64,000 nucleotides of DNA from a bacterium (lineage in GTDB: Bacteria; Pseudomonadota; Alphaproteobacteria; SP197). Within the stretch, counting starts at the first letter, position 1, and every line of letters starts with the position of its first letter. The stretch covers positions 1 through 64,000 of the forward strand of contig JAPPGE010000071.1 of assembly GCA_028821455.1 (NCBI GenBank), in the 5' to 3' direction. A program made the position numbers and the translations under genes. Shown here one piece after another: positions 1 through 64,000 of this stretch. Under the pieces are notes generated by a model, which made no database searches, was not told the origin of the DNA, and worked only from the letters and a program-made list of their open reading frames with translations.

Positions 1-82
1 TGTCCGCAGCCGCCGTCCCGGCAATCGCCAGAACGGCCGCCGACACGATCCCGGCAATCCCACCTTTTATATTTCGATTCAC
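1..82 (-). CDS. N-terminus of a secreted protein (cut by window edge)
   Basis: Reading the minus strand from a GTG at 82 gives about 27 residues that look like a Sec signal peptide: a basic start (MNRNIKGG), a hydrophobic core and an AxA-like end (GTAAAD). An AAAGGAG ribosome site lies 7 bases upstream (90-96). The rest of the gene is outside the window. A periplasmic solute-binding protein is a common owner of such a leader, but nothing here identifies it. It is divergent from the dioxygenase at 294. Confidence 0.6.
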   Translation of the reverse strand, partial: MNRNIKGGIAGIVSAAVLAIAGTAAAD

Positions 83-118
83 AACGTTACTCCTTTGGTT
101 TGTGAACGTGGGGATTCA

Positions 119-147
119 CTTACAAACAATTGCGGGCGGCTTGTCAA
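119..147 (-). promoter_or_regulatory. Candidate sigma70-type promoter for the secreted protein
   Basis: On the minus strand TTGACA (142-147) is followed after 17 bases by TGTAAG (119-124), about 37 bases upstream of the GTG at 82. The -35 is a full consensus match and the -10 matches 4 of 6. No experimental support. Confidence 0.35.
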
Positions 148-293
148 TCCCCAAATTTAGGGAGGGAGCCAGGCCGGGGTACAAGTACCACTACTCATGG
201 AGTTGCCGGACGCAACCGCAGGCAAGACTTGCAGCCTGCGACGGCACAGGGCAGCCTTGCTGTCGCAGGGCAAAGAACTGCCGGAGAAGCGCC

Positions 294-1172
294 ATGGCGC
301 CGCTTGACATTCGCCCGCCCGACGCCATGGGCGCGGTGTCGACCTTCGTTCCCGAATCCCGCGAATGCGCGGGACCGGCCGCAACCGAAGCCTACAGGCA
401 GGACGGTGTGATCTGCCTGCGCGGCGCAATGGGAGAGGACTGGCTCTCGATCATCGAGGACGCGATCAATCTGTTCCAGGCCGAGCAGGCCGGGAGCGAC
501 GACCACAACGTCGTGGTCCGGGGTGAAGGCGACGACGGCGCCTTCCAGTACTCCTCGATGATGTGGAAGCACAACCCGCTGTTCCGCAGGGTGATCTTCG
601 AATCGCACGCGGCCGACCTCTTCGGCAGTGTGCTCGGGACGCGCCAACTCAATTTCTTCTACGACTTTCTGCTCATCAAGCATCCGGGCTGCCGCAGCGC
701 CTCGACGCCGTGGCACCAGGACATGTCCTACTATGCACTGCACGGCACGCAGATCATCAACTGCTGGATCGCGCTCGACGACATCCCGGTCGACACCGCC
801 CTGCGCTTCATCCGGGGTTCACACAGGACGGGCGAGGTCTTCCGATCGGTCCATTTCGACCCTGACAGGGCCTACGACGGCCCCATGGAGGAGCGCCGGC
901 TGCCGCCCGACTTCGACCGGGACAGTGAAGCCGACATCGTAACCATCGCCATGAACAAGGGCGATGCGCTGATCTGGAACGCCCGGACGTTCCATTCCGC
1001 GCCGGGCAACCATCTCGCCCGCCGCCGCGCGGCGCTCTCGCTCAACTTCGCGGGCGACGACGTGACCTACTTCGACATGCCGGGTGAATCGGACCCGCCG
1101 GACCGGGGCGAGAACCTTGTCGAAGGCGGCCCCATCACCTGCGAGACCTTCCCCGTACTGCGCTACCCTTAG
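294..1172 (+). CDS. Phytanoyl-CoA dioxygenase (PhyH) family protein
   Basis: A 292-residue Fe(II)/2-oxoglutarate oxygenase of the PhyH family. The iron site is visible as WHQD (H141, D143) and the distal His in RTFHSAPGN (H234), with R245 placed to bind 2-oxoglutarate. Such enzymes hydroxylate acyl-CoAs, ectoine, phosphonates and other small metabolites; the substrate is not readable here. The start at 294 is preferred because GGAGAAG lies just upstream and the family fold begins soon after; the frame stays open back to about 102 but that extension is arginine-rich and unlike the family. It converges with the ureohydrolase that ends at 1241. Confidence 0.85.
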   Translation: MAPLDIRPPDAMGAVSTFVPESRECAGPAATEAYRQDGVICLRGAMGEDWLSIIEDAINLFQAEQAGSDDHNVVVRGEGDDGAFQYSSMMWKHNPLFRRVIFESHAADLFGSVLGTRQLNFFYDFLLIKHPGCRSASTPWHQDMSYYALHGTQIINCWIALDDIPVDTALRFIRGSHRTGEVFRSVHFDPDRAYDGPMEERRLPPDFDRDSEADIVTIAMNKGDALIWNARTFHSAPGNHLARRRAALSLNFAGDDVTYFDMPGESDPPDRGENLVEGGPITCETFPVLRYP

Positions 1173-1240
1173 GCCACTCAGCGGCGGCTGCCGGCCATCA
1201 GTACGGTCCCGTGCGGAACGAGACGATTCGGTCCCTTACT

Positions 1241-2194
1241 TCACCCGTAGTAGCCGGCGCGAACGGTCGCGCCGATGAAATTGCAGATCAGCCGTTCGGC
1301 GTGGATCATCGTGATGTTGCCGACATCGCGGCCGGGCGCAATCTCCACCAGGTCCATGCCCAGTACACGTCCCTTGCCTGCGAGACCGTGGATCAGCCTG
1401 CGGGTCTGCATCCAGTCGAGGCCGCCGGGCGTCTGGGCCATGACGGCCGGCATGATGGTGGGATCGAGTCCGTCGGCATCAACCGTGAGGTAGTAGGGTC
1501 CGCCGTCGGGGATGCGGTCGAGTACGGCGTCCATGCCAATATCGTGCATCTCGTAGGCAGTGATGATATCGGCGCCGTAGGCCCGGGCGGCTTCGACCTC
1601 GCCGCGGCGTGCGCTCCCGATCCCGCGGATGCCGATCTGCGTGATGTGGCCGAACCAGGTCATCTCGGACGCGCGCCGGATCGGGCTGGAGTAGCCTTCC
1701 GGCTCGCCGTTGACCTCGTCACGCCAGTCGAGATGGGCATCGACGTGGACCAGTGTGATCTCTTCTTCCCCTTCGAGAGCCCGCATGACCGGAATCGGGA
1801 TGCCGTGATCGCCACCCAGCGTCACCAGCACCGCTCCTGACGCGAGAATCTTGCGGGCGGCGGCCTCGGCGCGCCGGTAGTGCTCGGCATGATCGCCCAT
1901 GTCGGCGGTCACGTTGCCGCAATCGACCACCCGGACGGGCCGATCATCGAGCAAGGGTCCACCGAGATCCCAGTCGAAGTGGTTGCGTGTGTAGTCGCTC
2001 ATGTGGGAGCACTGGCGTATGGCGTCGGGTGCGCGACTCTGGTCGTTCGCCATTTCGTCGGGTTTGTAGGGCATGCCGTAGGGAATGCCGAGTATGGCGA
2101 TGTCCGCCTCGAGGTCGTCGAGATCAAGCGCCAGCGGATAATCGAGAAATGTCGCCGGCGGCATGCCGGGTGGGGCGGTCAGGTCTTGGCTCAT
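1241..2194 (-). CDS. Agmatinase/arginase-family ureohydrolase
   Basis: A 317-residue binuclear manganese hydrolase of the arginase superfamily. All metal-ligand motifs are present in order: GGDHGI (H130), DAHLD (D152, H154, D156) and VDADGLDP (D239, D241). The family removes urea from agmatine, arginine, guanidinobutyrate, guanidinopropionate or related guanidines. The sequence resembles the agmatinase branch more than true arginases, but the substrate is uncertain. GGGGAG precedes the ATG at 2194. No agmatine deiminase or putrescine genes are adjacent. A guanidine substrate would suit the nitrogen-scavenging character of the window. Confidence 0.85.
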   Translation of the reverse strand: MSQDLTAPPGMPPATFLDYPLALDLDDLEADIAILGIPYGMPYKPDEMANDQSRAPDAIRQCSHMSDYTRNHFDWDLGGPLLDDRPVRVVDCGNVTADMGDHAEHYRRAEAAARKILASGAVLVTLGGDHGIPIPVMRALEGEEEITLVHVDAHLDWRDEVNGEPEGYSSPIRRASEMTWFGHITQIGIRGIGSARRGEVEAARAYGADIITAYEMHDIGMDAVLDRIPDGGPYYLTVDADGLDPTIMPAVMAQTPGGLDWMQTRRLIHGLAGKGRVLGMDLVEIAPGRDVGNITMIHAERLICNFIGATVRAGYYG

Positions 2195-2688
2195 GTCGTT
2201 TCTCCCCGGTCGGCGTGCGACAACAGCAACCCGCCGGATTCTGTGGTTTCCGATGCGGCAGGAATGCGCCGCACTCTTCCTCGAACATGCCCGATGTTAG
2301 TGCAGGCACGCCGGCGCAGGCCACTGCGACCGTTGCTCCTGCAGCGTGTTCGCTCCATCGTTCCACATCAGTCCATGCCGATGACCATGGTGCGCATGTT
2401 GGGACCTCTCTCCGTCGGTTGGCTCGCATTCTGAGCCGGGTGTCGCCCGCTCCCGGAACTGCCGCACCATACCGACCCAAGATGACACCAGTGATGTCGG
2501 GAGTGGATGGCCGTTGTCCGGCACGGGACATTGACCTCTTGTCGTCGAGCAGGGTCAACAGTTCAGCGTGCCGGTCGACGTCCAGATCATGCGCCACGTG
2601 AATTCGGGTACCGATGGCGACGGGCCCGTCGTCTTGACGGGGCGCAAGCTCGGATTCCAAGCTCCGGGAGCCTTTGGGAGACACCGTC
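2195..2688. other. Divergent intergenic region, no gene recognised
   Basis: These 494 bases separate the divergently transcribed ureohydrolase and Rieske oxygenase. Open frames run through them in several phases, as expected at this GC content, but none has a convincing ribosome site or family resemblance. The region must hold the promoters of both flanking genes; no clear -35/-10 pair was picked out. Confidence 0.5.
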
Positions 2689-3825
2689 ATGACGGACGGC
2701 ATGGCCACGGTACGCACGGCGCTCCGGCGCGCTCTGGCAAGCAGCCACCACGAGGCCCGGGCTATGCCGGCGCCTTTCTACACCGACCCGGAACTTGCGA
2801 CCCTCGAGGTGGAGCACCTGTTCAAGAAGGAATGGCACTGTGTCGGCCGCGTTGAGGAGGTCGCCGAGCCGGGCCGGTTCATGCCCTACCGCCTGGCGAA
2901 CGAACCGCTGGTCATCGTGCACGGCCGCGACGGGGCGATTCGGGCGCTGTCGAACGTCTGCCGACACCGCGGCACCCTGATCGTCCGCAAGAAAGACCAG
3001 GGCCACCGTCTGGTGTGCCCCTACCATCACTGGTCCTACGAACTCGACGGCCGTCTTGCCGCGGCGCCGAGAATCCCGGAACGCGAGGATTTCCGCATCG
3101 CCGATTGCCGTCTTCCGGAATTCCCCTGCGAGGTCTGGATGGGCTTCGTCTACGTCAACCTTGATCCCGCCGCCCGGCCGCTTGCACCGCAACTTGCCGA
3201 CCTCGAGGCATTGGTCGCACCGTACCACATGGAGGAGATGTGGCTGGGCTGGCTCGGCGAGGAGGTCTGGGAGACCAACTGGAAGGCCATGGTGGAAAAC
3301 TACATGGAGGGCTACCACCTCACGCCGCTCCACAAGAACACGCTCCACAACCTCAATCCCACCAGTCTCGCCAGGCATATCCCGGCGTGCGAGCACTGGT
3401 TCGGCTACGAGGTCGGCTTTCCCGAGGACCTGCCGCGCGTGACGGCGGGTCATCCCGACCTGACAAGAAAACAGTCCAACACCTGCATCATGGCGATGGT
3501 GCAGCCGGGCAGCGGCATCGGGCTCGCCGCAGACTACAGTTCGTTCCTCTGCCTGCAGCCCGAGGGCACGGACAGGGTGCACTACAAGGCAGGCATCCTC
3601 TTCTGGGGGGACGCATGGCCCCAGGGCGCGGTCGACCGCGCGGTCGAACTGTTCCACAAGACCATGGCCGAGGACCGCTCCGTGCTGGAGCCGATGATGC
3701 AGGGCTACCGCAGCGCCCACCACGAGAGCGGCCCACTCGCGCCACCCTCGCTGGAGGGCCCGATTCTCGATCTGGCCCGGTATGTCGGTCGTCGCCTGCT
3801 GCCGACGATGGACGGGGCTGCATGA
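2689..3825 (+). CDS. Rieske [2Fe-2S] oxygenase, alpha subunit (betaine/choline monooxygenase type)
   Basis: A 378-residue ring-hydroxylating-type oxygenase large subunit. The Rieske cluster site is CRHRG (C91, H93) with CPYHHW (C110, H113). The catalytic domain shows the mononuclear iron site ENYMEGYHLTPLH (H210, H215) and the C-terminal AEDRSVLEPMMQG segment. The ENYxExYH pattern and single-subunit size are typical of the GbcA/choline-monooxygenase/stachydrine-demethylase group, which oxidatively removes methyl groups from quaternary amines, rather than of classic aromatic dioxygenases. The ATG at 2689 has GGGAG 8 bases upstream. No ferredoxin or reductase gene is beside it, so the electron donor must be encoded elsewhere. 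Confidence 0.88.
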   Translation: MTDGMATVRTALRRALASSHHEARAMPAPFYTDPELATLEVEHLFKKEWHCVGRVEEVAEPGRFMPYRLANEPLVIVHGRDGAIRALSNVCRHRGTLIVRKKDQGHRLVCPYHHWSYELDGRLAAAPRIPEREDFRIADCRLPEFPCEVWMGFVYVNLDPAARPLAPQLADLEALVAPYHMEEMWLGWLGEEVWETNWKAMVENYMEGYHLTPLHKNTLHNLNPTSLARHIPACEHWFGYEVGFPEDLPRVTAGHPDLTRKQSNTCIMAMVQPGSGIGLAADYSSFLCLQPEGTDRVHYKAGILFWGDAWPQGAVDRAVELFHKTMAEDRSVLEPMMQGYRSAHHESGPLAPPSLEGPILDLARYVGRRLLPTMDGAA

Positions 3826-3953
3826 TCTCCGGGAACAGGCTGAGCTGACCGCGGGCGACATCACGGCACTGAAGGTCGTGATCCGGAACCGCATCCACGC
3901 CATCCTCGAGGATGTCCGGCAGCGCTTTCAGGGACTGTGCCCTGGTCATGGCG

Positions 3954-5012
3954 TCAGTGAGCCGTCTTGCTGATGCGATCGGCCGTGCGGCGGATCGCAG
4001 GGATACGTTCGTCCAGCGCCGGGTGGGTCGACAGCCAGGACGGGACATCACTGTCGACGGACAGGTGTTCGAAGAGATGCACCAGGGCTTCGGGATCGTA
4101 TCCGGCATCGAAGGCAAGGCCGATGCCGATGCGGTCCGCTTCCAGTTCCTGGTCCCGGGATCGCGCGAGTGACAGCAGCAGGGCGCCTTCCAGCAGCATG
4201 TCCTCGACGACCGGACCGACATCTCCGGCGATGAGTGCCACCAGCAGGAAGGTTCCGATGCTGCGATAGACCCTTTTGAGCCCGTGCTGCTCGCTGACAT
4301 GGGCGACTTCGTGGCCCAGGACCCCGGCAATCACGTTCGGATCGGGAAAGGTCCGGACGAGCGCGTCGGTGACGATGATCGTCCCTCCCGGCAGGGCAAA
4401 GGCGTTGGGACCCAGTCCGTCGATGTCGCGAAAGAGAAGGGTGTAGGGACCGAATGGCGGCTCCGGAGCGACGGAAACGATGTCCTGGAAAACGAGCCGG
4501 ACCCTCTCCGTTTGCCCTTCGTCCAGAGCGGACGGAACGGCCATCACCTGATCGATGAATGCGACATGACCATCATCGATCGTCTCCGGCAGGCCAGCGG
4601 GAGTCAGGATCACAGCGAGGGCAACGAGCAGATCGAGACCCCAGCGCCAGATCAGCACGCCACCGGCAACGATGGGGACCATCGCCAGAACGAGTCTGGA
4701 ATGCCATGCTTCCCAACGATGCAGCAGATTTCGGCGGTCCGCGCCGACAAGCCCGTCGACGGTGTCATGGTCGTCGGTGTGGAACTGCCAACCCGAAGGA
4801 AAGGTGAGGCATGAAGGAAGGTTGCCCAGCCGCGTGTCGCGGCTGAGCGACGGAGGCCGCGCCCGCGCCAGCACCCGTCCGTCATCGGCCGCAACAAGAT
4901 TGACGAACCCTTCCTGCGGCGACCTCACCATGAAGGCCGCCAGACGTTGCGACCTCCCGGGTACCCAGGCATGTCCCCTGGCAGCCGGACGGTCAGACGG
5001 CGGCGCCCACAT
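3954..5012 (-). CDS. M48 family zinc metallopeptidase (membrane-anchored)
   Basis: About 352 residues. After an N-terminal region and a hydrophobic segment comes the M48 peptidase domain with the zinc motif HEVAH and, about 50 residues later, the third ligand region ELEADRIG. A GG-rich stretch (NAFALPGGTIIVTDAL) just before it is typical of M48 peptidases. The start chosen, ATG at 5012, has AAGG upstream and overlaps the preceding DUF898 gene by 20 bases; ATGs at 5039 and 5060 are alternatives with longer overlaps. The two genes are very likely one transcript. M48/DUF898 neighbours occur in other proteobacteria, where a role in envelope quality control is supposed but not shown. Confidence 0.85.
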   Translation of the reverse strand: MWAPPSDRPAARGHAWVPGRSQRLAAFMVRSPQEGFVNLVAADDGRVLARARPPSLSRDTRLGNLPSCLTFPSGWQFHTDDHDTVDGLVGADRRNLLHRWEAWHSRLVLAMVPIVAGGVLIWRWGLDLLVALAVILTPAGLPETIDDGHVAFIDQVMAVPSALDEGQTERVRLVFQDIVSVAPEPPFGPYTLLFRDIDGLGPNAFALPGGTIIVTDALVRTFPDPNVIAGVLGHEVAHVSEQHGLKRVYRSIGTFLLVALIAGDVGPVVEDMLLEGALLLSLARSRDQELEADRIGIGLAFDAGYDPEALVHLFEHLSVDSDVPSWLSTHPALDERIPAIRRTADRISKTAH

Positions 5013-6033
5013 CGACACCTTCGAGGTCCATCCACGCATCACCCACGGCCGTTTCCCCACCTCGGACTTCGCCGATGATGTCGTCGAGAGAACCGGTGGG
5101 AATGAGCCAGGTACGGGAACACAGGTAACTCAGCATGCGGATGCGAGCCCAGGGAAGCAGCATGCCAAGGGAGCAGGCAACCGCCACGGCATTGCTGACG
5201 GCGATCCACACGTAGCGCGCCGGTGAGATGGCGGAATGGAAGCGGTGGCCGTGTTCCAGGGTCGCTCCGGCATAGGTGGCATTGCGCAGGAACGCGGCAT
5301 AGACGACCGAAACGGGAATCAGTGCGAACAGTGCGATCAGGAAGACATTGACCAGGGCAACCACGTGAGCCGAAGGGGGTTCCGTCCGACCGGCGAAGAT
5401 CACGCTCCACGCCACGCCTATGGTGATGAGGACCAGAAGTCCGCCACAGGCACCTGTCAGGAGAAAGGCCACCCAGAAGGGCCGGATGCCGCTGGCGAAC
5501 GCGAACTTCGAGGCGCCGAGCCTGTGATTGCCGATCGTGTAGCGCTTCTTCGCCCGCGTGGCGTAGGGCAGGAAGAGGCCCAGGCTCATGATCGAGAGAA
5601 ACGGGTAGACCACGAAGACGAGCAGGCTCGGCCAGTAGGAACCCCGGAAATTGAAGCGGACCGTGGACCAGCTTGTCATGGCAGCATTGAACCTGAGGCC
5701 ACGATTGATCAGCCAGGGCATGACCAGGAGGAACAGCAATCCGACGATGCCGCTGACGACGGGCGAGACCAACGAGACAGCATAGGCGCCAGCAAGGAGG
5801 GCAAGCACGATAAGGCGCCCGAGGAGTATCTGGAGTCCCCTGGCATGGTAGCCGAACGGCCGGCCGTCAATGCTCGTGTTGCCGAGCAAGTATGCCCTGT
5901 TCCGCACCTTGGCCCAGGCAGACCAGATACCCAGCGTGGCGATCGACAGCATCAGGTTGACGATCCAGATTCCGAAGTATTCGCCGGCCGTTCCAGTAAA
6001 CGTCACGGCGACCGCGCCGTCCGGTATCTTCAT
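4993..6033 (-). CDS. YjgN/DUF898 family polytopic membrane protein
   Basis: A 346-residue inner-membrane protein of the YjgN (DUF898) family. The diagnostic start FTGTAGEYFGIWIVN is followed by SAWAKVRNRAYLLGNT, and the same pattern returns later (ATRAKKRYTIGNHRLG, then LLPWARIRMLSYLC), showing the internal repeats of this family. Several long hydrophobic segments are present. The ATG at 6033 is chosen because the family core starts right after it; 6069 is an in-frame alternative. The 3' end overlaps the M48 peptidase gene. Function is unknown for the family. Confidence 0.85.
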   Translation of the reverse strand: MKIPDGAVAVTFTGTAGEYFGIWIVNLMLSIATLGIWSAWAKVRNRAYLLGNTSIDGRPFGYHARGLQILLGRLIVLALLAGAYAVSLVSPVVSGIVGLLFLLVMPWLINRGLRFNAAMTSWSTVRFNFRGSYWPSLLVFVVYPFLSIMSLGLFLPYATRAKKRYTIGNHRLGASKFAFASGIRPFWVAFLLTGACGGLLVLITIGVAWSVIFAGRTEPPSAHVVALVNVFLIALFALIPVSVVYAAFLRNATYAGATLEHGHRFHSAISPARYVWIAVSNAVAVACSLGMLLPWARIRMLSYLCSRTWLIPTGSLDDIIGEVRGGETAVGDAWMDLEGVDVGAAV

Positions 6034-6098
6034 CGGGACGTTCCCGCTCCACTGCCGACAGCCCGGCACCGCAACGCGAAGGGGTCATTCATGGACTG

Positions 6099-6749
6099 TC
6101 AAAGGCTCTTCTCCCCAGGGGGCGTCTTGGGTTCAAATGGACAGGTGCTGGCGATGACACATTGCCAGCATTTCGGGCGACGGGCCGTGCAGGTGTAGCG
6201 TCCGTGGAGAATGAGCCAGTGATGGGCGCCTTTCTTCCACTTCTCGGGCACATCGCGTTCGAGAGCTCGTTCGACGGCTTCGGCGGTCTTGCCTCGCGCC
6301 AGTCCTGTGCGGTTGGCCACCCGGAAAACATGGGTATCGACAGCGATGGTCGGTGCGCCGAACGCCTCGTTCATGACAACGCTGGCGGTCTTGCGGCCGA
6401 CTCCCGGAAGCGCCTGCAGGGCTTCCCGGCTTGCCGGGACCCTGGAATCATGCCTGTCGATCAGCATTCGCGACAGTCTGACGACATTCTTTGCCTTGGA
6501 GTTGAAGAGTCCGATTGTCCTGATTTTCTCGCGGACGCCATCCTCACCGAGGGCGACCATCTTCTCCGGCGTATCGGCGACAGCGAAAAGCGCCGGCGTC
6601 GCCTCGTTGACACTCCTGTCCGTTGCCTGTGCCGAGAGAACGACCGAGACCAGCAGCGTAAAGTGATTGCTGTAGTCGAGTTCGGTCTTCGGCTCGGGGA
6701 TCGCCTGCGCCAGGGAGGTGAACAGTCGGTCAATGTCCAGGGCTTTCAC
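6099..6749 (-). CDS. nth: Endonuclease III (DNA glycosylase/AP lyase)
   Basis: A 216-residue base-excision repair enzyme that removes oxidised pyrimidines and cleaves abasic sites. It has the helix-hairpin-helix LPGVGRKTASVV with the catalytic Lys, the catalytic Asp in VDTHVFR, and the C-terminal [4Fe-4S] pattern C-x6-C-x2-C-x5-C (CTARRPKCWQCVIASTC). The start is taken as GTG at 6749, whose GTGA overlaps the stop of the cyclase-family gene upstream by 4 bases and fits the usual length of about 210; an upstream ATG at 6803 would add 18 arginine-rich residues. The pairing with a catabolic hydrolase is probably only transcriptional. Confidence 0.93.
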   Translation of the reverse strand: MKALDIDRLFTSLAQAIPEPKTELDYSNHFTLLVSVVLSAQATDRSVNEATPALFAVADTPEKMVALGEDGVREKIRTIGLFNSKAKNVVRLSRMLIDRHDSRVPASREALQALPGVGRKTASVVMNEAFGAPTIAVDTHVFRVANRTGLARGKTAEAVERALERDVPEKWKKGAHHWLILHGRYTCTARRPKCWQCVIASTCPFEPKTPPGEKSL

Positions 6750-7456
6750 GACGCGGCCCGGTCGTCCTGTTCGAAGATCATCGCCACGGCGCGCACCGGG
6801 CACCCGGTACCGTCCTTCATGGAGAGCGGGAGGCAGACAAAGAGGAAGTCCTCGCCCTCGAGTGCCTCAAGGTTGCACAGTTGCTGGACCATGCACACGC
6901 CCTGGGTGTTCCAGACCGCGTGGGTCGGCCACCACCACTCGGACGGGTCGTCCATGCCGATGAGGTCGGTGCACAAGAGCCTGATGCCGCGGTCCACCAG
7001 CCACTGGGCCGCGTCGACCGGAACAAAGGGCCGGTTCATGGCAAAGCCGTCCTTGCCCCAGTCCTTTGAGGTTCCCGTCCACACGACGCAGGCTGCATCC
7101 GGACCAATTCTGCGTGAGCTCTTGCGTTCCGCATCCTCGAGATCGGCGATGGTGATCGCCTCCCCGTTCTGCCGGTGACGCAGGTCAAGCAGATGGCCGG
7201 GCAGCACCAGCTGCTCCAGGGGGACCTGATCAACACTCAGGCCGTCGGCATCGCAGTGTCTCGGCGCGTCCAGATGGGTGCCGCAGTGCTCGGGCATGAG
7301 GATCATGCGGCTCTCCATCGCCATCCTGCCGCCGGTGATCTGCGAAAGATAGGCGTGATCATCGAGCGGGAAGAATGTCACCTGGCCGCCGATGTTCGGC
7401 ATGTTGGAATACATCGGGTGACTGAGATCGACGATCCTGGAAACGGTTGGCAGCAT
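6746..7456 (-). CDS. Cyclase-family metal-dependent hydrolase (kynurenine formamidase-like)
   Basis: A 236-residue protein of the cyclase family (PF04199), which includes KynB formamidase and isatin hydrolase. The metal-binding signature HCGTHLDAPRH is present, with the family start VDLSHPMYSNMP. Members hydrolyse N-formyl or cyclic amides using Mn or Zn. No kynurenine pathway genes are adjacent, so the substrate is open. GGGAG precedes the ATG at 7456. Its stop overlaps the start of nth by 4 bases. Confidence 0.85.
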   Translation of the reverse strand: MLPTVSRIVDLSHPMYSNMPNIGGQVTFFPLDDHAYLSQITGGRMAMESRMILMPEHCGTHLDAPRHCDADGLSVDQVPLEQLVLPGHLLDLRHRQNGEAITIADLEDAERKSSRRIGPDAACVVWTGTSKDWGKDGFAMNRPFVPVDAAQWLVDRGIRLLCTDLIGMDDPSEWWWPTHAVWNTQGVCMVQQLCNLEALEGEDFLFVCLPLSMKDGTGCPVRAVAMIFEQDDRAAS

Positions 7457-7532
7457 GACATGTCTCCCATCTTGCCGTTGACGGCTCCACCACGTTAACG
7501 CCTGTTGGAATAGACAGTCACGGCCGCCCTGT

Positions 7533-8288
7533 CTATCCGGCGAATCCTCTCTCGCGCAGCCAGGCCAGCACGCCTTCCGCGGTAGCCGCCACCGGACCCT
7601 CCGGAATGGCGGGACGACGGATCATGATCACCGGGAGGTGAAGATCACGGGCAGCCCTGATCTTGGCTTCGGTCGCTCTGCCACCGCTCGCCCGCGTAAC
7701 CAGTGCACCGATGCGGCGATCCGTCATCAGCGCCCTCTCCCTCTGCACGTCAAACGGTCCTCGCTGCAGCAGGACCTCCATGGCCGGTTTCGCCAGGGGT
7801 TCCTTCGGGGGAGCGATCATGCGGAAGATGAGCCGCACGCCATCGATGCGGCGAAAAGAGTCCACCGCCCTGCTTCCGAGCGTGATCAGGGCCGCCGGCG
7901 GAGCGAGTGTCTTCAGGGCGTCGACGGCGGCATCGAGATCATCGACCACGATCCAGCAGTCGCCGGGCATCCTGTTCCACATCGGCCGCACCAGCTTGAT
8001 TCGCGGCACCCCTGACCGGCAGGCCGCCGTGCAGGCGGTGGCCGCCATGATGCGGGCGAAGGGATGGGTCGCATCGACAAGAGCATCGATGCGTTCATCG
8101 CCGAGATAGCGGGCGAGGCCGTCGGCGCCCCCGAACCCTCCACGCCGGAGGCGTCCGGGAAGATCCGGAGTCTCGTCGAGAATACCGGCCAGCGACGTCA
8201 CGACATCGACCCCGGGCGCCCCTTCGGCGATGCCCTTCGCCAACGCTACGGCCTCCGCCGTCCCGCCGAGGATGAGAATTCGGGTCAC
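7533..8288 (-). CDS. cobK: Precorrin-6A reductase
   Basis: A 251-residue CobK/CbiJ enzyme that reduces precorrin-6A (or its cobalt form) with NADPH in corrin ring synthesis. Typical features are the start ILILGGTAEAVALA, the DATHPFA motif, and TLGSRAVDSFRR followed by the conserved RGPF and TRASGG segments. The start ATG at 8288 overlaps the stop of cbiD by 4 bases, so the two are translationally coupled. It supplies a step that the plus-strand cob genes need. Confidence 0.93.
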   Translation of the reverse strand: MTRILILGGTAEAVALAKGIAEGAPGVDVVTSLAGILDETPDLPGRLRRGGFGGADGLARYLGDERIDALVDATHPFARIMAATACTAACRSGVPRIKLVRPMWNRMPGDCWIVVDDLDAAVDALKTLAPPAALITLGSRAVDSFRRIDGVRLIFRMIAPPKEPLAKPAMEVLLQRGPFDVQRERALMTDRRIGALVTRASGGRATEAKIRAARDLHLPVIMIRRPAIPEGPVAATAEGVLAWLRERGFAG

Positions 8289-9397
8289 GGACCCGCCTGA
8301 CCGACGATGGTGCCCGAACGGTCGATGACGATCACGTCCACTGCGACGCCTCCGGCCAGAGTGGCCAGTGCCGTCTGCCGGGCGCCGCCGGCCACTTGAT
8401 CGGCCAGGGGCAACCCGGCCTCGCGTGACAGTCCAAGGGCCTCCCCGGCGCTTGTCGATGCGGCCACCTGTCGGGCCAGACCGGCATCGGCGCCCGCCTC
8501 CCTCGCCATGGTGGCAAGCAGGCCGAAGTCCACCTGACTCCTCGCCGAATGAAGGTCAAGAGCTCCCTGTGCCAGCTTCGTCATCTTGGCGAACCCTCCG
8601 GCAAGCGACACCCTGGGAACCGGATGGCGGCGCAGGTACTTCAACATGCCTCCGGCAAAGTCTCCCATGTCGATGAGGCTGGCCTCGGGCAGGGAATGGA
8701 AACTCCGGACGGCTGTCTCGGAGGTCCTTCCAGTGGCCCCGGCAAGGTGTTCGAGGCCTTCGGCACGGGCGACGTCGATACCTCTGTGGATGGCATGGAT
8801 CCAGGCGGAACAGGAATAGGGGATGACGATTCCGGTGGTCCCGAGAATCGACAACCCTCCCTTGATGCCGAGTCGCGGGTTCCACGTCCTGCTGGCCAGG
8901 GCCTCGCCGTCGACGACGCCGATGGTGAGAATGACATCGGCGGTTCCGCCATGGCGCCAGGCAAGCTTGTGGATGGCCTCGGTCATGATCTCACGAGGCC
9001 GCGGATTGATCGCAGGCTCGCCGGGCGCGACGGGCAATCCCGCCTTGGTCACGGTGCCGACACCCTCTCCTGCACGAAAGACCACGCCGCTTCCCGCTTC
9101 ACCGGCCTTCACGGTGACGACGATTTCCGCACCGTGTGTGACATCGGGATCATCGCCGGCATCCTTGATCACCGAGGCCCGTGCCTCGTCATGACCAAGG
9201 TGGTGCGATGCCAGCGGAAACCCTGCTTCCCTGCCGCGTGGCAGGGTGATCCGAACGGGATCCGGGAACGTGCCGGTGGTCAGCGCCTCGTAGGCCGCCG
9301 CTGCCGCCGCCGCGGCGCAGGCTCCGGTGGTCCACCCCTTGCGCAAGGCATCCTTCGCCATGTCTCCAGCCGCACCGGACATCGGTTGTGGGGACAT
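8285..9397 (-). CDS. cbiD: Cobalt-precorrin-5B C1-methyltransferase
   Basis: A 370-residue CbiD. The start LRKGWTTGACAAAA is the family signature, followed by GDDPDVTHG and the conserved RPREIM and TTGIV segments. CbiD methylates C1 during ring contraction chemistry and is classed with the cobalt-early route, yet in many alphaproteobacteria it stands in for CobF in otherwise aerobic-type pathways. That fits the CobZ-like gene here. It is divergent from cobA (77 bases between the starts) and overlaps cobK by 4 bases. Confidence 0.93.
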   Translation of the reverse strand: MSPQPMSGAAGDMAKDALRKGWTTGACAAAAAAAAYEALTTGTFPDPVRITLPRGREAGFPLASHHLGHDEARASVIKDAGDDPDVTHGAEIVVTVKAGEAGSGVVFRAGEGVGTVTKAGLPVAPGEPAINPRPREIMTEAIHKLAWRHGGTADVILTIGVVDGEALASRTWNPRLGIKGGLSILGTTGIVIPYSCSAWIHAIHRGIDVARAEGLEHLAGATGRTSETAVRSFHSLPEASLIDMGDFAGGMLKYLRRHPVPRVSLAGGFAKMTKLAQGALDLHSARSQVDFGLLATMAREAGADAGLARQVAASTSAGEALGLSREAGLPLADQVAGGARQTALATLAGGVAVDVIVIDRSGTIVGQAGP

Positions 9398-9474
9398 TGT
9401 GTCGCGTGGTGATGAATTCGCAAGAAAATGCGGTTATGGATCGTCTGTCGCACCATTGTTGCGAGGGGTGATCG

Positions 9475-10311
9475 ATGCCGCATTCCCCGCTTCCGCCCAT
9501 GCCTGCCTTCGAGCCCGGGTGGGTGTGGCTCGCCGGTGCCGGACCGGGCGATCCCTGCCTTCTCACTCTTCTGGCACACCATGCACTGGGCGAGGCCGAC
9601 TGCATCGTCCACGACGCCCTCGTCGACGATGGCGTTCTGCGGCTGGCACGCTCTGGAGCGCAACTCATCCATGCCGGAAAACGCGGCGGCAGACCGTCTC
9701 CCGGACAGCCCGACATCTCGCGCCGGCTCATCGAACTCGCCCGGTCGGGAAAGAAAGTCCTGCGGCTCAAGGGTGGTGATCCCTTCGTCTTCGGACGAGG
9801 CGGCGAGGAGGCTCTCGCCCTTGTTGCTGCCGGCATCCCGTTTCGTGTCATCCCGGGGATCACGGCGGGGATCGGCGGCTTGTCCATGGCCGGCATTCCG
9901 GCAACGGATCGCCACACCAATCATGCCATCACGTTCATCACCGGGCGCCTGGCGGGCGGAGACATTCCCGACGGTCTCGACTGGACCGCCCTCGCCGCTC
10001 CCGGTCACGCGCTCGTCATCTACATGGCTCTGGCGCGACTCGCGTCCATCGCCGACCGCCTCGTCGGGGCGGGCCTCGCCAGCGACACGCCGGTAGCCAT
10101 CATCAGCCGCGCCACCACCCGTCACCAGAAAGTGATCGAGACGACCCTGGCCAATGCTGCTGCCGATTCGCGGGATCTCGACGCCCCGGCGATCGTCGCC
10201 ATCGGCGCGTTCGTCCGGTTGCGCGCCGGTCTCGACTGGATGGGCGCCATGGAGGGACGCATCCTCGAAGCGGACCCGCTTGGCACGGACACCTCCAGGG
10301 AGGCCGTCTGA
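9475..10311 (+). CDS. cobA: Uroporphyrinogen-III C-methyltransferase
   Basis: A 278-residue SUMT, converting uroporphyrinogen III to precorrin-2 with two SAM-derived methyl groups. The SAM fold signatures VWLAGAGPGDP, LRLKGGDPFVFGRGGEE and PGITAGIGG are intact. There is no CysG-type dehydrogenase/chelatase extension, so it is the CobA type dedicated to corrinoid rather than a sirohaem fusion. GAGGGG lies before the ATG. Its stop shares one base with the start of cobB (TGATG), giving a tight cobA-cobB-cobZ-like operon. Confidence 0.94.
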   Translation: MPHSPLPPMPAFEPGWVWLAGAGPGDPCLLTLLAHHALGEADCIVHDALVDDGVLRLARSGAQLIHAGKRGGRPSPGQPDISRRLIELARSGKKVLRLKGGDPFVFGRGGEEALALVAAGIPFRVIPGITAGIGGLSMAGIPATDRHTNHAITFITGRLAGGDIPDGLDWTALAAPGHALVIYMALARLASIADRLVGAGLASDTPVAIISRATTRHQKVIETTLANAAADSRDLDAPAIVAIGAFVRLRAGLDWMGAMEGRILEADPLGTDTSREAV

Positions 10312-11621
10312 TGGCGGCGCGCGGTCTCATCATCTCGGCAACCCGAAGCGGCGCCGGCAAGACGATCATCACGTCAGCCCTCATCCGGGTTCTTGCCAGG
10401 CGGGGATACGCGGTGTCATCCTTCAAGGTCGGACCGGACTACATCGACGGTGGCTACCATGCCGCCGCATCCGGCCGCACCAGCCATAACATCGACCTGT
10501 GGGCCATGAGACCGGGCACGGCACGTGCCGCGTTCCGGCGCTGTACCGATGGCGCGGATCTCGTCATCGGTGAGGGAGCGATGGGCCTCTTCGACGCCAG
10601 TCTCTCGGGCGAGGGGTCCACGGCCGACGCCGCGCGATTCCTTGACCTGCCGGTCGTTCTCGTCATCGACGTCAGCGGACAGGCGCAATCGGTGGCGGCT
10701 ACCGTCGCCGGATTCCGCGATCACCGTCCCGATATGGACATGGCTGGTGTCATTTTGAACCGGACAGCGGGTGACACCCATCGGGCGATGCTCTCCCGTG
10801 CTCTCGAGGGTGTTGCGACCGTCTTCGGTCACATCGACAGGGATGACCGCCTCGTCGTGGCCCATCGGCATCTCGGCCTTGTTCAGGCCCATGACGGCAA
10901 TTCCGGCGTCATCGATTACGCCACCACGCGTATCGCGGCTGGTGTGGACGTGGACAGCATGATCGCGCTGGCGCGACCCATCGCGGTGACGGATGACGCG
11001 GATCCGGTTCCCCTGGCGCCTCCGGGTCAGAGAATCGCCGTCGCCTGCGATGGCGCCTTCTCCTTCCTCTATGCATCGCTGACTGAAGCGTGGCGGGATG
11101 CCGGCGCCGAGATCCTGTTGTTTTCCCCGCTTGAGGACGAGCCTCCCGACGCGACCGCCGACGCCGTCTATCTGCCAGGCGGCTATCCCGAACTCCACGC
11201 CGGCAGGCTGGCCGCCTGCCAGACCTTTCTGGCTGGCCTGAGACGGGCCGCGGATCGGGGCTGCGTGATCTACGGCGAGTGCGGCGGCTACATGGTGCTG
11301 GGCCGGCACCTCACGGACATGGAAGGCCATACCCATGCCATGGCCGGTCTGCTGCCGGTCACCGTCTCCATGCATGCGCCCCGCCGGCACCTGGGGTACC
11401 GGCGCATGGTCCTCGCGTCCAGCGGGCCGTTGGGCAAGGCCGGAAGCATCTGGCGCGGCCATGAATTCCACTACGCCTGCGAGACCTCCTCGGCAGCGCC
11501 TCCCCTGTTCATCGCCAGCGACGCAAACGGTCGCGATCTCGGAGCAAGCGGCGCCGTCAACGGCAATGTCGCCGCGTCGTTCATGCACATCATCGACCGC
11601 GAGGAAGGGCCGGCGTCGTGA
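10311..11621 (+). CDS. cobB: (Hydrogeno)cobyrinate a,c-diamide synthase
   Basis: A 436-residue glutamine amidotransferase that amidates the a and c side chains of the corrin ring using ATP. The N-terminal dethiobiotin-synthetase-like domain has the P-loop SATRSGAGKT and KVGPDYIDGGYH; the C-terminal class I amidotransferase domain carries the nucleophile Cys in GECGGYMVLG. It overlaps cobA by 1 base and the following flavoprotein gene by 4. In the aerobic route its substrate is hydrogenobyrinate. Confidence 0.93.
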   Translation: MAARGLIISATRSGAGKTIITSALIRVLARRGYAVSSFKVGPDYIDGGYHAAASGRTSHNIDLWAMRPGTARAAFRRCTDGADLVIGEGAMGLFDASLSGEGSTADAARFLDLPVVLVIDVSGQAQSVAATVAGFRDHRPDMDMAGVILNRTAGDTHRAMLSRALEGVATVFGHIDRDDRLVVAHRHLGLVQAHDGNSGVIDYATTRIAAGVDVDSMIALARPIAVTDDADPVPLAPPGQRIAVACDGAFSFLYASLTEAWRDAGAEILLFSPLEDEPPDATADAVYLPGGYPELHAGRLAACQTFLAGLRRAADRGCVIYGECGGYMVLGRHLTDMEGHTHAMAGLLPVTVSMHAPRRHLGYRRMVLASSGPLGKAGSIWRGHEFHYACETSSAAPPLFIASDANGRDLGASGAVNGNVAASFMHIIDREEGPAS

Positions 11622-13105
11622 CCGTACCGGCAAGGGCCGATGTCATCGTGATCGGAGGTGGCAACGCCGCCCATTGCGCAGCGCTCGGTGCCCGCGATGC
11701 CGGCGGCAATGTCCTCATGATCGAACGCGCTCCCGCCGCGGAAGCCGGCGGCAACAGCCGGTTCACGGCCGGCGCCATGCGAACGGTCTATGACGGCATC
11801 GAGGACCTCCGAACACTCATGCCTGATCTGTCCGACGAGGAGATCGCCCGGTCCGACTTCGGCACCTACAGCAGGGAGAACTTCCTTGACGACATGGGAC
11901 GCGTGACCCGCTATCGCTGCGATCCCGACCTTGCGGACTGCCTTGTGACGAGAAGTCGCGAGACCCTCCTGTGGATGCGTTCCAAGGGCATCCGGTTCCA
12001 GCCGATGTGGGGACGCCAGGCCTTCGAGGTCGGCGGACGTTTCCGGTTCTGGGGAGGACTTGCCGTCGAGGTGGCGGGCGGCGGCGAGGGGCTCATCGAC
12101 GGTCTTTCACGAGCCGCCCGGAAATCGGGCATCCGCCTCATCCACGAAGCAAGGGCCGTCGAACTTGTCAGGAAGGATGCCCGGGTCACCGGCGTCAGGG
12201 TGTTGCACGGCGGCGCGTTCCATACCATTGCCGCAAGGGCGGTGGTGCTGGCCTGCGGCGGCTTCGAGGCGAACCATGAATGGCGTGCCCGTTATCTCGG
12301 CCCGGGCTGGGATCTGGCGCGAGTACGCGGCAGCCGCTTCAATACCGGCGACGGCATCCGCATGGCCCTCGATATCGGCGCCGCACCCTTTGGGCACTGG
12401 TCGGGGTGCCACGCCGTCGCCTGGGACCTCAATGCCCCGGAGTTTGGCAACCTTTCCGTCGGCGACGGCTTCCAGAAACACTCCTATCCCTTCTCCGTCA
12501 TGATCAACGCGAGAGGAGAGAGATTTCTCGACGAAGGCGCCGATTTCCGGAACTACACCTACGCGAAGTACGGGGCCGCGATCCTCAACCAGCCGGAGCA
12601 GCTCGCATGGCAGGTCTTCGATGCCAAGGTGGCCGCATTGCTGCGTGATGAGTACCGCATACGCCAGGTGACGCGGGTTCGCGCCTCGACCATCGAGGAT
12701 CTCGTCGAACGCATGGAGGGTGTCGACGGTGCAACGGCGCTGGCCACGATCAGGTCCTTCAATGCCGCCGTGCGGCAGGACATCGCGTTCGACCCCACTG
12801 TTAGGGACGGACGGTCCACCGAAGGACTGGCCATTCCCAAGTCGAACTGGGCCAACACCATCGATGAGCCTCCCTTCGAGGCCTACGCCGTCACCTGCGG
12901 TGTCACCTTCACGTTTGGCGGCCTGCGCATCGACTCGGCCGCCAATGTTCTCGACAGCGATCTCAGACCGATCGACGGCCTCCTTGCAGCCGGTGAACTC
13001 GTCGGCGGCCTCTTCTACTTCAACTATCCAGGCGGCACCGGCCTCACGTCGGGTGCGGTCTTCGGACGCCTGGCCGGCCAGTCGGCAGCCGCCCGCGCAT
13101 CGTGA
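11618..13105 (+). CDS. TcuA/CobZ-like FAD-dependent dehydrogenase
   Basis: A 495-residue flavoprotein of the fumarate reductase/tricarballylate dehydrogenase (TcuA) type: dinucleotide-binding GGGNAAHCAA at the N-terminus, AGGNSRFTAGAMR, and a C-terminal FAD segment GLLAAGELVGGLFYFNYPGGTGL. In Rhodobacter capsulatus the N-terminal half of CobZ, the oxygen-independent substitute for CobG in making precorrin-3B, is a protein of this kind. The 4-base overlap with cobB places it in the cobalamin operon and favours a CobZ role over tricarballylate use. The TcuB-like haem/Fe-S membrane half of CobZ is absent here and no partner gene follows, so the electron acceptor is unknown. Confidence 0.8.
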   Translation: MTVPARADVIVIGGGNAAHCAALGARDAGGNVLMIERAPAAEAGGNSRFTAGAMRTVYDGIEDLRTLMPDLSDEEIARSDFGTYSRENFLDDMGRVTRYRCDPDLADCLVTRSRETLLWMRSKGIRFQPMWGRQAFEVGGRFRFWGGLAVEVAGGGEGLIDGLSRAARKSGIRLIHEARAVELVRKDARVTGVRVLHGGAFHTIAARAVVLACGGFEANHEWRARYLGPGWDLARVRGSRFNTGDGIRMALDIGAAPFGHWSGCHAVAWDLNAPEFGNLSVGDGFQKHSYPFSVMINARGERFLDEGADFRNYTYAKYGAAILNQPEQLAWQVFDAKVAALLRDEYRIRQVTRVRASTIEDLVERMEGVDGATALATIRSFNAAVRQDIAFDPTVRDGRSTEGLAIPKSNWANTIDEPPFEAYAVTCGVTFTFGGLRIDSAANVLDSDLRPIDGLLAAGELVGGLFYFNYPGGTGLTSGAVFGRLAGQSAAARAS

Positions 13106-13361
13106 CCGGAAGCTCTGCGGCCTCCGGAACCGGCAGCCCGTGGGGCCTCGCCGCACCATCTGCGGCGCTCCGCGCCGGACCGCATGCAGGCCTCCCTTGT
13201 CTGCCCGGCCCGGTCTTCGAATCGCCGAGCGTGATGACGCGCTGGCCCATGCCGCGCCAGCGCAGATCGGAGACGTCGCTGGGGCGGCATCCTGCTTCCG
13301 TTGCCGGGTTACGCGACGTGTTTCGACATATTCCCGATCCAGAGATGAACCGGAATTACCC

Positions 13362-13394
13362 TTGCTAATTTAACGGAACGAGTTAAATTTGCAA
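13362..13394 (+). promoter_or_regulatory. Operator-like palindrome at the start of the DUF4143 ATPase gene
   Basis: Two 13-base arms, TTGCTAATTTAAC (13362-13374) and GTTAAATTTGCAA (13382-13394), are inverted repeats with one mismatch, separated by GGAACGA. The right arm runs into the ATG of the ATPase gene, so a bound repressor or an RNA hairpin would cover the start site. The AT-rich arms stand out sharply from the GC-rich surroundings. Confidence 0.6.
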
Positions 13395-14563
13395 TGATGA
13401 TTGTTCGTAGACACACACGACGAGTCCTGCAGTTTCTCGAAGAGATTCCCGCCGTTGCCCTTCTCGGGCCGCGCCAGGTCGGGAAGACCACGCTCGCCCG
13501 CGCTATCGCGGCGGAAACCCCCGACTCCCTGTACCTCGATCTCGAGAGTCCACGGGATGTCGCCCGCCTCGCGGATCCGGGGCGGTATCTCGAGCTCCAC
13601 GCCGATCGGTTGGTGATTCTGGACGAGATCCAGCGGATGCCCGATCTCTTTCGAGTGCTTCGCGGGCAGATTGACGAGCGCCGCCGCAGCGGCCGGCGTT
13701 CGCGGCACTTTCTTCTCCTCGGGTCGGCTTCGGATACGTTGCTGCAGCAGTCGTCGGAGTCGCTGGCCGGCCGCATCATCTATCACGAGCTGCCGGGGCT
13801 GGACGCTCTGGAAGTTGGATCCGATCACGATTCCCTTTGGCTCCGCGGCGGCTTTCCCGACTCCTTTACCGCCCGGAGCGATGCGGCGAGCGCCCGCTGG
13901 CGGCTCAACTTCGTTCGCACGTATCTGGAACGCGACATCCCGCAGTTCGGCGTGCGCGTGCCGGCCGAAACCCTGCGGCGCTTCTGGACGATGCTCGGCC
14001 ACCGCCAGGGCGGTCTCCTGAACGCCTCGGAACTTGCCCGCAGTCTCGACGTCTCGGTGCCCACGGTGACGCGTTACGTGGACCTCCTGTCGGACCTGAT
14101 GCTGGTCCGCCGGTTGCCTCCCTGGTTCGCCAACGTCGGCAAGCGCCTGGTCAAGACCCCCAAGGTCTACATTCGCGACAGCGGGGTTCTGCATTCGCTG
14201 CTGGGACTCGGCACGCTCGACGACGTGCTTTCCCATCCGGTGACCGGAGCGAGCTGGGAAGGCTACGTGATCGAGAACCTGATCGCGGCCGCCCCTTTCG
14301 GGACGGAAGCCTGGTTCTACCGTACCCGGGCGGGAGCGGAGATCGACCTCCTGCTGAACCTCCCCGACCGCCGCCTGTGGGCGGTCGAGGTGAAGCGAAG
14401 CGCCGCGCCCAGGGCCGGAAAGGGATTCGAAATCGCCGCCTCCGATCTCGAGGTGGATGAGCGATTCGTCGTGCACCCCGGCAGCGAGCCCTTCCCGCTG
14501 TCCCGGACGACCACCGCGGTTCCTCTGGTGGACCTGATGGCACGGCTCGAAGCGCTCGGTTGA
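13394..14563 (+). CDS. AAA-type ATPase with DUF4143 domain
   Basis: A 389-residue P-loop ATPase of the archaeal-ATPase-like group with C-terminal DUF4143. Walker A is LLGPRQVGKTTLA, Walker B LVILDEIQRMPDLF, followed by the sensor-like LLLGSAS. The DUF4143 part contains a winged-helix-like stretch (NASELARSLDVSVPTVTRYVDLL) and a nuclease-fold remnant (EIDLLL then AVEVKRS). Members are widespread, mobile and of unknown role. The gene sits alone between cobalamin and catabolic genes and has its own palindromic operator. Two ATGs (13394, 13397) are adjacent. Confidence 0.85.
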   Translation: MMIVRRHTRRVLQFLEEIPAVALLGPRQVGKTTLARAIAAETPDSLYLDLESPRDVARLADPGRYLELHADRLVILDEIQRMPDLFRVLRGQIDERRRSGRRSRHFLLLGSASDTLLQQSSESLAGRIIYHELPGLDALEVGSDHDSLWLRGGFPDSFTARSDAASARWRLNFVRTYLERDIPQFGVRVPAETLRRFWTMLGHRQGGLLNASELARSLDVSVPTVTRYVDLLSDLMLVRRLPPWFANVGKRLVKTPKVYIRDSGVLHSLLGLGTLDDVLSHPVTGASWEGYVIENLIAAAPFGTEAWFYRTRAGAEIDLLLNLPDRRLWAVEVKRSAAPRAGKGFEIAASDLEVDERFVVHPGSEPFPLSRTTTAVPLVDLMARLEALG

Positions 14564-14598
14564 CACAGGTTCCCGGTCCCGGACCATGGGTCCCGTCG

Positions 14599-15306
14599 AT
14601 GACCAGCGGGAGAGAGTCCCTGACCTTCATCTTTCCACCGGCGGCACCCGTGGGCCTTGCCATCGACGGCGAGACCCGGCTCTTCCCCGTGGGCCGTGTC
14701 TTCTGTATCGGGCGCAACTATGCCGACCATGCGATCGAGATGGGCGGCGATCCGGAACGCGAAGAGCCGTTCTTCTTCGCCAAGCCGGCCTCGGCGATCA
14801 TCGCGGGGGGAGGATCGCTTCCCTACCCTCCGGCCACCGCCAGCCTGCACCACGAGGTCGAACTCGTCGTTGCGCTTGCTTCGGGGGGCCGGAACCTCTC
14901 CCGGTCGGCGGCCCGCGAGGCCATCTTCGGCCATGCCGTGGGCATCGACCTGACGCGCCGTGACCTTCAGGACATCGCCAAGAGGTCGGGGAGGCCCTGG
15001 GACATGGCCAAGGGATTCGATGCCTCCGGCCCGGTGGGCGCCCTCGTGCCCGCGGCGCGCCGGGAACCGTCCGGGGACGCCTCGATCACGCTCGATGTGA
15101 ACGGCGAGAGGCGGCAGTCGGGCACCCTCGGCCAGATGATCTGGAAGCCCGACGAGTCACTCGCCTGGCTCTCTACCCTGGTGGAACTCAAACCCGGAGA
15201 CCTCGTCTTCACCGGCACGCCTGCCGGCGTCGGCGCAGTCGTCAGCGGCGACCGCATCGCCGCCCGGATCACGGGACTTCCTGCGCTGCACTGCACGATC
15301 ATGTGA
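14599..15306 (+). CDS. Fumarylacetoacetate hydrolase (FAH) family protein
   Basis: A 235-residue FAH-fold enzyme of the small acylpyruvase/oxaloacetate tautomerase type. The signatures are CIGRNYADH, EEPFFFAKP, the metal ligands in HHEVEL and in GIDLTRRDLQ, and the end GDLVFTGTPAGVG. Such enzymes hydrolyse acylpyruvates or tautomerise/decarboxylate oxaloacetate. The ATG at 14599 is chosen because the family N-terminus begins there; a TTG at 14560 overlapping the ATPase stop is possible. The Shine-Dalgarno signal is weak. Confidence 0.85.
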   Translation: MTSGRESLTFIFPPAAPVGLAIDGETRLFPVGRVFCIGRNYADHAIEMGGDPEREEPFFFAKPASAIIAGGGSLPYPPATASLHHEVELVVALASGGRNLSRSAAREAIFGHAVGIDLTRRDLQDIAKRSGRPWDMAKGFDASGPVGALVPAARREPSGDASITLDVNGERRQSGTLGQMIWKPDESLAWLSTLVELKPGDLVFTGTPAGVGAVVSGDRIAARITGLPALHCTIM

Positions 15307-15536
15307 GGAACCTCTGGGGCCTGCTCGCGATCTCTTTTCCATGGTGCTCCGCCGGCGACATGGAGGCCTACGCGACACGCGAAGACTCTGTCCTGCAGTG
15401 CCATGCAGCTTCGCGGGGAGTCGGCGAAAACGGTCTCGACTCTGTCGACCTCGTCACAGAGGGTGTTCTGGAAGATCGAGGCCCTGGCTTCGGCCTCCAC
15501 CAGCCAGTCATCGGGTGCCACCGACACCTGCTTCTG

Positions 15537-16427
15537 TCAGGATCCGGACGCTGGCTTCAACGGAACGCAGAGGTCGGTCAGCAGATCGGCGGGCGGGGTA
15601 TCAAGCGGCGAGTTGCGGTAGATCTCCATGTCCGGACGGTCGTCGATGTCCTCGCCGCTTTGCGGCAACCACAGCGAAAACATCCGCCGGTATGCTTCCG
15701 CAATACCGTCGTAGGAGCCACGATGGGTATGGATGGCGTAGCGCCCCGCAGGCAACGTGTCGAGGGTGATGTCCGGCGGCGGCGATGCGTCGGTTGTGAG
15801 TTCGAGACAGGCATCGGAACGCAGGTTCTCCGGCACAACATCGCCGGGATCGTCAAATGAGAGGGTGAGAATGCGTCCAGGCGTCGCGCCGACGCTCGCC
15901 GCCCACGCGAACAGGCGCTGAAAGCACGGGCCTACTTCGTTGTAGGGACCGACATGGCGGATGCGGGCCACGCTGATGTCTTCGATGGTCTCGATGCGGA
16001 TATCCATGTTGATGTCTCCAGTTGGCAGATCGATGTCAAGGCGTCCGGTGCCGGGGTCGTACCTGACCCGGGACGCCGGACCGGCAAGGGACGGAGGCGT
16101 CAAAACGGTGCGGTAGCGGCCCGGACTCATTCCGCACGCGCGGCGGAACGCTCTCGAAAAGGCCTCGGCCGAGTTGTAGCCTGCGTCCAGGGCGACCTCG
16201 AGCACGTCGACCCTCTCGTGACGCAGGCGCCAGGCGGCCCGCTCCAGACGCAACCGCCGCACCAGTCCGGCAATCGACTCGCCGGTCATGGCGCGGAACA
16301 TGCGCTGGCAATGGAAGCGCGAGAACGCCGCCTCGGCAGCCACCTCCTCGACCGTCCATGGATGATCGAGGCGTTCTGCAACGGCTTCGAGAGCGCGGAT
16401 CAGCCGGCGGTGAGTCACGGAACGCAT
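15537..16427 (-). CDS. AraC-family regulator with GyrI-like effector domain
   Basis: About 296 residues. The N-terminal AraC DNA-binding domain has two helix-turn-helix units (WTVEEVAAEAAFSRFHCQRMF; DVLEVALDAGYNSAEAFSRAF) ending in the GMSPGRYR signature. A short linker leads to a Rob/GyrI-like small-molecule binding domain (IETIEDISVARIRHVGPY to the end), as in SoxS/Rob-type and drug-responsive regulators. The start is uncertain: 16427 or 16463. It lies 75 bases downstream of the ThDP enzyme on the same strand, so it could regulate that operon. Confidence 0.88.
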   Translation of the reverse strand: MRSVTHRRLIRALEAVAERLDHPWTVEEVAAEAAFSRFHCQRMFRAMTGESIAGLVRRLRLERAAWRLRHERVDVLEVALDAGYNSAEAFSRAFRRACGMSPGRYRTVLTPPSLAGPASRVRYDPGTGRLDIDLPTGDINMDIRIETIEDISVARIRHVGPYNEVGPCFQRLFAWAASVGATPGRILTLSFDDPGDVVPENLRSDACLELTTDASPPPDITLDTLPAGRYAIHTHRGSYDGIAEAYRRMFSLWLPQSGEDIDDRPDMEIYRNSPLDTPPADLLTDLCVPLKPASGS

Positions 16428-16502
16428 GAGCCCAGCGTCGCACGGAACCCGGACAATGGGCATGACCGGATGTGCGGTTCTTCACCGATTGGCAGCCTGG
16501 TC

Positions 16503-18173
16503 TCAGGGCTTCGAGAAGAGATCCTTCCTCAGGCTCTGGATGGCGTCGGGATCGACGTCGACATGGATGACGGCCGGCTTACCCGACTCGAGGGCGGACG
16601 AAAGGGCCTCGGCAGTCTCGCCCAGCCGCCTGACCCGCCAGTCGTTGGCGCCGACGAGCCGGGCATAGTCGGCGAAGGGGGGATTGAGGAGATCGGCGCC
16701 AATGTATCGTCCGCCGAAGAAGTCTCGCTGGTAGGCCTTTTCGGCGCCCCAGGCGCGGTTGTCGAGAACGATGGCGATCACCGGAAGATCGTGCTGCACG
16801 GCCGTCGTCAGCTCGATCATGGTGAGGCCGAATCCGCCGTCGCCCATGATGGCGATTACCGGGGAACCAGGCGCTGCCGCCTGTGCTCCCAGGGCAGCCG
16901 CATAGCCGAAACCCACGAGGCCGAAATCAAGCGGTGTCACAAGGCCCGGGCAACGGCCGAACCTCAGGCGATCGGCGGCCTGCAGGCAGACGGCACCCGT
17001 ATCGAGAGTGACAATCGCATCCCGGGGAAGCGTGTCGCGAATCTCTCCCAGCACCCTCTTCGGCGAGAGCGGCATTCCCGTCAGCCGGGCCTCGCTGTCG
17101 CGCTCGGCCTCGATGAGGCGCCGTTCGTCATGAAAGGCTCGTGTCCAGGCTTGCCAACGCGCCGTCGCCGGGACAGCCGCCAGAAAGGCGCGGGCCGCCT
17201 CACCGGCATCGGCGACAATGCCCAGTGCCACCGGAAAGTGACGTCCAAGCGCCATGGCATCGATATCAACCTGCACGATGGCTGCGTGCGGGTTGACGTA
17301 GTCGGAGCTGTGAAAGGTCGAATTGAATCCAAGGCGCGTTCCGAGTGCCAGGATGACATCGGCTTCGCGTGTGAGCCGGGAGGCAAGACGGTTGCCGCGC
17401 GGGCCCGCCTGGCCGGCCAGCAACGGGTGGTCCGTCGCCAGCACGTCGTGGTGACCGGTCGCGGCGACGACTGGGATGTCGAGTGCACGGGAGAGGCGAT
17501 CGAGCTCAGCCGATCCCCTCGCCCACTTCAATCCGCCACCCGCGACGATCACCGGCCGCTCCGAGGCAGCAAGAAGCTCCTTCACCTGTTCGATGTGCCA
17601 GTCCGCCGGCGCCCCTGCCGTGATGGGGCCGGATGCTCGCGGCAGTTCCCCTGAAACCGATGACGCGAAGAGGTCCCGCGGAACGTGGAGGACGACGGGG
17701 CCACGCCTGCCGGTCATGGCAACACGCAACGCTTCGATGAGGAGTTCACAGAGCCGGTCGGAATGAGGAACCCGGATCGAGCGCTTGGTGACCGGCGCCA
17801 GGAGAGCCTCCTGGTCGATTTCCTGGAAGGTGTCGCGCCCCGACTGGCTGCGCGGGATGGCGCCGGCAATGGCCACCACCGGAGAATAGGCGAGGTGAGC
17901 CTCCGCAAGAGCTGTCGCCAGATTGGCAACACCGGGGCCGGCCTGGGCGCCGAGCACCACGCCCGGCCCGCCTGTCAGGCGTGCTGCAGCATCTGCCATG
18001 TGACCGGCTGCTCGCTCGTCGCGGGAGCCGATGTAGGAGATGGGAGAATCGTGAAGCGCATCGAGGAGTTCGAGCATCGAGCCGCCGATGACCCCAAAGA
18101 CCGTGCCGACGCCGGCACGTTCGAGAACACGCGCCACCGCCTCGCCGGCGCCCACGCGCGAAGGCGCCGGCAT
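16503..18173 (-). CDS. ThDP-dependent enzyme, acetolactate synthase large-subunit family
   Basis: A 556-residue three-domain thiamine diphosphate enzyme. The catalytic Glu (E53, in SRDERAAGHM) activates the cofactor; the ThDP/Mg motif is GDGGFGLTMIELTTAV with the closing VLDN. Central domain motifs resemble acetolactate synthase-like proteins, but no small regulatory subunit is nearby, arguing against a branched-chain role. It overlaps the demethylase gene by one base (TGATG), so it belongs to a methylamine-type operon, perhaps processing a 2-oxo acid or an aldehyde product. The substrate is unknown. Confidence 0.85.
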   Translation of the reverse strand: MPAPSRVGAGEAVARVLERAGVGTVFGVIGGSMLELLDALHDSPISYIGSRDERAAGHMADAAARLTGGPGVVLGAQAGPGVANLATALAEAHLAYSPVVAIAGAIPRSQSGRDTFQEIDQEALLAPVTKRSIRVPHSDRLCELLIEALRVAMTGRRGPVVLHVPRDLFASSVSGELPRASGPITAGAPADWHIEQVKELLAASERPVIVAGGGLKWARGSAELDRLSRALDIPVVAATGHHDVLATDHPLLAGQAGPRGNRLASRLTREADVILALGTRLGFNSTFHSSDYVNPHAAIVQVDIDAMALGRHFPVALGIVADAGEAARAFLAAVPATARWQAWTRAFHDERRLIEAERDSEARLTGMPLSPKRVLGEIRDTLPRDAIVTLDTGAVCLQAADRLRFGRCPGLVTPLDFGLVGFGYAAALGAQAAAPGSPVIAIMGDGGFGLTMIELTTAVQHDLPVIAIVLDNRAWGAEKAYQRDFFGGRYIGADLLNPPFADYARLVGANDWRVRRLGETAEALSSALESGKPAVIHVDVDPDAIQSLRKDLFSKP

Positions 18174-20110
18174 CACAGGCTCCACGCGGCCTCGAGTCCC
18201 TCGAGAACCGCTTCCTCGGCGCTTCTCGGGACGAGGCAGTCGCCGATCCGCACGAAGGGCCAACCAGCAGCCTCGAGACCCAGACCGAGATCGTCGTACG
18301 GAACAGAACCAAGTGACAGCACCAGGGAATCCATTTCCTCGAGCATGATCGCCTCGCCCGTCAGCGTGTCCTGGAAGTAGGCCACGTCATCGTCGGCGCC
18401 AAAGAGACGCGCGTGGGTGATGATGTCGACGCCCAGTCGGCGCAGCCGCCCGACATGGTGGTTGCGGACATAGAGCTGGAGAAGTTCCCCTGCCATGGCG
18501 CCATTGACCACGAGACGCACCCTGTGGCCTGCCTCGGCCAGCCTTTCCGCCAGGCCGGGCCCGGTCCAGTCGGCGCGTCCGTCGGCAATCACGACGGAAT
18601 GCCCGACATTGGCGCCGTCGAGCAGTGCGATGGCTTCCACGACATGGGCCTCGCCCTCGATGGGCGGCCTCCACGGCCGGGCGCCGGTGGCCACGATGAC
18701 CGCGTCGGGTTCGCACTCTTCGACGAGGCGGGGGGTCACCGTCGATCCGGTGCGGATCTCCGCGCCCGCGCTGCGGGCCTCGCGTTCGAGATTCTGCACC
18801 AGACCGCCGAACTCCGCGCGGCCGGGAAGCATGGCGGCATGAGACGCCTGTCCCCCCGGCACGCCCCCTGCCTCGTGCAACGTGACACGGTGCCCTCGCG
18901 CGGCGGCCACCGCCGCCGCCTTGAGCCCGGCCGGACCGCCGCCGGCCACCATCACGGACCGAACGACACGGGAAGGGAGATACGTGCCATAGCGGCGTTC
19001 GCGCCCGGAGGCGGGATTCTGGATGCAGGAGATGGCAACGCCCTTGTGCGAGTGCCCGATACAGGCCTGGTTGCAGGCAATGCAGGCACGAATATCGTCA
19101 AAGCGCCCCTCCCGCGCCTTCAGAGCCATGGCGGGATCGGAGATCATCGCCCGGGTCATGCCGCACAGATCCGCATCGCCTGATGCCAGGATGCCCTCGG
19201 CGATCTGCGGCTGGTTGATGCGCCCGGTGGCGATCACCGGCAATCCGGAGGCCTCCTTCACCCGCCTGGCAAGGGGAGCGATATAGCCCGCCGGAATGCC
19301 CATGGGGGCAGCGATATGGATCGAGGCACCGAGTGTCGACGACATGCCGGCGACGACGCTGATGTAGTCGAGGCGGTGCGCCAGGGCCCTTGCGATGGCT
19401 TCGACATCATCGGCGGTGAGGCCCTGGGCCGGGTCGAGTTCGTCGCCGGAAATCCGCATGCCGAGCGCCGCATCACCGATTGTGGCACGCATCGCCGACA
19501 ATGTTTCCTCGACGAATCGAAGGCGCCTGTCGAAGGACCCTCCCCATGCATCATTGCGGAGATTGAGCCGGGGGTTGAGAAACTGCGCCGGCAGGTAACC
19601 GTGGCTGGCGACCAGTTCCACACCGTCGAGACCGGCCTCGGCGAGATAGCCGGCTCCCCGGGCGAATCCCTCGATCACCTCCTCGATAAGAGCGCCGGAC
19701 ATGGCCCGCGGCATGATGTGAAAGCGCTCGTTGGCCACCGAACTTGGCGCGACAGCGGTGGCCATGAGACCATCGGTGCGAACCTGGATTTCCCGGCCCG
19801 GGTGAAACAACTGGCCGAAGAGCCGCGTTCCGTGCCGTTGCACCGCACCGGCGAGGTGGCGGTATCCCGGAACACAGTCCGCCGAACGGGCATCGAGACA
19901 GTTGCCGGCAAAGACGCCGGTGTCGTGGACGGTGGCGATCTCGACGACGATGAGACCGGCGCCGCCTTCTGCCCGTGCTTCGTGGTAGGCCACGAGATCG
20001 TCGCTCACCAGGCCGTCGGCAAGATGGGTGTGATGACCGGTGAAGACGATCCGGTTGCGGATCTCCGTCCTTGCGATCGTCACGGGCGAAAACAGGTGGG
20101 GCAGCGTCAT
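18173..20110 (-). CDS. OYE/TMADH-type flavin Fe-S oxidoreductase (dienoyl-CoA reductase / N-demethylase family)
   Basis: A 645-residue fusion of an FMN old-yellow-enzyme barrel (residues about 1-340), a [4Fe-4S] site CIACNQACIGHSHKGVAISC, and a C-terminal FAD/NAD(P) module starting at VMVAGGGPAGLKAAAVA. Relatives include trimethylamine and dimethylamine dehydrogenases, N-methylproline demethylase and FadH. Being sandwiched by 4- and 1-base overlaps between an MttB-family methyltransferase and a ThDP enzyme points to a methylated amine or betaine as substrate rather than a fatty acid. Confidence 0.88.
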   Translation of the reverse strand: MTLPHLFSPVTIARTEIRNRIVFTGHHTHLADGLVSDDLVAYHEARAEGGAGLIVVEIATVHDTGVFAGNCLDARSADCVPGYRHLAGAVQRHGTRLFGQLFHPGREIQVRTDGLMATAVAPSSVANERFHIMPRAMSGALIEEVIEGFARGAGYLAEAGLDGVELVASHGYLPAQFLNPRLNLRNDAWGGSFDRRLRFVEETLSAMRATIGDAALGMRISGDELDPAQGLTADDVEAIARALAHRLDYISVVAGMSSTLGASIHIAAPMGIPAGYIAPLARRVKEASGLPVIATGRINQPQIAEGILASGDADLCGMTRAMISDPAMALKAREGRFDDIRACIACNQACIGHSHKGVAISCIQNPASGRERRYGTYLPSRVVRSVMVAGGGPAGLKAAAVAAARGHRVTLHEAGGVPGGQASHAAMLPGRAEFGGLVQNLEREARSAGAEIRTGSTVTPRLVEECEPDAVIVATGARPWRPPIEGEAHVVEAIALLDGANVGHSVVIADGRADWTGPGLAERLAEAGHRVRLVVNGAMAGELLQLYVRNHHVGRLRRLGVDIITHARLFGADDDVAYFQDTLTGEAIMLEEMDSLVLSLGSVPYDDLGLGLEAAGWPFVRIGDCLVPRSAEEAVLEGLEAAWSL

Positions 20111-21636
20111 GGCGGATGGACGGCGTCCGGCTGCAGGTAAATCGGAAAGCGCTCGCGCAGGTGCCGGTCGAGCGCCCGGGAAAAGTGCCCCGTCCGGTGA
20201 TCCCGGAGGATCCGCCGGGCTTCATGGCGTGCCCTTTCCCGGATGTCGAGCGCACCGGCCTCCTCCCATGCGCCGGGCGGTTGCCGGTCCGCCAGGCGGG
20301 GGTAGAGGTAGTCCCGGGTCATGGCGCCAAGAGTCTGGGAGTGGCCCAGATAGTGGCCTTCTCCGGTCACCACCTCGTTCACGGTATCGACCGACAGCGT
20401 GTCGTCGTTGACCTCGATACCGCGGACGGTCCGCATGATGGCGCCGAGCATGTCGTTGTCGATGATGTAGCTCTCCGGAGCAGCGCCGAGCAGACTTGCG
20501 TGCATGCCGCAACTCTGGGTGATCATGGAACAGCCCGCTTGGGCGGCGAGGGTGACGGCACAGGCCTTCTCATAGCCGGACTGGGCATCGGGGACCTTGG
20601 CATCCGTGATGCCGGCCATGACGCTGCACGGCAGGCCGTAGTGACGCGCCATCTGGGTTGCGGCGGCAGCAGCGACCGCCTGTTCGCCGCTGCCACCGCA
20701 CATGGCCCCGGTGCGCAGGTCCGAGACCAGGGGCTTGGGCCCGATGATGGCGACGCAATCGGGATCGATGAGGTGGCAATACACCAGGCCGGCAAGCGCC
20801 TCGGCCACCGCCTGGGCCACCGCACCTGCCAGGGTCGCCGGGGCCGTGGCGCCGGCCTGTCCGGCGGAGACCAGCATCACAGGCATGCCGAGAGGTATGG
20901 CCCGTTCGAGAACCCACAAGGCCTCCTCGGCAAAGCGAAGGGGCGGTACCACGTGGCACGAGAGCAGCATGGCAAAGGGCTTTTGGCGATACCGTCCCTC
21001 ACCGCCGGCAATGGCGTCGAACAGCCCGACGACAGCCTCGACATTGCGGGCTTCGGTGATGCTCGTCCCGACATGCTTGGCGGTGCCGGCGAGGATGGCG
21101 TAGGCCGTGTTGATGTCGAAGGCGAGCGGATCCTCGATGTCGCAGGCAACGAGCGAGCGGTCGTAGAAGTGGATGTTCTCGAGGGTATCGACGATGCGGG
21201 CGACGTCGTGGAGATCCCGCACCGTGGCGCTCCGGTAGCGTCCCGTCTCCAGATCGACGATGTTGGGCGATGCACCGCCGGATCCGAAATGGACCCGTCC
21301 GTCGGCAATGTCGAGATCATGTTCGCGGGTCTGCCCCCAGGCGACGAAGGAGCGCCGGCTGCAACGCAGCACCTCCTCGACGAGGGTTGCCGGAAAGTGG
21401 AGCCGTCCGTTGCCACAGACCCTGCCGCCCCTTTGGGTGACGCGCTCGACCATCGGGGGAATGGCGCCCGAGAACCCGACTTCCTCCATGAGGCGCATCA
21501 CGCAGCGATGGATCGCCGTCACATCACTGTCAGACAGCGGTCTGTAGCAACCGCCCGGACAACCGGGCGACACCGCGGCAACCGGCGCCTGACGGCGCTC
21601 CTCCATGCGGCGGTCACGACCGCGCCGCCGGGTCAT
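20107..21636 (-). CDS. Trimethylamine methyltransferase (MttB) family protein, non-pyrrolysine
   Basis: A 509-residue MttB-superfamily methyltransferase. The gene reads through without an in-frame amber codon, so it is the non-pyrrolysine class whose characterised members act on glycine betaine, proline betaine, carnitine and similar quaternary amines and pass the methyl to a corrinoid protein. Conserved stretches include GSGGASPNIVDLETGRYR and GAMCGGSGEQAVAAAA. GGGAGG lies 12 bases before the ATG at 21636. No corrinoid protein (MttC type) or RamA-like activase is adjacent, so partners must be elsewhere or the role differs. It overlaps the downstream demethylase by 4 bases. Confidence 0.87.
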   Translation of the reverse strand: MTRRRGRDRRMEERRQAPVAAVSPGCPGGCYRPLSDSDVTAIHRCVMRLMEEVGFSGAIPPMVERVTQRGGRVCGNGRLHFPATLVEEVLRCSRRSFVAWGQTREHDLDIADGRVHFGSGGASPNIVDLETGRYRSATVRDLHDVARIVDTLENIHFYDRSLVACDIEDPLAFDINTAYAILAGTAKHVGTSITEARNVEAVVGLFDAIAGGEGRYRQKPFAMLLSCHVVPPLRFAEEALWVLERAIPLGMPVMLVSAGQAGATAPATLAGAVAQAVAEALAGLVYCHLIDPDCVAIIGPKPLVSDLRTGAMCGGSGEQAVAAAAATQMARHYGLPCSVMAGITDAKVPDAQSGYEKACAVTLAAQAGCSMITQSCGMHASLLGAAPESYIIDNDMLGAIMRTVRGIEVNDDTLSVDTVNEVVTGEGHYLGHSQTLGAMTRDYLYPRLADRQPPGAWEEAGALDIRERARHEARRILRDHRTGHFSRALDRHLRERFPIYLQPDAVHPP

Positions 21637-21832
21637 GCGACGCCGCGCCTCCCGGCAGGGGGCCGACGAAAGTCACCACCGAACTGGTCCTGAAGCAGAA
21701 CGCGAATCACGCGCAGCTCCGTCAACGGCGATCGCAAGTATCGCTGCATCATCCGCCGATGCAATGCCCGTTCGCACCTTGCCGTGGAAAGAGTTCACAG
21801 CCACCATCAACCGTTCGAACCTGGAGACCGCC

Positions 21833-22969
21833 ATGACCGGCCTTTCCATCAACCGCCACCTGACGGGGGAGAGCCGCTGGCGCCTGGCGACGCCAGCCCT
21901 CGTGCTGGATCTCGATGCATTCGAACACAACGTCAGGACCCTGGCAGCGCACTTCAGCCGGACACCGGCCGGCTGGCGACCCCACTCCAAGACTCACAAG
22001 TGTGCGGAAATCGCCAGACGCCAGCTCGATGCCGGAGCGACGGGCATCTGTGTCGCCAAGCTCGGCGAAGCCGACGCCATGGTCGGCGAGGGTATCGGCC
22101 GCATCCTCATCACCTCGCCCATCGTCACGGCCGACAAGCTCGAACGTGTGCTGGCACTCAATGAAACGGCAGAGGAACTGATCCTCGTGGTCGACAACAC
22201 CGCGGTCGTCGACCGTCTCGCATCCCTGGCGGCCGGTCGCCAGAAGCCGATGAGGGTTCTCATCGATCTCGGCATCGGTCTCCACCGCACCGGAGTCTCC
22301 TCCATTGCAGATGCCGTCACGCTGGCAGGGGAGATCGTGCGCCGACCCTCACTCGATCTCGCCGGACTGCAGTGCTACGCGGGTGATATCCAGCACATTG
22401 CCGACTGCGCCACGCGCGAGAGGGAGGCCGCCGAGGTTGCTGCCTACCTCGACGAGGCACAGCGCGCCGTCACCACGGTCGCCGGTTCTCCCGGGATCGT
22501 GACCGGTGGCGGTACCGGCACCTATGACCACGATTCGGACTGCGGTGTCTTTACCGACGTCCAGGTGGGCTCGGCGATCTTCATGGATGTCGAGTACAAC
22601 GCCGTAATGCGCCGGGACGGCACCCCCGGTCCCTTCCGGACCGCCCTCTTCGTGCAGTCGACGGTGATCTCGGCCAACGTGGCCGGCGCCGCCACCATCG
22701 ATGCGGGCATCAAGGCCTTTGCCACGGACGGACCGGCACCGGGCGTTGCCGGCGGCGTCCCAGAGGGATCTCTCTACGAATTCATGGGTGACGAGCACGG
22801 CAGGATCGTCGTCAAGCCGGGAGCCAACGGACCCGTCGTCGGCGACGTCGTGACGTGCGTCACGCCACACTGCGATCCCACGGTCAACCTCCACGACGTC
22901 TACCACTGCATCCGCGGCGACCGTCTCGTCGACATCTGGCCCATCGAGGGTCGCGGCCGCACCTGGTAG
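21833..22969 (+). CDS. D-threonine aldolase / D-serine dehydratase-like PLP enzyme (DSD1 fold III)
   Basis: A 378-residue fold-type III PLP enzyme. The cofactor Lys lies in RPHSKTHKC, and the C-terminal metal site typical of D-threonine aldolase and DSD1-type D-serine dehydratase is visible as TPHCDPTVNLHD (His and Cys). The ATG at 21833 has GGAG 8 bases upstream; the frame remains open to 21605 but that extension is not family-like. It is divergent from the MttB-type operon with about 196 bases between starts. A hydroxy D-amino acid from methylated amine breakdown could be the substrate, but this is a guess. Confidence 0.85.
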   Translation: MTGLSINRHLTGESRWRLATPALVLDLDAFEHNVRTLAAHFSRTPAGWRPHSKTHKCAEIARRQLDAGATGICVAKLGEADAMVGEGIGRILITSPIVTADKLERVLALNETAEELILVVDNTAVVDRLASLAAGRQKPMRVLIDLGIGLHRTGVSSIADAVTLAGEIVRRPSLDLAGLQCYAGDIQHIADCATREREAAEVAAYLDEAQRAVTTVAGSPGIVTGGGTGTYDHDSDCGVFTDVQVGSAIFMDVEYNAVMRRDGTPGPFRTALFVQSTVISANVAGAATIDAGIKAFATDGPAPGVAGGVPEGSLYEFMGDEHGRIVVKPGANGPVVGDVVTCVTPHCDPTVNLHDVYHCIRGDRLVDIWPIEGRGRTW

Positions 22970-23001
22970 ACGACTGCCGCTGAAGAGGCTCCTCCTGGCG
23001 G

Positions 23002-24018
23002 TCAGCAGTCGATGAGGTCGCGGATGGCTTGATCGAGAAAGTCGTGGAATGCCGGGACTGCTTGGCCGCTGGCTACGCAGTGTCCCCAGACCGTCGGATA
23101 GACCCTGAGTTCGGCGTCGGGCATGCCCTCAACCTCGATCTCGCTGTCCTCGGGCGGGAAATAGAGGTCTGTTGACGAGGGCATGACAATGGCCCGGGGC
23201 GTGATGGCGCCAAGCGCACGGGCGAAATCGCCGCCATAGAGGTGATTGGCGCTGATGTCGCCCTTCTGCCAGGTCCAGAGCTTGTGGAGCAGGTTGTTGG
23301 CGTCCCAGTTGTCGACATGGTCGGCCTCCCAGTCGGCAAGGACGTCCTCGATGCTGTCGAAACCGAGATCGCGGTAGTGGGCCTCGCGGTACCAGGTCTG
23401 CGAGTAGGCCCAGCCGGCATAGACCCGGCCGAAGGCCTTGAGACCGGTGACCGGCGGCTCCGTGTAGTCGCCTCCCGACCACGTTGCATCGGCGGTGAGT
23501 GCGGCCTTGACGCCTTCGAGGAAGACGATGTTGTGGGGCGATGTCCGCGCCGATCCACAGAAGGGGAGAATGGCGTCGACCATGTCGGGATACTGGGCGC
23601 CCCACTGGAAGGACTGGCAGCCTCCCATGGACCAGCCGGTGACAAGGAGCAGGCGGGTGACTCCCAGCACTTCCGTCAACAGGCGGCGCTGACAGGCGAC
23701 GTTGTCGAAGAAGGTGGTCCGCGGGAATCGCGGGCCGTCCTGGGGGGCGGGATGATTGTCCGGCGACGACGACAGTCCGTTGCCGAAGAGGTCGATCGAG
23801 ACGATGAAATGCCGTGCCGGATCGAGCGCGCGCCCGGGGCCGAAATAGGCCTCGTTGTTGCGGTGGGTGCCCGTGTAGTAGGTGGGAATGAGAACCGCAT
23901 TGTCACCGGCCGGGTTCAGCGCGCCCCAGGTGCGGTAGGCAAGGTGTGCGTCCTGGAGAACTTCTCCCGACTGCAGCGTGACATCACCAAGGGACCACGT
24001 CTCGAAGGAGGCGGCCAT
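23002..24018 (-). CDS. Alpha/beta hydrolase, homoserine O-acetyltransferase (MetX)-like
   Basis: A 338-residue MetX-fold protein. The catalytic Ser is in GWSMGGCQS, the Asp in SSTDLYFPPED and the His in WGHCVASGQ. The long lid region and FFDNVACQRRLL segment are typical of the MetX superfamily. True homoserine acetyltransferases share this fold with esterases. The divergent MetY at 25565 would fit methionine synthesis, yet the gene is coupled by one base (TGATG at 24018) to a glutamine-synthetase-like ligase, which suggests a catabolic or conjugating role instead. Confidence 0.8.
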   Translation of the reverse strand: MAASFETWSLGDVTLQSGEVLQDAHLAYRTWGALNPAGDNAVLIPTYYTGTHRNNEAYFGPGRALDPARHFIVSIDLFGNGLSSSPDNHPAPQDGPRFPRTTFFDNVACQRRLLTEVLGVTRLLLVTGWSMGGCQSFQWGAQYPDMVDAILPFCGSARTSPHNIVFLEGVKAALTADATWSGGDYTEPPVTGLKAFGRVYAGWAYSQTWYREAHYRDLGFDSIEDVLADWEADHVDNWDANNLLHKLWTWQKGDISANHLYGGDFARALGAITPRAIVMPSSTDLYFPPEDSEIEVEGMPDAELRVYPTVWGHCVASGQAVPAFHDFLDQAIRDLIDC

Positions 24019-25436
24019 CAATAGAGCCTCAGGTACTCGCGAACCTCCCAGTCCGTCACTTCCTGGTGGTAACGCTCCCATTCGTCGAACTTGTAGGCAA
24101 GGAACGAGGCGTGCATCTGCTCGCCGATGACGTCCTTGACGAAAGCATCGTCCCGCAGGATTTCAGCCGCCTCGAAAAGATTGCGCGGCAGGCGCTGGGC
24201 GCCCGTACGGGCGAGTTCCTGTTCGCTGAGACTGTAGAGGTCCTCGTTCAGCGGTGGCCCCGGGTCGATGCCGGAGACGATGCCTTCGGTCATGCAGGCC
24301 GCGGTCACGCCCAGGGCCAGATAGGGATTCATGCACATGTCGGCGGCACGATTCTCGATGCAGTAGCGGTTCTGCGGCATGCGCAACATGGCCGAACGGT
24401 TGTTGTAGCCATAGGTCATGTGAGTCGGCGCCCAGGTGACGGTGCCGCCCTCGAATCCGCCGACCCTGGGAACCAGTCCGTTGTAGGAGTTGACGGTCGG
24501 ACAGGCGATCCCCGTCAGCGCCCCGCCATGCTGCAACAGGCCGCCAATGGCATGGCTGACCTCCGGAGACCAGCCATCCGGCGATTCGAAGAGATTGGTG
24601 TCCGGCGACGTCGTACGGCGCATGGACGTGTTCATGTGCGCACCCGAGCGCCAGTCGCCCGTCGTTGGCTTCGGCATGAACGTGATGAACATGTCGTGTT
24701 TCTTGGCGATTTCCTTGAGCAGGATTCGCAGGAACACCAGGCGATCGGCCATGGCGAGCGCATCGGTGTAGCCGAAGTCAAGCTCGAACTGGCTGTAGGC
24801 TCCTTCACAGACCACGTCGTGCAGGTCCCAGCCGAGTTCGCCGTCGAGTATGTCGATCAGCTCGCCCAGAAACCCCAACGAATTGATGGAGTACTCGACG
24901 TCGTAGCCGAAGGCCTGACGGCGCGGACGCAGTCCCTCGCCCGCCTCCAGGTCGTCATCGAACGCCTTGACGGGCCTGCCATCCTTCCAGCGCATGGCGA
25001 TGAACTCGGGTTCGACCCCGGCATAGACCAGGAAGCCCTTGTCCTCGCAGTCGGCGAGGATTCTCTTCATCGCTCCCCTGGGACACAGATTGTAGGGCTT
25101 GTCGGACCACCAGAGGTCGGCGAAGACCCAGGCCGTGGTCCTGTCCCAGGGACACAGCGTCAGGGAATCAAGATCGGGCACCATGATCTGGTCCGGATCC
25201 GCCGGACCAAGCTCGGGAACGAACGACACCGAATGCACGGCAAACTGCGGACCCATGCCCCGGGCGAGTCGTTCCCAGTCGCTGAGCGGCACCGGCTTGG
25301 TCTTGGGCTGCCCCTGGAGATCGATCCAGCAGCACAGGATGTACTTGACGTTGTGACCCGCCAGCCACTCACCGGTCTCGCGTATGCGTTTTTCCGACGG
25401 CAGTGCTTCGGCCATGGATTGCGGGCGTGGTGCCAT
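24018..25436 (-). CDS. Glutamine synthetase family ligase (GlnT/GmaS-like)
   Basis: A 472-residue member of the glutamine synthetase superfamily. The N-terminal beta-grasp (YILCCWIDLQGQPKTK) and catalytic barrel are present, with the acidic metal site EPEFIAM and the later NRSAMLRMP region that ends the active-site strand pattern. It is nearer to type III/GlnT and gamma-glutamylmethylamide synthetases than to GlnA. GGAGG precedes the ATG at 25436. A ligase joining glutamate to methylamine or another amine is plausible beside so many demethylating enzymes, but mgs/mgd genes of the N-methylglutamate pathway are not in the window. Confidence 0.82.
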   Translation of the reverse strand: MAPRPQSMAEALPSEKRIRETGEWLAGHNVKYILCCWIDLQGQPKTKPVPLSDWERLARGMGPQFAVHSVSFVPELGPADPDQIMVPDLDSLTLCPWDRTTAWVFADLWWSDKPYNLCPRGAMKRILADCEDKGFLVYAGVEPEFIAMRWKDGRPVKAFDDDLEAGEGLRPRRQAFGYDVEYSINSLGFLGELIDILDGELGWDLHDVVCEGAYSQFELDFGYTDALAMADRLVFLRILLKEIAKKHDMFITFMPKPTTGDWRSGAHMNTSMRRTTSPDTNLFESPDGWSPEVSHAIGGLLQHGGALTGIACPTVNSYNGLVPRVGGFEGGTVTWAPTHMTYGYNNRSAMLRMPQNRYCIENRAADMCMNPYLALGVTAACMTEGIVSGIDPGPPLNEDLYSLSEQELARTGAQRLPRNLFEAAEILRDDAFVKDVIGEQMHASFLAYKFDEWERYHQEVTDWEVREYLRLY

Positions 25437-25564
25437 GATCAGGTGTCCTCCGGTCAGCGGCGCTGACATTACCGCAAGCCCGTTCAGGATCAATCCGCCG
25501 GCGGTGGACGCCTGATGACGGGCGGTCTAGTGTGCGCCGGCTTTCCCAGAAACGAGCAGCACCC

Positions 25565-26860
25565 ATGGCCGGTCCCGGACACCCGCGTTTCGATACCCTT
25601 GCCCTTCACGGAGGACAGAAGCCCGATCCGGTGACCGGGGCGCGTGCCGTTCCCGTCTACCAGTCGACCTCCTTTGTCTTCCCGTCGACCGACCACGCCG
25701 CCTCGCTCTTCAACCTCGAGCGCGCCGGTCACATCTATTCGCGCATTTCCAATCCGACCGTCTCCGTCTTCGAGGAACGGATCGCCGGCCTCGAGGGCGG
25801 CGTCGGGGCGGTCGCCACCGCAAGCGGCCAGGCAGCGCTCCACCTCGCCGTGGCCACGCTCATGGGCAACGGGGATCACATTGTCGCTTCCGGCTCGATC
25901 TACGGTGGCAGCCACAACATGTTCAACTACACGCTGCCCCGCTTTGGCATCACGACGACCTTCGTCAACCCCCGGGATCCGGATGCCTTCCGCCAGGCCA
26001 TCGGCCCCCGCACGCGGCTTCTCTTCGGCGAAACCCTTGGCAATCCCGGTCTCGAGGTCCTCGACATCCCCGCCGTCGCCGGAGTCGCCCACGAGGCCGG
26101 CCTGCCGCTGATGATCGACAACACCTTCGCCTCGCCCTTCTTGTCGCGTCCGTTCGATCACGGCGCCGATCTCGTCATGCACTCGGCTACCAAGTTCCTC
26201 GGCGGACACGGCGTTGCCATCGGCGGCGTGCTCGTCGATCGGGGCGCCTTCGACTGGGAGGCAAGCGGGCTCTTTCCCACCCTCACCGAACCCTACGCCG
26301 GCTATCACGGCCTCGATTTCGCCGAGGAGTTCGGCCCGGGCGCCTTCATCATGCGGGCCCGTGCCGAGGGTTTGCGCGACTTTGGCGCCTGCATGAGCCC
26401 GGCCAACGCCTTCTACCTGCTCCAGGGCGTGGAAACCCTGCCCCTGCGCATGACGCGCCATGTCGAGAACGCCCGTGCCATCGTCGGCTTCCTTGCCGGA
26501 CACGATGCGGTCGGCGGTGTCCTGTGGCCCGAACTTGCGTCCCATCCCGACCACGAGCTCTCGAAACGCCTGTTGCCGAAGGGGCCCGGCGCGATCTTCA
26601 GCTTCGAACTGAAGGGAGGCCGCGAGGCAGGCGCGAAGTTCATTGAGGCGTTGCAGCTCTTTTCTCATCTCGCCAACGTCGGAGACGCCAAGTCGCTGGT
26701 CATTCATCCCGCCTCGACGACCCATCAGCAGATGGATGCGGCCGCCCTTGAGGCGGCCGGCATCTCCGAAGGACTGGTGCGTCTGTCCATCGGGCTCGAG
26801 GATCCGGACGATCTCATTGCCGATCTCAAGCGTGGCCTTGCCGCCGCTTCCAGGGCCTGA
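25565..26860 (+). CDS. metY: O-acetylhomoserine/O-succinylhomoserine sulfhydrylase (PLP, Cys/Met family)
   Basis: A 431-residue fold-type I PLP enzyme of the Cys/Met metabolism family. The start RFDTLALHGGQKPDPVTGA, SRISNPTV, and the cofactor Lys in HSATKFLGGHG are all typical of MetY, which makes homocysteine from O-acetylhomoserine and sulfide. It is divergent from the GlnA-like gene and 4 bases upstream of an alpha/beta hydrolase. The start ATG at 25565 fits the family N-terminus. Confidence 0.88.
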   Translation: MAGPGHPRFDTLALHGGQKPDPVTGARAVPVYQSTSFVFPSTDHAASLFNLERAGHIYSRISNPTVSVFEERIAGLEGGVGAVATASGQAALHLAVATLMGNGDHIVASGSIYGGSHNMFNYTLPRFGITTTFVNPRDPDAFRQAIGPRTRLLFGETLGNPGLEVLDIPAVAGVAHEAGLPLMIDNTFASPFLSRPFDHGADLVMHSATKFLGGHGVAIGGVLVDRGAFDWEASGLFPTLTEPYAGYHGLDFAEEFGPGAFIMRARAEGLRDFGACMSPANAFYLLQGVETLPLRMTRHVENARAIVGFLAGHDAVGGVLWPELASHPDHELSKRLLPKGPGAIFSFELKGGREAGAKFIEALQLFSHLANVGDAKSLVIHPASTTHQQMDAAALEAAGISEGLVRLSIGLEDPDDLIADLKRGLAAASRA

Positions 26861-26864
26861 AGCG

Positions 26865-27662
26865 ATGTCGCTGGAACTCACCGTCGACGGCCGCGCCGTC
26901 TTCGCCGCCACCGGTGGCCGAACCTTCGATGCGGCGCTGCCGGTCGTTCTCTTCGTTCACGGCGCCTCCATGAACCGCACGGTCTGGGCGGCCCAGGCCC
27001 GCTGGTTTGCCCACCATGGCCACGCTGTCCTCGCCGTCGACCTGCCCGGACACGGCCGGTCGGAGGGACCGCCCCTGCCATCGATCGGCGCCGTTGCCGA
27101 CTGGCTCATCGGTGTACTCGATGCCGCCGGTGCGGCCACGGCCTCCCTGGCCGGCCATTCCATGGGTTCACTGCCCGTCCTCGAGGCCGCCTCCCGCTAC
27201 CCGTCGCGGTGCACGCACATCGTGCTGCTGGGTACCAGCATTCCGATGCCCGTGGCTGACGCCTTGCTGGACAACGCCAGGATCAACAGCCATGCCGCCT
27301 ACGACATGGTGACGGTCTGGGGGCATAGCCGCGCCGCCCAGATGGGAGGCTCGGACGTCCCGGGATTGTGGATCACCGGGGGCGGCATGCGTCTGCTCGA
27401 ACGCGGCGGCGACGGTGTCCTCTACAATGACATGAAGTCCTGCAACGACTACACGAACGGACTCAAGGCGGCTGCCAGGGTCCGCTGCCCGGCGACGCTC
27501 ATCCTCGGCGACCGGGACATGATGACGCCGCCGCGCAACGCCCAAGCCCTCGTCGACGCCCTCCCCGATGGCCGCATGATCGTCCTCGAGGGATGCGGCC
27601 ACATGATGATGGCGGAGCGTCCCAACCTGACACTCGACGCTCTCATCGATGCGCTGACATAG
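26865..27662 (+). CDS. Alpha/beta fold hydrolase
   Basis: A 265-residue alpha/beta hydrolase. It shows the oxyanion HG (LFVHGASMNRTVW), the nucleophile in AGHSMGS, the acid in LGDRDMMTPP and the His in GCGHMMM. It is only 4 bases after metY, so probably cotranscribed, but the substrate is not evident. The start at 26865 directly follows the metY stop; the upstream open frame overlaps metY in a different phase and is an artefact. Confidence 0.85.
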   Translation: MSLELTVDGRAVFAATGGRTFDAALPVVLFVHGASMNRTVWAAQARWFAHHGHAVLAVDLPGHGRSEGPPLPSIGAVADWLIGVLDAAGAATASLAGHSMGSLPVLEAASRYPSRCTHIVLLGTSIPMPVADALLDNARINSHAAYDMVTVWGHSRAAQMGGSDVPGLWITGGGMRLLERGGDGVLYNDMKSCNDYTNGLKAAARVRCPATLILGDRDMMTPPRNAQALVDALPDGRMIVLEGCGHMMMAERPNLTLDALIDALT

Positions 27663-27899
27663 ATCAAAACGCCTGAACGCCTCTCGTGACCTGAAGGCCG
27701 CAGGATCACGTCCTTCCCTCACAGTCGTCGAAAGCAACGGTGCTATCGTGCTCCTGTTGGCCCGGGGACTCGATCGACCAACACGAGTGGAAGGGTGCGC
27801 CGCGGAGTGACATGGGGCCAAGCCGGCGGCCACCTCGCGGCTTGTGTGATACGGTTCCTGATTGCGAAGGTCACTTTCCGCCGGTTCGAGGGGCAGGAC

Positions 27900-30137
27900 A
27901 TGGACCAGGACGCTTTGCGCTATCACGCAGCAGGCAGGCCGGGGAAACTGGCGATCCGCCCGACCAAACCGCTGGCCAACCAACGCGATCTTGCGCTGGC
28001 CTATTCCCCGGGCGTCGCAGAAGCAAGCAGCGCGATCGCCGAACGACCGGAAGATGCGGCGCGCTACACGACGCGGGCCAACCTGGTCGCGGTCGTCACC
28101 AACGGCTCGGCCGTGCTGGGGCTCGGCAACATCGGGGCGCTAGCGGCAAAGCCGGTCATGGAAGGCAAGGCCGTCCTTTTCAAGAGATTCGCCGATATCG
28201 ACGTGTTCGACATCGAGATCGACGAGAGCGACCCGGACGCGCTGGCCGACACCATCCGGCGGCTCGAACCGGCTTTCGGCGCCATCAATCTGGAAGACAT
28301 CAAGGCGCCCGACTGCTTCCAGGTCGAGAGCCGGCTGAAGGCGGAGATGAACATCCCCGTCTTCCACGACGACCAGCACGGCACCGCCATCGTTGTCGCC
28401 GCCGCCGTCATCAACGGCATGCATCTTCTGGGCAAGGACCTCAGCCGGGTCAAGCTGGTCTCGACCGGCGGCGGCGCAGCCGGCATCGCCTGCCTGAACT
28501 TGCTTCTGGACCTCGGCCTGAAGCGCGAGAATGTCTGGCTGGTCGACATCGAAGGGCTCGTCCACAAAGCGCGTCACGCGGAGCCGCACAAGGCCGCCTT
28601 CGCCCGGGACACATGCGCCCGAACCCTGGACGACGCGATCGACGGCGCAGAGATCTTTCTCGGCCTTTCCGGGCCAAACGTGCTGAGCACCGAACAGTGC
28701 CGGCGCATGGGACCGGAACCGATGGTCATGGCGCTGGCCAACCCGGTGCCGGAGATCATGCCCGAAGAGGTCCGCACCGTGCGCCCGGACGCCATCGTCT
28801 GCACCGGGCGGACCGATTATCCGAACCAGGTCAACAACGTCCTGTGCTTTCCATTCATTTTCCGCGGTGCACTCGATGTCGGCGCGACGGCCATCAACAG
28901 GCAGATGGAACTTGCCTGCGTCACCGCGCTGGCCGAACTGGCGCGCGGCGGCATCACCGACGAAGTCGCCCGGGCCTATGGCGAAGAGCGGCTGAAGTTC
29001 GGCCGCAACTATCTCTTGCCTCGGCCTTTCGATCCGCGGCTTCTCGGCGCGATCGCACCGGCCGTCGCCAGGGCGGCGATGGACAGCGGTGTCGCGACGC
29101 GTCCGCTCGAGAGTCTCGACACCTACCGCACCCGGCTTTCCAGTTTCGTTTACCGAACCACTTTCCTGATGCGGCCGATCTTCGACAGCGCCCGGGCGGC
29201 GCCGCGCAAGGTGATCTTTGCGGAGGGCGAGGACCGTCGGGTGCTCCGGGCAATCCAGAACATCCTCGATGAGGGGATCGCAGCGCCCGTCGCTACCGGG
29301 CGGGCGGGCCGGATCGCTGCCCTGTGCACCGAGATGGGCCTGCGCGTGACGCCCGACCGGGATTTCGAAGTGTTCGACCACGATGACGAAGAGCTGATCG
29401 AGCGCTATGGCGCAAAGCTCCACAGCCTGCGTGCCCGCGACGGGATCGGCCCGGACGCCGCTCGCAAGCTGTTCCGGACTAGCGACACTCTGGCCGCGGC
29501 AATGCACGTCCGCGAAGGTGGGGCGGCCTGCCTGATCTGTGGCACCTCGGGTCACTATTCGACCCATCTGGAACGTGTCGACCAGATACTGGGAACCCAG
29601 GCGGAAACCGTTGCGGCCCTGGTGCCGCTGATCATGGATTCCGGCACGGTCTTCATCGCCGACGGCTATGTGAACTACGAGCCGGATGCGGAGGAAATTG
29701 CCGGGATTTGCCGCGCCGCGGCGGCGCAGGTCCAGGCCTTCGGCCAGGTCCCGCGGGTCGCGCTAATCAGCCATGCCAACTTCGGGGCTCATTCCAGCCC
29801 GAGCGCGGCCCGGATGCGCCGCGCGACCGAAATTCTTGCCGAGACGCAAGCCGATTTTGAGTTCGAGGGCGAGATGCAGCTCAACCTGGCCTTCGACAAG
29901 GCAGCGCGCGACCGCTTCCTGCCCGAAGCGCGGCTCACCGACCGCGCCAACATCCTGGTCTTTCCGGGGATGGATGCCGCCAATGCGGCGATCCACGCGC
30001 TGTCGGCCCTTGGCAACGCCCAGCCGATCGGCCCGATCCTGCTCGGCTATGGCGGCGCAGCCCACATCGTCACACCGAATGCCACCGTGCGCGGCCTGCT
30101 CAACGTCGCCGCCATCGCGAGTGCCGGAAAGATCTGA
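27900..30137 (+). CDS. maeB: NADP-dependent malic enzyme with phosphotransacetylase-like domain
   Basis: A 745-residue MaeB-type malic enzyme (malate to pyruvate and CO2). The N-terminal malic domain (LAYSPGVAEAS) is followed by the NAD(P)-binding domain (NIPVFHDDQHGTAIVVAAAV; STGGGAAGIACL), then by a PTA-like domain from about residue 420 (KVIFAEGEDRRVLRAIQ), which in such proteins is regulatory and binds acetyl-CoA. GAGGGGCAGG precedes the ATG at 27900. An upstream in-frame start at 27795 is possible but not family-like. Confidence 0.93.
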   Translation: MDQDALRYHAAGRPGKLAIRPTKPLANQRDLALAYSPGVAEASSAIAERPEDAARYTTRANLVAVVTNGSAVLGLGNIGALAAKPVMEGKAVLFKRFADIDVFDIEIDESDPDALADTIRRLEPAFGAINLEDIKAPDCFQVESRLKAEMNIPVFHDDQHGTAIVVAAAVINGMHLLGKDLSRVKLVSTGGGAAGIACLNLLLDLGLKRENVWLVDIEGLVHKARHAEPHKAAFARDTCARTLDDAIDGAEIFLGLSGPNVLSTEQCRRMGPEPMVMALANPVPEIMPEEVRTVRPDAIVCTGRTDYPNQVNNVLCFPFIFRGALDVGATAINRQMELACVTALAELARGGITDEVARAYGEERLKFGRNYLLPRPFDPRLLGAIAPAVARAAMDSGVATRPLESLDTYRTRLSSFVYRTTFLMRPIFDSARAAPRKVIFAEGEDRRVLRAIQNILDEGIAAPVATGRAGRIAALCTEMGLRVTPDRDFEVFDHDDEELIERYGAKLHSLRARDGIGPDAARKLFRTSDTLAAAMHVREGGAACLICGTSGHYSTHLERVDQILGTQAETVAALVPLIMDSGTVFIADGYVNYEPDAEEIAGICRAAAAQVQAFGQVPRVALISHANFGAHSSPSAARMRRATEILAETQADFEFEGEMQLNLAFDKAARDRFLPEARLTDRANILVFPGMDAANAAIHALSALGNAQPIGPILLGYGGAAHIVTPNATVRGLLNVAAIASAGKI

Positions 30138-30163
30138 AAGACAGGCCGGGGCGAACTGCGACG

Positions 30164-30521
30164 TTGCGGAGCCGCCACCGCAAAAGCGCAGGATTTGAAC
30201 CGGCCCGTGATCGTCCATGCCAGCGTGGTCCGGCAGAACCTCAGGCTCGAACCGTCGCCAACCGCCGAGTTCACCGGGCCGGTTGTCGAAAGCCTCCGCC
30301 GGATCACGGTCAAGCCGGTCCGTGCCGTGATCTGCTCTCATGCCCATCCGGACCATATCGGTGGCGTCAGGGCGTTCGGCCCCTGGGAGCGGGTCCACTC
30401 TGGCGGCGTCGAGAGTATCGCGCTTGACGAGCCGAGCAGCCACCTGGCGCAGGACGGCGGGCTGCTCGCGGCGGTGCTGGCGCACCGAGCCTTGTATGCC
30501 GTCTATGGATGCGCCCGGTAG
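30164..30521 (+). pseudogene. Fragment of a metallo-beta-lactamase-fold hydrolase (alkyl-sulfatase-like)
   Basis: A short open stretch of about 110 residues contains the zinc motif in AVICSHAHPDHIGGVRAFG, which belongs in the middle of an MBL-fold protein of several hundred residues. The following LLAAVLAHRALYAVYG resembles the region after the motif in linear alkylsulfatases. There is no N-terminal domain, the fold is incomplete, and the 3' end runs into the convergent VOC gene. It is read as a remnant, left when flanking sequence was lost. Confidence 0.55.
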
Positions 30522-30955
30522 CCGGCATCCTCGGCAGGGTCAGCCCGCGTCTCCGGCTCCTCCCCGGCGTAGGCGTCAAGCTCGATCACGTTGCGGTCGG
30601 GATCGCGGATGAAGACCGCCCGCAGGTCTTTGAACGAGAACTGGCCGCTGAGCGGAATCCCGCTCTCCGCGAGGAATGCCTTGGCGGCGTCGAGCGAGGC
30701 CACCTTGAACGAGACGTGGGTGATGCCCGGATACTTCTCGTCCACGTCCATCAGGATGTTGGTGTCGTTCGTGGTGTCTGCCGGGCCGAGCAGGTTGAGC
30801 ACGACGCCCGAAGGATGCTGCATGATGATGGGGTGGCCCTTCTCGAAACCCGCGTCGGCGAGGGTCTTGAATCCGAGGCGTTCGTAGAACTCGACGGACA
30901 CGATCCTGTCGCTGACCCGGATACCGATGTGGTCCACCTTCTCGATGTCGAGCAT
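30503..30955 (-). CDS. VOC-family (glyoxalase/bleomycin-resistance) protein
   Basis: A 150-residue vicinal-oxygen-chelate protein. Two beta-alpha-beta-beta-beta modules are visible: VDHIGIRVSDRIVSVEFYERLGFK and ITHVSFKVASLDAAKAFLAESG, ending with IRDPDRNVIEL, whose Glu is a usual metal ligand. Glyoxalase I and extradiol dioxygenases share this fold; the substrate is unknown. The start at 30955 matches the family N-terminus, with GGGAG about 10 bases upstream. It is divergent from the antiporter gene. Confidence 0.83.
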   Translation of the reverse strand: MLDIEKVDHIGIRVSDRIVSVEFYERLGFKTLADAGFEKGHPIIMQHPSGVVLNLLGPADTTNDTNILMDVDEKYPGITHVSFKVASLDAAKAFLAESGIPLSGQFSFKDLRAVFIRDPDRNVIELDAYAGEEPETRADPAEDAGYRAHP

Positions 30956-31068
30956 GTTCAGCACACTCCCGTGGCACCGGCTCGTGCGGCCGGCATGGTA
31001 GAGTTCCGGAGTTGCGGCCACAAGATCCGACGCCGCCGGCGCGGTTCGAAGAAAAGGGGGCGAATCAC

Positions 31069-32877
31069 ATGGCGTTTCTCGAACAGGTTGCCATTTTTCT
31101 CGCCGCTGCCGTGGTCGTCGTCCCGCTTGCCAAGAGGGCCGGAATGGGTTCGGTTCTCGGCTACATGCTGGCGGGCTTGATCGTCGGTCCCTGGGCGCTG
31201 GATCTCGTCGATGACGAGCAGGAGATCCTTCATTTCGCCGAACTCGGCGTCGTCCTCCTGCTGTTCGTCATCGGTCTCGAACTGCAGCCGCGGCGTCTCT
31301 GGGCCATGCGTCGGGCGGTGTTCGGGTTGGGCGGAGGGCAATTCGCTCTGACCACCGTAGCGCTCGCCGGTCTCGCCTTTGCGTTGGAACTGCCGATCGA
31401 GGCCGCCGTGGTCGCCGGACTCGCCCTGTCGCTGTCGTCAACCGCCTTCGCACTGCAGGCGCTCGCCGAGCGCAACGAACTCACGACCCGTCACGGCCGC
31501 CTGTCGTTTTCAATCCTGCTGTTCCAGGACCTCGCGGTGATCCCCATTCTGGCCCTTCTGCCCCTGCTGGCGCCCGCGTCCGCAGGCGCCGGGGGTGGAG
31601 CTCTCTGGCTCGATATCGTCAAGGCGGTCGGGATGATCGCGCTGATGGTGATCGGTGGCCGCTATCTCCTGCGCCATGTGCTTCGGCTCGTGGCACATTT
31701 CGGCACGCACGAGGTGTTCACTGCCATGGCCCTGCTCACGGTCGTGGGCGTGGCCCTGCTGATGGAATTCGTCGGTCTCTCGATGGCCCTTGGCGCGTTC
31801 CTGGCGGGCGTGCTGCTCGCCGAGTCCGAGTACCGGCACGAACTCGAAGCCGATATCGAGCCCTTCAAGGGACTGCTTCTCGGCCTCTTCTTCATGGCGG
31901 TCGGGATGACTGTCAACATCGGTCTGGTGATTGAAACGCCGCTCGCCGTGGTGGGCCTCGCACTCGGTCTGATGTTGGTCAAGATGCTCTGCCTGATCGC
32001 CGTCGTGCGTATCGAAACGGCGAACTGGCGCGCGATCCGCGGCACCGCCGTGGCGCTTTCGCAGGGAGGCGAGTTCGCCTTCGTCATCCTCGCGCTTGGC
32101 GTGTCTTCCGCGATGATGGACGGGCGCACCGCCGACATGCTGATCGTCGCGGTGACACTCTCGATGGCGGCGACGCCGCTGGCCTTCAGGGCGGGCGACT
32201 GGCTGAACGTCCGTCTGGAGCCGAAGGCGGAACCGGCGTACGAGCAGCCCATTGACGAGGAGAACCGGGTCATAATCGCCGGCTTCGGCCGGGTCGGCCA
32301 GATCGTGGGCCGCATCCTCGGCGTGCGCCGCATCGGTTTCACCGCGCTCGAGACGAGCGCGGACCAGGTCGACTTCGTGCGCCGCTTCGGCAACAAGGTC
32401 TACTACGGAGATGCGAGCCGCGCTGAATTGTTGCGGGCCGCAAATGCCGACAAGGCGGTTCTCTTCGTGCTTGCGATCGAGGATGTCGAGCAATCGCTCG
32501 TGACTGCGCGCGCCGTGCGCAGACACTTCCCGCACCTCACGATCTTCGCGCGTGCGCGCAACCGCCAGCACGCCCATGCGTTGATGGACCTCGGCATCAC
32601 GCACATCGTGCGCGACACCTTTCATTCGAGCCTCGAGCTTGCCCGCGGGATCCTGACGGAGCTGGGACTCGACGACTTCGAAAGCCGGCGCACCATCAAC
32701 ACCTTCCGCGACCACGACACCGAACGCCTGCTCCGCCAGCACGCGATCGCGCACGACACCGACCGCATGGCCGAAGAGGCGAAGCACTGGACTCGTGAGC
32801 TCGAAGAGATGTTCGCTGAGGATGAACGAAACGCCACCGAGGAAGGCCTCCAGGACCCCGTCGGCGGGACGCGGTGA
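31069..32877 (+). CDS. CPA2-family monovalent cation/proton antiporter (KefB/KefC-like)
   Basis: A 602-residue inner-membrane transporter. About a dozen hydrophobic segments fill residues 1-380 (start FLEQVAIFLAAAVVVVPLAKR), with the family stretch LSLSSTAFALQ. A cytosolic TrkA-N/RCK nucleotide-binding domain starts at VIIAGFGRVGQIVGRIL. Relatives export potassium or sodium in exchange for protons and may be gated by glutathione adducts; the C-terminus lacks a clear TrkA-C domain. AAGGGGG precedes the ATG at 31069. Confidence 0.9.
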   Translation: MAFLEQVAIFLAAAVVVVPLAKRAGMGSVLGYMLAGLIVGPWALDLVDDEQEILHFAELGVVLLLFVIGLELQPRRLWAMRRAVFGLGGGQFALTTVALAGLAFALELPIEAAVVAGLALSLSSTAFALQALAERNELTTRHGRLSFSILLFQDLAVIPILALLPLLAPASAGAGGGALWLDIVKAVGMIALMVIGGRYLLRHVLRLVAHFGTHEVFTAMALLTVVGVALLMEFVGLSMALGAFLAGVLLAESEYRHELEADIEPFKGLLLGLFFMAVGMTVNIGLVIETPLAVVGLALGLMLVKMLCLIAVVRIETANWRAIRGTAVALSQGGEFAFVILALGVSSAMMDGRTADMLIVAVTLSMAATPLAFRAGDWLNVRLEPKAEPAYEQPIDEENRVIIAGFGRVGQIVGRILGVRRIGFTALETSADQVDFVRRFGNKVYYGDASRAELLRAANADKAVLFVLAIEDVEQSLVTARAVRRHFPHLTIFARARNRQHAHALMDLGITHIVRDTFHSSLELARGILTELGLDDFESRRTINTFRDHDTERLLRQHAIAHDTDRMAEEAKHWTRELEEMFAEDERNATEEGLQDPVGGTR

Positions 32878-33163
32878 TTCGGCGGGCGTAACCTCACGCG
32901 CCAGCCGGTCACGCGACAGCGAGAGCGGATACTGGCCTGTGCGACACCTGCGATCATGACAGCTCCGCCATCTCGCGATAGGTACCTGCAAGCTATCACG
33001 TGAGTGACACACCAGAGTGCGCAAGTGGAGACATGCGGCGCCTGACGTGTGACCAAAGTAGGTGCCGGACGGTACGGCTGCATCCCTCTCAGGTCAGCAC
33101 GTAGCACGTGATGTCCGGGGCCTGATCGACGACGACGACGTCCAACCTCGATAGCGGGAAGTC

Positions 33164-34552
33164 TCAGGCAAGGGTGGATTCAAGCTCCGCGATGAGTTTC
33201 CTTTTGCCTTCAGGGTCGAGCTTGCCGATTTCCGCGTTGAGCAGGCCAACGTTCGGTCGTTGATTCCACCAGTCAACGGCCTCGCCGCCGTGCAGCGCCC
33301 AGCGCCCCACCATGCCGCGGGTCACCTCGTTGCTCGGTCCCATGACCCAACCGGCCTTGGAGTCCCGCAGAAGGCGTTCGATCTCGAGGTTGCGACTGAA
33401 CCCTGACCCGCCAAACAGCCGGAACATGCGCTCGGTGACCTCGCTGGCGGCGCGGGCCGCCACTTCCTTCACCTTCAAACCCCACAGGATATAGGCAGAA
33501 CGGGGGCGCGCATCGGGATCGTCCTCGTACAGGGTCCAGTCGCCATTGTTGGTGGTCCGGTCCAGTTGCTGGCAGAAGCTGAAGAGGAACATGCGTGCGG
33601 CCTGGGCATCCACCAGGCTGGTTCCGTAGACATCGTGCGTGGTCGGATAGTCTGCGACGCACTGACCGAAATTGGCGTGACGGCGCTGGGTCGTATAGCG
33701 CTTGGCGATGTCCAGGGCCCCCATGGCCACCCCGCAATAGAGCGCGCCGTACATGATCATCCCCACGGCGTTGACGGCCTCGTCGTTGGACGCGGCACCG
33801 TCTCCCGGCGGACCGACCATACGGTCCTCGGGCAGCACCACGTCGAAATCGACAGGACCGGAGCTGGTGGCTCGCATGCCCATGACGTCCCACAGGCCCG
33901 GGTTGGGCTTCATTTCGTCCTCGTAGACGAGGAAGACAGAGAGGTCGGAGTAGTCGCCGTCAAAGCCGGGGCTTGTCGTCTGGGTCGTCATCCAGCGGGC
34001 CTCGCCGCAGGAGGTGGTGAAAGCGGAGCGTTTCCTGACATGCCAGCCCCCGTCGACCCTCTCGACGCCGGAGACCTTGGGATACCAGAAATGGCCGCCC
34101 GTCTCCGGATCGGTGTAGGAGGCCGAGCCGATCATGACGTCGGTGTCGATGCGGGCAAGGAGTTCCTGTATGGCCAGATTGCCGCCGGCCCGGAACAGAA
34201 GCGCCGCGAGACCGGCCATGTGCATCATGAAGATCACCCCGGTCGATGGACAGCCGTAACGGGTGATGGTCTCGCCGATCATCGCGAGGCCCGTGTGATT
34301 CTCGCCACGCCCACCCCACTTCTCGGGCACGATGCAGCCGAGCAGCCTCAATTCGGCCAGAGCCTTCACGCTCTCCCAGGGGTAGGCGCCCGACTCGTCG
34401 CACTTGGCCGCGTTGGGACGAAGGACATCGTGGCACACCTCGATGAGTTGGCGTTGGAGCTTCTTCTGCTCATCGGTGAGGAACCACTGGGGGTCGAATT
34501 CGTAGTCCAGACCATAGTAGGGCTCTCCGCCCCAGAGCTTCGTGTTATCCAC
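33164..34552 (-). CDS. Acyl-CoA dehydrogenase family protein
   Basis: A 462-residue acyl-CoA dehydrogenase-fold flavoprotein. It contains the family segments VPEKWGGRGENHTGLAM, GMRATSSGPVDFDVVLPEDR and the C-terminal LFGGSGFSRNLEIERLLRDSKAGWVMGPSNE, where the active-site base region and FAD contacts lie. At about 80 residues over the usual length it has extra loops near the middle. A GTG at 34552 with GGAGGGAAG just upstream is the best start. No beta-oxidation or electron-transfer flavoprotein gene is close, so the substrate may be a non-fatty acyl compound. Confidence 0.83.
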   Translation of the reverse strand: MDNTKLWGGEPYYGLDYEFDPQWFLTDEQKKLQRQLIEVCHDVLRPNAAKCDESGAYPWESVKALAELRLLGCIVPEKWGGRGENHTGLAMIGETITRYGCPSTGVIFMMHMAGLAALLFRAGGNLAIQELLARIDTDVMIGSASYTDPETGGHFWYPKVSGVERVDGGWHVRKRSAFTTSCGEARWMTTQTTSPGFDGDYSDLSVFLVYEDEMKPNPGLWDVMGMRATSSGPVDFDVVLPEDRMVGPPGDGAASNDEAVNAVGMIMYGALYCGVAMGALDIAKRYTTQRRHANFGQCVADYPTTHDVYGTSLVDAQAARMFLFSFCQQLDRTTNNGDWTLYEDDPDARPRSAYILWGLKVKEVAARAASEVTERMFRLFGGSGFSRNLEIERLLRDSKAGWVMGPSNEVTRGMVGRWALHGGEAVDWWNQRPNVGLLNAEIGKLDPEGKRKLIAELESTLA

Positions 34553-34856
34553 CCTTCCCTCCAGCGTTGGTCGATTTCCTTGTTGCGCCCTGCCCGGATT
34601 TCATAGTTCCTGGACGTGACTCGCGGCAAGCAGCGAGGCAAACCCGGCACCGACGTCACCCGGAACACGATTCGGCTGACGAGACGGTCCGCACGTCCGC
34701 CGCGCTGCCGCCCTCAACTCTTCAACTCGCGTGACGGGAACCTCGCCGGTCGCCGGGGAACACGTGGACCCTGTCTCCCTGACAGGCATTGTGCCGCGCT
34801 GCGGTTGTTCCGCCCGTGCTCCTCATCGGGCCTTCCGAGCCCAGTCGGCTTTGCGG
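34553..34856. other. Intergenic region, nothing recognised
   Basis: These 304 bases lie between the cupin gene and the acyl-CoA dehydrogenase start. They hold the leader of the dehydrogenase, including its Shine-Dalgarno site. Short open frames in several phases have no family resemblance or start signal. Confidence 0.5.
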
Positions 34857-35384
34857 TCAGCGGATGAAGTTGTGCACGAAATCGCCGCCCAGGCCCACCT
34901 TTTCAAAGTGATTCCGGCACATCTCGATCAGCCCGATGTTGTCCTCAATCGAGAGGACGTTCTCGTCGTCGTCCGTGTAGATCAGTGACCCGCCAACGTA
35001 GAAGAACGTGATCATTTCCTTGCAGTCAGCATCAACGGTCAGCGTGTGCACCTCGCCTGGAGCCTCGTAGATGTACGAGCCCTGCTTCGCTCTCCAGGTG
35101 TGCTCCTTGTAGTGCCATTCGCCCTTGATCACGAAGCCGTGCACCGCTGCGGTGTGGCGATGGCGGCCCAGGGTCGCGGGCCCGTGGATCTTGAGAAGCT
35201 CAGAGTGGGCGCCGGTCACCATGTCAAACATCAACGGGCGGAAGAAGATGTTCGGCTCAATCTCGACCCACATCCTCTCGTCGCTGGTGTCCCAGACCAC
35301 CATCTCGGGTTTCTGCCCGAGATGGGCCAGCACCGGCTCGTCGAAACCGATGAACGCTCTGGGATCCGTAACGATTGCATCCAT
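34857..35384 (-). CDS. Cupin dioxygenase-like protein (2,4'-dihydroxyacetophenone dioxygenase family)
   Basis: A 175-residue cupin. The metal site is visible in RHRHTAAVHGFVIKGEWHYKEH and the second cupin motif in GSYIYEAPGEVHTL. The wording of both motifs matches the DAD/acetylacetone-dioxygenase group, which cleaves C-C bonds in aromatic ketones or beta-diketones with one iron. GAGGAGG before the ATG at 35384 fixes the start. Confidence 0.8.
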   Translation of the reverse strand: MDAIVTDPRAFIGFDEPVLAHLGQKPEMVVWDTSDERMWVEIEPNIFFRPLMFDMVTGAHSELLKIHGPATLGRHRHTAAVHGFVIKGEWHYKEHTWRAKQGSYIYEAPGEVHTLTVDADCKEMITFFYVGGSLIYTDDDENVLSIEDNIGLIEMCRNHFEKVGLGGDFVHNFIR

Positions 35385-35713
35385 CCTTTTGCCTCCTCTT
35401 GCGTGTCGTGCAGCATGCCGTCCACGACCGTTTGGGTCCAGTTGTCGTCGCGTTTTGTCGAAATGGCGGGGCAGTGAGTCATGGCGCAACGGGCACGCGT
35501 GACGGCGACAGCCTGCCGTCACCGTGGTCCGGAGGCCTCCGTGTGCGGCAGGTTGACGCGAGCCTCAGGGGTTCGTCGTGGCAGTGGACGAGCTGGCACC
35601 GTTGTCGGGACGGGCGCCCTCATCATGCGGTCTCGAGGGCCCGAAACACCATGACCCGCCGCACCGGGATCGATACCGCTCGCGCGACTTTCGATCCTTG
35701 CGCCAGATCGAAT
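35385..35713. other. Intergenic region, nothing recognised
   Basis: These 329 bases separate the two cupin genes on the same strand. The only signal seen is the strong GAGGAGG ribosome site of the downstream cupin. No credible gene was found in either strand. Confidence 0.5.
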
Positions 35714-36448
35714 CTATGCCAGCCTCATGAGTGGCTTCTCGATCATGACGGCGCCTATGCAGCCGGTGTCGGAGCGGGAGGCGTGGGCGCTGCCGGGGGG
35801 CAGGCTCACCGCGTCGCCGGTGCGGTAGGTCGTGCCGTCGGGGTCGGTGGCCATTCCATCCAGCACGACGAACTCCTCCCAGCCCTTGTGCTCATGGAGC
35901 CTCGAACTGGCGCCTGGCGCGAACCTGATGAGCGACAGGCCCTGGCCTGTCTCCGGGTCGGCGCGGACGTTGCACCAGTCGATCTGGCCGACGGTTTCGG
36001 GCAGGCTGGGATAGCGTTCGTAGGCAGTCGTCTTCCAGTTGACGATCCTGCGCCCGGCCTTCATGGCCCCGACCTCCTCATCACCCTCGACCACGTCGAT
36101 CGGCGCCTCGTTCCAGACCATCAGCGTGCAGCCGTCGGGGCTGTGGACACGGTGGCGCGTACCGGGATCGTAGGTCACCACGTCGCCCTCGACGAGGACC
36201 GTGCCGTCGCCGTCCACCAGTGCGCCTTCGAGAACGACGAACGACTCCCGGCCCGCGTGGACGTAGAGCCCGGTACCGCCGCCCGGCGCCACCTTCATCA
36301 GGTAGGTGCCGTCGCCGCAACCGGACATGGCGCGGACCGGGTGCCACGTCAGGCCGGTCTCTCTGCCCCCGGGAGCGGAAAAGGGCTGCCAGTCGCAGGT
36401 CTTCCAATTGACGACCACGCGGCCGTCGAGATTCCAGTCCAAGGTCAT
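35714..36448 (-). CDS. Bicupin protein (two cupin domains)
   Basis: A 244-residue protein of two cupin domains. The first carries GLYVHAGRESFVVLEGALVD with GDVVTYDPGTRHRVHS; the second SRLHEHKGWEEFVVLDG with GDAVSLPPGSAHASRS. The second has the fuller metal site (HxH...E...H). The repeated VNWKT at the start of each half shows internal duplication. Such ChrR/anti-sigma-like bicupins sense or oxidise small molecules; the function is unknown. The ATG at 36448 is preferred over 36523. Confidence 0.75.
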   Translation of the reverse strand: MTLDWNLDGRVVVNWKTCDWQPFSAPGGRETGLTWHPVRAMSGCGDGTYLMKVAPGGGTGLYVHAGRESFVVLEGALVDGDGTVLVEGDVVTYDPGTRHRVHSPDGCTLMVWNEAPIDVVEGDEEVGAMKAGRRIVNWKTTAYERYPSLPETVGQIDWCNVRADPETGQGLSLIRFAPGASSRLHEHKGWEEFVVLDGMATDPDGTTYRTGDAVSLPPGSAHASRSDTGCIGAVMIEKPLMRLA

Positions 36449-36605
36449 GGCGTCCCGCTTCGGTTTTCCACCACCAAACGGGCCAATTTGACCTGCGCCT
36501 CTTCGAGAGTCCAACGGTTTCATGGCTCGGCTTTGTCGACCAACACTTCGGATTCGAAGCGAATCAATATGTTAAGACGCCGCGCGGCAGCGCTGGGGAT
36601 TCAGG

Positions 36606-37130
36606 GTGGGCGCGGTCCAAGTGCGGTGCCTCACGGTGGTTGAAGGCACGAATTCCCTGGACATCTGCGTGACGAACCCGGACGACCCGACCGAGCATTG
36701 CTTTTCGGCCTCTCCAATCGCCCTTGAGGGGAGCCTTATCACGAAGTTCACGCGGGTTTGGGGAATGCACCCGCGTTCAAGGTCCCTGTGGACCTGCTTG
36801 GCTGACACCGTGCGCTGGCATGACAACGGCGATCATGCTCGTGACCATGTTTCCCACGCTGCACACTGCAACGCACAACACCGGGTGCATCATGCCGGCG
36901 TTCACCCGAGGTACCTGTTACGGCTACCTGCGCGCGGGAATGGCGATGATGGACTTCGGCCAGCACGTGATCCACGACAAGTCCAACCTGTTCTACATGG
37001 TCGCCATCAAACCTCGCAACGGCGATTGCGTGTTCGGGACCAGCGATGCGGAGGCTGGCGATTGCATTGAGTTCCATGCCGGGATCGAGCAGGTTGTCGC
37101 GATTCGACCTGTCCTTGCGGGGACGGAATG
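36606..37130 (+). pseudogene. Frameshifted DUF1989 (urea carboxylase-associated family) gene
   Basis: Two frames together spell one DUF1989-like protein. From 36606 frame A reads NSLDICVTNPDDPTEHCFSA, the family's early motif, and continues to ADTVRWHD near 36823; there the homology moves to frame B, which reads MMDFGQHVIHDKSNLFYMVA then GDCVFGTSDAEAGDCIEFHA and ends near 37130. A single frameshift joins them; the Cys residue before the second block that binds metal in the family is not clearly kept. DUF1989 proteins accompany urea carboxylase and allophanate or pyrimidine breakdown. Either decay or a sequencing error could explain the break. Confidence 0.6.
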
Positions 37131-37250
37131 GCAGAGCCTCGAGGGTGGAGAGAGGCGGAGATTTCGGTCTGTCCGCTTTGGGTTAGCATGTTCGAAACCG
37201 GCATTGCCCCCGTCCATGGCAGCCATACGGGTCGTGAGGGAGGAGACATC

Positions 37251-38318
37251 ATGCTTGGCCACGAAACGAGAGCGGTTCGGATCGATGTCTTGCGGACCTT
37301 CATGCAACGCCTCCTGGAGGCGGTGGGGTTCGACCAGGAAGCTGCAGCCGTGGTGGCGGACGTGCACCTTGAATCCGATCTGAGAGGCGTGGGCATGCAG
37401 GGCTTCAATCACCTGATCAACAGCCACCTGCAGTACTACCGGAAGGGCCAGGCCGACCCGGTCGCAAAACCTGTCATCGTCAGGGAAAGGGCCTGCTTTG
37501 CGCTCATAGACGGAAACTCTGGCCCGGGCCCGCTGGCCGCTCTCCTGGCGGCCGAGACCGCAGCCGCCAAGGCGAAAGACGCCGGATGCGCGGTCGTCGG
37601 AGTCAGAAACAGCCATGACCTGTTTCATGCGGGTTTGTATGCGGAGCGCATGGCGAACCGGGATGTGGTCGGCATGGTGTTCAGCGATGACGTCGTGCCC
37701 GTCGTCCACCCGGTCGGCGGCGTCGAGCCCATCATCGGAAGCAACCCGATGGCGTTTTCGGTGCCGACCGGGAGTACGCCATTCCTGGTCGATTTCACAC
37801 CCTGCGCAACACTTCCCACCTACGTGCGTTATACCCGGCGTTACCGGGGCAGGCTCCCCGACGGGGTGGCTCACGACAGGGACGGGCGTTCCACGCGCGA
37901 TCCCGGCCTGGTATGCGACGGTCTCAACCACACCCGAGACATCGGCGCTATCGATCCGGGCGGACACAAGGGTTACGGACTGCTGCTGCTGATCGATTTC
38001 CTTTCGGGCGCCCTGGTGGGTTGTGACATGGGCGTGGACCACGTGGACAGGGAGGGGACCCTCAAGGGTCACCTGTTCATCGCGATCGACCCGGAGATCT
38101 TTGGCAGCATCGAGGACTTCAAACGCTCCGTGGGTCAGCGCCTCGGAGCGGTCAAGACCTCCAGGAAGGCTCCCGGTGTAACGGAAATCAGGTATCCCGG
38201 TGAGGGCAGCGCCGTGCGTCGGAGGCGTGCACTCGGAGAGGGCGAGGTGCGGATCGACCGCCACTGCTGGGAGGATGGCCTGGAGATTGGCAGGCAGCTC
38301 GGCGTAGCGCCGCCTTAG
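37251..38318 (+). CDS. Ldh2/MDH2-family NAD(P)-dependent dehydrogenase
   Basis: A 355-residue malate/L-lactate dehydrogenase-family protein (not the Rossmann LDH). The catalytic His is in VRNSHDLFHAGLYAE; the IIGSNPMAFSVP and GHKGYGLLLLIDFLSGAL segments are family hallmarks. Relatives reduce or oxidise 2-oxo acids, ureidoglycolate, Delta1-piperideine-2-carboxylate or 2,3-diketogulonate. GGAGGAG precedes the ATG at 37251. It lies just upstream of a dihydropyrimidinase, so a ureido- or imino-acid substrate is attractive, though unproven. Confidence 0.83.
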   Translation: MLGHETRAVRIDVLRTFMQRLLEAVGFDQEAAAVVADVHLESDLRGVGMQGFNHLINSHLQYYRKGQADPVAKPVIVRERACFALIDGNSGPGPLAALLAAETAAAKAKDAGCAVVGVRNSHDLFHAGLYAERMANRDVVGMVFSDDVVPVVHPVGGVEPIIGSNPMAFSVPTGSTPFLVDFTPCATLPTYVRYTRRYRGRLPDGVAHDRDGRSTRDPGLVCDGLNHTRDIGAIDPGGHKGYGLLLLIDFLSGALVGCDMGVDHVDREGTLKGHLFIAIDPEIFGSIEDFKRSVGQRLGAVKTSRKAPGVTEIRYPGEGSAVRRRRALGEGEVRIDRHCWEDGLEIGRQLGVAPP

Positions 38319-38363
38319 GCTCGCCGGTCAGTCCGCCGTACCACAGAATGAGAGGAGAGACCC

Positions 38364-39797
38364 ATGAGCAGATTCGATACCATCGTTCGTGGAGGGATGG
38401 TGGCGACGTCAGCCGCCGTCGTCAGGTGCGACATCGGCATTCGCGAAGGCCGCATCGCGGCTCTCGCAGATTCGCTGGAAGGCGCCGATCGTGTGATCGA
38501 CGCCGAAGGGCGAACAGTGACCCCCGGTGGCGTTGACAGCCACTGTCACATCGATCAGCCCAGCAGGAATGGATCGGTCTGCGCCGACGACTTTCTCACC
38601 GGCACGCGCTCGGCGCTTGCTGGCGGCACGACCACGGTGATTCCCTTTGCCCTTCAGTTCAAGGGCCAGAGTCTCAGGGAGGCCGTGAACGAGTATCGCG
38701 GACGTGCTGATAACCGTGCGATGACCGACTACGCGATTCACATGATCGTCGTCGATCCCAACGAGCACGTCCTGGGTCAGGAAATGCCGGGACTGATTCG
38801 AGACGGCTACACCTCGTTCAAGATCTACATGACGTACGACGGCCTCATGCTGAATGACCGCGAGATCCTGGACGTACTGGCGTTGGCGCGTCGCGAACGG
38901 GCATTCGTGATGGTGCATGCCGAGAATGGCGATTGCATCAGCTGGCTGACCGATCGGCTGGAGCAGTCGGGCAAGATTGCGCCGAAGTACCATGCCCATT
39001 CGCGTCCGCGGCCCGTCGAGCGCGAAGGAACGCATCGGGCCATCACCCTGGCCGAACTCCTGGATGTGCCGATACTGCTGGTGCACGTTTCCGCTCGTGA
39101 CGTGGTGGATGAAATCCACAGGGCCCGGGCCCGGGGACTCAAGCTGTTTGCGGAAACCTGTCCGCAGTACCTGTTCCTTACCGAGGATGACCTCGACAAA
39201 CCCGGCTTCGAGGGCGCCAAATGCGTCTGCAGCCCACCTCCCCGGGACAAGGCCAACCAGCAGGTGATCTGGGATGGACTTCGCAACGGAACCTTCGATG
39301 TGTTTTCTTCCGATCATGCCCCGACCCGTTTCGAGGGTCTCGGCGGAAAGAAGATGCACGGTGAGAACGCCTCGTTTCGCTGGATCCCGAACGGTGTACC
39401 GGGCCTCGAGACCCGCATGCCGCTTCTCTTCTCGGAGGGAGTCGGCAAGAACGTCATCGGCCTCGAGAAATTCGTGGAACTGACAGCCACGACGCCCGCC
39501 AAGCTTTACGGGCTGTATCCGCAAAAGGGCACGATAGCAGTCGGTTGCGACGCCGACATCGTCATCTGGGATGATTCGCGAGAGGTGACCATCAGCAACG
39601 ACCTGCTTCACCACAACGTCGACTACACGCCGTACGAGGGAATGAGCATCACGGGATGGCCGGCGATCACGCTCTCGCGCGGGGAAGTGGTCTGGGCGGA
39701 CGGCGAGATACGTGCCGAGCCGGGACGGGGCGAGTTTCTTCCCTGCGGGTTCCCGGAGTCCGCGGTGCCGCTCGGCCGCCCGGTCGCTCAAATCTGA
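38364..39797 (+). CDS. hydA: Dihydropyrimidinase / hydantoinase
   Basis: A 477-residue cyclic-amide amidohydrolase. The binuclear zinc site is built from DSHCHID, the carboxylated Lys in SFKIYMTYD, HAENGD, LVHVSA and SSDHAP, all present. The family opens dihydropyrimidines, hydantoins or related rings to N-carbamoyl amino acids. A strong AGGAGAG lies before the ATG at 38364, 45 bases after the Ldh2 gene. No beta-ureidopropionase is nearby, so the N-carbamoyl product must be handled elsewhere or by one of the downstream hydrolases. Confidence 0.9.
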   Translation: MSRFDTIVRGGMVATSAAVVRCDIGIREGRIAALADSLEGADRVIDAEGRTVTPGGVDSHCHIDQPSRNGSVCADDFLTGTRSALAGGTTTVIPFALQFKGQSLREAVNEYRGRADNRAMTDYAIHMIVVDPNEHVLGQEMPGLIRDGYTSFKIYMTYDGLMLNDREILDVLALARRERAFVMVHAENGDCISWLTDRLEQSGKIAPKYHAHSRPRPVEREGTHRAITLAELLDVPILLVHVSARDVVDEIHRARARGLKLFAETCPQYLFLTEDDLDKPGFEGAKCVCSPPPRDKANQQVIWDGLRNGTFDVFSSDHAPTRFEGLGGKKMHGENASFRWIPNGVPGLETRMPLLFSEGVGKNVIGLEKFVELTATTPAKLYGLYPQKGTIAVGCDADIVIWDDSREVTISNDLLHHNVDYTPYEGMSITGWPAITLSRGEVVWADGEIRAEPGRGEFLPCGFPESAVPLGRPVAQI

Positions 39798-40377
39798 CGG
39801 GCCAGCCTTCGCATCCACCTCGGGATGCCCCCTGACCCGGGGGGCCACTGTGAGCGCTCGCCACCCTGTCGTGGATGAGGTGTCTCGCTGGCGACATTGG
39901 GGCGTGAACAGCGTGGCTAGCCGACGCCCTCGGCTGCATCGCACAGGCGCCGCAGAACCGCCTCGAAGAACTCCTCCCCTGAAACCCTGGACTGCATCGG
40001 ATTACGGCAAGAGATGTTCCTGAGTGGACTCGATGAGGGCCACGATCCATCTCCCATTCAACGCCTGGCAAACCTCTTGACAGCTTGGGGATGTCGCTCC
40101 ATCTTTCGGGGCACCCACTGGCGATAGGGTTATATCAGGGCCGCAGTTCCGTCTTCACGGAGGAACGCATGGTCCAGGTCGCTCTTGCCCTTCCTGATTC
40201 TGCACCCGGCAATGATCGGGCGACGGACGCAGATCACCGGTGCGGGTGTTTTCCCCGACACGTACGCCCCTTGAGGATGCCATGCCAGGCGCGCAGGCGT
40301 CATGCGGGGCCTGTGGTTTCGCATTCCTCATGGGGAAGGATTTCGCGGAACTCCGCCCTTGACGAGCGAATATAGCG
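39798..40377. other. Long intergenic region before the TauD-creatininase operon
   Basis: These 580 bases hold no recognisable gene. A TTGACA at 40077-40082 could be a -35 element, but the -10 candidate 17 bases on is poor. The promoter of the downstream five-gene operon should lie here. Open frames through it have no family resemblance. Confidence 0.45.
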
Positions 40378-41265
40378 ATGAGCCGGACGGCGGACCGACT
40401 GAAGACGACCCCGTTGCATCCCGAGTTTGGCGTGGAGGTGCACGATGTCGACTTGCGCGATGTCACAGCGGATCGCATGTACCCGGCAATCCGTGCCCTG
40501 TTCGAACGGCATTCGCTGTTGCTGTTCGCCGAACAGCACCTCGACGACCGGGAGCACCTCGCCTTCGGTCGACTGTTCGGGCCCATCGAAGACCGTTCCA
40601 ACACGCGCATGGATGGCAAGCCGCGCATATCCTACGGCGTCAGCAACGAGACCGAAGATGGCGGCGTCTGTGATGAAGACGACCTGCGCCTGCTCGGCCT
40701 GAAAGCCAACATGCTTTGGCACACCGACAGCACCTTCCTGCCGACACCCGCATTGGCCAACGTGCTGCAGGCACGAGTCGTTCCACTGAAGGGCGGTGCC
40801 ACCGAATTCGTTTCGACCAGAGCCGGGTTCCGGGCGCTCGAACCCGCCATGCAGCAACGTCTGCGTGGCATGACATTTCGCCATCGCTACAGCCACTCGC
40901 GAGCCCGCATCGATCCGGACCTGGCCAAACTGGACCTCTTCACCATGTGGCCGGATACCGAATGGCGCGCGGTGTGGCGCAATCCGGCGACCGGCGCCGA
41001 GGCGGTCTATGTCGCTTCCCATGCCTTTGCTGCGAGCGACATGGACGAGGACGAGGGCCAGACGTTCATCGACGATCTGATCGAACGCATGACCGGGCCG
41101 AGCCATGTCTATGCCCATCACTGGCGTCCGGGAAACGTGCTGGTTTGGGATGAGCGCGCCACTTTGCACCGCGGCACATCCTGGCCCTACGATCAGGCGC
41201 GGACGCTGGTAAGCTGCTGCATATCGGCCGGTGAGGGCGATGGCCTGTCCACGATGCGTCCATGA
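40378..41265 (+). CDS. TauD/TfdA-family Fe(II)/2-oxoglutarate dioxygenase
   Basis: A 295-residue TauD-type oxygenase. Iron ligands are in WHTDSTF (His, Asp) and near the end in ERATLHRGTSW (His), with an Arg shortly after for 2-oxoglutarate (YDQARTLV). The family oxidises sulfonates, phenoxyacetates, betaines and other polar compounds by hydroxylation, often releasing an aldehyde. It starts an operon with a CodA-like amidohydrolase (4-base overlap). The start signal is weak. Confidence 0.85.
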   Translation: MSRTADRLKTTPLHPEFGVEVHDVDLRDVTADRMYPAIRALFERHSLLLFAEQHLDDREHLAFGRLFGPIEDRSNTRMDGKPRISYGVSNETEDGGVCDEDDLRLLGLKANMLWHTDSTFLPTPALANVLQARVVPLKGGATEFVSTRAGFRALEPAMQQRLRGMTFRHRYSHSRARIDPDLAKLDLFTMWPDTEWRAVWRNPATGAEAVYVASHAFAASDMDEDEGQTFIDDLIERMTGPSHVYAHHWRPGNVLVWDERATLHRGTSWPYDQARTLVSCCISAGEGDGLSTMRP

Positions 41266-42593
41266 ATGAGGGCACCCCACGGCAGCTGTTGTCGGCGCAG
41301 ACGGGCCAGCCCTTTGCCCTGCGCAACCTGCGCCTCCCCCAGGGAACGGTGCCGAAGGCCGGCCTGCCGCAGGTTGGCGACGGCTTGCTGGGCGCCGACA
41401 TGGTGATTGCCGATCGGCACATCGACTGGCTTGGTCCGCCGGCAAGCCGCGACGACCTGCCGGACGGCCTCGACATGGCCAGGGTCATGGCCTGGCCGGG
41501 GCCGGTCGATTGCCACACCCACCTGGACAAGGCGCTGGTGTCGCAGCGCTCGCCGAATGCGGACGGCACGTTCGACGGCGCCGCGGCCAGCGCCAGTCGG
41601 GATGCGGCCGCCTATCACTGCGCAGACGATATCCGGCAAAGGGCCAGCTTTGCACTCAGCACGGCCTTTGCCCACGGCACCACGGCAATCCGAAGCCATG
41701 TGGATGCCGGCCGTTCCTCGTTCGGCGAGGCCTTTGCCACCCTCTGCGAGCTGGCCGATGACTGGCGCGATCGGATTACGCTCCAGGTCTGCCCCTTTGT
41801 GGGCATAGAGGAGGACCTTGACTGGGTTCGCGACGTGGCGGAACGGGCACGCCACGATCATTCCGGTATCCTGAGCGTCTTCGTGCCTGCGAATTCGGAA
41901 CTCGATCGCGCGCTCGACAACGTCATGGCGATCGCCGGGCGTTACGACCTGCAGCTCGACCTACATGCCGACGAGATTCTCGATCCGGAATCCAGGGGCC
42001 TCGACGCCATCGCCAGAGCGGTGTTGCGCAACGGATTCGACCGACCGGTGCTGGTCGGGCATTGCTGCGCCCTGTCGGTGCAGCCGCCACAGATGCTCGA
42101 CCGCACGCTTGAGCGGGTGGCGAAGGCCGGAATCGGCGTCGTCTCGCTGCCGCTTTGCAATGCCTATCTCATGGATCGCCGGACCGGCGAAACGCCGCGG
42201 TATCGCGGCTGCGCTCCGGTGCACGAGATGCGCAAGCACGGCATTCCGGTGGCCATCGCTTCGGACAACGTGCGTGACGCGTTCTACGCATACGGCGATC
42301 ACGATGTCCCGGAACTCTTTCGCGATGCCGTACGCATGATGCAGCTCGATCATCCGCTCGGCGACTGGGCGATGGCCGTGACGACGACCGCGGCAGACCT
42401 CATGGGTCTGCCCGGTCGCGGCAGACTGGAACCAGGCGCACCGGCCGATCTCGTCCTCTTCACTGCGCGCAACTGGGGCGAGTTCATCTCCCGTCCGCTG
42501 TCGGATCGCATCGTCCTGCGCGATGGATATCCCATCGATGCAACCCCGCCGGACTATCGACACCTGGACGATGTGAAAGGAGTGCGGATATGA
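41262..42593 (+). CDS. Cytosine deaminase-like amidohydrolase
   Basis: A 443-residue metal-dependent amidohydrolase of the CodA/AtzF-like group. Metal and catalytic motifs are DCHTHLDKAL, LHADEI, VGHCCALS and ASDNVRDAFY, in family order. CodA deaminates cytosine, while close relatives act on creatinine, isocytosine or s-triazines. It is coupled by 4-base overlaps to the TauD gene before it and the FAD dehydrogenase after it. Confidence 0.83.
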   Translation: MNEGTPRQLLSAQTGQPFALRNLRLPQGTVPKAGLPQVGDGLLGADMVIADRHIDWLGPPASRDDLPDGLDMARVMAWPGPVDCHTHLDKALVSQRSPNADGTFDGAAASASRDAAAYHCADDIRQRASFALSTAFAHGTTAIRSHVDAGRSSFGEAFATLCELADDWRDRITLQVCPFVGIEEDLDWVRDVAERARHDHSGILSVFVPANSELDRALDNVMAIAGRYDLQLDLHADEILDPESRGLDAIARAVLRNGFDRPVLVGHCCALSVQPPQMLDRTLERVAKAGIGVVSLPLCNAYLMDRRTGETPRYRGCAPVHEMRKHGIPVAIASDNVRDAFYAYGDHDVPELFRDAVRMMQLDHPLGDWAMAVTTTAADLMGLPGRGRLEPGAPADLVLFTARNWGEFISRPLSDRIVLRDGYPIDATPPDYRHLDDVKGVRI

Positions 42594-43999
42594 GCCACAT
42601 CGAGGCGCTCACGGAGAGAATCGGCGACATCCCGATCACCACGCGTGCGAACGTGGTCCGCGGGAAGAGTCGCGATTCGTTCTGGTATTCGCCGGTTCTC
42701 AAGGAGAAGCTCAAGGACGTTACGGCGGAAGCCGTCGTCTCGCCGCGCAACGAGGAGGAACTGCTGCGGGTTCTGGCTGCATGCTGGGCGCTGGACATTC
42801 CGGTCACCCCGCGAGGCGGCGGCACCGGAAACTACGCCCAGGCGGTGCCACTGGCAGGCGGCGTCGTGCTGGACTTGAAGCCGATGAACCGAATCAAGTC
42901 GATCGGCGAAGGCGTTCTCGTTGTCGAGCCTGGAGCCGTGTTGAGCAGGATCGAGGCGGAAACGCGCGAACACGGCGGGCAGGAGCTGCGCATGCATCCG
43001 TCGACGCGTGAAACCGCGACCATCGGCGGCTTCATTGCCGGCGGCTCGGGCGGCGTCGGATCGATCCGCTGGGGCATGCTGCGTGAGCCCGGCAACATCT
43101 TGCGCCTGCGCCTGGCGACCCTCGAGGAACAACCTCGTCTGATCGACGTGACAGGCGATGACGTTGCGATCGTCCATCATTCCTACGGCGTGAACGGCAT
43201 TATCACCGAGGTTGAACTGCCCCTGGCGCCGGCCCAGAACTGGGTCGAACTGCTGGTCTCCTTCGACGACTGGTTGACTGCGGTGCGGGCGGGCTGGGCG
43301 GTCGCCCATCATGAAGGACTGTGGCTGAAACAGCTCGCGGCCGTTCAGGCACCGGCTCCCTACAAGTACTTTGCGCGCCATCGCAAGCTCCTGCGGGAGA
43401 GCGACAACCTGCTGTGCATCCTCGCCGCACCAAACGCCGTGCAACCGCTGCTCGACCTGCTGCAGAACGATGGGGGTCGCGTCGCCTTTCACTCTGACAG
43501 GGCAAGTGCCGAAGACAAGAAGGGTCTGCCGCACCTCTATCATTTGACCTGGAACCACACGACCCTGCTGGCGCTGAAGAACGACCCCGCAATGACCTAT
43601 CTGCAGCTCGGCACGCCGGAGGAGGATCCGATTGGCGCGGTGGAGGAAATCGCGCAACGCTTTCCTGGCGAAATCATCGGTCACGTCGAATACGTGCGGG
43701 CCGCAGGACGTCTCCATGCCAGTCTGCTGCCGCTTTACCGCTACAGCAGCGAGGCGCGCCTGACGGAGGTCATTCGGAACCTCGAAGCCATGGGCTGCCC
43801 CTGCTACAACCCGCATGTCTACACTTACGAGGAAGGCAATCACTGCGATGCGGACCAGGCACGGCTCGATCTGAAGAGACGCACCGACCCGAAGGGGCTC
43901 CTGAATCCCGGCAAGATGATCGGCTGGGAAGACCCCGAGTACTCCTATGATCCGTCCGGCAGCTACGAATACGCCGGCCTGCGCAGGGCTGCACCATGA
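42590..43999 (+). CDS. FAD-binding (PCMH/VAO-type) dehydrogenase, GlcD-like
   Basis: A 469-residue flavoprotein with an N-terminal PCMH FAD-binding domain (TPRGGGTGNYAQAVPLAGG; TIGGFIAGGSGGVGSIRWG) and a C-terminal cap ending LKRRTDPKGLLNPGK, as in glycolate/lactate and alditol oxidases. The substrate is presumably a 2-hydroxy acid or an amine intermediate made by its operon partners. It overlaps both neighbours by 4 bases (ATGA). Confidence 0.85.
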   Translation: MSHIEALTERIGDIPITTRANVVRGKSRDSFWYSPVLKEKLKDVTAEAVVSPRNEEELLRVLAACWALDIPVTPRGGGTGNYAQAVPLAGGVVLDLKPMNRIKSIGEGVLVVEPGAVLSRIEAETREHGGQELRMHPSTRETATIGGFIAGGSGGVGSIRWGMLREPGNILRLRLATLEEQPRLIDVTGDDVAIVHHSYGVNGIITEVELPLAPAQNWVELLVSFDDWLTAVRAGWAVAHHEGLWLKQLAAVQAPAPYKYFARHRKLLRESDNLLCILAAPNAVQPLLDLLQNDGGRVAFHSDRASAEDKKGLPHLYHLTWNHTTLLALKNDPAMTYLQLGTPEEDPIGAVEEIAQRFPGEIIGHVEYVRAAGRLHASLLPLYRYSSEARLTEVIRNLEAMGCPCYNPHVYTYEEGNHCDADQARLDLKRRTDPKGLLNPGKMIGWEDPEYSYDPSGSYEYAGLRRAAP

Positions 44000-44385
44000 G
44001 AAGCCTGACTCCCGCAGCGATTCAGCCGCCCTTCGCGGCCTACTCCCACGGCGTCGAGGCCAGGGCCCGGCATTTGGTGGTCACCTCCGGCCAGCTCGGT
44101 ATCGGACCGGAAGGGACCATCCCCGAAACGGCCGAGGCACAAGCCAGGGTCTGCTTCGAGAACATCGACGCGATACTGGCCGAGGCCGGTGTCACCCGCG
44201 AACACATCGTACGGCTCAACGCCTACGTGACCGATCGCGCCCACATGGCCGGCTACATGGCGGCCCGTGACGCCTATCTGGCAAACAGGCCGGACAATCC
44301 GGCCTCCACGCTCATGATCGTCTCGGGATTCAGCAGGCCGGAGTTTCTCGTCGAAGTCGAAGCCATCGCCGCCAAGGAGGACTAG
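43996..44385 (+). CDS. RidA/YjgF family protein
   Basis: A 129-residue RidA-family protein. It shows the family's VTSGQLGIGPEG, the ARVCFENIDAILAEAG helix and the active-site-like end of RPDNPASTLMIVSG. The usual arginine that marks imine deaminases (as in CVEV-A-x-R proteins) is not clear at the C-terminus, so it may belong to an Rid subfamily with a different task. In pyrimidine (RutC) and other nitrogen pathways Rid proteins hydrolyse reactive enamines, aminoacrylates or carbamates, matching this operon. Confidence 0.85.
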   Translation: MRSLTPAAIQPPFAAYSHGVEARARHLVVTSGQLGIGPEGTIPETAEAQARVCFENIDAILAEAGVTREHIVRLNAYVTDRAHMAGYMAARDAYLANRPDNPASTLMIVSGFSRPEFLVEVEAIAAKED

Positions 44386-44386
44386 G

Positions 44387-45181
44387 ATGCCGAGCAGACG
44401 TTTCTGGCGTGAGATGCCAACCACCGAATTCGACGGCGATACCTCCGAATGGATCGCCGTTCTGCCGCTAGCCGCGATCGAGCAGCACGGGCCGCACCTG
44501 CCGGTCGGCGTCGATGCCCTTATCGCCGAAGGCATGGTCGAACGCTGCGCCGCTGCTTTGCCGATGGACAGCCCCGTCACATTCCTGCCATTGCAGGAGA
44601 TCTGCAAGTCCAACGAGCACCTTGGATTTGCCGGAACGCTGACTCTGGACTGGGACACGACGGTCCACAGCTGGCTCGAAATCGGAGAGTCCGTCGCGCG
44701 GGGTGGCGTCCGGAAGTTCGTCCTTGTCACCAGCCATGGAGGCAACGTCCACCCGATGGAGATCGTCGCGCGCGAACTGCGGGTCAGACACGGCATGCTC
44801 GTAGTCACCACGAGCTGGTCGCGCCTCGGCAAGTGGCAGGAAATCTACGACTATGGTCCTGTCTTCACGGATATCCATGGCGGCAACAGCGAAACCTCGG
44901 TTATGCTGGCACTGCGCCCCGATCTGGTTGACATGTCCAAGGCCGAAGACTTCGACAGCACGCAGTCGGACATGAAGGCGCGTCACCAACGCGTCGGCTA
45001 CCACGGATCGGATGCGAACATTGCCTGGATGTCGCAAGACCTGAATCCCGAAGGCGTAGTGGGCGACGCCTCAGCAGCATGTGCCGACAAGGGCGAACGG
45101 GACGTCGCGTCCATGGTTGCCGGCTTCTGCGAACTGATGAAGGAAGTCGAGGCAACCGCGCCACCCAAGTCGAGGACGTGA
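44387..45181 (+). CDS. Creatininase-family amidohydrolase
   Basis: A 264-residue creatinine amidohydrolase-family protein. Metal-binding motifs are EQHGPHLPVGVD, TSHGGNVHP and DIHGGNSETSVM. Members open creatinine, hydrolyse formamides (ArfB/FAPy hydrolase) or form peptide-like bonds in cofactor biosynthesis (MftE). It begins 1 base after the Rid gene. With dihydropyrimidinase and the CodA-like enzyme it makes a third cyclic-amide hydrolase in 7 kb. Confidence 0.86.
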   Translation: MPSRRFWREMPTTEFDGDTSEWIAVLPLAAIEQHGPHLPVGVDALIAEGMVERCAAALPMDSPVTFLPLQEICKSNEHLGFAGTLTLDWDTTVHSWLEIGESVARGGVRKFVLVTSHGGNVHPMEIVARELRVRHGMLVVTTSWSRLGKWQEIYDYGPVFTDIHGGNSETSVMLALRPDLVDMSKAEDFDSTQSDMKARHQRVGYHGSDANIAWMSQDLNPEGVVGDASAACADKGERDVASMVAGFCELMKEVEATAPPKSRT

Positions 45182-45195
45182 ATCGGGGAATCGAC

Positions 45196-45687
45196 ATGGA
45201 AACGATGGTCGCTTTCGCGCAAACCTGTCTGACCGCCTATCTGGGAGCCTGGCTGCTGCTCGGTGTCCGGGACAACATCATCCACCCCTCGATGAACGCT
45301 GCGGGTACGACGGATGTGCTGGAACTCAAGCGCCTCAGGGAGGACTATCCCGAGGCCTATGCGCTCATCAAGGGCCGGCGTGTCACCAGACGTGCGCTGC
45401 AGCGGGCGGCCTTTGTCTTCATCGTCTGCTGCGAGGTGCTGGTCTGTCTTCTGTTGTGGGGCGCCACCATCTGGATGGTGCTTGCCCTGTGCGGACTTGC
45501 CGATCTGGAGCAGGCCAGGATCGCCGCGCTGGCCGGTGCGCTCGGCTTCACCTCGATCTGGTCCGGGTTCCTGATCGTGGGCAATCACTTTGCCTACTGG
45601 TTCTGCCACCAGTGGGCCCAGAACACGCATTTTCAGATGGTGCTGTGGGGCATAGGCACCATGGTGTTTCTTGCCGTTCCACAATAG
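45196..45687 (+). CDS. DUF2165 family small membrane protein
   Basis: A 163-residue integral membrane protein of the DUF2165 type. Hydrophobic segments lie near the N-terminus (AYLGAWLLLGVRDN), at AFVFIVCCEVLVCLLLWG and at LAGALGFTSIWSGFLIVG, with the family's NHFAYWFCHQWAQNTHFQM near the end. Function is unknown. It is 14 bases after the creatininase gene, so probably the last gene of the operon; a transport-accessory role is a guess. Confidence 0.78.
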   Translation: METMVAFAQTCLTAYLGAWLLLGVRDNIIHPSMNAAGTTDVLELKRLREDYPEAYALIKGRRVTRRALQRAAFVFIVCCEVLVCLLLWGATIWMVLALCGLADLEQARIAALAGALGFTSIWSGFLIVGNHFAYWFCHQWAQNTHFQMVLWGIGTMVFLAVPQ

Positions 45688-45720
45688 AGCAAAAATGTCG
45701 TCCGGCTTCAGGCCTTGTGT

Positions 45721-47037
45721 TCATCCCACAGGTCTGTGACGTGGTATTGCAATGCCGTACTCCCGCAAAGTGCTTTCCACGCTTGGCCGTCGAAGTCGAA
45801 TTCTCCGGTCATTCAACAGGTAGGAAAACACGTACCCGAGGCCCAGAATCAGCACGCCGATGAGGAAGCAATAGATGATGGCGCGGTCGGGATACTGGTC
45901 CTTGAGATACCCGATGTAGAGCGGGCCACAAACCCCCGCTGCCGCCCAGGCCGTCAACATCACTCCGTAGACCGACGACATTCTCCGCGTCCCGAACACA
46001 TCCAGAATGAAAGAGGGCATCGTCGCAAAGCCGCCGCCAAAACAGAGAAGAATGTAGCAGACAAGGATCGAGAAAATCCAGGGATCACGCTCGGTCATCA
46101 AGATTCCAAAGACGATCATCTGGCTGGCAAGCAGAATTCTGAACACGCGGACACGACCAATTCGATCTGAAAGCAATCCCCAGAAAAGCCGTCCGACGCC
46201 GTTGCAAATCGAGCTTGCAGCAATCAGGGTTGCGCCATACTCGGCGAGAGTTTCCGGTTCCACCGACGGATCGGCAAGCCCCCAGACGTCTTGAAGCAAT
46301 GGTGACTGAAAGCTGATTACCGCAATTCCCGCGGCAATATTGAAGAAAAACACAATCCACATCACTGCGAATTCACTCGAACGCAAGCAGCGCGCAGTCG
46401 ACCCAGGGTCTTCCTCCAGTTCAACTGTCGTCCCGCTGCCACGGAAACGTCTCGTGAACTCCGGCGGTGGATCCCTCAGTGCCCAGCTGCACGGGAGCAA
46501 CACAACGGCAAACACCACTCCAAGCCATATGAAGACAAGTGGCAAGTCGCCTTTCGTCTCGACCACCAGCAAGGGTGCAAGTCCCTTGCTCAGGACAACC
46601 GCTCCTATCCCGAAGCCCATGACGACAATACCGGTCGCCAATCCCTTCCGATCCGGGAACCACTTGGCAACCGTGGCGACCGGTGTGACGTAGCCAAGCC
46701 CAATGCCGGCACCTCCGATTACGCCGTAACCAAGATAGAAGAGCAGGAGGCTCTCTATGTGCAGTGCGAACCCTGCCAGGACATAGCCTCCCGAGAACAT
46801 CGCGCTCCCGGCGAGCGCCAGTCGCCGGGGACCGACTCTTGGCAAGAGCATGCCGGCGCATGCGGCAGACATGCCGAGCGAGAATATGGTGACGCTGAAC
46901 GCCACCGCCGTGTCTGTAAACGACCAGCCCAGCTGCCTGACGAGGAGTGTCTGAAAAAAACTCCATGCATAGACAGTACCCAGACAAACCTGAAGCAGGG
47001 TACAGCAAAGGATCGCAACTATCCGTGATTGCGTCAT
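45721..47037 (-). CDS. OFA-type major facilitator transporter
   Basis: A 438-residue 12-segment MFS permease of the oxalate/formate antiporter (OFA) group. The start VCLGTVYAWSFFQTLLVRQLGW and the GGAGIGLGYVTPVATVAKWFPDRKGLATG segment are typical. Substrates in the family include oxalate, formate and other monocarboxylates. It follows the truncated sensor and binding-protein genes on the same strand, 6 bases downstream of the sensor stop, so it likely shares their transcript. It converges on the DUF2165 gene. Base composition here is visibly less GC-rich than in the flanking catabolic genes. Confidence 0.86.
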   Translation of the reverse strand: MTQSRIVAILCCTLLQVCLGTVYAWSFFQTLLVRQLGWSFTDTAVAFSVTIFSLGMSAACAGMLLPRVGPRRLALAGSAMFSGGYVLAGFALHIESLLLFYLGYGVIGGAGIGLGYVTPVATVAKWFPDRKGLATGIVVMGFGIGAVVLSKGLAPLLVVETKGDLPLVFIWLGVVFAVVLLPCSWALRDPPPEFTRRFRGSGTTVELEEDPGSTARCLRSSEFAVMWIVFFFNIAAGIAVISFQSPLLQDVWGLADPSVEPETLAEYGATLIAASSICNGVGRLFWGLLSDRIGRVRVFRILLASQMIVFGILMTERDPWIFSILVCYILLCFGGGFATMPSFILDVFGTRRMSSVYGVMLTAWAAAGVCGPLYIGYLKDQYPDRAIIYCFLIGVLILGLGYVFSYLLNDRRIRLRRPSVESTLREYGIAIPRHRPVG

Positions 47038-47043
47038 TTCGGA

Positions 47044-47811
47044 CTACTCTTTGCTGCGATCCGGCCCTGACTGCGGTCCCTTTCCATGACCGTCTGTCGG
47101 TCGCGAAAAATGAAGAAACAACCGCGCCAGATCGCCGGCCTCGTCATTTCGAGCCAGCAACTCCTGACTCTTCGCTCCGTCAGACGACTGTTCGCGTGCG
47201 AGCCCGACCGCGAAGTTCAGAAGTCCGTCGACCGGCTTGGCCGCATAGTTGACGAACCAGATCGCGGCAAAGACGCCTACGACAAATATTATGCAGATCA
47301 GATAGATCTGCTGACCGATTGCTCTCTGAATTTTCAAGGCGATCAATCCGGTGTCCATGCCTATGCGAACCGTACCAGCCACGCCCGCCAGGATCGGACT
47401 CCCCACTTCAATGAAGTCGCCCATTCCAGGCAGGCTGCGTTCCACCGTCGTCGTGCTGTTCACATCGCCAGCCTTGATTTCTTCCGGAATGCCCGGGACG
47501 AAGGTATGGGCAAGGATCTCGCCGGTTTCGCTGGTGATGTAGATGTAGCTTACCCCCTGAATCTCAATGAACTGATCAATCAAGGACTGCAAAGCCGTCA
47601 GGTTGCTGTTCAACAGGATGTTCACGCTGGCATCCGCAATCGTCTTTGCGATGCCCTTGCTGTTCGCCTCGTACTCCTTGGACAGATGCGTGTCGACCGC
47701 ATAAATGCTAAGCAACGACGTCGACACTCCGATCACACCGAACAGAAAGAAAACGCCAAAGAGTGTCTTTCGGAAGAGTCTCGGCATACTGAAGAGTTTC
47801 GGCATACTCAT
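47044..47811 (-). CDS. Membrane sensor protein with HAMP domain, lacking an output domain
   Basis: A 255-residue protein with one N-terminal transmembrane helix (TLFGVFFLFGVIGVSTSLLSI), a periplasmic sensor domain of about 130 residues (SYIYITSETGEILAHTFVPG), a second helix (IYLICIIFVVGVFAAIWFV) and a HAMP domain that runs to NDEAGDLARLFLHFS. There the sequence turns into a short hydrophilic tail and stops; a histidine kinase or cyclase would normally follow. It is either a truncated kinase or a free sensor. It starts one base after the binding-protein stop. Confidence 0.7.
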   Translation of the reverse strand: MSMPKLFSMPRLFRKTLFGVFFLFGVIGVSTSLLSIYAVDTHLSKEYEANSKGIAKTIADASVNILLNSNLTALQSLIDQFIEIQGVSYIYITSETGEILAHTFVPGIPEEIKAGDVNSTTTVERSLPGMGDFIEVGSPILAGVAGTVRIGMDTGLIALKIQRAIGQQIYLICIIFVVGVFAAIWFVNYAAKPVDGLLNFAVGLAREQSSDGAKSQELLARNDEAGDLARLFLHFSRPTDGHGKGPQSGPDRSKE

Positions 47812-47812
47812 G

Positions 47813-49078
47813 TCACGCAAACCTCGTCTGCCAGTTGTGGAGCGGAACAAACCGACCTTCGTCGACAACGGTGTAATAGACCTTTTGCAAGCCTTGACGC
47901 CGCTCCGGCCCGAACGACACCGCCTCACCGATTCCCAGGTCGTACTCCGTTATGCTGAATACGGCATCTTCCAGCGCACCCCGTTCCGGCGTTTCGCCTA
48001 GGCGCCCCAGAATCTCGACCATCATCTTGGCATCAAGGAAGCCCTCGAGACTTACAAAGCTGTGCGAAAACGGCGTGTAACTTTCCGTCAACAGTTCCTG
48101 CGGCGCGGAAGGAGCATACAGCGCCATCAGTTCCTGGTACTGCTTGACCGCCGGAATCGACGTATCGTGGTAGCTGGGCACGACCTGCGAGTTCACCAGC
48201 AGAGCGGTATAACGCTCGCCGTCGTCACGCCCCTGGGTGATGAGATTGAGCAGATTTTCGCTCCCGACAAAGGAAACATTGGCGATGGGCACCTGCAATC
48301 CAAGGTCCACGGCGTCACGAAGGAACGCAGCGCATGCGGCGTAGGCACCAATGCAAATGACGGCATCGGGGCGCGATGCCTTGAGAATCTCCACCTGATC
48401 TCGCATGACGCCGGTGAACTTCGAACCCCGCCTGTAGGTCGCCTCGCCGACAATCTGCTCTCCATACTGCTTCAGCGCCTGGCGCACACCCGCCCAGCCG
48501 CTGCGGCCGTAGGCGTCGGCCTGATAGAAGACCGCAATGCGTCTGCGACCGATGTTGACAAAGTTCTGGACAAGGCCGGCGGTCTCTTGCCGGTAGGAGG
48601 CGCGCAGATTGAAGGCGAAGGGTCCATATGGCGGCTCCCGCTGGGGTTGTGCGCCGGTGAATGGGAAAAACAGGTAGATCTGTCTCTCCTGGAACTTCTT
48701 GAGCATGGGAAGGACACGCGTGACCGTCGGCGTGCCGACATAGCCGAACAAGGCAAAGACCTCGTCCTCCAGCATGAGAGTCAGCGTGTTCTTGACCGCA
48801 GGATCAGGTTGATAGCCGTCGTCATAGGTCTTCAGGACGACCTTCCTGCCTGCGATGCCACCTTGTCGGTTGACATGCTCGAAGTAGGCGCTCGCTCCGC
48901 GATACAGCTCTATGCCGAGACCACGGGACGGTCCTGAGAATGCGGCAGACATTCCCAGCACGATCTCACTGTCGGTGACTCCAGATGATGTCGTTGCACC
49001 AAGCGATTTCGAGCCGAGCCCCATCAGGCATCCGGCAAGCCCGTACTGAAGAACGTGCCGTCTCGTCGCTGACGTCAT
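47813..49078 (-). CDS. ABC-type periplasmic binding protein (LivJ-like, peripla_BP_6)
   Basis: A 421-residue periplasmic ligand-binding protein of the branched-chain amino acid type. The signal peptide has a TRRHVLQYGLAG start that looks Tat-like. The mature part opens with the family IVLGMSAAFSGPSRGLG and contains KVVLKTYDDGYQPDPAVKN. No ABC permease or ATPase is beside it; instead a HAMP sensor follows directly, which suggests it feeds ligand information to a signalling protein rather than to a transporter. The ATG at 49078 overlaps the decayed kinase upstream by 4 bases. Confidence 0.85.
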   Translation of the reverse strand: MTSATRRHVLQYGLAGCLMGLGSKSLGATTSSGVTDSEIVLGMSAAFSGPSRGLGIELYRGASAYFEHVNRQGGIAGRKVVLKTYDDGYQPDPAVKNTLTLMLEDEVFALFGYVGTPTVTRVLPMLKKFQERQIYLFFPFTGAQPQREPPYGPFAFNLRASYRQETAGLVQNFVNIGRRRIAVFYQADAYGRSGWAGVRQALKQYGEQIVGEATYRRGSKFTGVMRDQVEILKASRPDAVICIGAYAACAAFLRDAVDLGLQVPIANVSFVGSENLLNLITQGRDDGERYTALLVNSQVVPSYHDTSIPAVKQYQELMALYAPSAPQELLTESYTPFSHSFVSLEGFLDAKMMVEILGRLGETPERGALEDAVFSITEYDLGIGEAVSFGPERRQGLQKVYYTVVDEGRFVPLHNWQTRFA

Positions 49079-49488
49079 GTGATGAGCTCCCGGCCGTGGT
49101 CCAGTGTATCCGTGATTCCATCGTTGCCCGCTTCCGACGGCGGTACCGCAGGTGGCATAACGATCATGTCGATGGTGTCGGGCGACACGCCGCGTGCGTT
49201 GTCCTCGATGTGAATCTCCATGCACTTCCCGGAGCGCCGGGTGACGAGAGTGAGTGATGGGTCGTACCTGGTTCCGTCAGTACTTTCTTCGGTTGAGCGA
49301 CGATTTTCAACCGTCGCCGGACAAGCGCTGTCGACCGAGTTCAGTGAGATGCGACACACATCCTGAGAAGTGACGTCGAGTAAGCCAATCATTGGATCGA
49401 GACCCTTCATGATCTCAAGCCGAAAATCCGGATCGATGGCACTGGCCGTGAAGTGCGAACCGCGCATGCCCATCGAACGACGCGTCAA
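49075..49488 (-). pseudogene. Decayed histidine kinase C-terminal fragment
   Basis: About 137 residues align by eye with the ATPase end of GHKL-type sensor kinases: DPDFRLEIMKGLDPMIGLLD, a degenerate N-box (VCRISLNSVDSA), then MEIHIEDNARGVSPDTIDMI, where the family has the Asp-Gly-Gly-like N/G1 box, ending before the F and G2 boxes. The N-box asparagines are lost, and no kinase start or phospho-acceptor His is found upstream. It lies directly before the binding protein and shares its last bases, so it may be the displaced output part of the HAMP sensor. Confidence 0.55.
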
Positions 49489-49778
49489 TGTCGAATGGCT
49501 GTGCGCCGCCCCTGCCCTTCCCTGTGCCGAACGTGCGATGCGTTGACCTGCTTCGCCTTGTTCTGACCAGGGAGCTCGGTTGGTCTTTCGGTGCCCAATC
49601 TGCGAGCCAGAGAAGCATGGCAGTCCGATGCCGTCGCTGACGTGGCGACCGCGGCGGCTGGTGGCCGATCTGTGGCGGACCTAGCAGGTTGAATGCGCCA
49701 CGCCTTTGTGCTGCGCTGAAGCCGGGCTGTTCGAGTTGCCTTGACCGGCCCAGCCGTCTGTCGCAGGTCCCCTTCTCG
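49489..49778. other. Decayed DNA between the kinase fragment and the IS3 remnant
   Basis: No intact gene is seen in these 290 bases. Frames on both strands are short and have no family resemblance. It is probably debris of the mobile or signalling genes on either side. Confidence 0.4.
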
Positions 49779-49934
49779 AGGAAGCGCATCCGCAACATCT
49801 TGGGGACCCGTGTGTGCTGCTGCTATCGGCGCATCCACACTCTATCCCGTCAAGAGCGCTGGCGGATCAATGCCAGGCAGCTCTATCGGATGTCTTGCCA
49901 GGAGAGGCTCCGGCTGCCGAACAAGGCGAGAGGT
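49779..49934 (+). mobile_element. IS3-family transposase (orfB) remnant
   Basis: In one frame this stretch reads RKRIRNILGTRV then YRRIHTLSRQERWRINARQL and YRMSCQERLRLPNKARG, which follows the helix-turn-helix/linker region of IS3-family OrfB (YRRIH-LLRREGW-VN-KR-YRLY-EEGL). The DDE catalytic core that should follow is missing, and no inverted ends were found. A small relic of an old insertion. Confidence 0.6.
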
Positions 49935-49988
49935 TCCGCAGGACTGGGGTGACGCTGTTCATTTCCCGCACGACCTTGCTCACTGATT

Positions 49989-50411
49989 TCACCCCGGTCT
50001 GTTCCTGCAAAATGAGACGATCCCAGGCGGCGGCATCGCCCATGGCACTCTTGAAACAGTCCAAATCTGATATCCGGGAACAACGACATCGGGTTCATCA
50101 AGTGATCCAGCCTTTACATGGACGACCTTGTCATTGTGAGAGGAGCTGGTGAAAACAGGCGATCCGCAAACATTGCAGAAGAATCGCGTAACCTCTCCTC
50201 CACTGTCTCCAGACGTTGTAAACGAGGAGAGTGAAGAACCTTCAAGACTGAACGCCGATTTCTCAACCCGCACACCGACATTGAACGCACTGCCATTTGC
50301 GCGTCGACAATCTCGACAATAACAGTAGTTGGCGTCACCAACATTTCCATCGATGCTGTATCGAATGCTGCCGCAAAGGCATCCACCATGCGTCATTTCA
50401 GCCGGCTTCAT
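49989..50411 (-). CDS. GFA/DUF636-family zinc protein
   Basis: A 140-residue member of the glutathione-dependent formaldehyde-activating (GFA) fold. Zinc-binding cysteines appear as GGCLCGSIRY, CYCRDCRRANG and FFCNVCGSPVF, with the closing IWTVSRVPW. The family is linked to S-hydroxymethylglutathione formation but most members are uncharacterised. GGAGAG precedes the ATG at 50411. The IS1595 element is inserted 160 bases upstream of it, between it and the MFS gene on the same strand. Confidence 0.82.
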   Translation of the reverse strand: MKPAEMTHGGCLCGSIRYSIDGNVGDANYCYCRDCRRANGSAFNVGVRVEKSAFSLEGSSLSSFTTSGDSGGEVTRFFCNVCGSPVFTSSSHNDKVVHVKAGSLDEPDVVVPGYQIWTVSRVPWAMPPPGIVSFCRNRPG

Positions 50412-50562
50412 GTGAATCTCTCCAATCACGTGGTTCGGCTGGAGACTCGCCCCTTTGCCAGTCTTTCCAGGTGTACTCAAGACAGGTCAACTGTTCACGG
50501 CTGGCCCTTGTGTTCTGACAGTTCGCTTCGGGTCTCAGGTGACAGGAACGGAGTCGCTGCGT

Positions 50563-50570
50563 CAATCTTA
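50563..50570. repeat. Left target-site duplication of the IS1595 element
   Basis: CAATCTTA directly left of the element matches CAATCTTG directly right of it (54409-54416) at 7 of 8 bases. Eight bases is the usual IS1595-family duplication length; the last base has probably mutated. Confidence 0.7.
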
Positions 50571-50609
50571 GGGGATTATATACTTGACTGAAAACCGGGG
50601 GTGCCGTAT
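50571..50609 (+). repeat. Left terminal inverted repeat (39 bp)
   Basis: Starts GGGGATTATATACTTGACTG and is identical over 39 bases to the reverse complement of 54370-54408. It contains the -35 hexamer of the transposase promoter. Confidence 0.95.
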
Positions 50610-50612
50610 ACT
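50584..50612 (+). promoter_or_regulatory. Strong sigma70-type promoter for the transposase operon
   Basis: TTGACT (50584-50589) and TATACT (50607-50612) are each one base from consensus and 17 bases apart. The -35 lies inside the left inverted repeat, so element ends and expression signal are combined. The transposase ATG follows about 28 bases later. Confidence 0.7.
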
Positions 50613-50640
50613 CCTGATAAATCAACGTATGGAGTCGGAC

Positions 50641-51615
50641 ATGGCGCAGAAGGGACCGGGCAAATCGCACCGCGAAGGCATCAGCATCATGGCACTGGCC
50701 GACATGTTCCCGGACGAGGCCAGCGCGGCCGCGTGGCTTGAGAGCGTCGTGTGGCCGAACGGTCGTCACTGCCCGCGTTGCGGCTCCACGGAGACCGTCA
50801 ATGCGTCCGCCACGTCTGGCCTTCCCTACTACTGCCAGGGTTGCAAGAAGCCGTTTTCGGTCAGGATCGGCAGCACCCTTGAGCGGTCGAAGGTTCCCCT
50901 CCGCAAGTGGGTGTTCGCGATCTACCTCGAGATGACGAGCCTCAAGGGCGTGTCGTCGATGAAGCTCCATCGGGACATCGACGTGACGCAGAAGACCGCT
51001 TGGTTCATGCTCCATCGCATCCGCGAAGCGTGGAAGGGCGTGGACATGGCCCTTACCGGTCCGGTAGAGGCAGACGAGATGTACGTCGGGGGCCTCCGCA
51101 AGAACATGTCCAAGGCCAAACGGAAGCAGCTTGAGGGCCGGGGTCCGGTCGGCAAGTCAGTGGTCGCCGGGATCAAGGACAGGGCCACCAAGCGCGTCCG
51201 CGCGAAAGTTGTTGGTGACACCACCGCCGAGACCCTGCAAGGCTTCGTCCGGGACCACACGGCGGGAGGCGCGATGGTCTACACAGATGAGGCGAGCGCC
51301 TACGCGGGGCTGGCGCGGGACTTCGGCCACGAGGCCGTCAACCACGGCGTCGGCGAGTACGTCCGGGGACAGGCACACACCAACGGGATCGAGTCCTTCT
51401 GGTCCACGTTCAAGCGGGCGCACAAGGGCGTCTACCACAAGATCAGCGCCAAGAACCTTGACCGCTACGTGCGGGAGTTCGCGGGCCGTCACAACGTCCG
51501 GGAACTGGACACCATCGAACAGATGGGCGCGGCGGTCGTCGGCATGGTCGGCCAGCGTCTCATGTACCGGGACCTGATCGCTGATAACGGGCTGGACTCC
51601 GGGGCGCGGGCGTGA
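50641..51615 (+). CDS. IS1595-family transposase
   Basis: A 324-residue DDE-superfamily transposase of the ISXO2-like type. The N-terminal zinc ribbon shows CPRCGS and YYCQGCKKPFS; the catalytic core has VEADEMYVGG (first Asp), VYTDEASAYAGL (second Asp) and HTNGIESFWSTFKRAHKGVYH, the Asn-Glu-Lys end of the family. GGAGTCGGAC precedes the ATG at 50641; an in-frame ATG at 50629 is an alternative. Its stop overlaps the GTG of the next gene by 4 bases, so the cargo is translationally coupled to transposase. The gene appears intact. Confidence 0.93.
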   Translation: MAQKGPGKSHREGISIMALADMFPDEASAAAWLESVVWPNGRHCPRCGSTETVNASATSGLPYYCQGCKKPFSVRIGSTLERSKVPLRKWVFAIYLEMTSLKGVSSMKLHRDIDVTQKTAWFMLHRIREAWKGVDMALTGPVEADEMYVGGLRKNMSKAKRKQLEGRGPVGKSVVAGIKDRATKRVRAKVVGDTTAETLQGFVRDHTAGGAMVYTDEASAYAGLARDFGHEAVNHGVGEYVRGQAHTNGIESFWSTFKRAHKGVYHKISAKNLDRYVREFAGRHNVRELDTIEQMGAAVVGMVGQRLMYRDLIADNGLDSGARA

Positions 51616-54194
51616 GTGAAGAACTTCTACAAACGGCACCGCTCCCACTAGGGCGATACAAGTATCATCGCCTTGGCGCATCAACGCTTGGTCAGTTGCA
51701 TCAGGCCCGCATTGTATCAAAACTAGTCCCGCCCGACCTTCGGACGAAGAAACCAGACGGGCTGATCACACTCGGCAAAGGGCTCGTTAAGGCGTACATT
51801 GAATACAAAACACCGAGCGAGTTGAGAACGCCAAGACAAGTAACCAAGGCGATAAATCAGGAAATCGCGCCTGCCAGGGCACTCTGCAACTTGCTCATTG
51901 TCACTAGCGGTGCAAAGACATTTTGGATCAACCCACATACTGGCAACCAAGTGCAATCGCCAGACGCTCTGCCGCCCTTCAACGCAAAGTCGATTGTGGA
52001 GGGCCGGGCGTCACTTGAATACCTGCAGTCGCTGGAGGAAATAGTTGACCGGGCCGACCATTCTCTTTCACCTGACAATGATGAGTTGTATAGCCCGTCG
52101 TTGATTGATCCGTCACAAATAGCGCAATCGATATGGCAAAAGATATGGATCAACACAGGCAAAGAACCTGAGAAGTGCCTGTACAATGTTGTGGAGTTGT
52201 TTGTTTTCAAGTTCCTGTCCGATCTATCCGTTCTGAAGGCACACCACAACTTCGAGCATGTCTGTGAGGTAGGAGACACGTCGGGTCACGAGGACGCGCT
52301 CACAACCTACGCCAAACTGAGTCGTCCCGCGATTTACGATCTTTTCCCGGCCGGTCAAGACGGAACCAGCATCATAAATGGCACCATATTCGTAAACGAA
52401 AGGGGCGAGCCGAACAGTTCACAGTCTCGCCTTTTCTTCGAAGTCCTCAAGGATCTTCGCGAATATGACAGGCAACACGGTTCTCTCAAGTACATCGAAA
52501 AGGAATTCAAGACACGACTCTATGAGGCTTTCCTGCGTCAGGGCGCCGGGTTGCATCACTTGGGGCAGTTCTTCACGCCAAGAAATGTCGTTCAAGCGGT
52601 GGTTCGCATGTCCGGCGCGAACTCACTGGCGCCCGGCTCATCCCTTTGCGACCCGTTCTGTGGTGTTGGCGGGTTTCTCCTTGAGGCGATATTACAATGT
52701 CCTCGTCTTCACGCCGCCTTTCAACCCGTAGACGGTGCAATAAGCCCCGATGTCACTGTTGTTGGATACGACAGGGGAAGTGACGAGAAGGAAGACGAGA
52801 GGACCATCATCCTGGCAAAGGCCAATGCTCTGATCTACTTCTCGGACTTGCTGGCACGCTACAGCTCGCCCGACTTCGCCAAGGAAGTGTCCGAGCAGTT
52901 GATCAATCCGATGTTTCAATTGTTGCGCAGCAACCTTGGGACCTTCGAGGTCGACGACGAGTCGAAACATGACCTTATCCTCACCAATCCGCCATACGTC
53001 ACCCGAGGGTCGGCGAGCCTCAAGAATGCGATAGAGGAAGCCGGTATTGCTGACAGGTACAGCGTGTCCGGGCGCGGGACGGAAGCCCTTGCCATGCAAT
53101 GGGTCATCCGAAGTCTGACACCTGGCGGCACCGGGATTGTCATAGTGCCGGATGGTCTTCTGAATCAGCGTGAAATGCTGGCGTTCATCAAGGCAGAGTG
53201 TGTGGTCAAGGGCATCATCTCCTTGCCCGAGAGAACCTTTTACGCCACCCCCAAGAAGACGTACATACTGGCGATTACCAAGAAGCGTCGTGCCGGGGTG
53301 ATGCAAACGGAACCAGTGTTCGCCTATCTGGTGTCGGAGACCGGTGAAACGAGGGACGCAAATCGCTGGACCATTCCCGACAATCACTTGATCGAGGCGA
53401 CGGGCCTTTACAACCAGTTTGTCGGACACCCCCTCTCCTTCCAACCCTCGTCGTCTAGATGCAAAGCTGTGTCCTGGGACACTTTCGATGCACTAGAGCA
53501 TTGGATGTTGGACCGCCGTTGTTGGAACACGCAAGAACTGGAGGCCATGGGCGTGTCCGCAAGTCACAGCGCCTCTGTGACCGTAGAGGAATTCAACGAA
53601 TACCTGACTCCACTCGGGATACAAGGGATCGGGGAGCAGCGGCAGGGACATGCAAGGGCCGCGATTAGCTATAGGGAGGTGTTGCTTGGCGACGAGGAAT
53701 TGTTCTGCTTAGTAATCGGAAAGCGTGTTCTCAGGAGGGACTGCGTAGAGAGCGGAATACCCTGCATCAGCGCTAATGTTCGGGATGTGTTCGGTTACAT
53801 CAAATCATCAGATATCCTTTCAGACTTTACTGCGCCATCCCTGACGTGGGGCATTGACGGGGCCTTCGACTGGCACTTCATTCCGGCCGGGTCGCCTTTC
53901 CATCCCACGGACCACTGTGGAGTTCTTCGTGTTGTGCACCCTGGCATTGACCCAGAGTATCTGTACTTCGTACTGAGGAACACTCGCGACAGGAATGGCT
54001 TCGACCGGACCTTTCGGGCCAACCTGCGCAATGTTGGCAACGTCGCTGTGGATGTTCCAATGTCGCATGATGGTGCATTTGATTTGCACAAACAGCGTGA
54101 GATTGCCCGCACGTACAAGGAAATCGAAAAGAGGCGGGAGCATGCACAGCAGGCCCTCCGCTACATCACAGACGCTAATGTGACGATCCAATAG
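51612..54194 (+). CDS. Putative nuclease-N6-adenine methyltransferase-specificity fusion (type I/IIG-like)
   Basis: An 860-residue cargo protein. Residues 1-130 resemble an HsdR-type nuclease domain: D49 in KPDGLI, then E64-x-K66 in AYIEYKTP, and a following Gln (PD-(D/E)xK pattern). Residues about 290-600 are a gamma-class adenine methylase: GQFFTPRNVV, motif I DPFCGVGGF (347-355), catalytic motif IV NPPY (459-462). Residues about 620-860 resemble an HsdS-like target-recognition half (GAFDWHFIPAGSPFHP; YLYFVLRNTRDRNGF) ending in a coiled coil. The order R-M-S in one chain recalls type IIG enzymes. A regulatory or defence role is inference; it could also only methylate. Confidence 0.78.
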   Translation: MSEELLQTAPLPLGRYKYHRLGASTLGQLHQARIVSKLVPPDLRTKKPDGLITLGKGLVKAYIEYKTPSELRTPRQVTKAINQEIAPARALCNLLIVTSGAKTFWINPHTGNQVQSPDALPPFNAKSIVEGRASLEYLQSLEEIVDRADHSLSPDNDELYSPSLIDPSQIAQSIWQKIWINTGKEPEKCLYNVVELFVFKFLSDLSVLKAHHNFEHVCEVGDTSGHEDALTTYAKLSRPAIYDLFPAGQDGTSIINGTIFVNERGEPNSSQSRLFFEVLKDLREYDRQHGSLKYIEKEFKTRLYEAFLRQGAGLHHLGQFFTPRNVVQAVVRMSGANSLAPGSSLCDPFCGVGGFLLEAILQCPRLHAAFQPVDGAISPDVTVVGYDRGSDEKEDERTIILAKANALIYFSDLLARYSSPDFAKEVSEQLINPMFQLLRSNLGTFEVDDESKHDLILTNPPYVTRGSASLKNAIEEAGIADRYSVSGRGTEALAMQWVIRSLTPGGTGIVIVPDGLLNQREMLAFIKAECVVKGIISLPERTFYATPKKTYILAITKKRRAGVMQTEPVFAYLVSETGETRDANRWTIPDNHLIEATGLYNQFVGHPLSFQPSSSRCKAVSWDTFDALEHWMLDRRCWNTQELEAMGVSASHSASVTVEEFNEYLTPLGIQGIGEQRQGHARAAISYREVLLGDEELFCLVIGKRVLRRDCVESGIPCISANVRDVFGYIKSSDILSDFTAPSLTWGIDGAFDWHFIPAGSPFHPTDHCGVLRVVHPGIDPEYLYFVLRNTRDRNGFDRTFRANLRNVGNVAVDVPMSHDGAFDLHKQREIARTYKEIEKRREHAQQALRYITDANVTIQ

Positions 54195-54207
54195 GCAGGA
54201 GCCAGAC

Positions 54208-54363
54208 ATGGTCGATGAAAACGGAGACAATACGCACCGGCGCCAACCACCACCCGAAGTCAAAGTCCTGAATCCACGCTACAAGGGTGCGACCCCGGAG
54301 ATGGTGGCCCGCGCGCTCTTGCATCCAAGAAGGCAGGACAATGAGGGCGACGAGGAAACATGA
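54208..54363 (+). CDS. Small 51-residue protein in the IS1595 element
   Basis: ATG at 54208, GGCAGGAG 8 bases upstream, stop at 54361-54363. The protein is highly charged, with a basic core VKVLNPRYKGATPEMVARAL and an acidic tail DNEGDEET. It ends 6 bases before the right inverted repeat and begins 14 after the methylase stop, so it is part of the cargo operon. The NPRYKGATPE-VARALL pattern looks like a conserved small domain, but no function is known to me. A methylase partner or a regulator is possible. Confidence 0.65.
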   Translation: MVDENGDNTHRRQPPPEVKVLNPRYKGATPEMVARALLHPRRQDNEGDEET

Positions 54364-54369
54364 CCGGTC

Positions 54370-54408
54370 ATACGGCACCCCCGGTTTTCAGTCAAGTATA
54401 TAATCCCC
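54370..54408 (-). repeat. Right terminal inverted repeat (39 bp)
   Basis: Reverse complement identical to 50571-50609 over all 39 bases; the next inner base differs. It starts 6 bases after the stop of the 51-residue protein. Confidence 0.95.
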
Positions 54409-54416
54409 CAATCTTG
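54409..54416. repeat. Right target-site duplication of the IS1595 element
   Basis: CAATCTTG, 7 of 8 bases identical to the left copy at 50563-50570. Confidence 0.7.
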
Positions 54417-54443
54417 ACCACGCATGCCGCAGGCTCGGCGCCA

Positions 54444-55655
54444 TCAAGGACCGGGGGAACCGGTCCGGCGTTCCAGCCTCGATCTTAACGCCACTGCGAG
54501 GAACGCCAGGGCCATACCGAATCCCGCAATCACCAGGAACGTTGCGCTGCCGCCGACGACACTTAGCGAGAATCCGATCCATAGCGCGGCCAGCATTCCT
54601 GCTCCCTTGTCGAAGAGGGCGGAGGCGCTCACGACGCGTGCCATGAGGTGGTCGGGCGTGTGCGACGCCCTGGCCGAGAGGTAGAGCACCAGCAGGAATC
54701 CTTCGCCGGCTCCGATAAGGAAGGCGCCAGTCAAAAGGAAATGGAACCCTCCCTGGGCGATGAGCATTGCGCCGGCTGAAAACACAATCAGGCACCAGGC
54801 CGGGATGATTCCAGTCCGCAATTTGAGAAAACCGGAACAAAACGTTCCGAGTACCGATCCGGCCGCATAGGATGACACGGCGAAGGACGCCGCAAGGGCA
54901 TCGCTGGCATCGCCACCGGAACCCACGTAGACAAGCCCCAAGACAACGCCGTGACCGACGGCACCGTAGGCGGTCCAAATCAACTGCATGGTGCGCAGGC
55001 GCGTATGACGCAGGAAGAACGACAGGCCCTCGCGGATATCGCGCAGAATGGAGCTCTTGCTCGAGGAGACGTGGACCGGTGCGTCGATCCTGACGAAGAA
55101 GATCGCAAGGGCGAACGCGGCGAGAAACGCGGATACGAGCGACAGTGCCTCAACGGTACCAACCGTCGCTACGGTGAAGCCGGCGATGGCGGGTCCGGCA
55201 ATCCAGGCAACCGACTCGGTGGCCTCCGTCCATCCGTAGGCGCCTTCAAGTTCGGTCTTCTCGACGAGCCGCGGCACGATCGCCGATCGCGCTGCGTCCG
55301 AGACTGACGCCAGGGTTCCAAACGGTACGGCAACCGCAAACAGGGCGATGAGAACGGGTCCGTCCAGAAAGTGGACGATGACGACAAGGAGAAGCAGAAG
55401 GGCACGGCCGAAATCGGCCAGGATCATCAATCGCTTGCGGTCGTGCCGATCGAGAAGGGCGCCGAAGGGAAGGTGAAACACGAAATACGGCACCATCTCC
55501 AGGACGACGACGAAGGACACAAGGGTTGCGGATCCGGTGAGGTCCAGAACGACCAGGGGAATGATGACGTTGCCTGCGGCCTCCGCGGAGTTCAGTACGC
55601 ACTGCGCAAGCACGAAGACCCGGAAACGGGCGTTTCTCTTGATGAGCTGAAACAT
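54444..55655 (-). CDS. MFS transporter (DHA3-like drug/metabolite exporter)
   Basis: A 403-residue major facilitator of the DHA3/MFS_3 type, about 12 hydrophobic segments. Start VLAQCVLNSAEAAGNVIIPLVV; the loop 2-3 motif is GALLDRHDRKRLM, a variant of the MFS GxLaDRxgrkR motif. Relatives export enterobactin, macrolides or other compounds. The C-terminus is intact; the IS1595 element inserted 28 bases after its stop. No regulator is adjacent. Confidence 0.85.
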   Translation of the reverse strand: MFQLIKRNARFRVFVLAQCVLNSAEAAGNVIIPLVVLDLTGSATLVSFVVVLEMVPYFVFHLPFGALLDRHDRKRLMILADFGRALLLLLVVIVHFLDGPVLIALFAVAVPFGTLASVSDAARSAIVPRLVEKTELEGAYGWTEATESVAWIAGPAIAGFTVATVGTVEALSLVSAFLAAFALAIFFVRIDAPVHVSSSKSSILRDIREGLSFFLRHTRLRTMQLIWTAYGAVGHGVVLGLVYVGSGGDASDALAASFAVSSYAAGSVLGTFCSGFLKLRTGIIPAWCLIVFSAGAMLIAQGGFHFLLTGAFLIGAGEGFLLVLYLSARASHTPDHLMARVVSASALFDKGAGMLAALWIGFSLSVVGGSATFLVIAGFGMALAFLAVALRSRLERRTGSPGP

Positions 55656-55927
55656 CGGTGACGTCAGCGGCGGCAGGCGCCGTTTCGATCGGAGGCATGT
55701 TCGCCGGAGGGGAATTGGAGGCTTACAGCAGACCGAAGTTGAGGCGCAAGTGTCGGGGTCGGCTTGTCGGCGGCGGTGCGTCGACGCTTGTCTCTCGCCT
55801 GATCTCCTGTGGGCCTGATCTTCCCATGACCGCTGGCATCTGCGTCAATCAGGAGGAGCACATGACGCGTCGGTGCTGCAAGCCTGTGGCTCGTGAGACA
55901 ACTTCGACCACGAGACAGGCGTTGTCG

Positions 55928-56743
55928 TCAGAATGCGTAGCGCAGTGACAGCCGGACGCCGTGGCTCTTCAGCCTCGCCTTCGTCGGCGCGAGATCAAGC
56001 GGCAATGGTGCCCGGCTTCCGTCGCGCCAGACGACCCGGCCCGGGCCGCGCGGCGTGCGGACTTCGCCAAGGTCCGTGTAACGCCAGGCCAGATCGAGGC
56101 TGACGCGCTCGCTGAGCGCCAGCGCGACCCCGGCCGTCGCCATCCACGCCAGTCCGGTGTGGCTGCCGCCCGGCACGGTGGTGGTCGTCGCCGGAAACGT
56201 CATGGTCGTCTGCCCGATCCGGGTGTGCGCGGCTCCGATTCCTGCACCGATGAAGGGTACGAAGGGACCGAATTCGGGCACTCCCAGGGCGTCGAGATCA
56301 ACGAAACCGGCGATCATCCCGGAGAGAGACGACAGGTCTGCCGAGACTTCCTGCCGGCGCTCCGGCGCCAGGAAGTTCGCGCGGCCATCGAAGGAAAAGT
56401 CGGGACGGTATTCGACCAGCACCTCGAACCGGACCACCCCGGTTTCGTAGCCGAGCCCGAGTTCCACCGAGGGCATTGTCCCGAAGTCCCCCGCCGAACG
56501 ATAGGGCGCGCCATCGCCGCCGGTTCCGCAGCCGTAGAGAGCCGCCGGCGTGGTGGTGGAGCAATCGGTATCGGTAAAGGCTGTCGTCTCCGGCCTGTCG
56601 AGACCAATGCCGCCGCGCAGATAATAGTCTCCCGCAACGGCGAAGTCGGAAGCCAGGCACAGTCCGGCGGCGAGCACCATTGTCGCGAACTGCGGGAGAC
56701 GCGCTTGTCTGCCGGGTGGAATTTTGGGGAGTGATCGAGCCAT
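55928..56743 (-). CDS. Outer-membrane beta-barrel protein
   Basis: A 271-residue OmpA/OmpW-like barrel. The N-terminal signal peptide (MVLAAGLCLASDFAVAG) is followed by DYYLRGGIGLDRPE and alternating strands such as VELGLGYETGVVRFEVLVEYR and GAGIGAAHTRIG. The C-terminus VRLSLRYAF ends in Phe, the outer-membrane insertion signal. GGAGGG 5 bases before the ATG at 56743 fixes the start. A small surface antigen or porin-like protein; no specific ligand is inferred. Confidence 0.85.
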   Translation of the reverse strand: MARSLPKIPPGRQARLPQFATMVLAAGLCLASDFAVAGDYYLRGGIGLDRPETTAFTDTDCSTTTPAALYGCGTGGDGAPYRSAGDFGTMPSVELGLGYETGVVRFEVLVEYRPDFSFDGRANFLAPERRQEVSADLSSLSGMIAGFVDLDALGVPEFGPFVPFIGAGIGAAHTRIGQTTMTFPATTTTVPGGSHTGLAWMATAGVALALSERVSLDLAWRYTDLGEVRTPRGPGRVVWRDGSRAPLPLDLAPTKARLKSHGVRLSLRYAF

Positions 56744-57146
56744 GCAGCCCTCCGGATTTCGGGACAGCACTGCAACCATTGGGGAAGCGCGTTTGCCAGA
56801 GTTGCAGGGCATGACCTACGGATACCACGGCCCGCGCCCGAGACCCAAGCCTCTCCAGATCTCGGTCATGGCTGCTGGCGTCCCCTTAATGCCTCGATCG
56901 GAACCATCGGCGCTCCCTGGTGATTGGCGCTTCCCACCACGGGGACAAGGTGGCTTGGAAACTCAGGAGACGTGCGCGGGCCGCGATGCCGTAGATGACA
57001 GCGGTCTGCAGCTCTTGTGAGTGTGCGATCAACAGGATGGGACTGACCAGGGAGGTGTTCGTCTTCTCCAGCGGCAATGACGCGGTTCGCGCGGAGTGAC
57101 CGGCCGTTGATTGTATCGCCTCGTCCTTCGTGTACCATCGGCATCC
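56744..57146. other. Divergent intergenic region, no gene recognised
   Basis: These 403 bases separate the outer-membrane protein from the small membrane protein. They carry the OMP ribosome site. No coding frame with a start signal or family match was found; promoters of both genes should lie here. Confidence 0.45.
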
Positions 57147-57362
57147 ATGGACGTGGCAGCCGTCATCTTCATCACTCTGGGCATCATGATCGTCGGATTC
57201 GGGCTGCTTTCGCTCGCCAATATTCTCAACATGAGCTTTACGGAACACCAGCGGGAGCATGCGGACATCACGAACCCGCGCTTCAGGCTCTCGATGGCCA
57301 AGTTCATGGTCACGGGCTTCGTGATCATCGCCATCGGCGGTGTCTTCGCCCTCCTTGCCTGA
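57147..57362 (+). CDS. Small two-helix membrane protein
   Basis: A 71-residue protein with two hydrophobic helices, AAVIFITLGIMIVGFGLLSLA and FMVTGFVIIAIGGVFALLA, joined by a charged loop (SFTEHQREHADITNPRFR). The start is uncertain because no clear ribosome site is seen. It converges with the GFA gene (5 bases between stops). The function is unknown. Confidence 0.6.
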   Translation: MDVAAVIFITLGIMIVGFGLLSLANILNMSFTEHQREHADITNPRFRLSMAKFMVTGFVIIAIGGVFALLA

Positions 57363-57367
57363 CGCCC

Positions 57368-57781
57368 TCACCTGTCGTCCAGGCGACCGCTGCCTCGCGC
57401 GTGGCGGACAAGCGAATCGTCGGTATCGAACCACGCAAGGGCCGCCTCATGCCAGACATGCCGGGCGGGCGGCAGGGAATCGGGATCGTCACAGGTCCCC
57501 GTAAAGAAGTGGATTTCACCGGGGGCTTCGTCCGATTCGTAGGTCAGCGGCGTGCCGCAGGAAGAGCAGAACCCTCGCCTGACACCGGGCGAGGACTTGT
57601 GGATGGCCCGATGGCCGGCGGTGAAGGTCACGGACGAGGCGGTTGCCCCGACAAAGGCGGCAACGGGAGCGCCGGTAGCGCGCCGGCAACTCCGGCAGTG
57701 ACAGTAGGCCGTCCACAGCGGCGGTGCATCGATGCAATACCGCACGGCGCCGCACAGGCACCCTCCGCTGATCGGCGGCAT
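57368..57781 (-). CDS. GFA/DUF636-family zinc protein
   Basis: A 137-residue GFA-fold protein with zinc cysteines in GGCLCGAVRY, AYCHCRSCRRATG and GFCSSCGTPLTYES. It is the last gene of the minus-strand operon, 3 bases after the TauD gene. In an operon of oxygenases that may release formaldehyde, a GFA-like protein makes sense, but whether this protein binds formaldehyde or glutathione is unproven. Confidence 0.85.
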   Translation of the reverse strand: MPPISGGCLCGAVRYCIDAPPLWTAYCHCRSCRRATGAPVAAFVGATASSVTFTAGHRAIHKSSPGVRRGFCSSCGTPLTYESDEAPGEIHFFTGTCDDPDSLPPARHVWHEAALAWFDTDDSLVRHARGSGRLDDR

Positions 57782-57784
57782 CGA

Positions 57785-58657
57785 TCAGTCGATCCCTGAC
57801 AGGACCTGCGGCAGGCCGCGCACGCTGATCCGCCAGAGAAGGCGGGAGTTCTCCGGCGACGTGGCAAATGCGATGGGGCTCGCCGCATGCATCGTCTGCA
57901 GGGTATCCCAGATGACGAGATCGCCCGGACGATAGTGGTGGCGGTAGATATGTTGCTCGCGCAAGGCATGAGCCTTCAGCGAGTCGAGCAACGCGCCGGC
58001 CTCCCCGGAGGCCATGTCCCTGATGGCGTAGGCTCCGTGACCGATTGCATAGAGTGCCTTCCTGCCGGTGACCGGATGGCGCATCACCAGTGGGTGATGG
58101 ACCGGTGGCACCCGGCGGTCCTGGTCGTCGTTGATGATCGGGTTGACCGCGGCTTCGCCCGCAATGCGGCGGCCACGCCCGTACTTGTGCGCCACCTCGA
58201 GGGAATCGATCCTCTCCCTGGTGGCGGCGTCAAGGGAATCATAGGCGCCCGCCATGTCGCAGAACTGTGTTTCGCCGCCTTCCCGGGGCGCCAGGATCGA
58301 ATAGAGCATGGTGACGCTTGCCGGCACCTCCTCGTAAGACTGGTCGGTGTGCCACAGAGCGGCGCCGTTGCGGATCTTGGCGTCCCTGTCCCGCTCTTCG
58401 GTGTTGCCCACTGTCATGAGCTCGGGATAGCCGTCCATGCGCATGTGGTCGAGGACATGGGGGATGGGATCGCCCCACAGCCTGCCGAACCGGAGAAACC
58501 GGTCCTTGTCGAGATTCTGGTCCCTGATGACGATGACGCGATGGGCATGAAGCGCGTCCACGAGGGTGCGCATGACCGGCTCGGCGAAGTCGTCGGCAAG
58601 CCGGACTCCGTGAATCTCCGCTCCGAAGGCCGCATCGAGCGGCGTCAACGTCACCAT
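57785..58657 (-). CDS. TauD/TfdA-family Fe(II)/2-oxoglutarate dioxygenase
   Basis: A 290-residue TauD-type oxygenase. Iron ligands in ALWHTDQSYEEVP (His, Asp) and near the C-terminus in LQTMHAASPI (His); an Arg (LLWRIS) follows for 2-oxoglutarate. It is the sixth gene of the operon, 49 bases after the cysteine hydrolase. Substrates in the family include taurine, phenoxyacetates and quaternary amines. It differs from the TauD protein at 40378. Confidence 0.86.
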   Translation of the reverse strand: MVTLTPLDAAFGAEIHGVRLADDFAEPVMRTLVDALHAHRVIVIRDQNLDKDRFLRFGRLWGDPIPHVLDHMRMDGYPELMTVGNTEERDRDAKIRNGAALWHTDQSYEEVPASVTMLYSILAPREGGETQFCDMAGAYDSLDAATRERIDSLEVAHKYGRGRRIAGEAAVNPIINDDQDRRVPPVHHPLVMRHPVTGRKALYAIGHGAYAIRDMASGEAGALLDSLKAHALREQHIYRHHYRPGDLVIWDTLQTMHAASPIAFATSPENSRLLWRISVRGLPQVLSGID

Positions 58658-58706
58658 GGAAGCCTCCAGGACGGAACGCTACCGTGAAGTGACACCGGCG
58701 ACAATG

Positions 58707-59402
58707 TCAGCGCTCGCGATGCGCCGTTCCAAGAGCCTCGATGACATCGTCGCTCTTCGCGAGAGTTCCGAAGACGCCACCGGACGAGCGGATGAGGTCG
58801 ATGGCAGCGTCATGTCGCCGCTGGCTTGCCGCGGCCGTGCAGTCTTCGACGACCACGCATTCGATGCCGCGATCCAGGGCCTCGCGCAGGGTCGACGTGA
58901 CACAGCAGTCGGTTGTGAGCCCGACCAGGATCGCCGCCCGGATGTCCCGCGCCCGAAAATCAGCGTCGATCGCGGTCGTTGCGAAGACCCCGTAGCTTGC
59001 CTTGTCGAACACGTCCTCGCTTGGTGACGGCGCGAGTTCGTCGATGATGTTCCACCCCTCCTCGCCACGGACGAGCGCCCGTCCCAGAGGTCCGGTGCTG
59101 CCGATCGCCTCGTTGGCGGCGCCGCCAACCTTCCAGGGCTGCAGGTCCGAGAGATCCGGCGCGTAGCCCTCGCGCGTGTGCATGATCGTAAGCCCGCACC
59201 GCCGCGCCGCGCCGAGGACACGGCGAATCGGCTCGACGGGTTGTTTCAGGCGCTCCAGATCGACCCCGAGACGATGCATGTAGCCATTCTCCGCACAGAA
59301 ATCCCGCTGCATGTCGATGACAAGAAGCGCCGTGCGCGATGGCTCGAGGGCGCCCCGTTGCGGAAAGGGCAGCGGGACGCCGGCAACGACCGACATGGTC
59401 AC
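58707..59402 (-). CDS. Isochorismatase-family cysteine hydrolase
   Basis: A 231-residue cysteine hydrolase. The triad is visible: Asp in LLVIDMQRDF, a Lys in the DKASYGVF segment, and the Cys in GLTTDCCVTSTLREAL. Relatives include ureidoacrylate hydrolase (RutB), biuret hydrolase and N-carbamoylsarcosine amidohydrolase. The latter acts on a betaine/creatinine-pathway intermediate, which is of interest beside an oxidative amine operon. It overlaps the NIPSNAP gene by 4 bases. Confidence 0.86.
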   Translation of the reverse strand: MTMSVVAGVPLPFPQRGALEPSRTALLVIDMQRDFCAENGYMHRLGVDLERLKQPVEPIRRVLGAARRCGLTIMHTREGYAPDLSDLQPWKVGGAANEAIGSTGPLGRALVRGEEGWNIIDELAPSPSEDVFDKASYGVFATTAIDADFRARDIRAAILVGLTTDCCVTSTLREALDRGIECVVVEDCTAAASQRRHDAAIDLIRSSGGVFGTLAKSDDVIEALGTAHRER

Positions 59403-59734
59403 GACCGGCGGACGGGGGGCGGGAAGAAGCTGGCCGGCGTCATGAGACGGTTCTCCTGGCTCACCAGGGCACCGAGTTCGGCGCTCCGGGCCAGGTAGTC
59501 CTGCCAGTCGGAATCCGCCTGCATCGCCTGCCGGCGCGCCTCGCGGTCACCGGCATTCTCGTAGACCCAGATGTGGACGAACTGGTTGGGATTGCCGGTC
59601 TCGGTGACCAGCCATGCCAAGGGCTGTCCAAGGTGCCTCGTCTGCGGTTCCTTGCCGAAAGCCTCATAGAGCTCCATGTGTCGTTTCAGCATGCCGGGAC
59701 GGCAGGTGTAGGTTCGCACGTCAAGCAGCATCAT
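59399..59734 (-). CDS. NIPSNAP family protein
   Basis: A 111-residue dimeric ferredoxin-like barrel protein of the NIPSNAP family: start LLDVRTYTCRPGMLKRHMELYEAFG, central VHIWVYENAGDREARR. The family is of unknown enzymatic role and often found beside catabolic genes. It overlaps the TmpB-like gene by 14 bases upstream and the cysteine hydrolase by 4 downstream. Confidence 0.8.
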   Translation of the reverse strand: MMLLDVRTYTCRPGMLKRHMELYEAFGKEPQTRHLGQPLAWLVTETGNPNQFVHIWVYENAGDREARRQAMQADSDWQDYLARSAELGALVSQENRLMTPASFFPPPVRRS

Positions 59735-60311
59735 GCGTCTCCTTGTTCTGGCTTCGCCGGTGTTCCTCCACCAGGCTCTCGATGATCGGGACGAAATGAA
59801 AAAATCCTGGTGTCTTCATGCCGGGCCGCTTCCCGGCGTCATCCAGGAGTCGTACGGCGATGATGTCGCCGAGATGCGGGTGTTGGGCAAACTGCTCGGC
59901 CTCGTGTGCCTCCATCGGGCCGCCCTGGAGGGAAAGCGAATGGCGCGACGCGTCACTCAACCTCTCCAGGTAATCACGCCTGGTGGCCGAGAGATAGCGC
60001 TTGGCAGCCACGTGGTGGCGTATGCAGTCGGTCACGACGGCGGGAAAGAAACGCTCCACCAGTCGGGCGCCGGCCACCTCGTGGTGTCGGTCGCGGGTGT
60101 CTGTCATGGAGAACATCCCGGAATCGCCCGCGATATGGCCGATATCGTGAAGCAGCGCCCCGACAATGACCGCGTTCTTTCTGCGGCTTCTCTGGGCAAG
60201 GGTGGCGCTCTGCAGCATGTGTTCGGCGATCGTCACGTCCTCGCCAAGGTATTCGACGGTCGCCACGTCTTCGAAGATGGCAGCCAGGCAATCGATGATC
60301 GCCTGGGCCAT
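59721..60311 (-). CDS. HD-domain diiron oxygenase, PhnZ/TmpB-like
   Basis: A 196-residue HD protein. Beyond the HD signature (LLHDIGH, H55-D56) it has the spacing known for PhnZ: Y21-x2-E24, then H31, later H77, H100 and a D-D pair near 156, matching (as I recall) the mixed-valent diiron oxygenases PhnZ and TmpB rather than nucleotide phosphohydrolases. PhnZ cleaves 2-amino-1-hydroxyethylphosphonate; TmpB cleaves the trimethylated analogue to glycine betaine and phosphate. The ATG at 60311 shares one base with the stop of the 2-oxoglutarate oxygenase upstream (TGATG). No phosphonate transporter is in the window. Confidence 0.82.
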   Translation of the reverse strand: MAQAIIDCLAAIFEDVATVEYLGEDVTIAEHMLQSATLAQRSRRKNAVIVGALLHDIGHIAGDSGMFSMTDTRDRHHEVAGARLVERFFPAVVTDCIRHHVAAKRYLSATRRDYLERLSDASRHSLSLQGGPMEAHEAEQFAQHPHLGDIIAVRLLDDAGKRPGMKTPGFFHFVPIIESLVEEHRRSQNKETHDAA

Positions 60312-61441
60312 CAGACCGGCTCCCGCGATGTTGCCTGCATCAATGCCTCGTGAGTCGAGCGCAGCCCGTCCATGTCCGCATAGCAGCCCTGGAGCCAGCG
60401 GTTGCCGGCGCCTGTCCACGCCGTGCGTCCGTGAAGAACGCGGGTGTTGTCGACAACAAAGCACTCGCCGGGTTCCAGGCGGAACGAGATCGCCATCAAC
60501 GGGTCGTCGACGATGTCGCCGAGGTGCCGGTAGGCGGCATACCACATGGCCATGCGCTCGAAGGGCACATCCCTCACTGCCGCCAGGGACCGGTTGTTGA
60601 AACGCACGCACCGGAGTTCTCCATCCGGCGCCAGTTCGATCAGCGGACGGCGGGCGGCGAGTGAGACACCCTCCTCGCCGTCAAACGCGAAGCGTGCACA
60701 GTGATCGGCGAGCACATCGAAGTGATCCGGGTTCTCCTCCTGCAAGCGGCGGACGGCGGCAAACCCGTCAATGACCATGCTGTCGCCTCCGGTAAGCGAA
60801 CTCTCGAGACAGTAGAGCACCTGAACCGTCGGCACCGGGTCCCGGTAGGGATTGTCGGTATGGGCCTGAAGGGCACGTCCCGTATTGGCAAGATTCACCG
60901 GGTTCACTTGTGTACGGACATCGAAGTGACGGCCATAGTTGGTCTCCCTCACGTGACCGAAGAGATTGACGATGCGAAAGAGCGCGCCGGGCGCCACCGG
61001 CCCGTTGATCACCCGCGCCACACCATAGTTCCGGACGCAGCCCAGCCAGTCGCGCAGCGCCGCGCCGCGCATCTCCAGGTCCCCAAGGTTTGCGACCGGC
61101 ACCTCGCCCAGCCGGGAGCCTGTCCACGTGGTGATTGTCGGTTCCGTCCAGCCACGCCCGTCAACCCCCGACTGGTCGTAGGCATTCCGCTCGAGCCAGG
61201 ACAGGTCGAAGGCGATCGCCCTCATCTCCGGGGCGAAGTTGACCATGAGTGTGGTGTCGCTGACGGCCGCGGAGGCAATGCGAAGATCGGACGGGATGGC
61301 GCCCGGTGCAATCAGCCGCTGACCATTGCCGGGGTCGCGGGTCTCGGGATCGGCCGCATTGTCGCGCAGCCAGATGGCGTGGAAGCGCCTGGACCCCAGG
61401 GTCAGGAATGTCCCGGAGGCATCGACACTGACGTCCGTCAT
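60311..61441 (-). CDS. Gamma-butyrobetaine hydroxylase-like 2-oxoglutarate oxygenase, TmpA-like
   Basis: A 376-residue oxygenase with an N-terminal GBBH-type domain (HAIWLRDN at 21-28) and a TauD-fold catalytic domain. Iron ligands H194 and D196 (LQAHTDNPYRD) and H337 (RVLHGRT); R348 in the RWLQGCYAD signature binds 2-oxoglutarate. Family members hydroxylate gamma-butyrobetaine or trimethyllysine; with a PhnZ-type partner the close relative is TmpA, which hydroxylates 2-trimethylaminoethylphosphonate. The Cys residues that make a zinc site in human GBBH (NCPCPSC) are absent here. ATG at 61441 overlaps the aminotransferase stop by 4 bases; 61450 is an alternative. Confidence 0.82.
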   Translation of the reverse strand: MTDVSVDASGTFLTLGSRRFHAIWLRDNAADPETRDPGNGQRLIAPGAIPSDLRIASAAVSDTTLMVNFAPEMRAIAFDLSWLERNAYDQSGVDGRGWTEPTITTWTGSRLGEVPVANLGDLEMRGAALRDWLGCVRNYGVARVINGPVAPGALFRIVNLFGHVRETNYGRHFDVRTQVNPVNLANTGRALQAHTDNPYRDPVPTVQVLYCLESSLTGGDSMVIDGFAAVRRLQEENPDHFDVLADHCARFAFDGEEGVSLAARRPLIELAPDGELRCVRFNNRSLAAVRDVPFERMAMWYAAYRHLGDIVDDPLMAISFRLEPGECFVVDNTRVLHGRTAWTGAGNRWLQGCYADMDGLRSTHEALMQATSREPV

Positions 61442-62736
61442 GACAGGCAACCGGCGTCACATTCCCGGGCAAGGCGGCCGATGGCGTCTTCCATTGCGTC
61501 AATCGTACGGGTGATGTCCTCGTCGTCGATAGCCGTGGAGACGTAGATCTTGGAGTCCGCCTTGAGAACGCCATTCTCCATGAGGAGAGCGTTGAATCGC
61601 TTCAGCATCGCGGCATTGCCAGCCAGCATGTCGCAGTGATTGCTGACGGCGCCATGGGTGAAGACGACATCGAAAAGAGGAGGTTCGCCGACCACCCGGG
61701 CATCGATCCCGTTGGCGGCCAGGATCCTTTCGAGGGCCGCCATCAGGCGCCGGCCCGTGTCGAAGAGGCGCTCGAAGGTGCCGGGACGGGACAGGACGCC
61801 GAGCGTTGCCAGACCGGCCACGGACGCCACGGGATTGCCGGAGAGTGTGCCGACCTGCGGCACGAAGCGCCCGGTGCCGGCCTGCTCGCTGTCAAAGGCG
61901 GCCATGATGTCCTCGCGTCCGGCAATGGCTGCAAGCGGGAAGCCGCCGCCGATCACCTTGCCGAGCGTACACAGGTCCGGAACGACACCGTAGTACTCCT
62001 GGGCCCCGCCCATGCCCAGCCGGAACCCCGTGACCACCTCGTCAAACACGAGGAGCACATCGTGTTCTCGTGTCAGGTCCCGCAAGGCGGCGAGGAATCC
62101 CGGCTGCGGCGAGATCAGCCGCTGCATGGGTTCAAGGAACACCGCTGCGATCTCGGATCCGTACTCCCTCAAGAGACTTTCCACCGCACCTGCATCGTTG
62201 AACGGCGCCACAAGGACCGTGTCCCTCACCGCGTCGGGAATGCCCGCGGAATCGGGAATCGGGCGGGGCGAGTTGCCGGGCGTCTTCGGCGCGAGGCTCA
62301 TCAGTGCGTAGTCGCTGTAGCCGTGGTAGCCGCCCTCGAACTTGAGGATTCTCGGACGCCCCGTATGGGCACGGGCAAGGCGCATGGCAAAGGCATCAGC
62401 CTCGGAACCCGTGCTCGTAAAACGAACCTTTTCGGCAACCGGCACGGCGTCGATGATGGCTTCAGCCAGCGCAATGCCCTCGGGATTGCTGGCGAAGAAC
62501 GTCGTCCCTGTCTCGAGCTGGCCGCGCACCGCGCTCGTGACCTCGGGATGGGCATGCCCGATGAGCATGGGGCCCGATCCGATGAGATAGTCGATGTATT
62601 CGCGGCCCTCGTCATCCCACACGCGGCTGCCGCTGCCCCGGGCAATGACGAGATCTTTGGAGACGTTGCCGAACGTGCCGCCGGGAAGAGCCCTCGCCGC
62701 TCTCTGGCGGATAGACGACTGCACACTCTGCGTCAT
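61438..62736 (-). CDS. Class III aminotransferase (glutamate-1-semialdehyde aminomutase-like)
   Basis: A 432-residue PLP enzyme of aminotransferase class III. The cofactor Lys is in TLGKVIGGGFPLAAIAG and the nearby FDEVVTGFR is the usual pyridine-binding Asp. The start ALPGGTFGNV and GSGPMLIGHAHPEV resemble HemL, but HemL genes rarely sit in oxidative operons, so an omega-amine or amino-acid:2-oxo-acid role is likelier. It is the first gene of the TmpAB-like operon. The ATG at 62736 is preferred to 62784 because the family start follows it. Confidence 0.84.
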   Translation of the reverse strand: MTQSVQSSIRQRAARALPGGTFGNVSKDLVIARGSGSRVWDDEGREYIDYLIGSGPMLIGHAHPEVTSAVRGQLETGTTFFASNPEGIALAEAIIDAVPVAEKVRFTSTGSEADAFAMRLARAHTGRPRILKFEGGYHGYSDYALMSLAPKTPGNSPRPIPDSAGIPDAVRDTVLVAPFNDAGAVESLLREYGSEIAAVFLEPMQRLISPQPGFLAALRDLTREHDVLLVFDEVVTGFRLGMGGAQEYYGVVPDLCTLGKVIGGGFPLAAIAGREDIMAAFDSEQAGTGRFVPQVGTLSGNPVASVAGLATLGVLSRPGTFERLFDTGRRLMAALERILAANGIDARVVGEPPLFDVVFTHGAVSNHCDMLAGNAAMLKRFNALLMENGVLKADSKIYVSTAIDDEDITRTIDAMEDAIGRLARECDAGCLS

Positions 62737-62824
62737 GCCTGCCACCGCGATCGTGCCGACTCCAGGGGGCACGATATCGACCAATCCGTGCTACACAAGA
62801 GGCAAGACGAGCCCAGGGCCCCGC

Positions 62825-63730
62825 ATGACGTCCCTCCCCCTCGCCCTCTACGATGCCTTCAGCGACACCGCATTCGGGGGCAGCCAGGCCGCCGTCGTTT
62901 CCAACGCGGGATCCCTGGGCGACGCCACCATGGCGCGGATCGCCGGCGAACTCGGGTACCCCGCCGTGTGTTTCGTCGGCGCCACGGGCGAGGAACGCGT
63001 CGAGGCGCGATTCCGTTCGACGGTCATGGAGCTCCCGATGTGCGGCCATGGCACCATCGCCCTCATGACACGCTTGATCGAGCAGGGTTACGTCACCATG
63101 CCCTCCAGGATGGAACTTCACCTTCCTGGCTCCCGGACCCACGTCACCATCTCGGCCGGAATGGGAGGCAGGCCGCTGGTCATGCTCGAGGTCACCCCGC
63201 CCGCCTTCCGCCAGGATGATGTCGACAGGGGCCGCCTTGCCCGTCTCCTTGGTCTCGAGCCGGACATCATTGCCAGGGACCATCCCCTGGAAACCGTCTG
63301 TGGCGATTTCGTGCATCTCGTCGTGCCGCTGCCCGGTCTCGATGCCATGGAGCGTGTGCGTCCCGATTTTCCGGGACTCGTGGCCCTGTGCCACGACCAC
63401 GCAATAGAGACCGTGGCGCTCTTCACGACCGAAACGCTTGACCCCGCGTCGACGCTCCACGTTCGCGACTTCTGTCCCGCCGTCGGGGTGGCCGAGTCGG
63501 CTGCCGCGGGGACGACCAACGCCGCCCTTGCCAGCTACCTGGTACGCCACCGCATCGTGTCGCCGGACTCGGGCGCCCGTGTCGACGTCAGGGCCGAACA
63601 GGGTGTCGAGATCGGCCGGACAAGCAGGATTGTCACCTGTGCCCACATCGAAGACGATGCCGTCACAAGCATCGAGGTCGGTGGCGTGGCCACCAGGACC
63701 GTCGAGGGTCTGCTCCATCTGCCGCCATGA
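62825..63730 (+). CDS. PhzF family protein (diaminopimelate-epimerase fold)
   Basis: A 301-residue PhzF-like protein. N-terminal LYDAFSDTAFGGSQAAVV, the VMELPMCGHGTIAL core, a usual site of the conserved Glu and the CGHxT loop, and VCGDFVHLVVPLPG are typical. PhzF isomerises trans-2,3-dihydro-3-hydroxyanthranilate; most relatives have unknown tasks. It is divergent from the aminotransferase with about 88 bases between starts and overlaps the next gene by 4 bases. Confidence 0.83.
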   Translation: MTSLPLALYDAFSDTAFGGSQAAVVSNAGSLGDATMARIAGELGYPAVCFVGATGEERVEARFRSTVMELPMCGHGTIALMTRLIEQGYVTMPSRMELHLPGSRTHVTISAGMGGRPLVMLEVTPPAFRQDDVDRGRLARLLGLEPDIIARDHPLETVCGDFVHLVVPLPGLDAMERVRPDFPGLVALCHDHAIETVALFTTETLDPASTLHVRDFCPAVGVAESAAAGTTNAALASYLVRHRIVSPDSGARVDVRAEQGVEIGRTSRIVTCAHIEDDAVTSIEVGGVATRTVEGLLHLPP

Positions 63731-64000
63731 CCGACAGCAATCTCTCCGCTTCCAGGGTCTTCGCCTCTGCCTTCGCCCGCCACGGGGTGGACACCATCTT
63801 CGGCCAGTCCATTCCTTCGGCTTTCTTTCTGGCCACCCCGGAGTTCGGCATCCGCCAAATGACCTATCGCACCGAGAACGCCGGTGCCGTGATGGCCGAT
63901 GCCTACGCCCGGATTTCCCGCAAAGTAGGTGTCGTCGCCGCACAGAACGGACCGGCTGCGACACTGCTCGTCGCCGGGCTGGCCGAGGCATTGACGGCAT
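63727..64000 (+). CDS. ThDP-dependent acetolactate-synthase-like enzyme (5' part, cut by window edge)
   Basis: The first 91 residues of a ThDP enzyme. MTDSNLSASRVFASAFARHGVDTIFG is the usual start of the PYR domain, and MTYRTENAGAVMADAYAR holds the Glu that activates thiamine diphosphate. It starts inside the PhzF stop (ATGA). The rest lies outside the window. It is a separate gene from the ThDP enzyme at 16503, which has a different N-terminus. Confidence 0.8.
   Translation, partial: MTDSNLSASRVFASAFARHGVDTIFGQSIPSAFFLATPEFGIRQMTYRTENAGAVMADAYARISRKVGVVAAQNGPAATLLVAGLAEALTA

Follow-up and report, generated by a model that had tools for sequence, protein, structure and literature searches.

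Insertion sequences that carry passenger genes (transporter IS, tIS) are known and include members of the IS1595 family, for example ISNha5 (Siguier 2009, as cited in PMC11891212). A methyltransferase passenger is known in IS220, a member of the IS1380 family (PMC11891212). It is known that restriction-modification systems pass from one genome to another, often by a vehicle that is unclear; PMC3031569 (citing Furuta 2010) describes restriction systems that move with IS elements in composite or cointegrate form. Here, we analyze a 3,838-bp element of the IS1595 family (positions 50571-54408) located in a 64,000-nucleotide stretch of alphaproteobacterial DNA, hereinafter the window (Table 1). 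With a probability of roughly 0.78, we interpret it as a passenger-carrying transporter IS that moves a probably captured one-polypeptide restriction-modification enzyme, the mobility of the unit and the activity of the enzyme both being predictions.

Organization of the element

The inverted terminal 39-mers are identical at 39 of 39 positions, begin with GGGGATTATATAC and stop matching at position 40; an exact inverted pair of this length is expected by chance within 4.4 kb with a probability of about 3e-17. The octamers immediately outside the ends, CAATCTTA and CAATCTTG, agree at 7 of 8 positions (chance at fixed ends, about 4e-4). Ends starting with GG and 8-bp target duplications are traits of the IS1595 family; the window element has the former, and its duplication is 7/8, with mostly 8/8 duplications in the relatives. 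The IS1595/ISXO2-like DDE domain and the zinc ribbon typical of this family are both present in the transposase, which is intact: PF12762 matches over the full domain (E 8e-41), the zinc ribbon is recognized by PF12760, the NCBIfam model transpos_IS1595 (NF033547) scores 188 bits (cut-off 75), and the DDE set is apparently complete (D145, D216 and E251, assigned by motif position). The identical ends and the PF12762 and NF033547 matches bear out the original prediction of an intact IS1595-family element. The predicted transposase promoter also has a counterpart, a hexamer pair that is promoter-like by consensus alone.

Table 1. Features of the IS1595-family element and its target site in the window.
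Feature	Position	Strand	Evidence
Left target-site copy, CAATCTTA	50563..50570	.	7/8 match to right copy
Left terminal inverted repeat, 39 bp	50571..50609	+	Reverse complement of 54370-54408
Promoter-like TTGACT-17-TATACT	50584..50612	+	Consensus scan 10/12; -35 inside left end
IS1595-family transposase, 324 aa, N-terminal zinc ribbon, DDE set	50641..51615	+	PF12762, PF12760, NF033547
Most likely single-chain restriction-modification enzyme, 860 aa, Type IIG-like	51612..54194	+	N6_Mtase, PADLOC models, homologues
Predicted N-terminal PD-(D/E)XK nuclease domain, P48-D49 ... E64-x-K66	51612..52070	+	Motif conservation, AlphaFold, VIA-align
N6-adenine methyltransferase domain, motif I DPFCGVGGF, motif IV NPPY	52515..53474	+	PF02384, residues 302-621
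C-terminal target-recognition (half-S) domain	53520..54194	+	S-subunit match; Type IIG model C-terminus
Small ORF, 51 aa, probable accessory ORF of the mobile module	54208..54363	+	Clusters with small ORFs of relatives
Right terminal inverted repeat, 39 bp	54370..54408	-	Pairs with left end
Right target-site copy, CAATCTTG	54409..54416	.	7/8 against CAATCTTA; empty-site alignment

All three ORFs of the element are intact. The methylase start overlaps the transposase stop in the tetranucleotide GTGA (51612-51615), so that the two genes are probably translationally coupled, and the small ORF starts 13 bp past the methylase stop. This compact arrangement is consistent with the coupled operon that had been predicted; the count of two cargo genes does not stand, being replaced by one cargo gene and a small ORF that more likely is part of the mobile module (see below). 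The cargo gene has a G+C content of 54%, compared with 65% for the transposase, and therefore probably has been captured.

The element is present as a single copy in its genome. When the same ends around unrelated DNA were sought, the 39-bp ends were found nowhere else in this genome; the outer ~20 bp alone recur in divergent IS1595 elements that have different DNA inside, as expected of a family. In a genome of the same genus, the final 167 bp of one contig (G001:C158, L162) include a perfect copy of the outermost 20 bp of the left end, followed by different DNA and then by the contig end.

Related elements, a putative cargo slot and the small ORF

Relatives of the transposase were gathered from 96 genomes, plasmids and IMG/VR, longer stretches were then retrieved, and element ends were called from inverted repeats and target duplications; the sample is non-random, being based on similarity to three transposases and weighted to contigs labelled viral. 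Clear ends were identified at 58 of the 136 distinct transposase loci and delimit elements of 1.1-5.9 kb, most of which are longer than a transposase requires. The relatives carry other large passengers or none and, judging from this content, the passenger of the window element appears to be dispensable for transposition; with a passenger inside one pair of IS ends, the window element fits the description of a tIS. Two of the relatives, L277 and L280, are 91% identical over positions 1-994 and 92% identical over the last 149 bp, and contain unrelated cargo in between. One breakpoint is the transposase stop, and on the right-hand side identity resumes exactly at the ATG of the small ORF. Because the cargo is swapped precisely between these two points, we read this arrangement as a mobile frame with a putative exchangeable cargo slot.

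Locus L151 (G093:C85) contains two related IS1595 elements almost back to back, which start at 6949 and 7063 and point in opposite directions. Both have an 8/8 duplication of their own; the transposase halves are 80% identical and the cargo is different. The largest element (L184, 5.9 kb) encodes a 1443-aa protein that is probably responsible for the ResIII/Helicase_C matches. Three cargo-carrying elements of the window clade, all with 8/8 duplications, are found in a single genome (G089 contigs C23, C34 and C8; L138-L140).

The 51-aa ORF clusters with its counterparts in L138, L139 and L140 and has a weaker similarity to the one in L137 (E 0.026). Among the boundary-defined relatives, these four are the nearest (transposase identity 51-57%), and their cargo differs. 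Because elements with related transposases thus combine similar small ORFs with different cargo, the 51-aa ORF probably belongs to the mobile module rather than to the cargo. When the small ORFs located between the transposase and the right end were clustered by BLAST, 8 clusters spanning at least 3 elements were obtained, compared with 0 clusters for size-matched ORFs from the flanks. Two clusters were dropped from the small-ORF count, namely L160/L171/L173, an antisense shadow of a methylase gene, and L149/L154/L169, probably a Cas2-like family; after this removal and the addition of profile matches, a small ORF is present in about 37 of the 58 elements. The ORF shared by L149, L154 and L169 is ~90 aa long, and two surveyed cargo proteins match the Cas2 family (PF09827). 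The small-ORF groups look alike, with a short helix-like hydrophobic stretch, a proline and, in many, a Lys-rich tail; common descent is a candidate explanation of this resemblance.

The alternative that the 51-aa ORF is no accessory gene, but a chance ORF or an ordinary piece of cargo, appears rather unlikely given that clusters of at least three elements have no equivalent in length-matched flanks, that four elements of 1.3-1.4 kb consist of a transposase and such a small ORF and nothing else, and that the small ORF of L277 and L280 is conserved at 92% beside unrelated cargo. What speaks for this alternative is that the small ORFs form several sequence groups, vary in position and strand, and have no known family: ten of them, scanned against Pfam and NCBIfam, matched no family, and the 51-aa ORF had no match in plasmids.

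Insertion history and mobility

The target site was analyzed with a query that consisted of both flanks joined, with one octamer removed. This query spans the junction in two genomes of the same genus (G004:C72 and G007:C216), both of which have the empty site. In G004, the alignment across the junction extends over 357 columns with no gaps once one octamer copy is removed, which upholds the near-perfect duplication of the original prediction. On the left side of the junction is a gene whose sequence is GFA-like; its orthologues (71-75% identity) adjoin the same right-hand DNA in the empty-site genomes. Because G004 and G007 have an uninterrupted site with the same neighbours, the unit was either inserted after the divergence of these species or cleanly lost from both. 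A methylase predating the insertion was sought as well: an orthologue of the 860-aa enzyme was found in none of the nine congeners searched, and no IS1595 transposase was detected within the retrieved loci of the three closest homologues (L017-L019).

Taken together with the empty sites, the ends and the duplication suggest how the unit might move. The DDE transposase would be expressed from the promoter overlapping the left end, recognize the two 39-bp ends and move the 3.8-kb unit as a whole, thereby generating an 8-bp duplication; the self-mobility stated in the initial proposal is accordingly retained as putative. It could alternatively be a decayed or immobile insertion that arrived once and is now static, with the enzyme retained by the host for its own use, a scenario compatible with the single copy, the 7/8 duplication and the absence from congeners, which gives no sign of recent spread. 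The identity of the 39-bp ends, the integrity of the three ORFs and the 8/8 duplications in many relatives make such immobility quite unlikely.

The cargo enzyme

The 860-aa protein matches the PADLOC models for Type I methyltransferases and Type IIG enzymes. Its middle part matches N6_Mtase (PF02384, E 1.5e-22), and the DPFCGVGGF and NPPY motifs of this part are invariant or nearly so among the homologues. Upstream of this domain, P48-D49, E64 and K66 are invariant in an alignment of six homologues, including those with only ~32-34% identity. The N-terminal 153 residues were modelled by AlphaFold with a pLDDT of 86 and a pTM of 0.84. Comparison of this model using VIA-align gave the Type IIG enzyme BpuSI first (Z 7.3, middling on the tool's own scale), followed by an HsdR fragment (6.4) and DrdV (6.3); Foldseek yielded no match below E 0.001 for the nuclease-domain model. 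The full-length model of the protein is poor (pLDDT 52). Beside the Rhizobium homologue, a separate gene encodes an S subunit, to each half of which the C-terminus of the window protein is similar (E 1e-8 and 1e-7). The domain traits of Type IIG enzymes, that is, a nuclease, an amino-methyltransferase with motifs I and IV, and a target-recognition domain in one chain, are therefore all recognizable by sequence or fold and, because the order in the chain is nuclease, methylase, half-S, the most likely identity of the cargo is a Type IIG-like restriction-modification enzyme made as a single chain. The restriction-methylation cargo proposed originally is thus retained, with the predicted nuclease, the N6-adenine methyltransferase and the specificity domain in a single polypeptide.

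The closest homologues of this enzyme are stand-alone proteins from a Latescibacteria MAG (64% identity), an alphaproteobacterial MAG (52%) and a Thiosymbion genome (52%), and homologues at about 32-34% are encoded on Geobacter and Rhizobium plasmids. Single-sequence and profile searches of IMG/VR detected no relatives, and a phylum-wide profile search at E<=1e-80 retrieved the window genome alone. Two other assignments were rejected, the MADS defence system (MAD2, 44.5 bits against a curated cut-off of 720) and a classical Type I system (HsdRMS), for which the element contains no helicase or HsdR gene. An alternative in which the cargo encodes an orphan or regulatory methyltransferase, or belongs to another defence system (MADS/BREX-like), and its N-terminal domain does not cut, is improbable: the weak MAD2 matches, the lack of a separate nuclease gene in the element and the predicted nature of the cleavage would agree with it, but the nuclease motif is invariant in all six homologues including the 32-34% identical ones, the nuclease domain matches BpuSI, HsdR and DrdV, and other MADS or BREX genes are absent from the element.

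Enzymes of Type IIG methylate their site and cleave at a fixed distance from it; for the Type IIG-like enzyme of the window, both cleavage and methylation are predicted from its domains. The specificity domain would pick the DNA site, the methylase would protect this site, and the PD-(D/E)XK domain would cut unmodified DNA. The enzyme might help the element persist via defence or post-segregational killing, and the element, in turn, would spread the enzyme.

Recurrent restriction or modification cargo

Several related elements carry other restriction or modification genes. The cargo of L173 and L171 consists of an N6_N4 methyltransferase and an MvaI/BcnI nuclease, that of L178 of a D12 methyltransferase and a PD-(D/E)XK nuclease (PDDEXK_11), and that of L227 of a nuclease-methyltransferase (N6_Mtase) and an S subunit (Methylase_S), whereas L177 and L160 carry an N6_N4 methyltransferase (L066, L088, L102 and L090 are the same contigs as L173, L178, L227 and L177, respectively). 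The fifth N6_N4 member of the family scan is probably L248 (= L083), judging from its SPPY motif; a DPPY-motif protein in L277 (= L079) was left out of the family scan. The window genome itself contains a second IS1595 element (L137 = G000:C78, reverse strand, oriented 1362-3819) with an 8/8 duplication, CAAGCGAC. This element encodes a Mom-family protein (PF25680, 7e-14) and a PvuII-like nuclease (PF09225, 1.6e-6) in convergent genes that overlap by 98 bp, along with a 58-aa small ORF. The Mom protein and the nuclease could together form a restriction system that relies on a modification other than methylation; no recurrence of this pairing was found beside other Mom genes.

As a control, the proteins encoded in neighbouring DNA of matched length at these loci were used; the families listed (best 25 of 55) include one N6_N4 methyltransferase. 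Because the control table lists the best 25 of 55 families, strong matches alone (about 1e-11 or better) were counted. Restriction or modification genes were present in 8 of 57 elements versus 1 of 57 flanks (Fisher p = 0.03), or in 7 versus 1 when the homologous pair L171/L173 was counted once (p = 0.06), which is suggestive of enrichment.

We tentatively propose, at somewhat less than even odds, that many IS1595-type elements are a modular platform that combines a transposase on the left, a conserved small protein and an exchangeable cargo slot in which entire restriction-modification units are captured time and again, among them the Mom-plus-nuclease pair, which would be a restriction system with a modification of the non-methyl type. 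The small protein would, just as tentatively, be located elsewhere in the unit, and at the right end in the window clade.

Implications and comparison with known systems

A vehicle for such systems could hardly be smaller than a single-IS unit that holds a complete restriction system in one gene. Given that relatives have different restriction or modification units at the same position, elements of this kind may serve generally to shuttle defence or other traits. Should the slot and the small ORF prove functional, one could screen IS1595 elements systematically for restriction enzymes, and perhaps DNA modifications, that are new (as with the Mom-nuclease pair), and the spread of such systems would become directly testable.

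The window element shares with the IS1595 tIS (ISNha5) the IS1595 transposase, inverted ends beginning with GG, 8-bp duplications and an internal passenger, but the IS1595 example in PMC11891212 carries a transcription regulator, in contrast to the single-chain restriction-modification enzyme predicted here. The enzyme has the same succession of nuclease, N6-adenine methyltransferase and target recognition in one chain as Type IIG and Type IIL enzymes (BpuSI, DrdV), with a fold match in the nuclease domain, although a PDB search gave no sequence match to them. The affinity with BcgI-like (Type IIB) systems is seen in the homologue from Rhizobium sp. 007, which is split into a nuclease-methylase and an S protein with two recognition halves, whereas the window protein carries just one half-S domain, as a fusion. 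In the IS-linked mobile restriction systems described in PMC3031569, restriction genes likewise travel with IS transposition, but with two flanking IS copies or a cointegrate, whereas the window gene lies inside one IS unit. In a limited search of the open-access literature, neither restriction cargo within IS1595 elements nor the small ORF was found to be described. Both IS1595 passenger genes and mobile restriction systems have precedents, whereas, judging from this search, a complete Type IIG-like enzyme in one IS1595 unit, the recurrence of differing restriction units, the cargo slot and the small-ORF families appear to be new.

Follow-up and report, generated by a model that had tools for sequence, protein, structure and literature searches.

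TmpA and TmpB of Leisingera caerulea (PDB 6npb and 6npa; Rajakovich et al. 2019), described in PMC8177086 and PMC10574752, are the closest known counterparts of the oxygenase pair reported here. The same logic is shared by PhnY/PhnZ, which act on 2-aminoethylphosphonate: hydroxylation at C1 is followed by cleavage of the C-P bond by an HD di-iron oxygenase. In the bacterial DNA analyzed here (a stretch of 64,000 nucleotides, referred to as the window), such a pair is embedded in a longer operon, and no description of an extended tmpAB cluster was found in the literature searched. We consider it probable that this operon consists of an ordinary TmpAB core joined by accessory nitrogen and one-carbon genes in a lineage-specific assembly.

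Layout, conservation and flanks of the operon

Positions 57368-62736 contain seven ORFs, all on the minus strand and with canonical domains, in the order Aminotran_3, TauD (GBBH type), HD, NIPSNAP, Isochorismatase, TauD and GFA:

61438..62736, minus strand: class-III PLP enzyme of the glutamate-semialdehyde-aminomutase (GSAM) branch, not GSAM (Pfam Aminotran_3, residues)
60311..61441, minus strand: TmpA-like Fe(II)/2-oxoglutarate hydroxylase (NF049936, PDB match, tree, HxD...H triad)
59721..60311, minus strand: TmpB-like HD-domain mixed-valent di-iron oxygenase (PDB match, tree, active-site set)
59399..59734, minus strand: NIPSNAP-family protein, accessory (PF07978, 83 bits; PDB relatives Atu4242 and others)
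58707..59402, minus strand: Isochorismatase-like cysteine hydrolase, biuret-hydrolase branch (PDB matches, BiuH model)
57785..58657, minus strand: TauD-family Fe(II)/2OG dioxygenase (PF02668, 196 bits; HTD...H motif read in the sequence)
57368..57781, minus strand: GFA-family zinc protein (PF04828, 90 bits; CxC...CxCxxC...CxxC pattern read in the sequence)

Taking 61441 as the start of TmpA and 60311 as that of the HD protein gives junctions of -4, -1, -14, -4, +49 and +3, in exact agreement with the initial annotation, which had reported these seven genes at the same coordinates with overlaps of 4, 1, 14 and 4 bases and gaps of 49 and 3. It had also proposed a check of the gene order, and the same seven genes are present with near-identical junctions in two congeners (G385 and G390), a single gap differing (58 vs 49). 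The third congener, bin56, is a symbiont of the sponge Aplysina aerophoba, so that the window derives from a sponge-symbiont genus; in bin56 the operon is split by an integrase element inside tmpA. Comparison with the congeners gave dN/dS values of 0.09-0.24 for each complete operon gene, indicating purifying selection. The seven-gene block is thus real and not a product of chance, as judged by its order, junctions and selection. Among congeners, this operon and a second pair, TmpAB2, are mutually exclusive.

The other side of the operon's first gene comprises the following features:

62737..62824, no strand: divergent intergenic region of 88 bp (four-genome alignment)
62825..63730, plus strand: divergent PhzF-family isomerase (TIGR00654, 129 bits; start fixed by G385)

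An inverted repeat, GCACG-13 nt-CGTGC (62769-62791), is conserved in the four-genome alignment of the intergenic region and represents a candidate operator. In G385, G390 and bin56 the operon is likewise flanked by the conserved plus-strand block that begins with PhzF and continues with a ThDP enzyme and an EamA transporter; this block is probably not part of a phosphonate route. Control by phosphate starvation was considered and rejected, as no Pho box lies near the operon and Pho-box matches in the window are at chance level. Neither a sigma-70-like promoter nor an intrinsic terminator was found in the 57-63 kb region, nor was any Rfam element. Within the operon and beside it, no gene for a phosphonate transporter or regulator, nor any further phosphonate gene, was found. 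As to C-P lyase, the genome contains no PhnJ, and inspection by eye of 1.5 kb on each side of the three phosphonate-binding-protein matches over the cut-off revealed no recognisable PhnC/PhnE.

The oxygenase pair

The TmpA-like protein scored 529.9 bits on NCBIfam model NF049936, above the cut-off of 400, and its nearest solved relative in a PDB search was TmpA (6npb, E 1.5e-140). It keeps an intact HxD...H iron triad and falls, together with 6npb, inside a 21-row TmpA clade (100/100) from which hGBBH is excluded. Score and tree thus bear out the TmpA identity proposed initially, and the grouping with GBBH that had been named as contrary evidence is not what the tree gives. In hGBBH numbering, the trimethylammonium cage retains Tyr177 and Tyr366 and has Phe at position 181, as in L. 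caerulea TmpA, while Tyr194 is replaced by Asn; this Asn is found in the window genome only, G385, G390 and bin56 having Tyr.

The HD gene adjoins tmpA with a 1-bp overlap. TmpB (6npa) was the best PDB match of its product (E 6.7e-69), but the score on the TmpB model NF049941 (259.3 bits) is below the cut-off of 300, and the protein is therefore called TmpB-like. All 13 active-site positions compared with 6npa and PhnZ are kept (Y, E, H, H, D, H, H, H, K, S, S, R, D). The di-iron ligands H..HD..H..H..D and the YxxE loop are complete, and the Tyr-x2-Glu, His and His-Asp spacing of PhnZ noted in the initial annotation is accordingly intact. In the tree, the protein lies with 6npa inside a 13-row TmpB clade (99/90), and not with nucleotide phosphohydrolases, the placement that had been named as a refutation. 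The earlier assignment to TmpB therefore stands as regards the tree and every residue compared, and falls short as regards the model cut-off. This missed cut-off, the window-only Asn and the lack of an adjoining Pho box, transporter or other phosphonate gene are features at odds with an ordinary TmpAB system.

The best reading of the core pair, given its sequence features, would be the conversion of 2-trimethylaminoethylphosphonate (TMAEP) into glycine betaine and phosphate. TmpA would hydroxylate C1 of TMAEP, or of a close N-methylated aminoethylphosphonate, and the HD oxygenase would use O2 to cleave the C-P bond, yielding phosphate along with glycine betaine, or with the N-methyl glycine that corresponds to the substrate. 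What the analysis shows directly is the homology and phylogeny of the proteins, their active-site residues, and the conservation of and selection on the operon; the substrate and reactions, co-transcription of the operon and the roles of the extra genes are inferred.

The five accompanying genes

A HemL (GSAM) function was seriously considered for the aminotransferase, since the genome yielded neither an ALA synthase nor a HemL that passes its cut-off. HemL-type enzymes are its closest solved relatives and the PLP lysine is kept, whereas the window protein scores below the cut-offs (PRK00062, 378 vs 398 bits; TIGR00713, 361 vs 527), has Ser in place of Trp67 and lacks Glu406 (a gap), both changes extending throughout the aligned subfamily. 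HemL was rejected in view of the loss of catalytic residues and the presence of a close orthologue in only 4 of 10 genus genomes. The cysteine hydrolase best matched biuret hydrolase and a "putative amidase" in the PDB (6xjm, 6azo), and five congeners, as well as one further member of the family, have relatives of it at their rplI locus. NIPSNAP homologues on plasmids are mostly found in sugar-acid operons and therefore provide no link to phosphonates.

The five extra genes were absent from all of about 20 tmpAB neighbourhoods elsewhere and co-occur with tmpAB only in this genus. Elsewhere tmpAB usually forms a two-gene unit accompanied by a LysR gene and at some loci also by PhnW/PhnA-like or transporter genes, while relatives of the aminotransferase, the amidohydrolase (the cysteine hydrolase) and NIPSNAP were located in unrelated operons devoid of tmpAB. 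Because relatives of several extras occur separately from tmpAB, the G034, G261 and G392 cases described below among them, and because the TMAEP route offers no primary amine or amide, we favour an accessory role for the extra genes. They would be co-transcribed catabolic genes that were brought together in this sponge-symbiont genus alone. Their most likely task is to recover nitrogen and one-carbon units from N-compounds of the host alongside phosphonate use, and most likely they are not successive steps from phosphonate to betaine. It may be noted that, with genes overlapping so closely and purifying selection acting on all alike, the seven appear more strongly coupled than an accessory role would entail.

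The initial annotation had suggested that this may be an extended quaternary-amine phosphonate route. Spelled out as a single pathway, all seven genes would act in sequence: betaine would be demethylated and formaldehyde dealt with by TauD and GFA, and nitrogen release would be completed by the aminotransferase and amidohydrolase. The overlaps, conserved exactly in three genomes, and purifying selection on all seven genes are in favour of such a pathway, as are several neighbourhoods: a TauD gene overlaps a BiuH-like hydrolase gene in G392; the aminotransferase subfamily, among 82 loci, has a GFA neighbour at 3 and a TauD neighbour at 2; in the siblings G034 and G261 its member immediately follows a dimethylglycine/sarcosine-dehydrogenase-like gene; and another neighbour is one which, from its enolase-superfamily sequence, we take to be hydroxyproline-betaine-epimerase-like (HpbD). 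However, the arrangement was not conserved beyond the genus in about 20 tmpAB neighbourhoods, the aminotransferase needs a primary amine and the amidohydrolase an amide, neither of which TMAEP or betaine offers, and the operon has no betaine-demethylating FAD or Rieske enzyme. With relatives of several extras located apart from tmpAB, the suggestion is weakly supported and we regard such a pathway as unlikely. Slightly less likely still is a single new route in sponge symbionts by which all seven genes would consume a host-derived N-modified aminophosphonate; the amidohydrolase, the aminotransferase and the second dioxygenase would, just as doubtfully, free nitrogen and one-carbon units while the TmpA/TmpB-like enzymes free phosphate.

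Substrate, significance and relation to known systems

Rather poor odds attach to a shift of substrate, in which the pair would act on an aminoethylphosphonate that carries fewer methyl groups or another N-modification and that the amidohydrolase and aminotransferase would free or prepare. The window-type clade sits on a long stem branch in both oxygenase trees (0.73 and 0.87), and this, the sub-threshold TmpB score, the Tyr to Asn change in the cage and the presence of enzymes of kinds acting on amides and primary amines would fit such a shift; but the cage Asn is confined to a single genome of the clade, and the motifs HTDNPYRDPVP, RFNNRS and WLQGCYAD and the YxxE loop agree with those of characterized TmpA/TmpB. 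A non-phosphonate substrate, for a GBBH-like carnitine enzyme with an HD hydrolase, is very improbable: TmpA is a GBBH homologue (357 bits on TIGR02409) and the relative bin56 has been assigned to a guild of carnitine-metabolising symbionts (PMC5649159), yet the GBBH cut-off of 414.75 is missed where that of TmpA is passed, a carnitine/GBBH function for the oxygenase being rejected on cut-offs and trees, and trees, motifs and the YxxE loop of the HD-oxygenase partner argue the same way.

A TmpA/TmpB-type C-P cleaving pair is thus located in a sponge-symbiont genus and tied to a conserved nitrogen and one-carbon gene set. Host phosphonolipids and betaines would be a plausible food for sponge symbionts. 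If the extras are coupled to the pair, phosphonate breakdown would supply P, N and C together; if they are not, the operon is a clear example of unrelated catabolic genes assembled in one lineage.

Among known systems, BiuH (6xjm, 6azo) is the closest solved relative of the cysteine hydrolase, which differs by a score under the cut-off (model NF050097, 248.5 vs 370 bits) and by having no adjoining allophanate hydrolase or transporter. PbfA, the (R)-HAEP ammonia-lyase, has GABA and beta-alanine transaminases as its published nearest PDB relatives (PMC8154272), whereas those of the window aminotransferase are GSAM. In bit score the HD protein lies far nearer TmpB (234) than PhnZ (117). With L. 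caerulea TmpA/TmpB, the window pair shares adjacent overlapping genes, both enzyme families, the metal, YxxE and conserved motifs and the clades; it differs in the TmpB score and in one TmpA cage residue, and in forming genes 2 and 3 of seven where the L. caerulea operon has two genes.

A conserved seven-gene operon

ORF positions and Pfam confirmed the seven genes, domains and order of the initial annotation at 57368-62736, each Pfam domain matching the earlier naming:

61438-62736, minus strand, aminotransferase
60311-61441, minus strand, GBBH-like oxygenase (TmpA)
59721-60311, minus strand, HD protein (TmpB-like)
59399-59734, minus strand, NIPSNAP
58707-59402, minus strand, cysteine hydrolase
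57785-58657, minus strand, TauD
57368-57781, minus strand, GFA

The junctions (-4, -1, -14, -4, +49 and +3) were reproduced when genes 2 and 3 were taken to start at ATG. Between the operon and a divergent PhzF/ThDP enzyme/EamA block, which also lies beside the operon in relatives, there is an 88-bp intergenic region. An inverted repeat (GCACG-13 nt-CGTGC, 62769-62791) stands in this divergent promoter region, its arms identical in four genomes.

The operon was present in three further genomes of the genus (G385, G390 and G387). G385 and G390 keep all seven genes, with identical junctions except for one gap (58 versus 49). Pairwise dN/dS of 0.09-0.24 across the seven genes argues that each of them is maintained. 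G387 corresponds to bin56, a symbiont of Aplysina aerophoba (MPMV01000039.1; PMC5649159), in which tmpA is broken near codon 190 by an inserted element encoding a tyrosine recombinase (assigned by eye from the sequence). The halves lie on two contigs (L104, 11865-13080; L082, 9310-9969 and upstream), and each half is bordered at the break by a 13-bp core, ACACCGGACGCGC; dN/dS was 0.36 for the broken half. A conserved, genus-restricted seven-gene operon in a sponge-symbiont lineage is the notable new fact here, and no description of the arrangement was found in the open-access text searched.

The oxygenase pair

TmpA scored 529.9 on the NCBIfam TmpA model (cut-off 400) and its nearest solved structure is TmpA 6npb. 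A GBBH identity was rejected, the score of 357 falling under the cut-off of 414.75. In maximum-likelihood trees, window-type oxygenases nested with L. caerulea TmpA (clade support 100/100) and their HD counterparts grouped with L. caerulea TmpB (99/90); both window-type clades have long stems (0.73 and 0.87). The HD protein is nearest to the TmpB structure 6npa (234 bits), with PhnZ far behind (117 bits). Its score on the NCBIfam TmpB model was 259, under the cut-off of 300, probably because of these long stems, and it is named TmpB-like because this one curated threshold was missed. The PhnZ motif noticed initially is intact. Each of the 13 active-site residues that were set against PhnZ and TmpB is conserved, among them the YxxE Tyr and Glu and the ligands of the metals, whose roles in HD oxygenases have been described (PMC8177086). 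The proposed TmpA/TmpB likeness is thus upheld by nearest structures, trees and the TmpA cut-off, the TmpB cut-off being missed, and the sequences suggest that the pair works like TmpA/TmpB.

Predicted reaction and the five extra genes

In the best-supported reading, which we consider probable, TmpA would hydroxylate C1 of trimethylaminoethylphosphonate (TMAEP) or a close N-methyl analogue, and the HD oxygenase would then cleave the C-P bond in an O2-dependent reaction, yielding phosphate and glycine betaine; the remaining five genes would be accessory catabolic genes co-transcribed with the pair. We infer TMAEP to be the substrate. The extended quaternary-amine phosphonate route put forward initially, a single pathway through all seven genes, appears unlikely, since TMAEP and betaine have neither primary amine nor amide and the aminotransferase and amidohydrolase therefore cannot act between them.

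At a position that we take, from GBBH numbering, to belong to the trimethylammonium cage, the window TmpA carries Asn; human GBBH and most TmpA proteins carry Tyr or Phe there. The residue is Tyr in G385, G390 and bin56, so that Asn is a single-genome change within the clade. A shifted substrate for the pair also appears unlikely. This residue apart, the protein agrees with TmpA in the family tests applied. Neither a phosphonate transporter nor a Pho box nor any further phosphonate gene turned up next to the operon, and PhnJ is missing from the window's genome. Elsewhere in the window, a Rieske oxygenase (2674-3825) weakly resembles glycine betaine monooxygenase GbcA and a trimethylamine-methyltransferase (MttB) homologue occupies 20107-21636, both under cut-off.

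Within the GSAM branch, the aminotransferase has relatives at 53-64% identity that form a subfamily. Trp67 and Glu406, residues with roles in GSAM, are absent from every aligned member, so the enzyme is not a GSAM. In the congeners G034 and G261, a 60% homologue lies about 50 bp after a dimethylglycine/sarcosine-dehydrogenase-like gene. Neighbours among 82 loci included cupin (15), HpbD-like enolase-superfamily (9), GFA (3) and TauD (2) genes, counts that are non-independent because many loci come from close relatives. As for tetrapyrrole synthesis, of the ten genus genomes only G034 has an ALA synthase above cut-off; the window's genome, one of the nine without it, has HemB and no HemL passing cut-off. 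There, hisS and prfA flank a divergent HemA-like ORF (G000:C77:25033-25749, L201).

The cysteine hydrolase falls in the biuret-hydrolase branch, under that family's cut-off. A homologue (65-69%) occupies a ribosomal-protein (rplI) locus in five congeners and in one further genome of the family, and no second copy was found at E <= 1e-45 in operon-bearing genomes. In genome G392, TauD and BiuH-like genes overlap by 4 bp. Plasmid homologues of the hydrolase have amide and urea genes alongside, and those of NIPSNAP keep company mainly with sugar-acid genes. Clusters near the operon, in the window (41262-45181) or related genomes (L086, 13483-16110), hold cytosine-deaminase-, creatininase-, RidA-, GlcD-, hydantoinase-, hydantoin-racemase- and carbamoyl-hydrolase-like genes; their hydantoinase is similar to ErtD, an enzyme of ergothioneine utilisation (398 bits, under the cut-off of 600).

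Comparison with other tmpAB loci

In the genus and family, a second, more distant pair, TmpAB2, adjoins genes for ETF and cobalamin adenosyltransferase (L069-L076, L198, L083). It is absent from operon-bearing congeners and intact only where the operon is missing, as in four congeners; G386 and G261 retain remnants of it. At the position of PhnZ His62, the TmpAB2 HD protein carries Tyr.

The TmpB cut-off was exceeded in 14 of 385 genomes sampled from the class. None of the five extra genes adjoined tmpAB in the approximately 20 neighbourhoods inspected; missing intermediate forms are weak evidence, because the window's order has only 16 genomes in the collection. The usual context in these neighbourhoods, where some gene names were assigned by eye, is a two-gene unit with LysR, to which some add PhnW/PhnA-like genes, an alkaline-phosphatase-family gene or ABC transporters.
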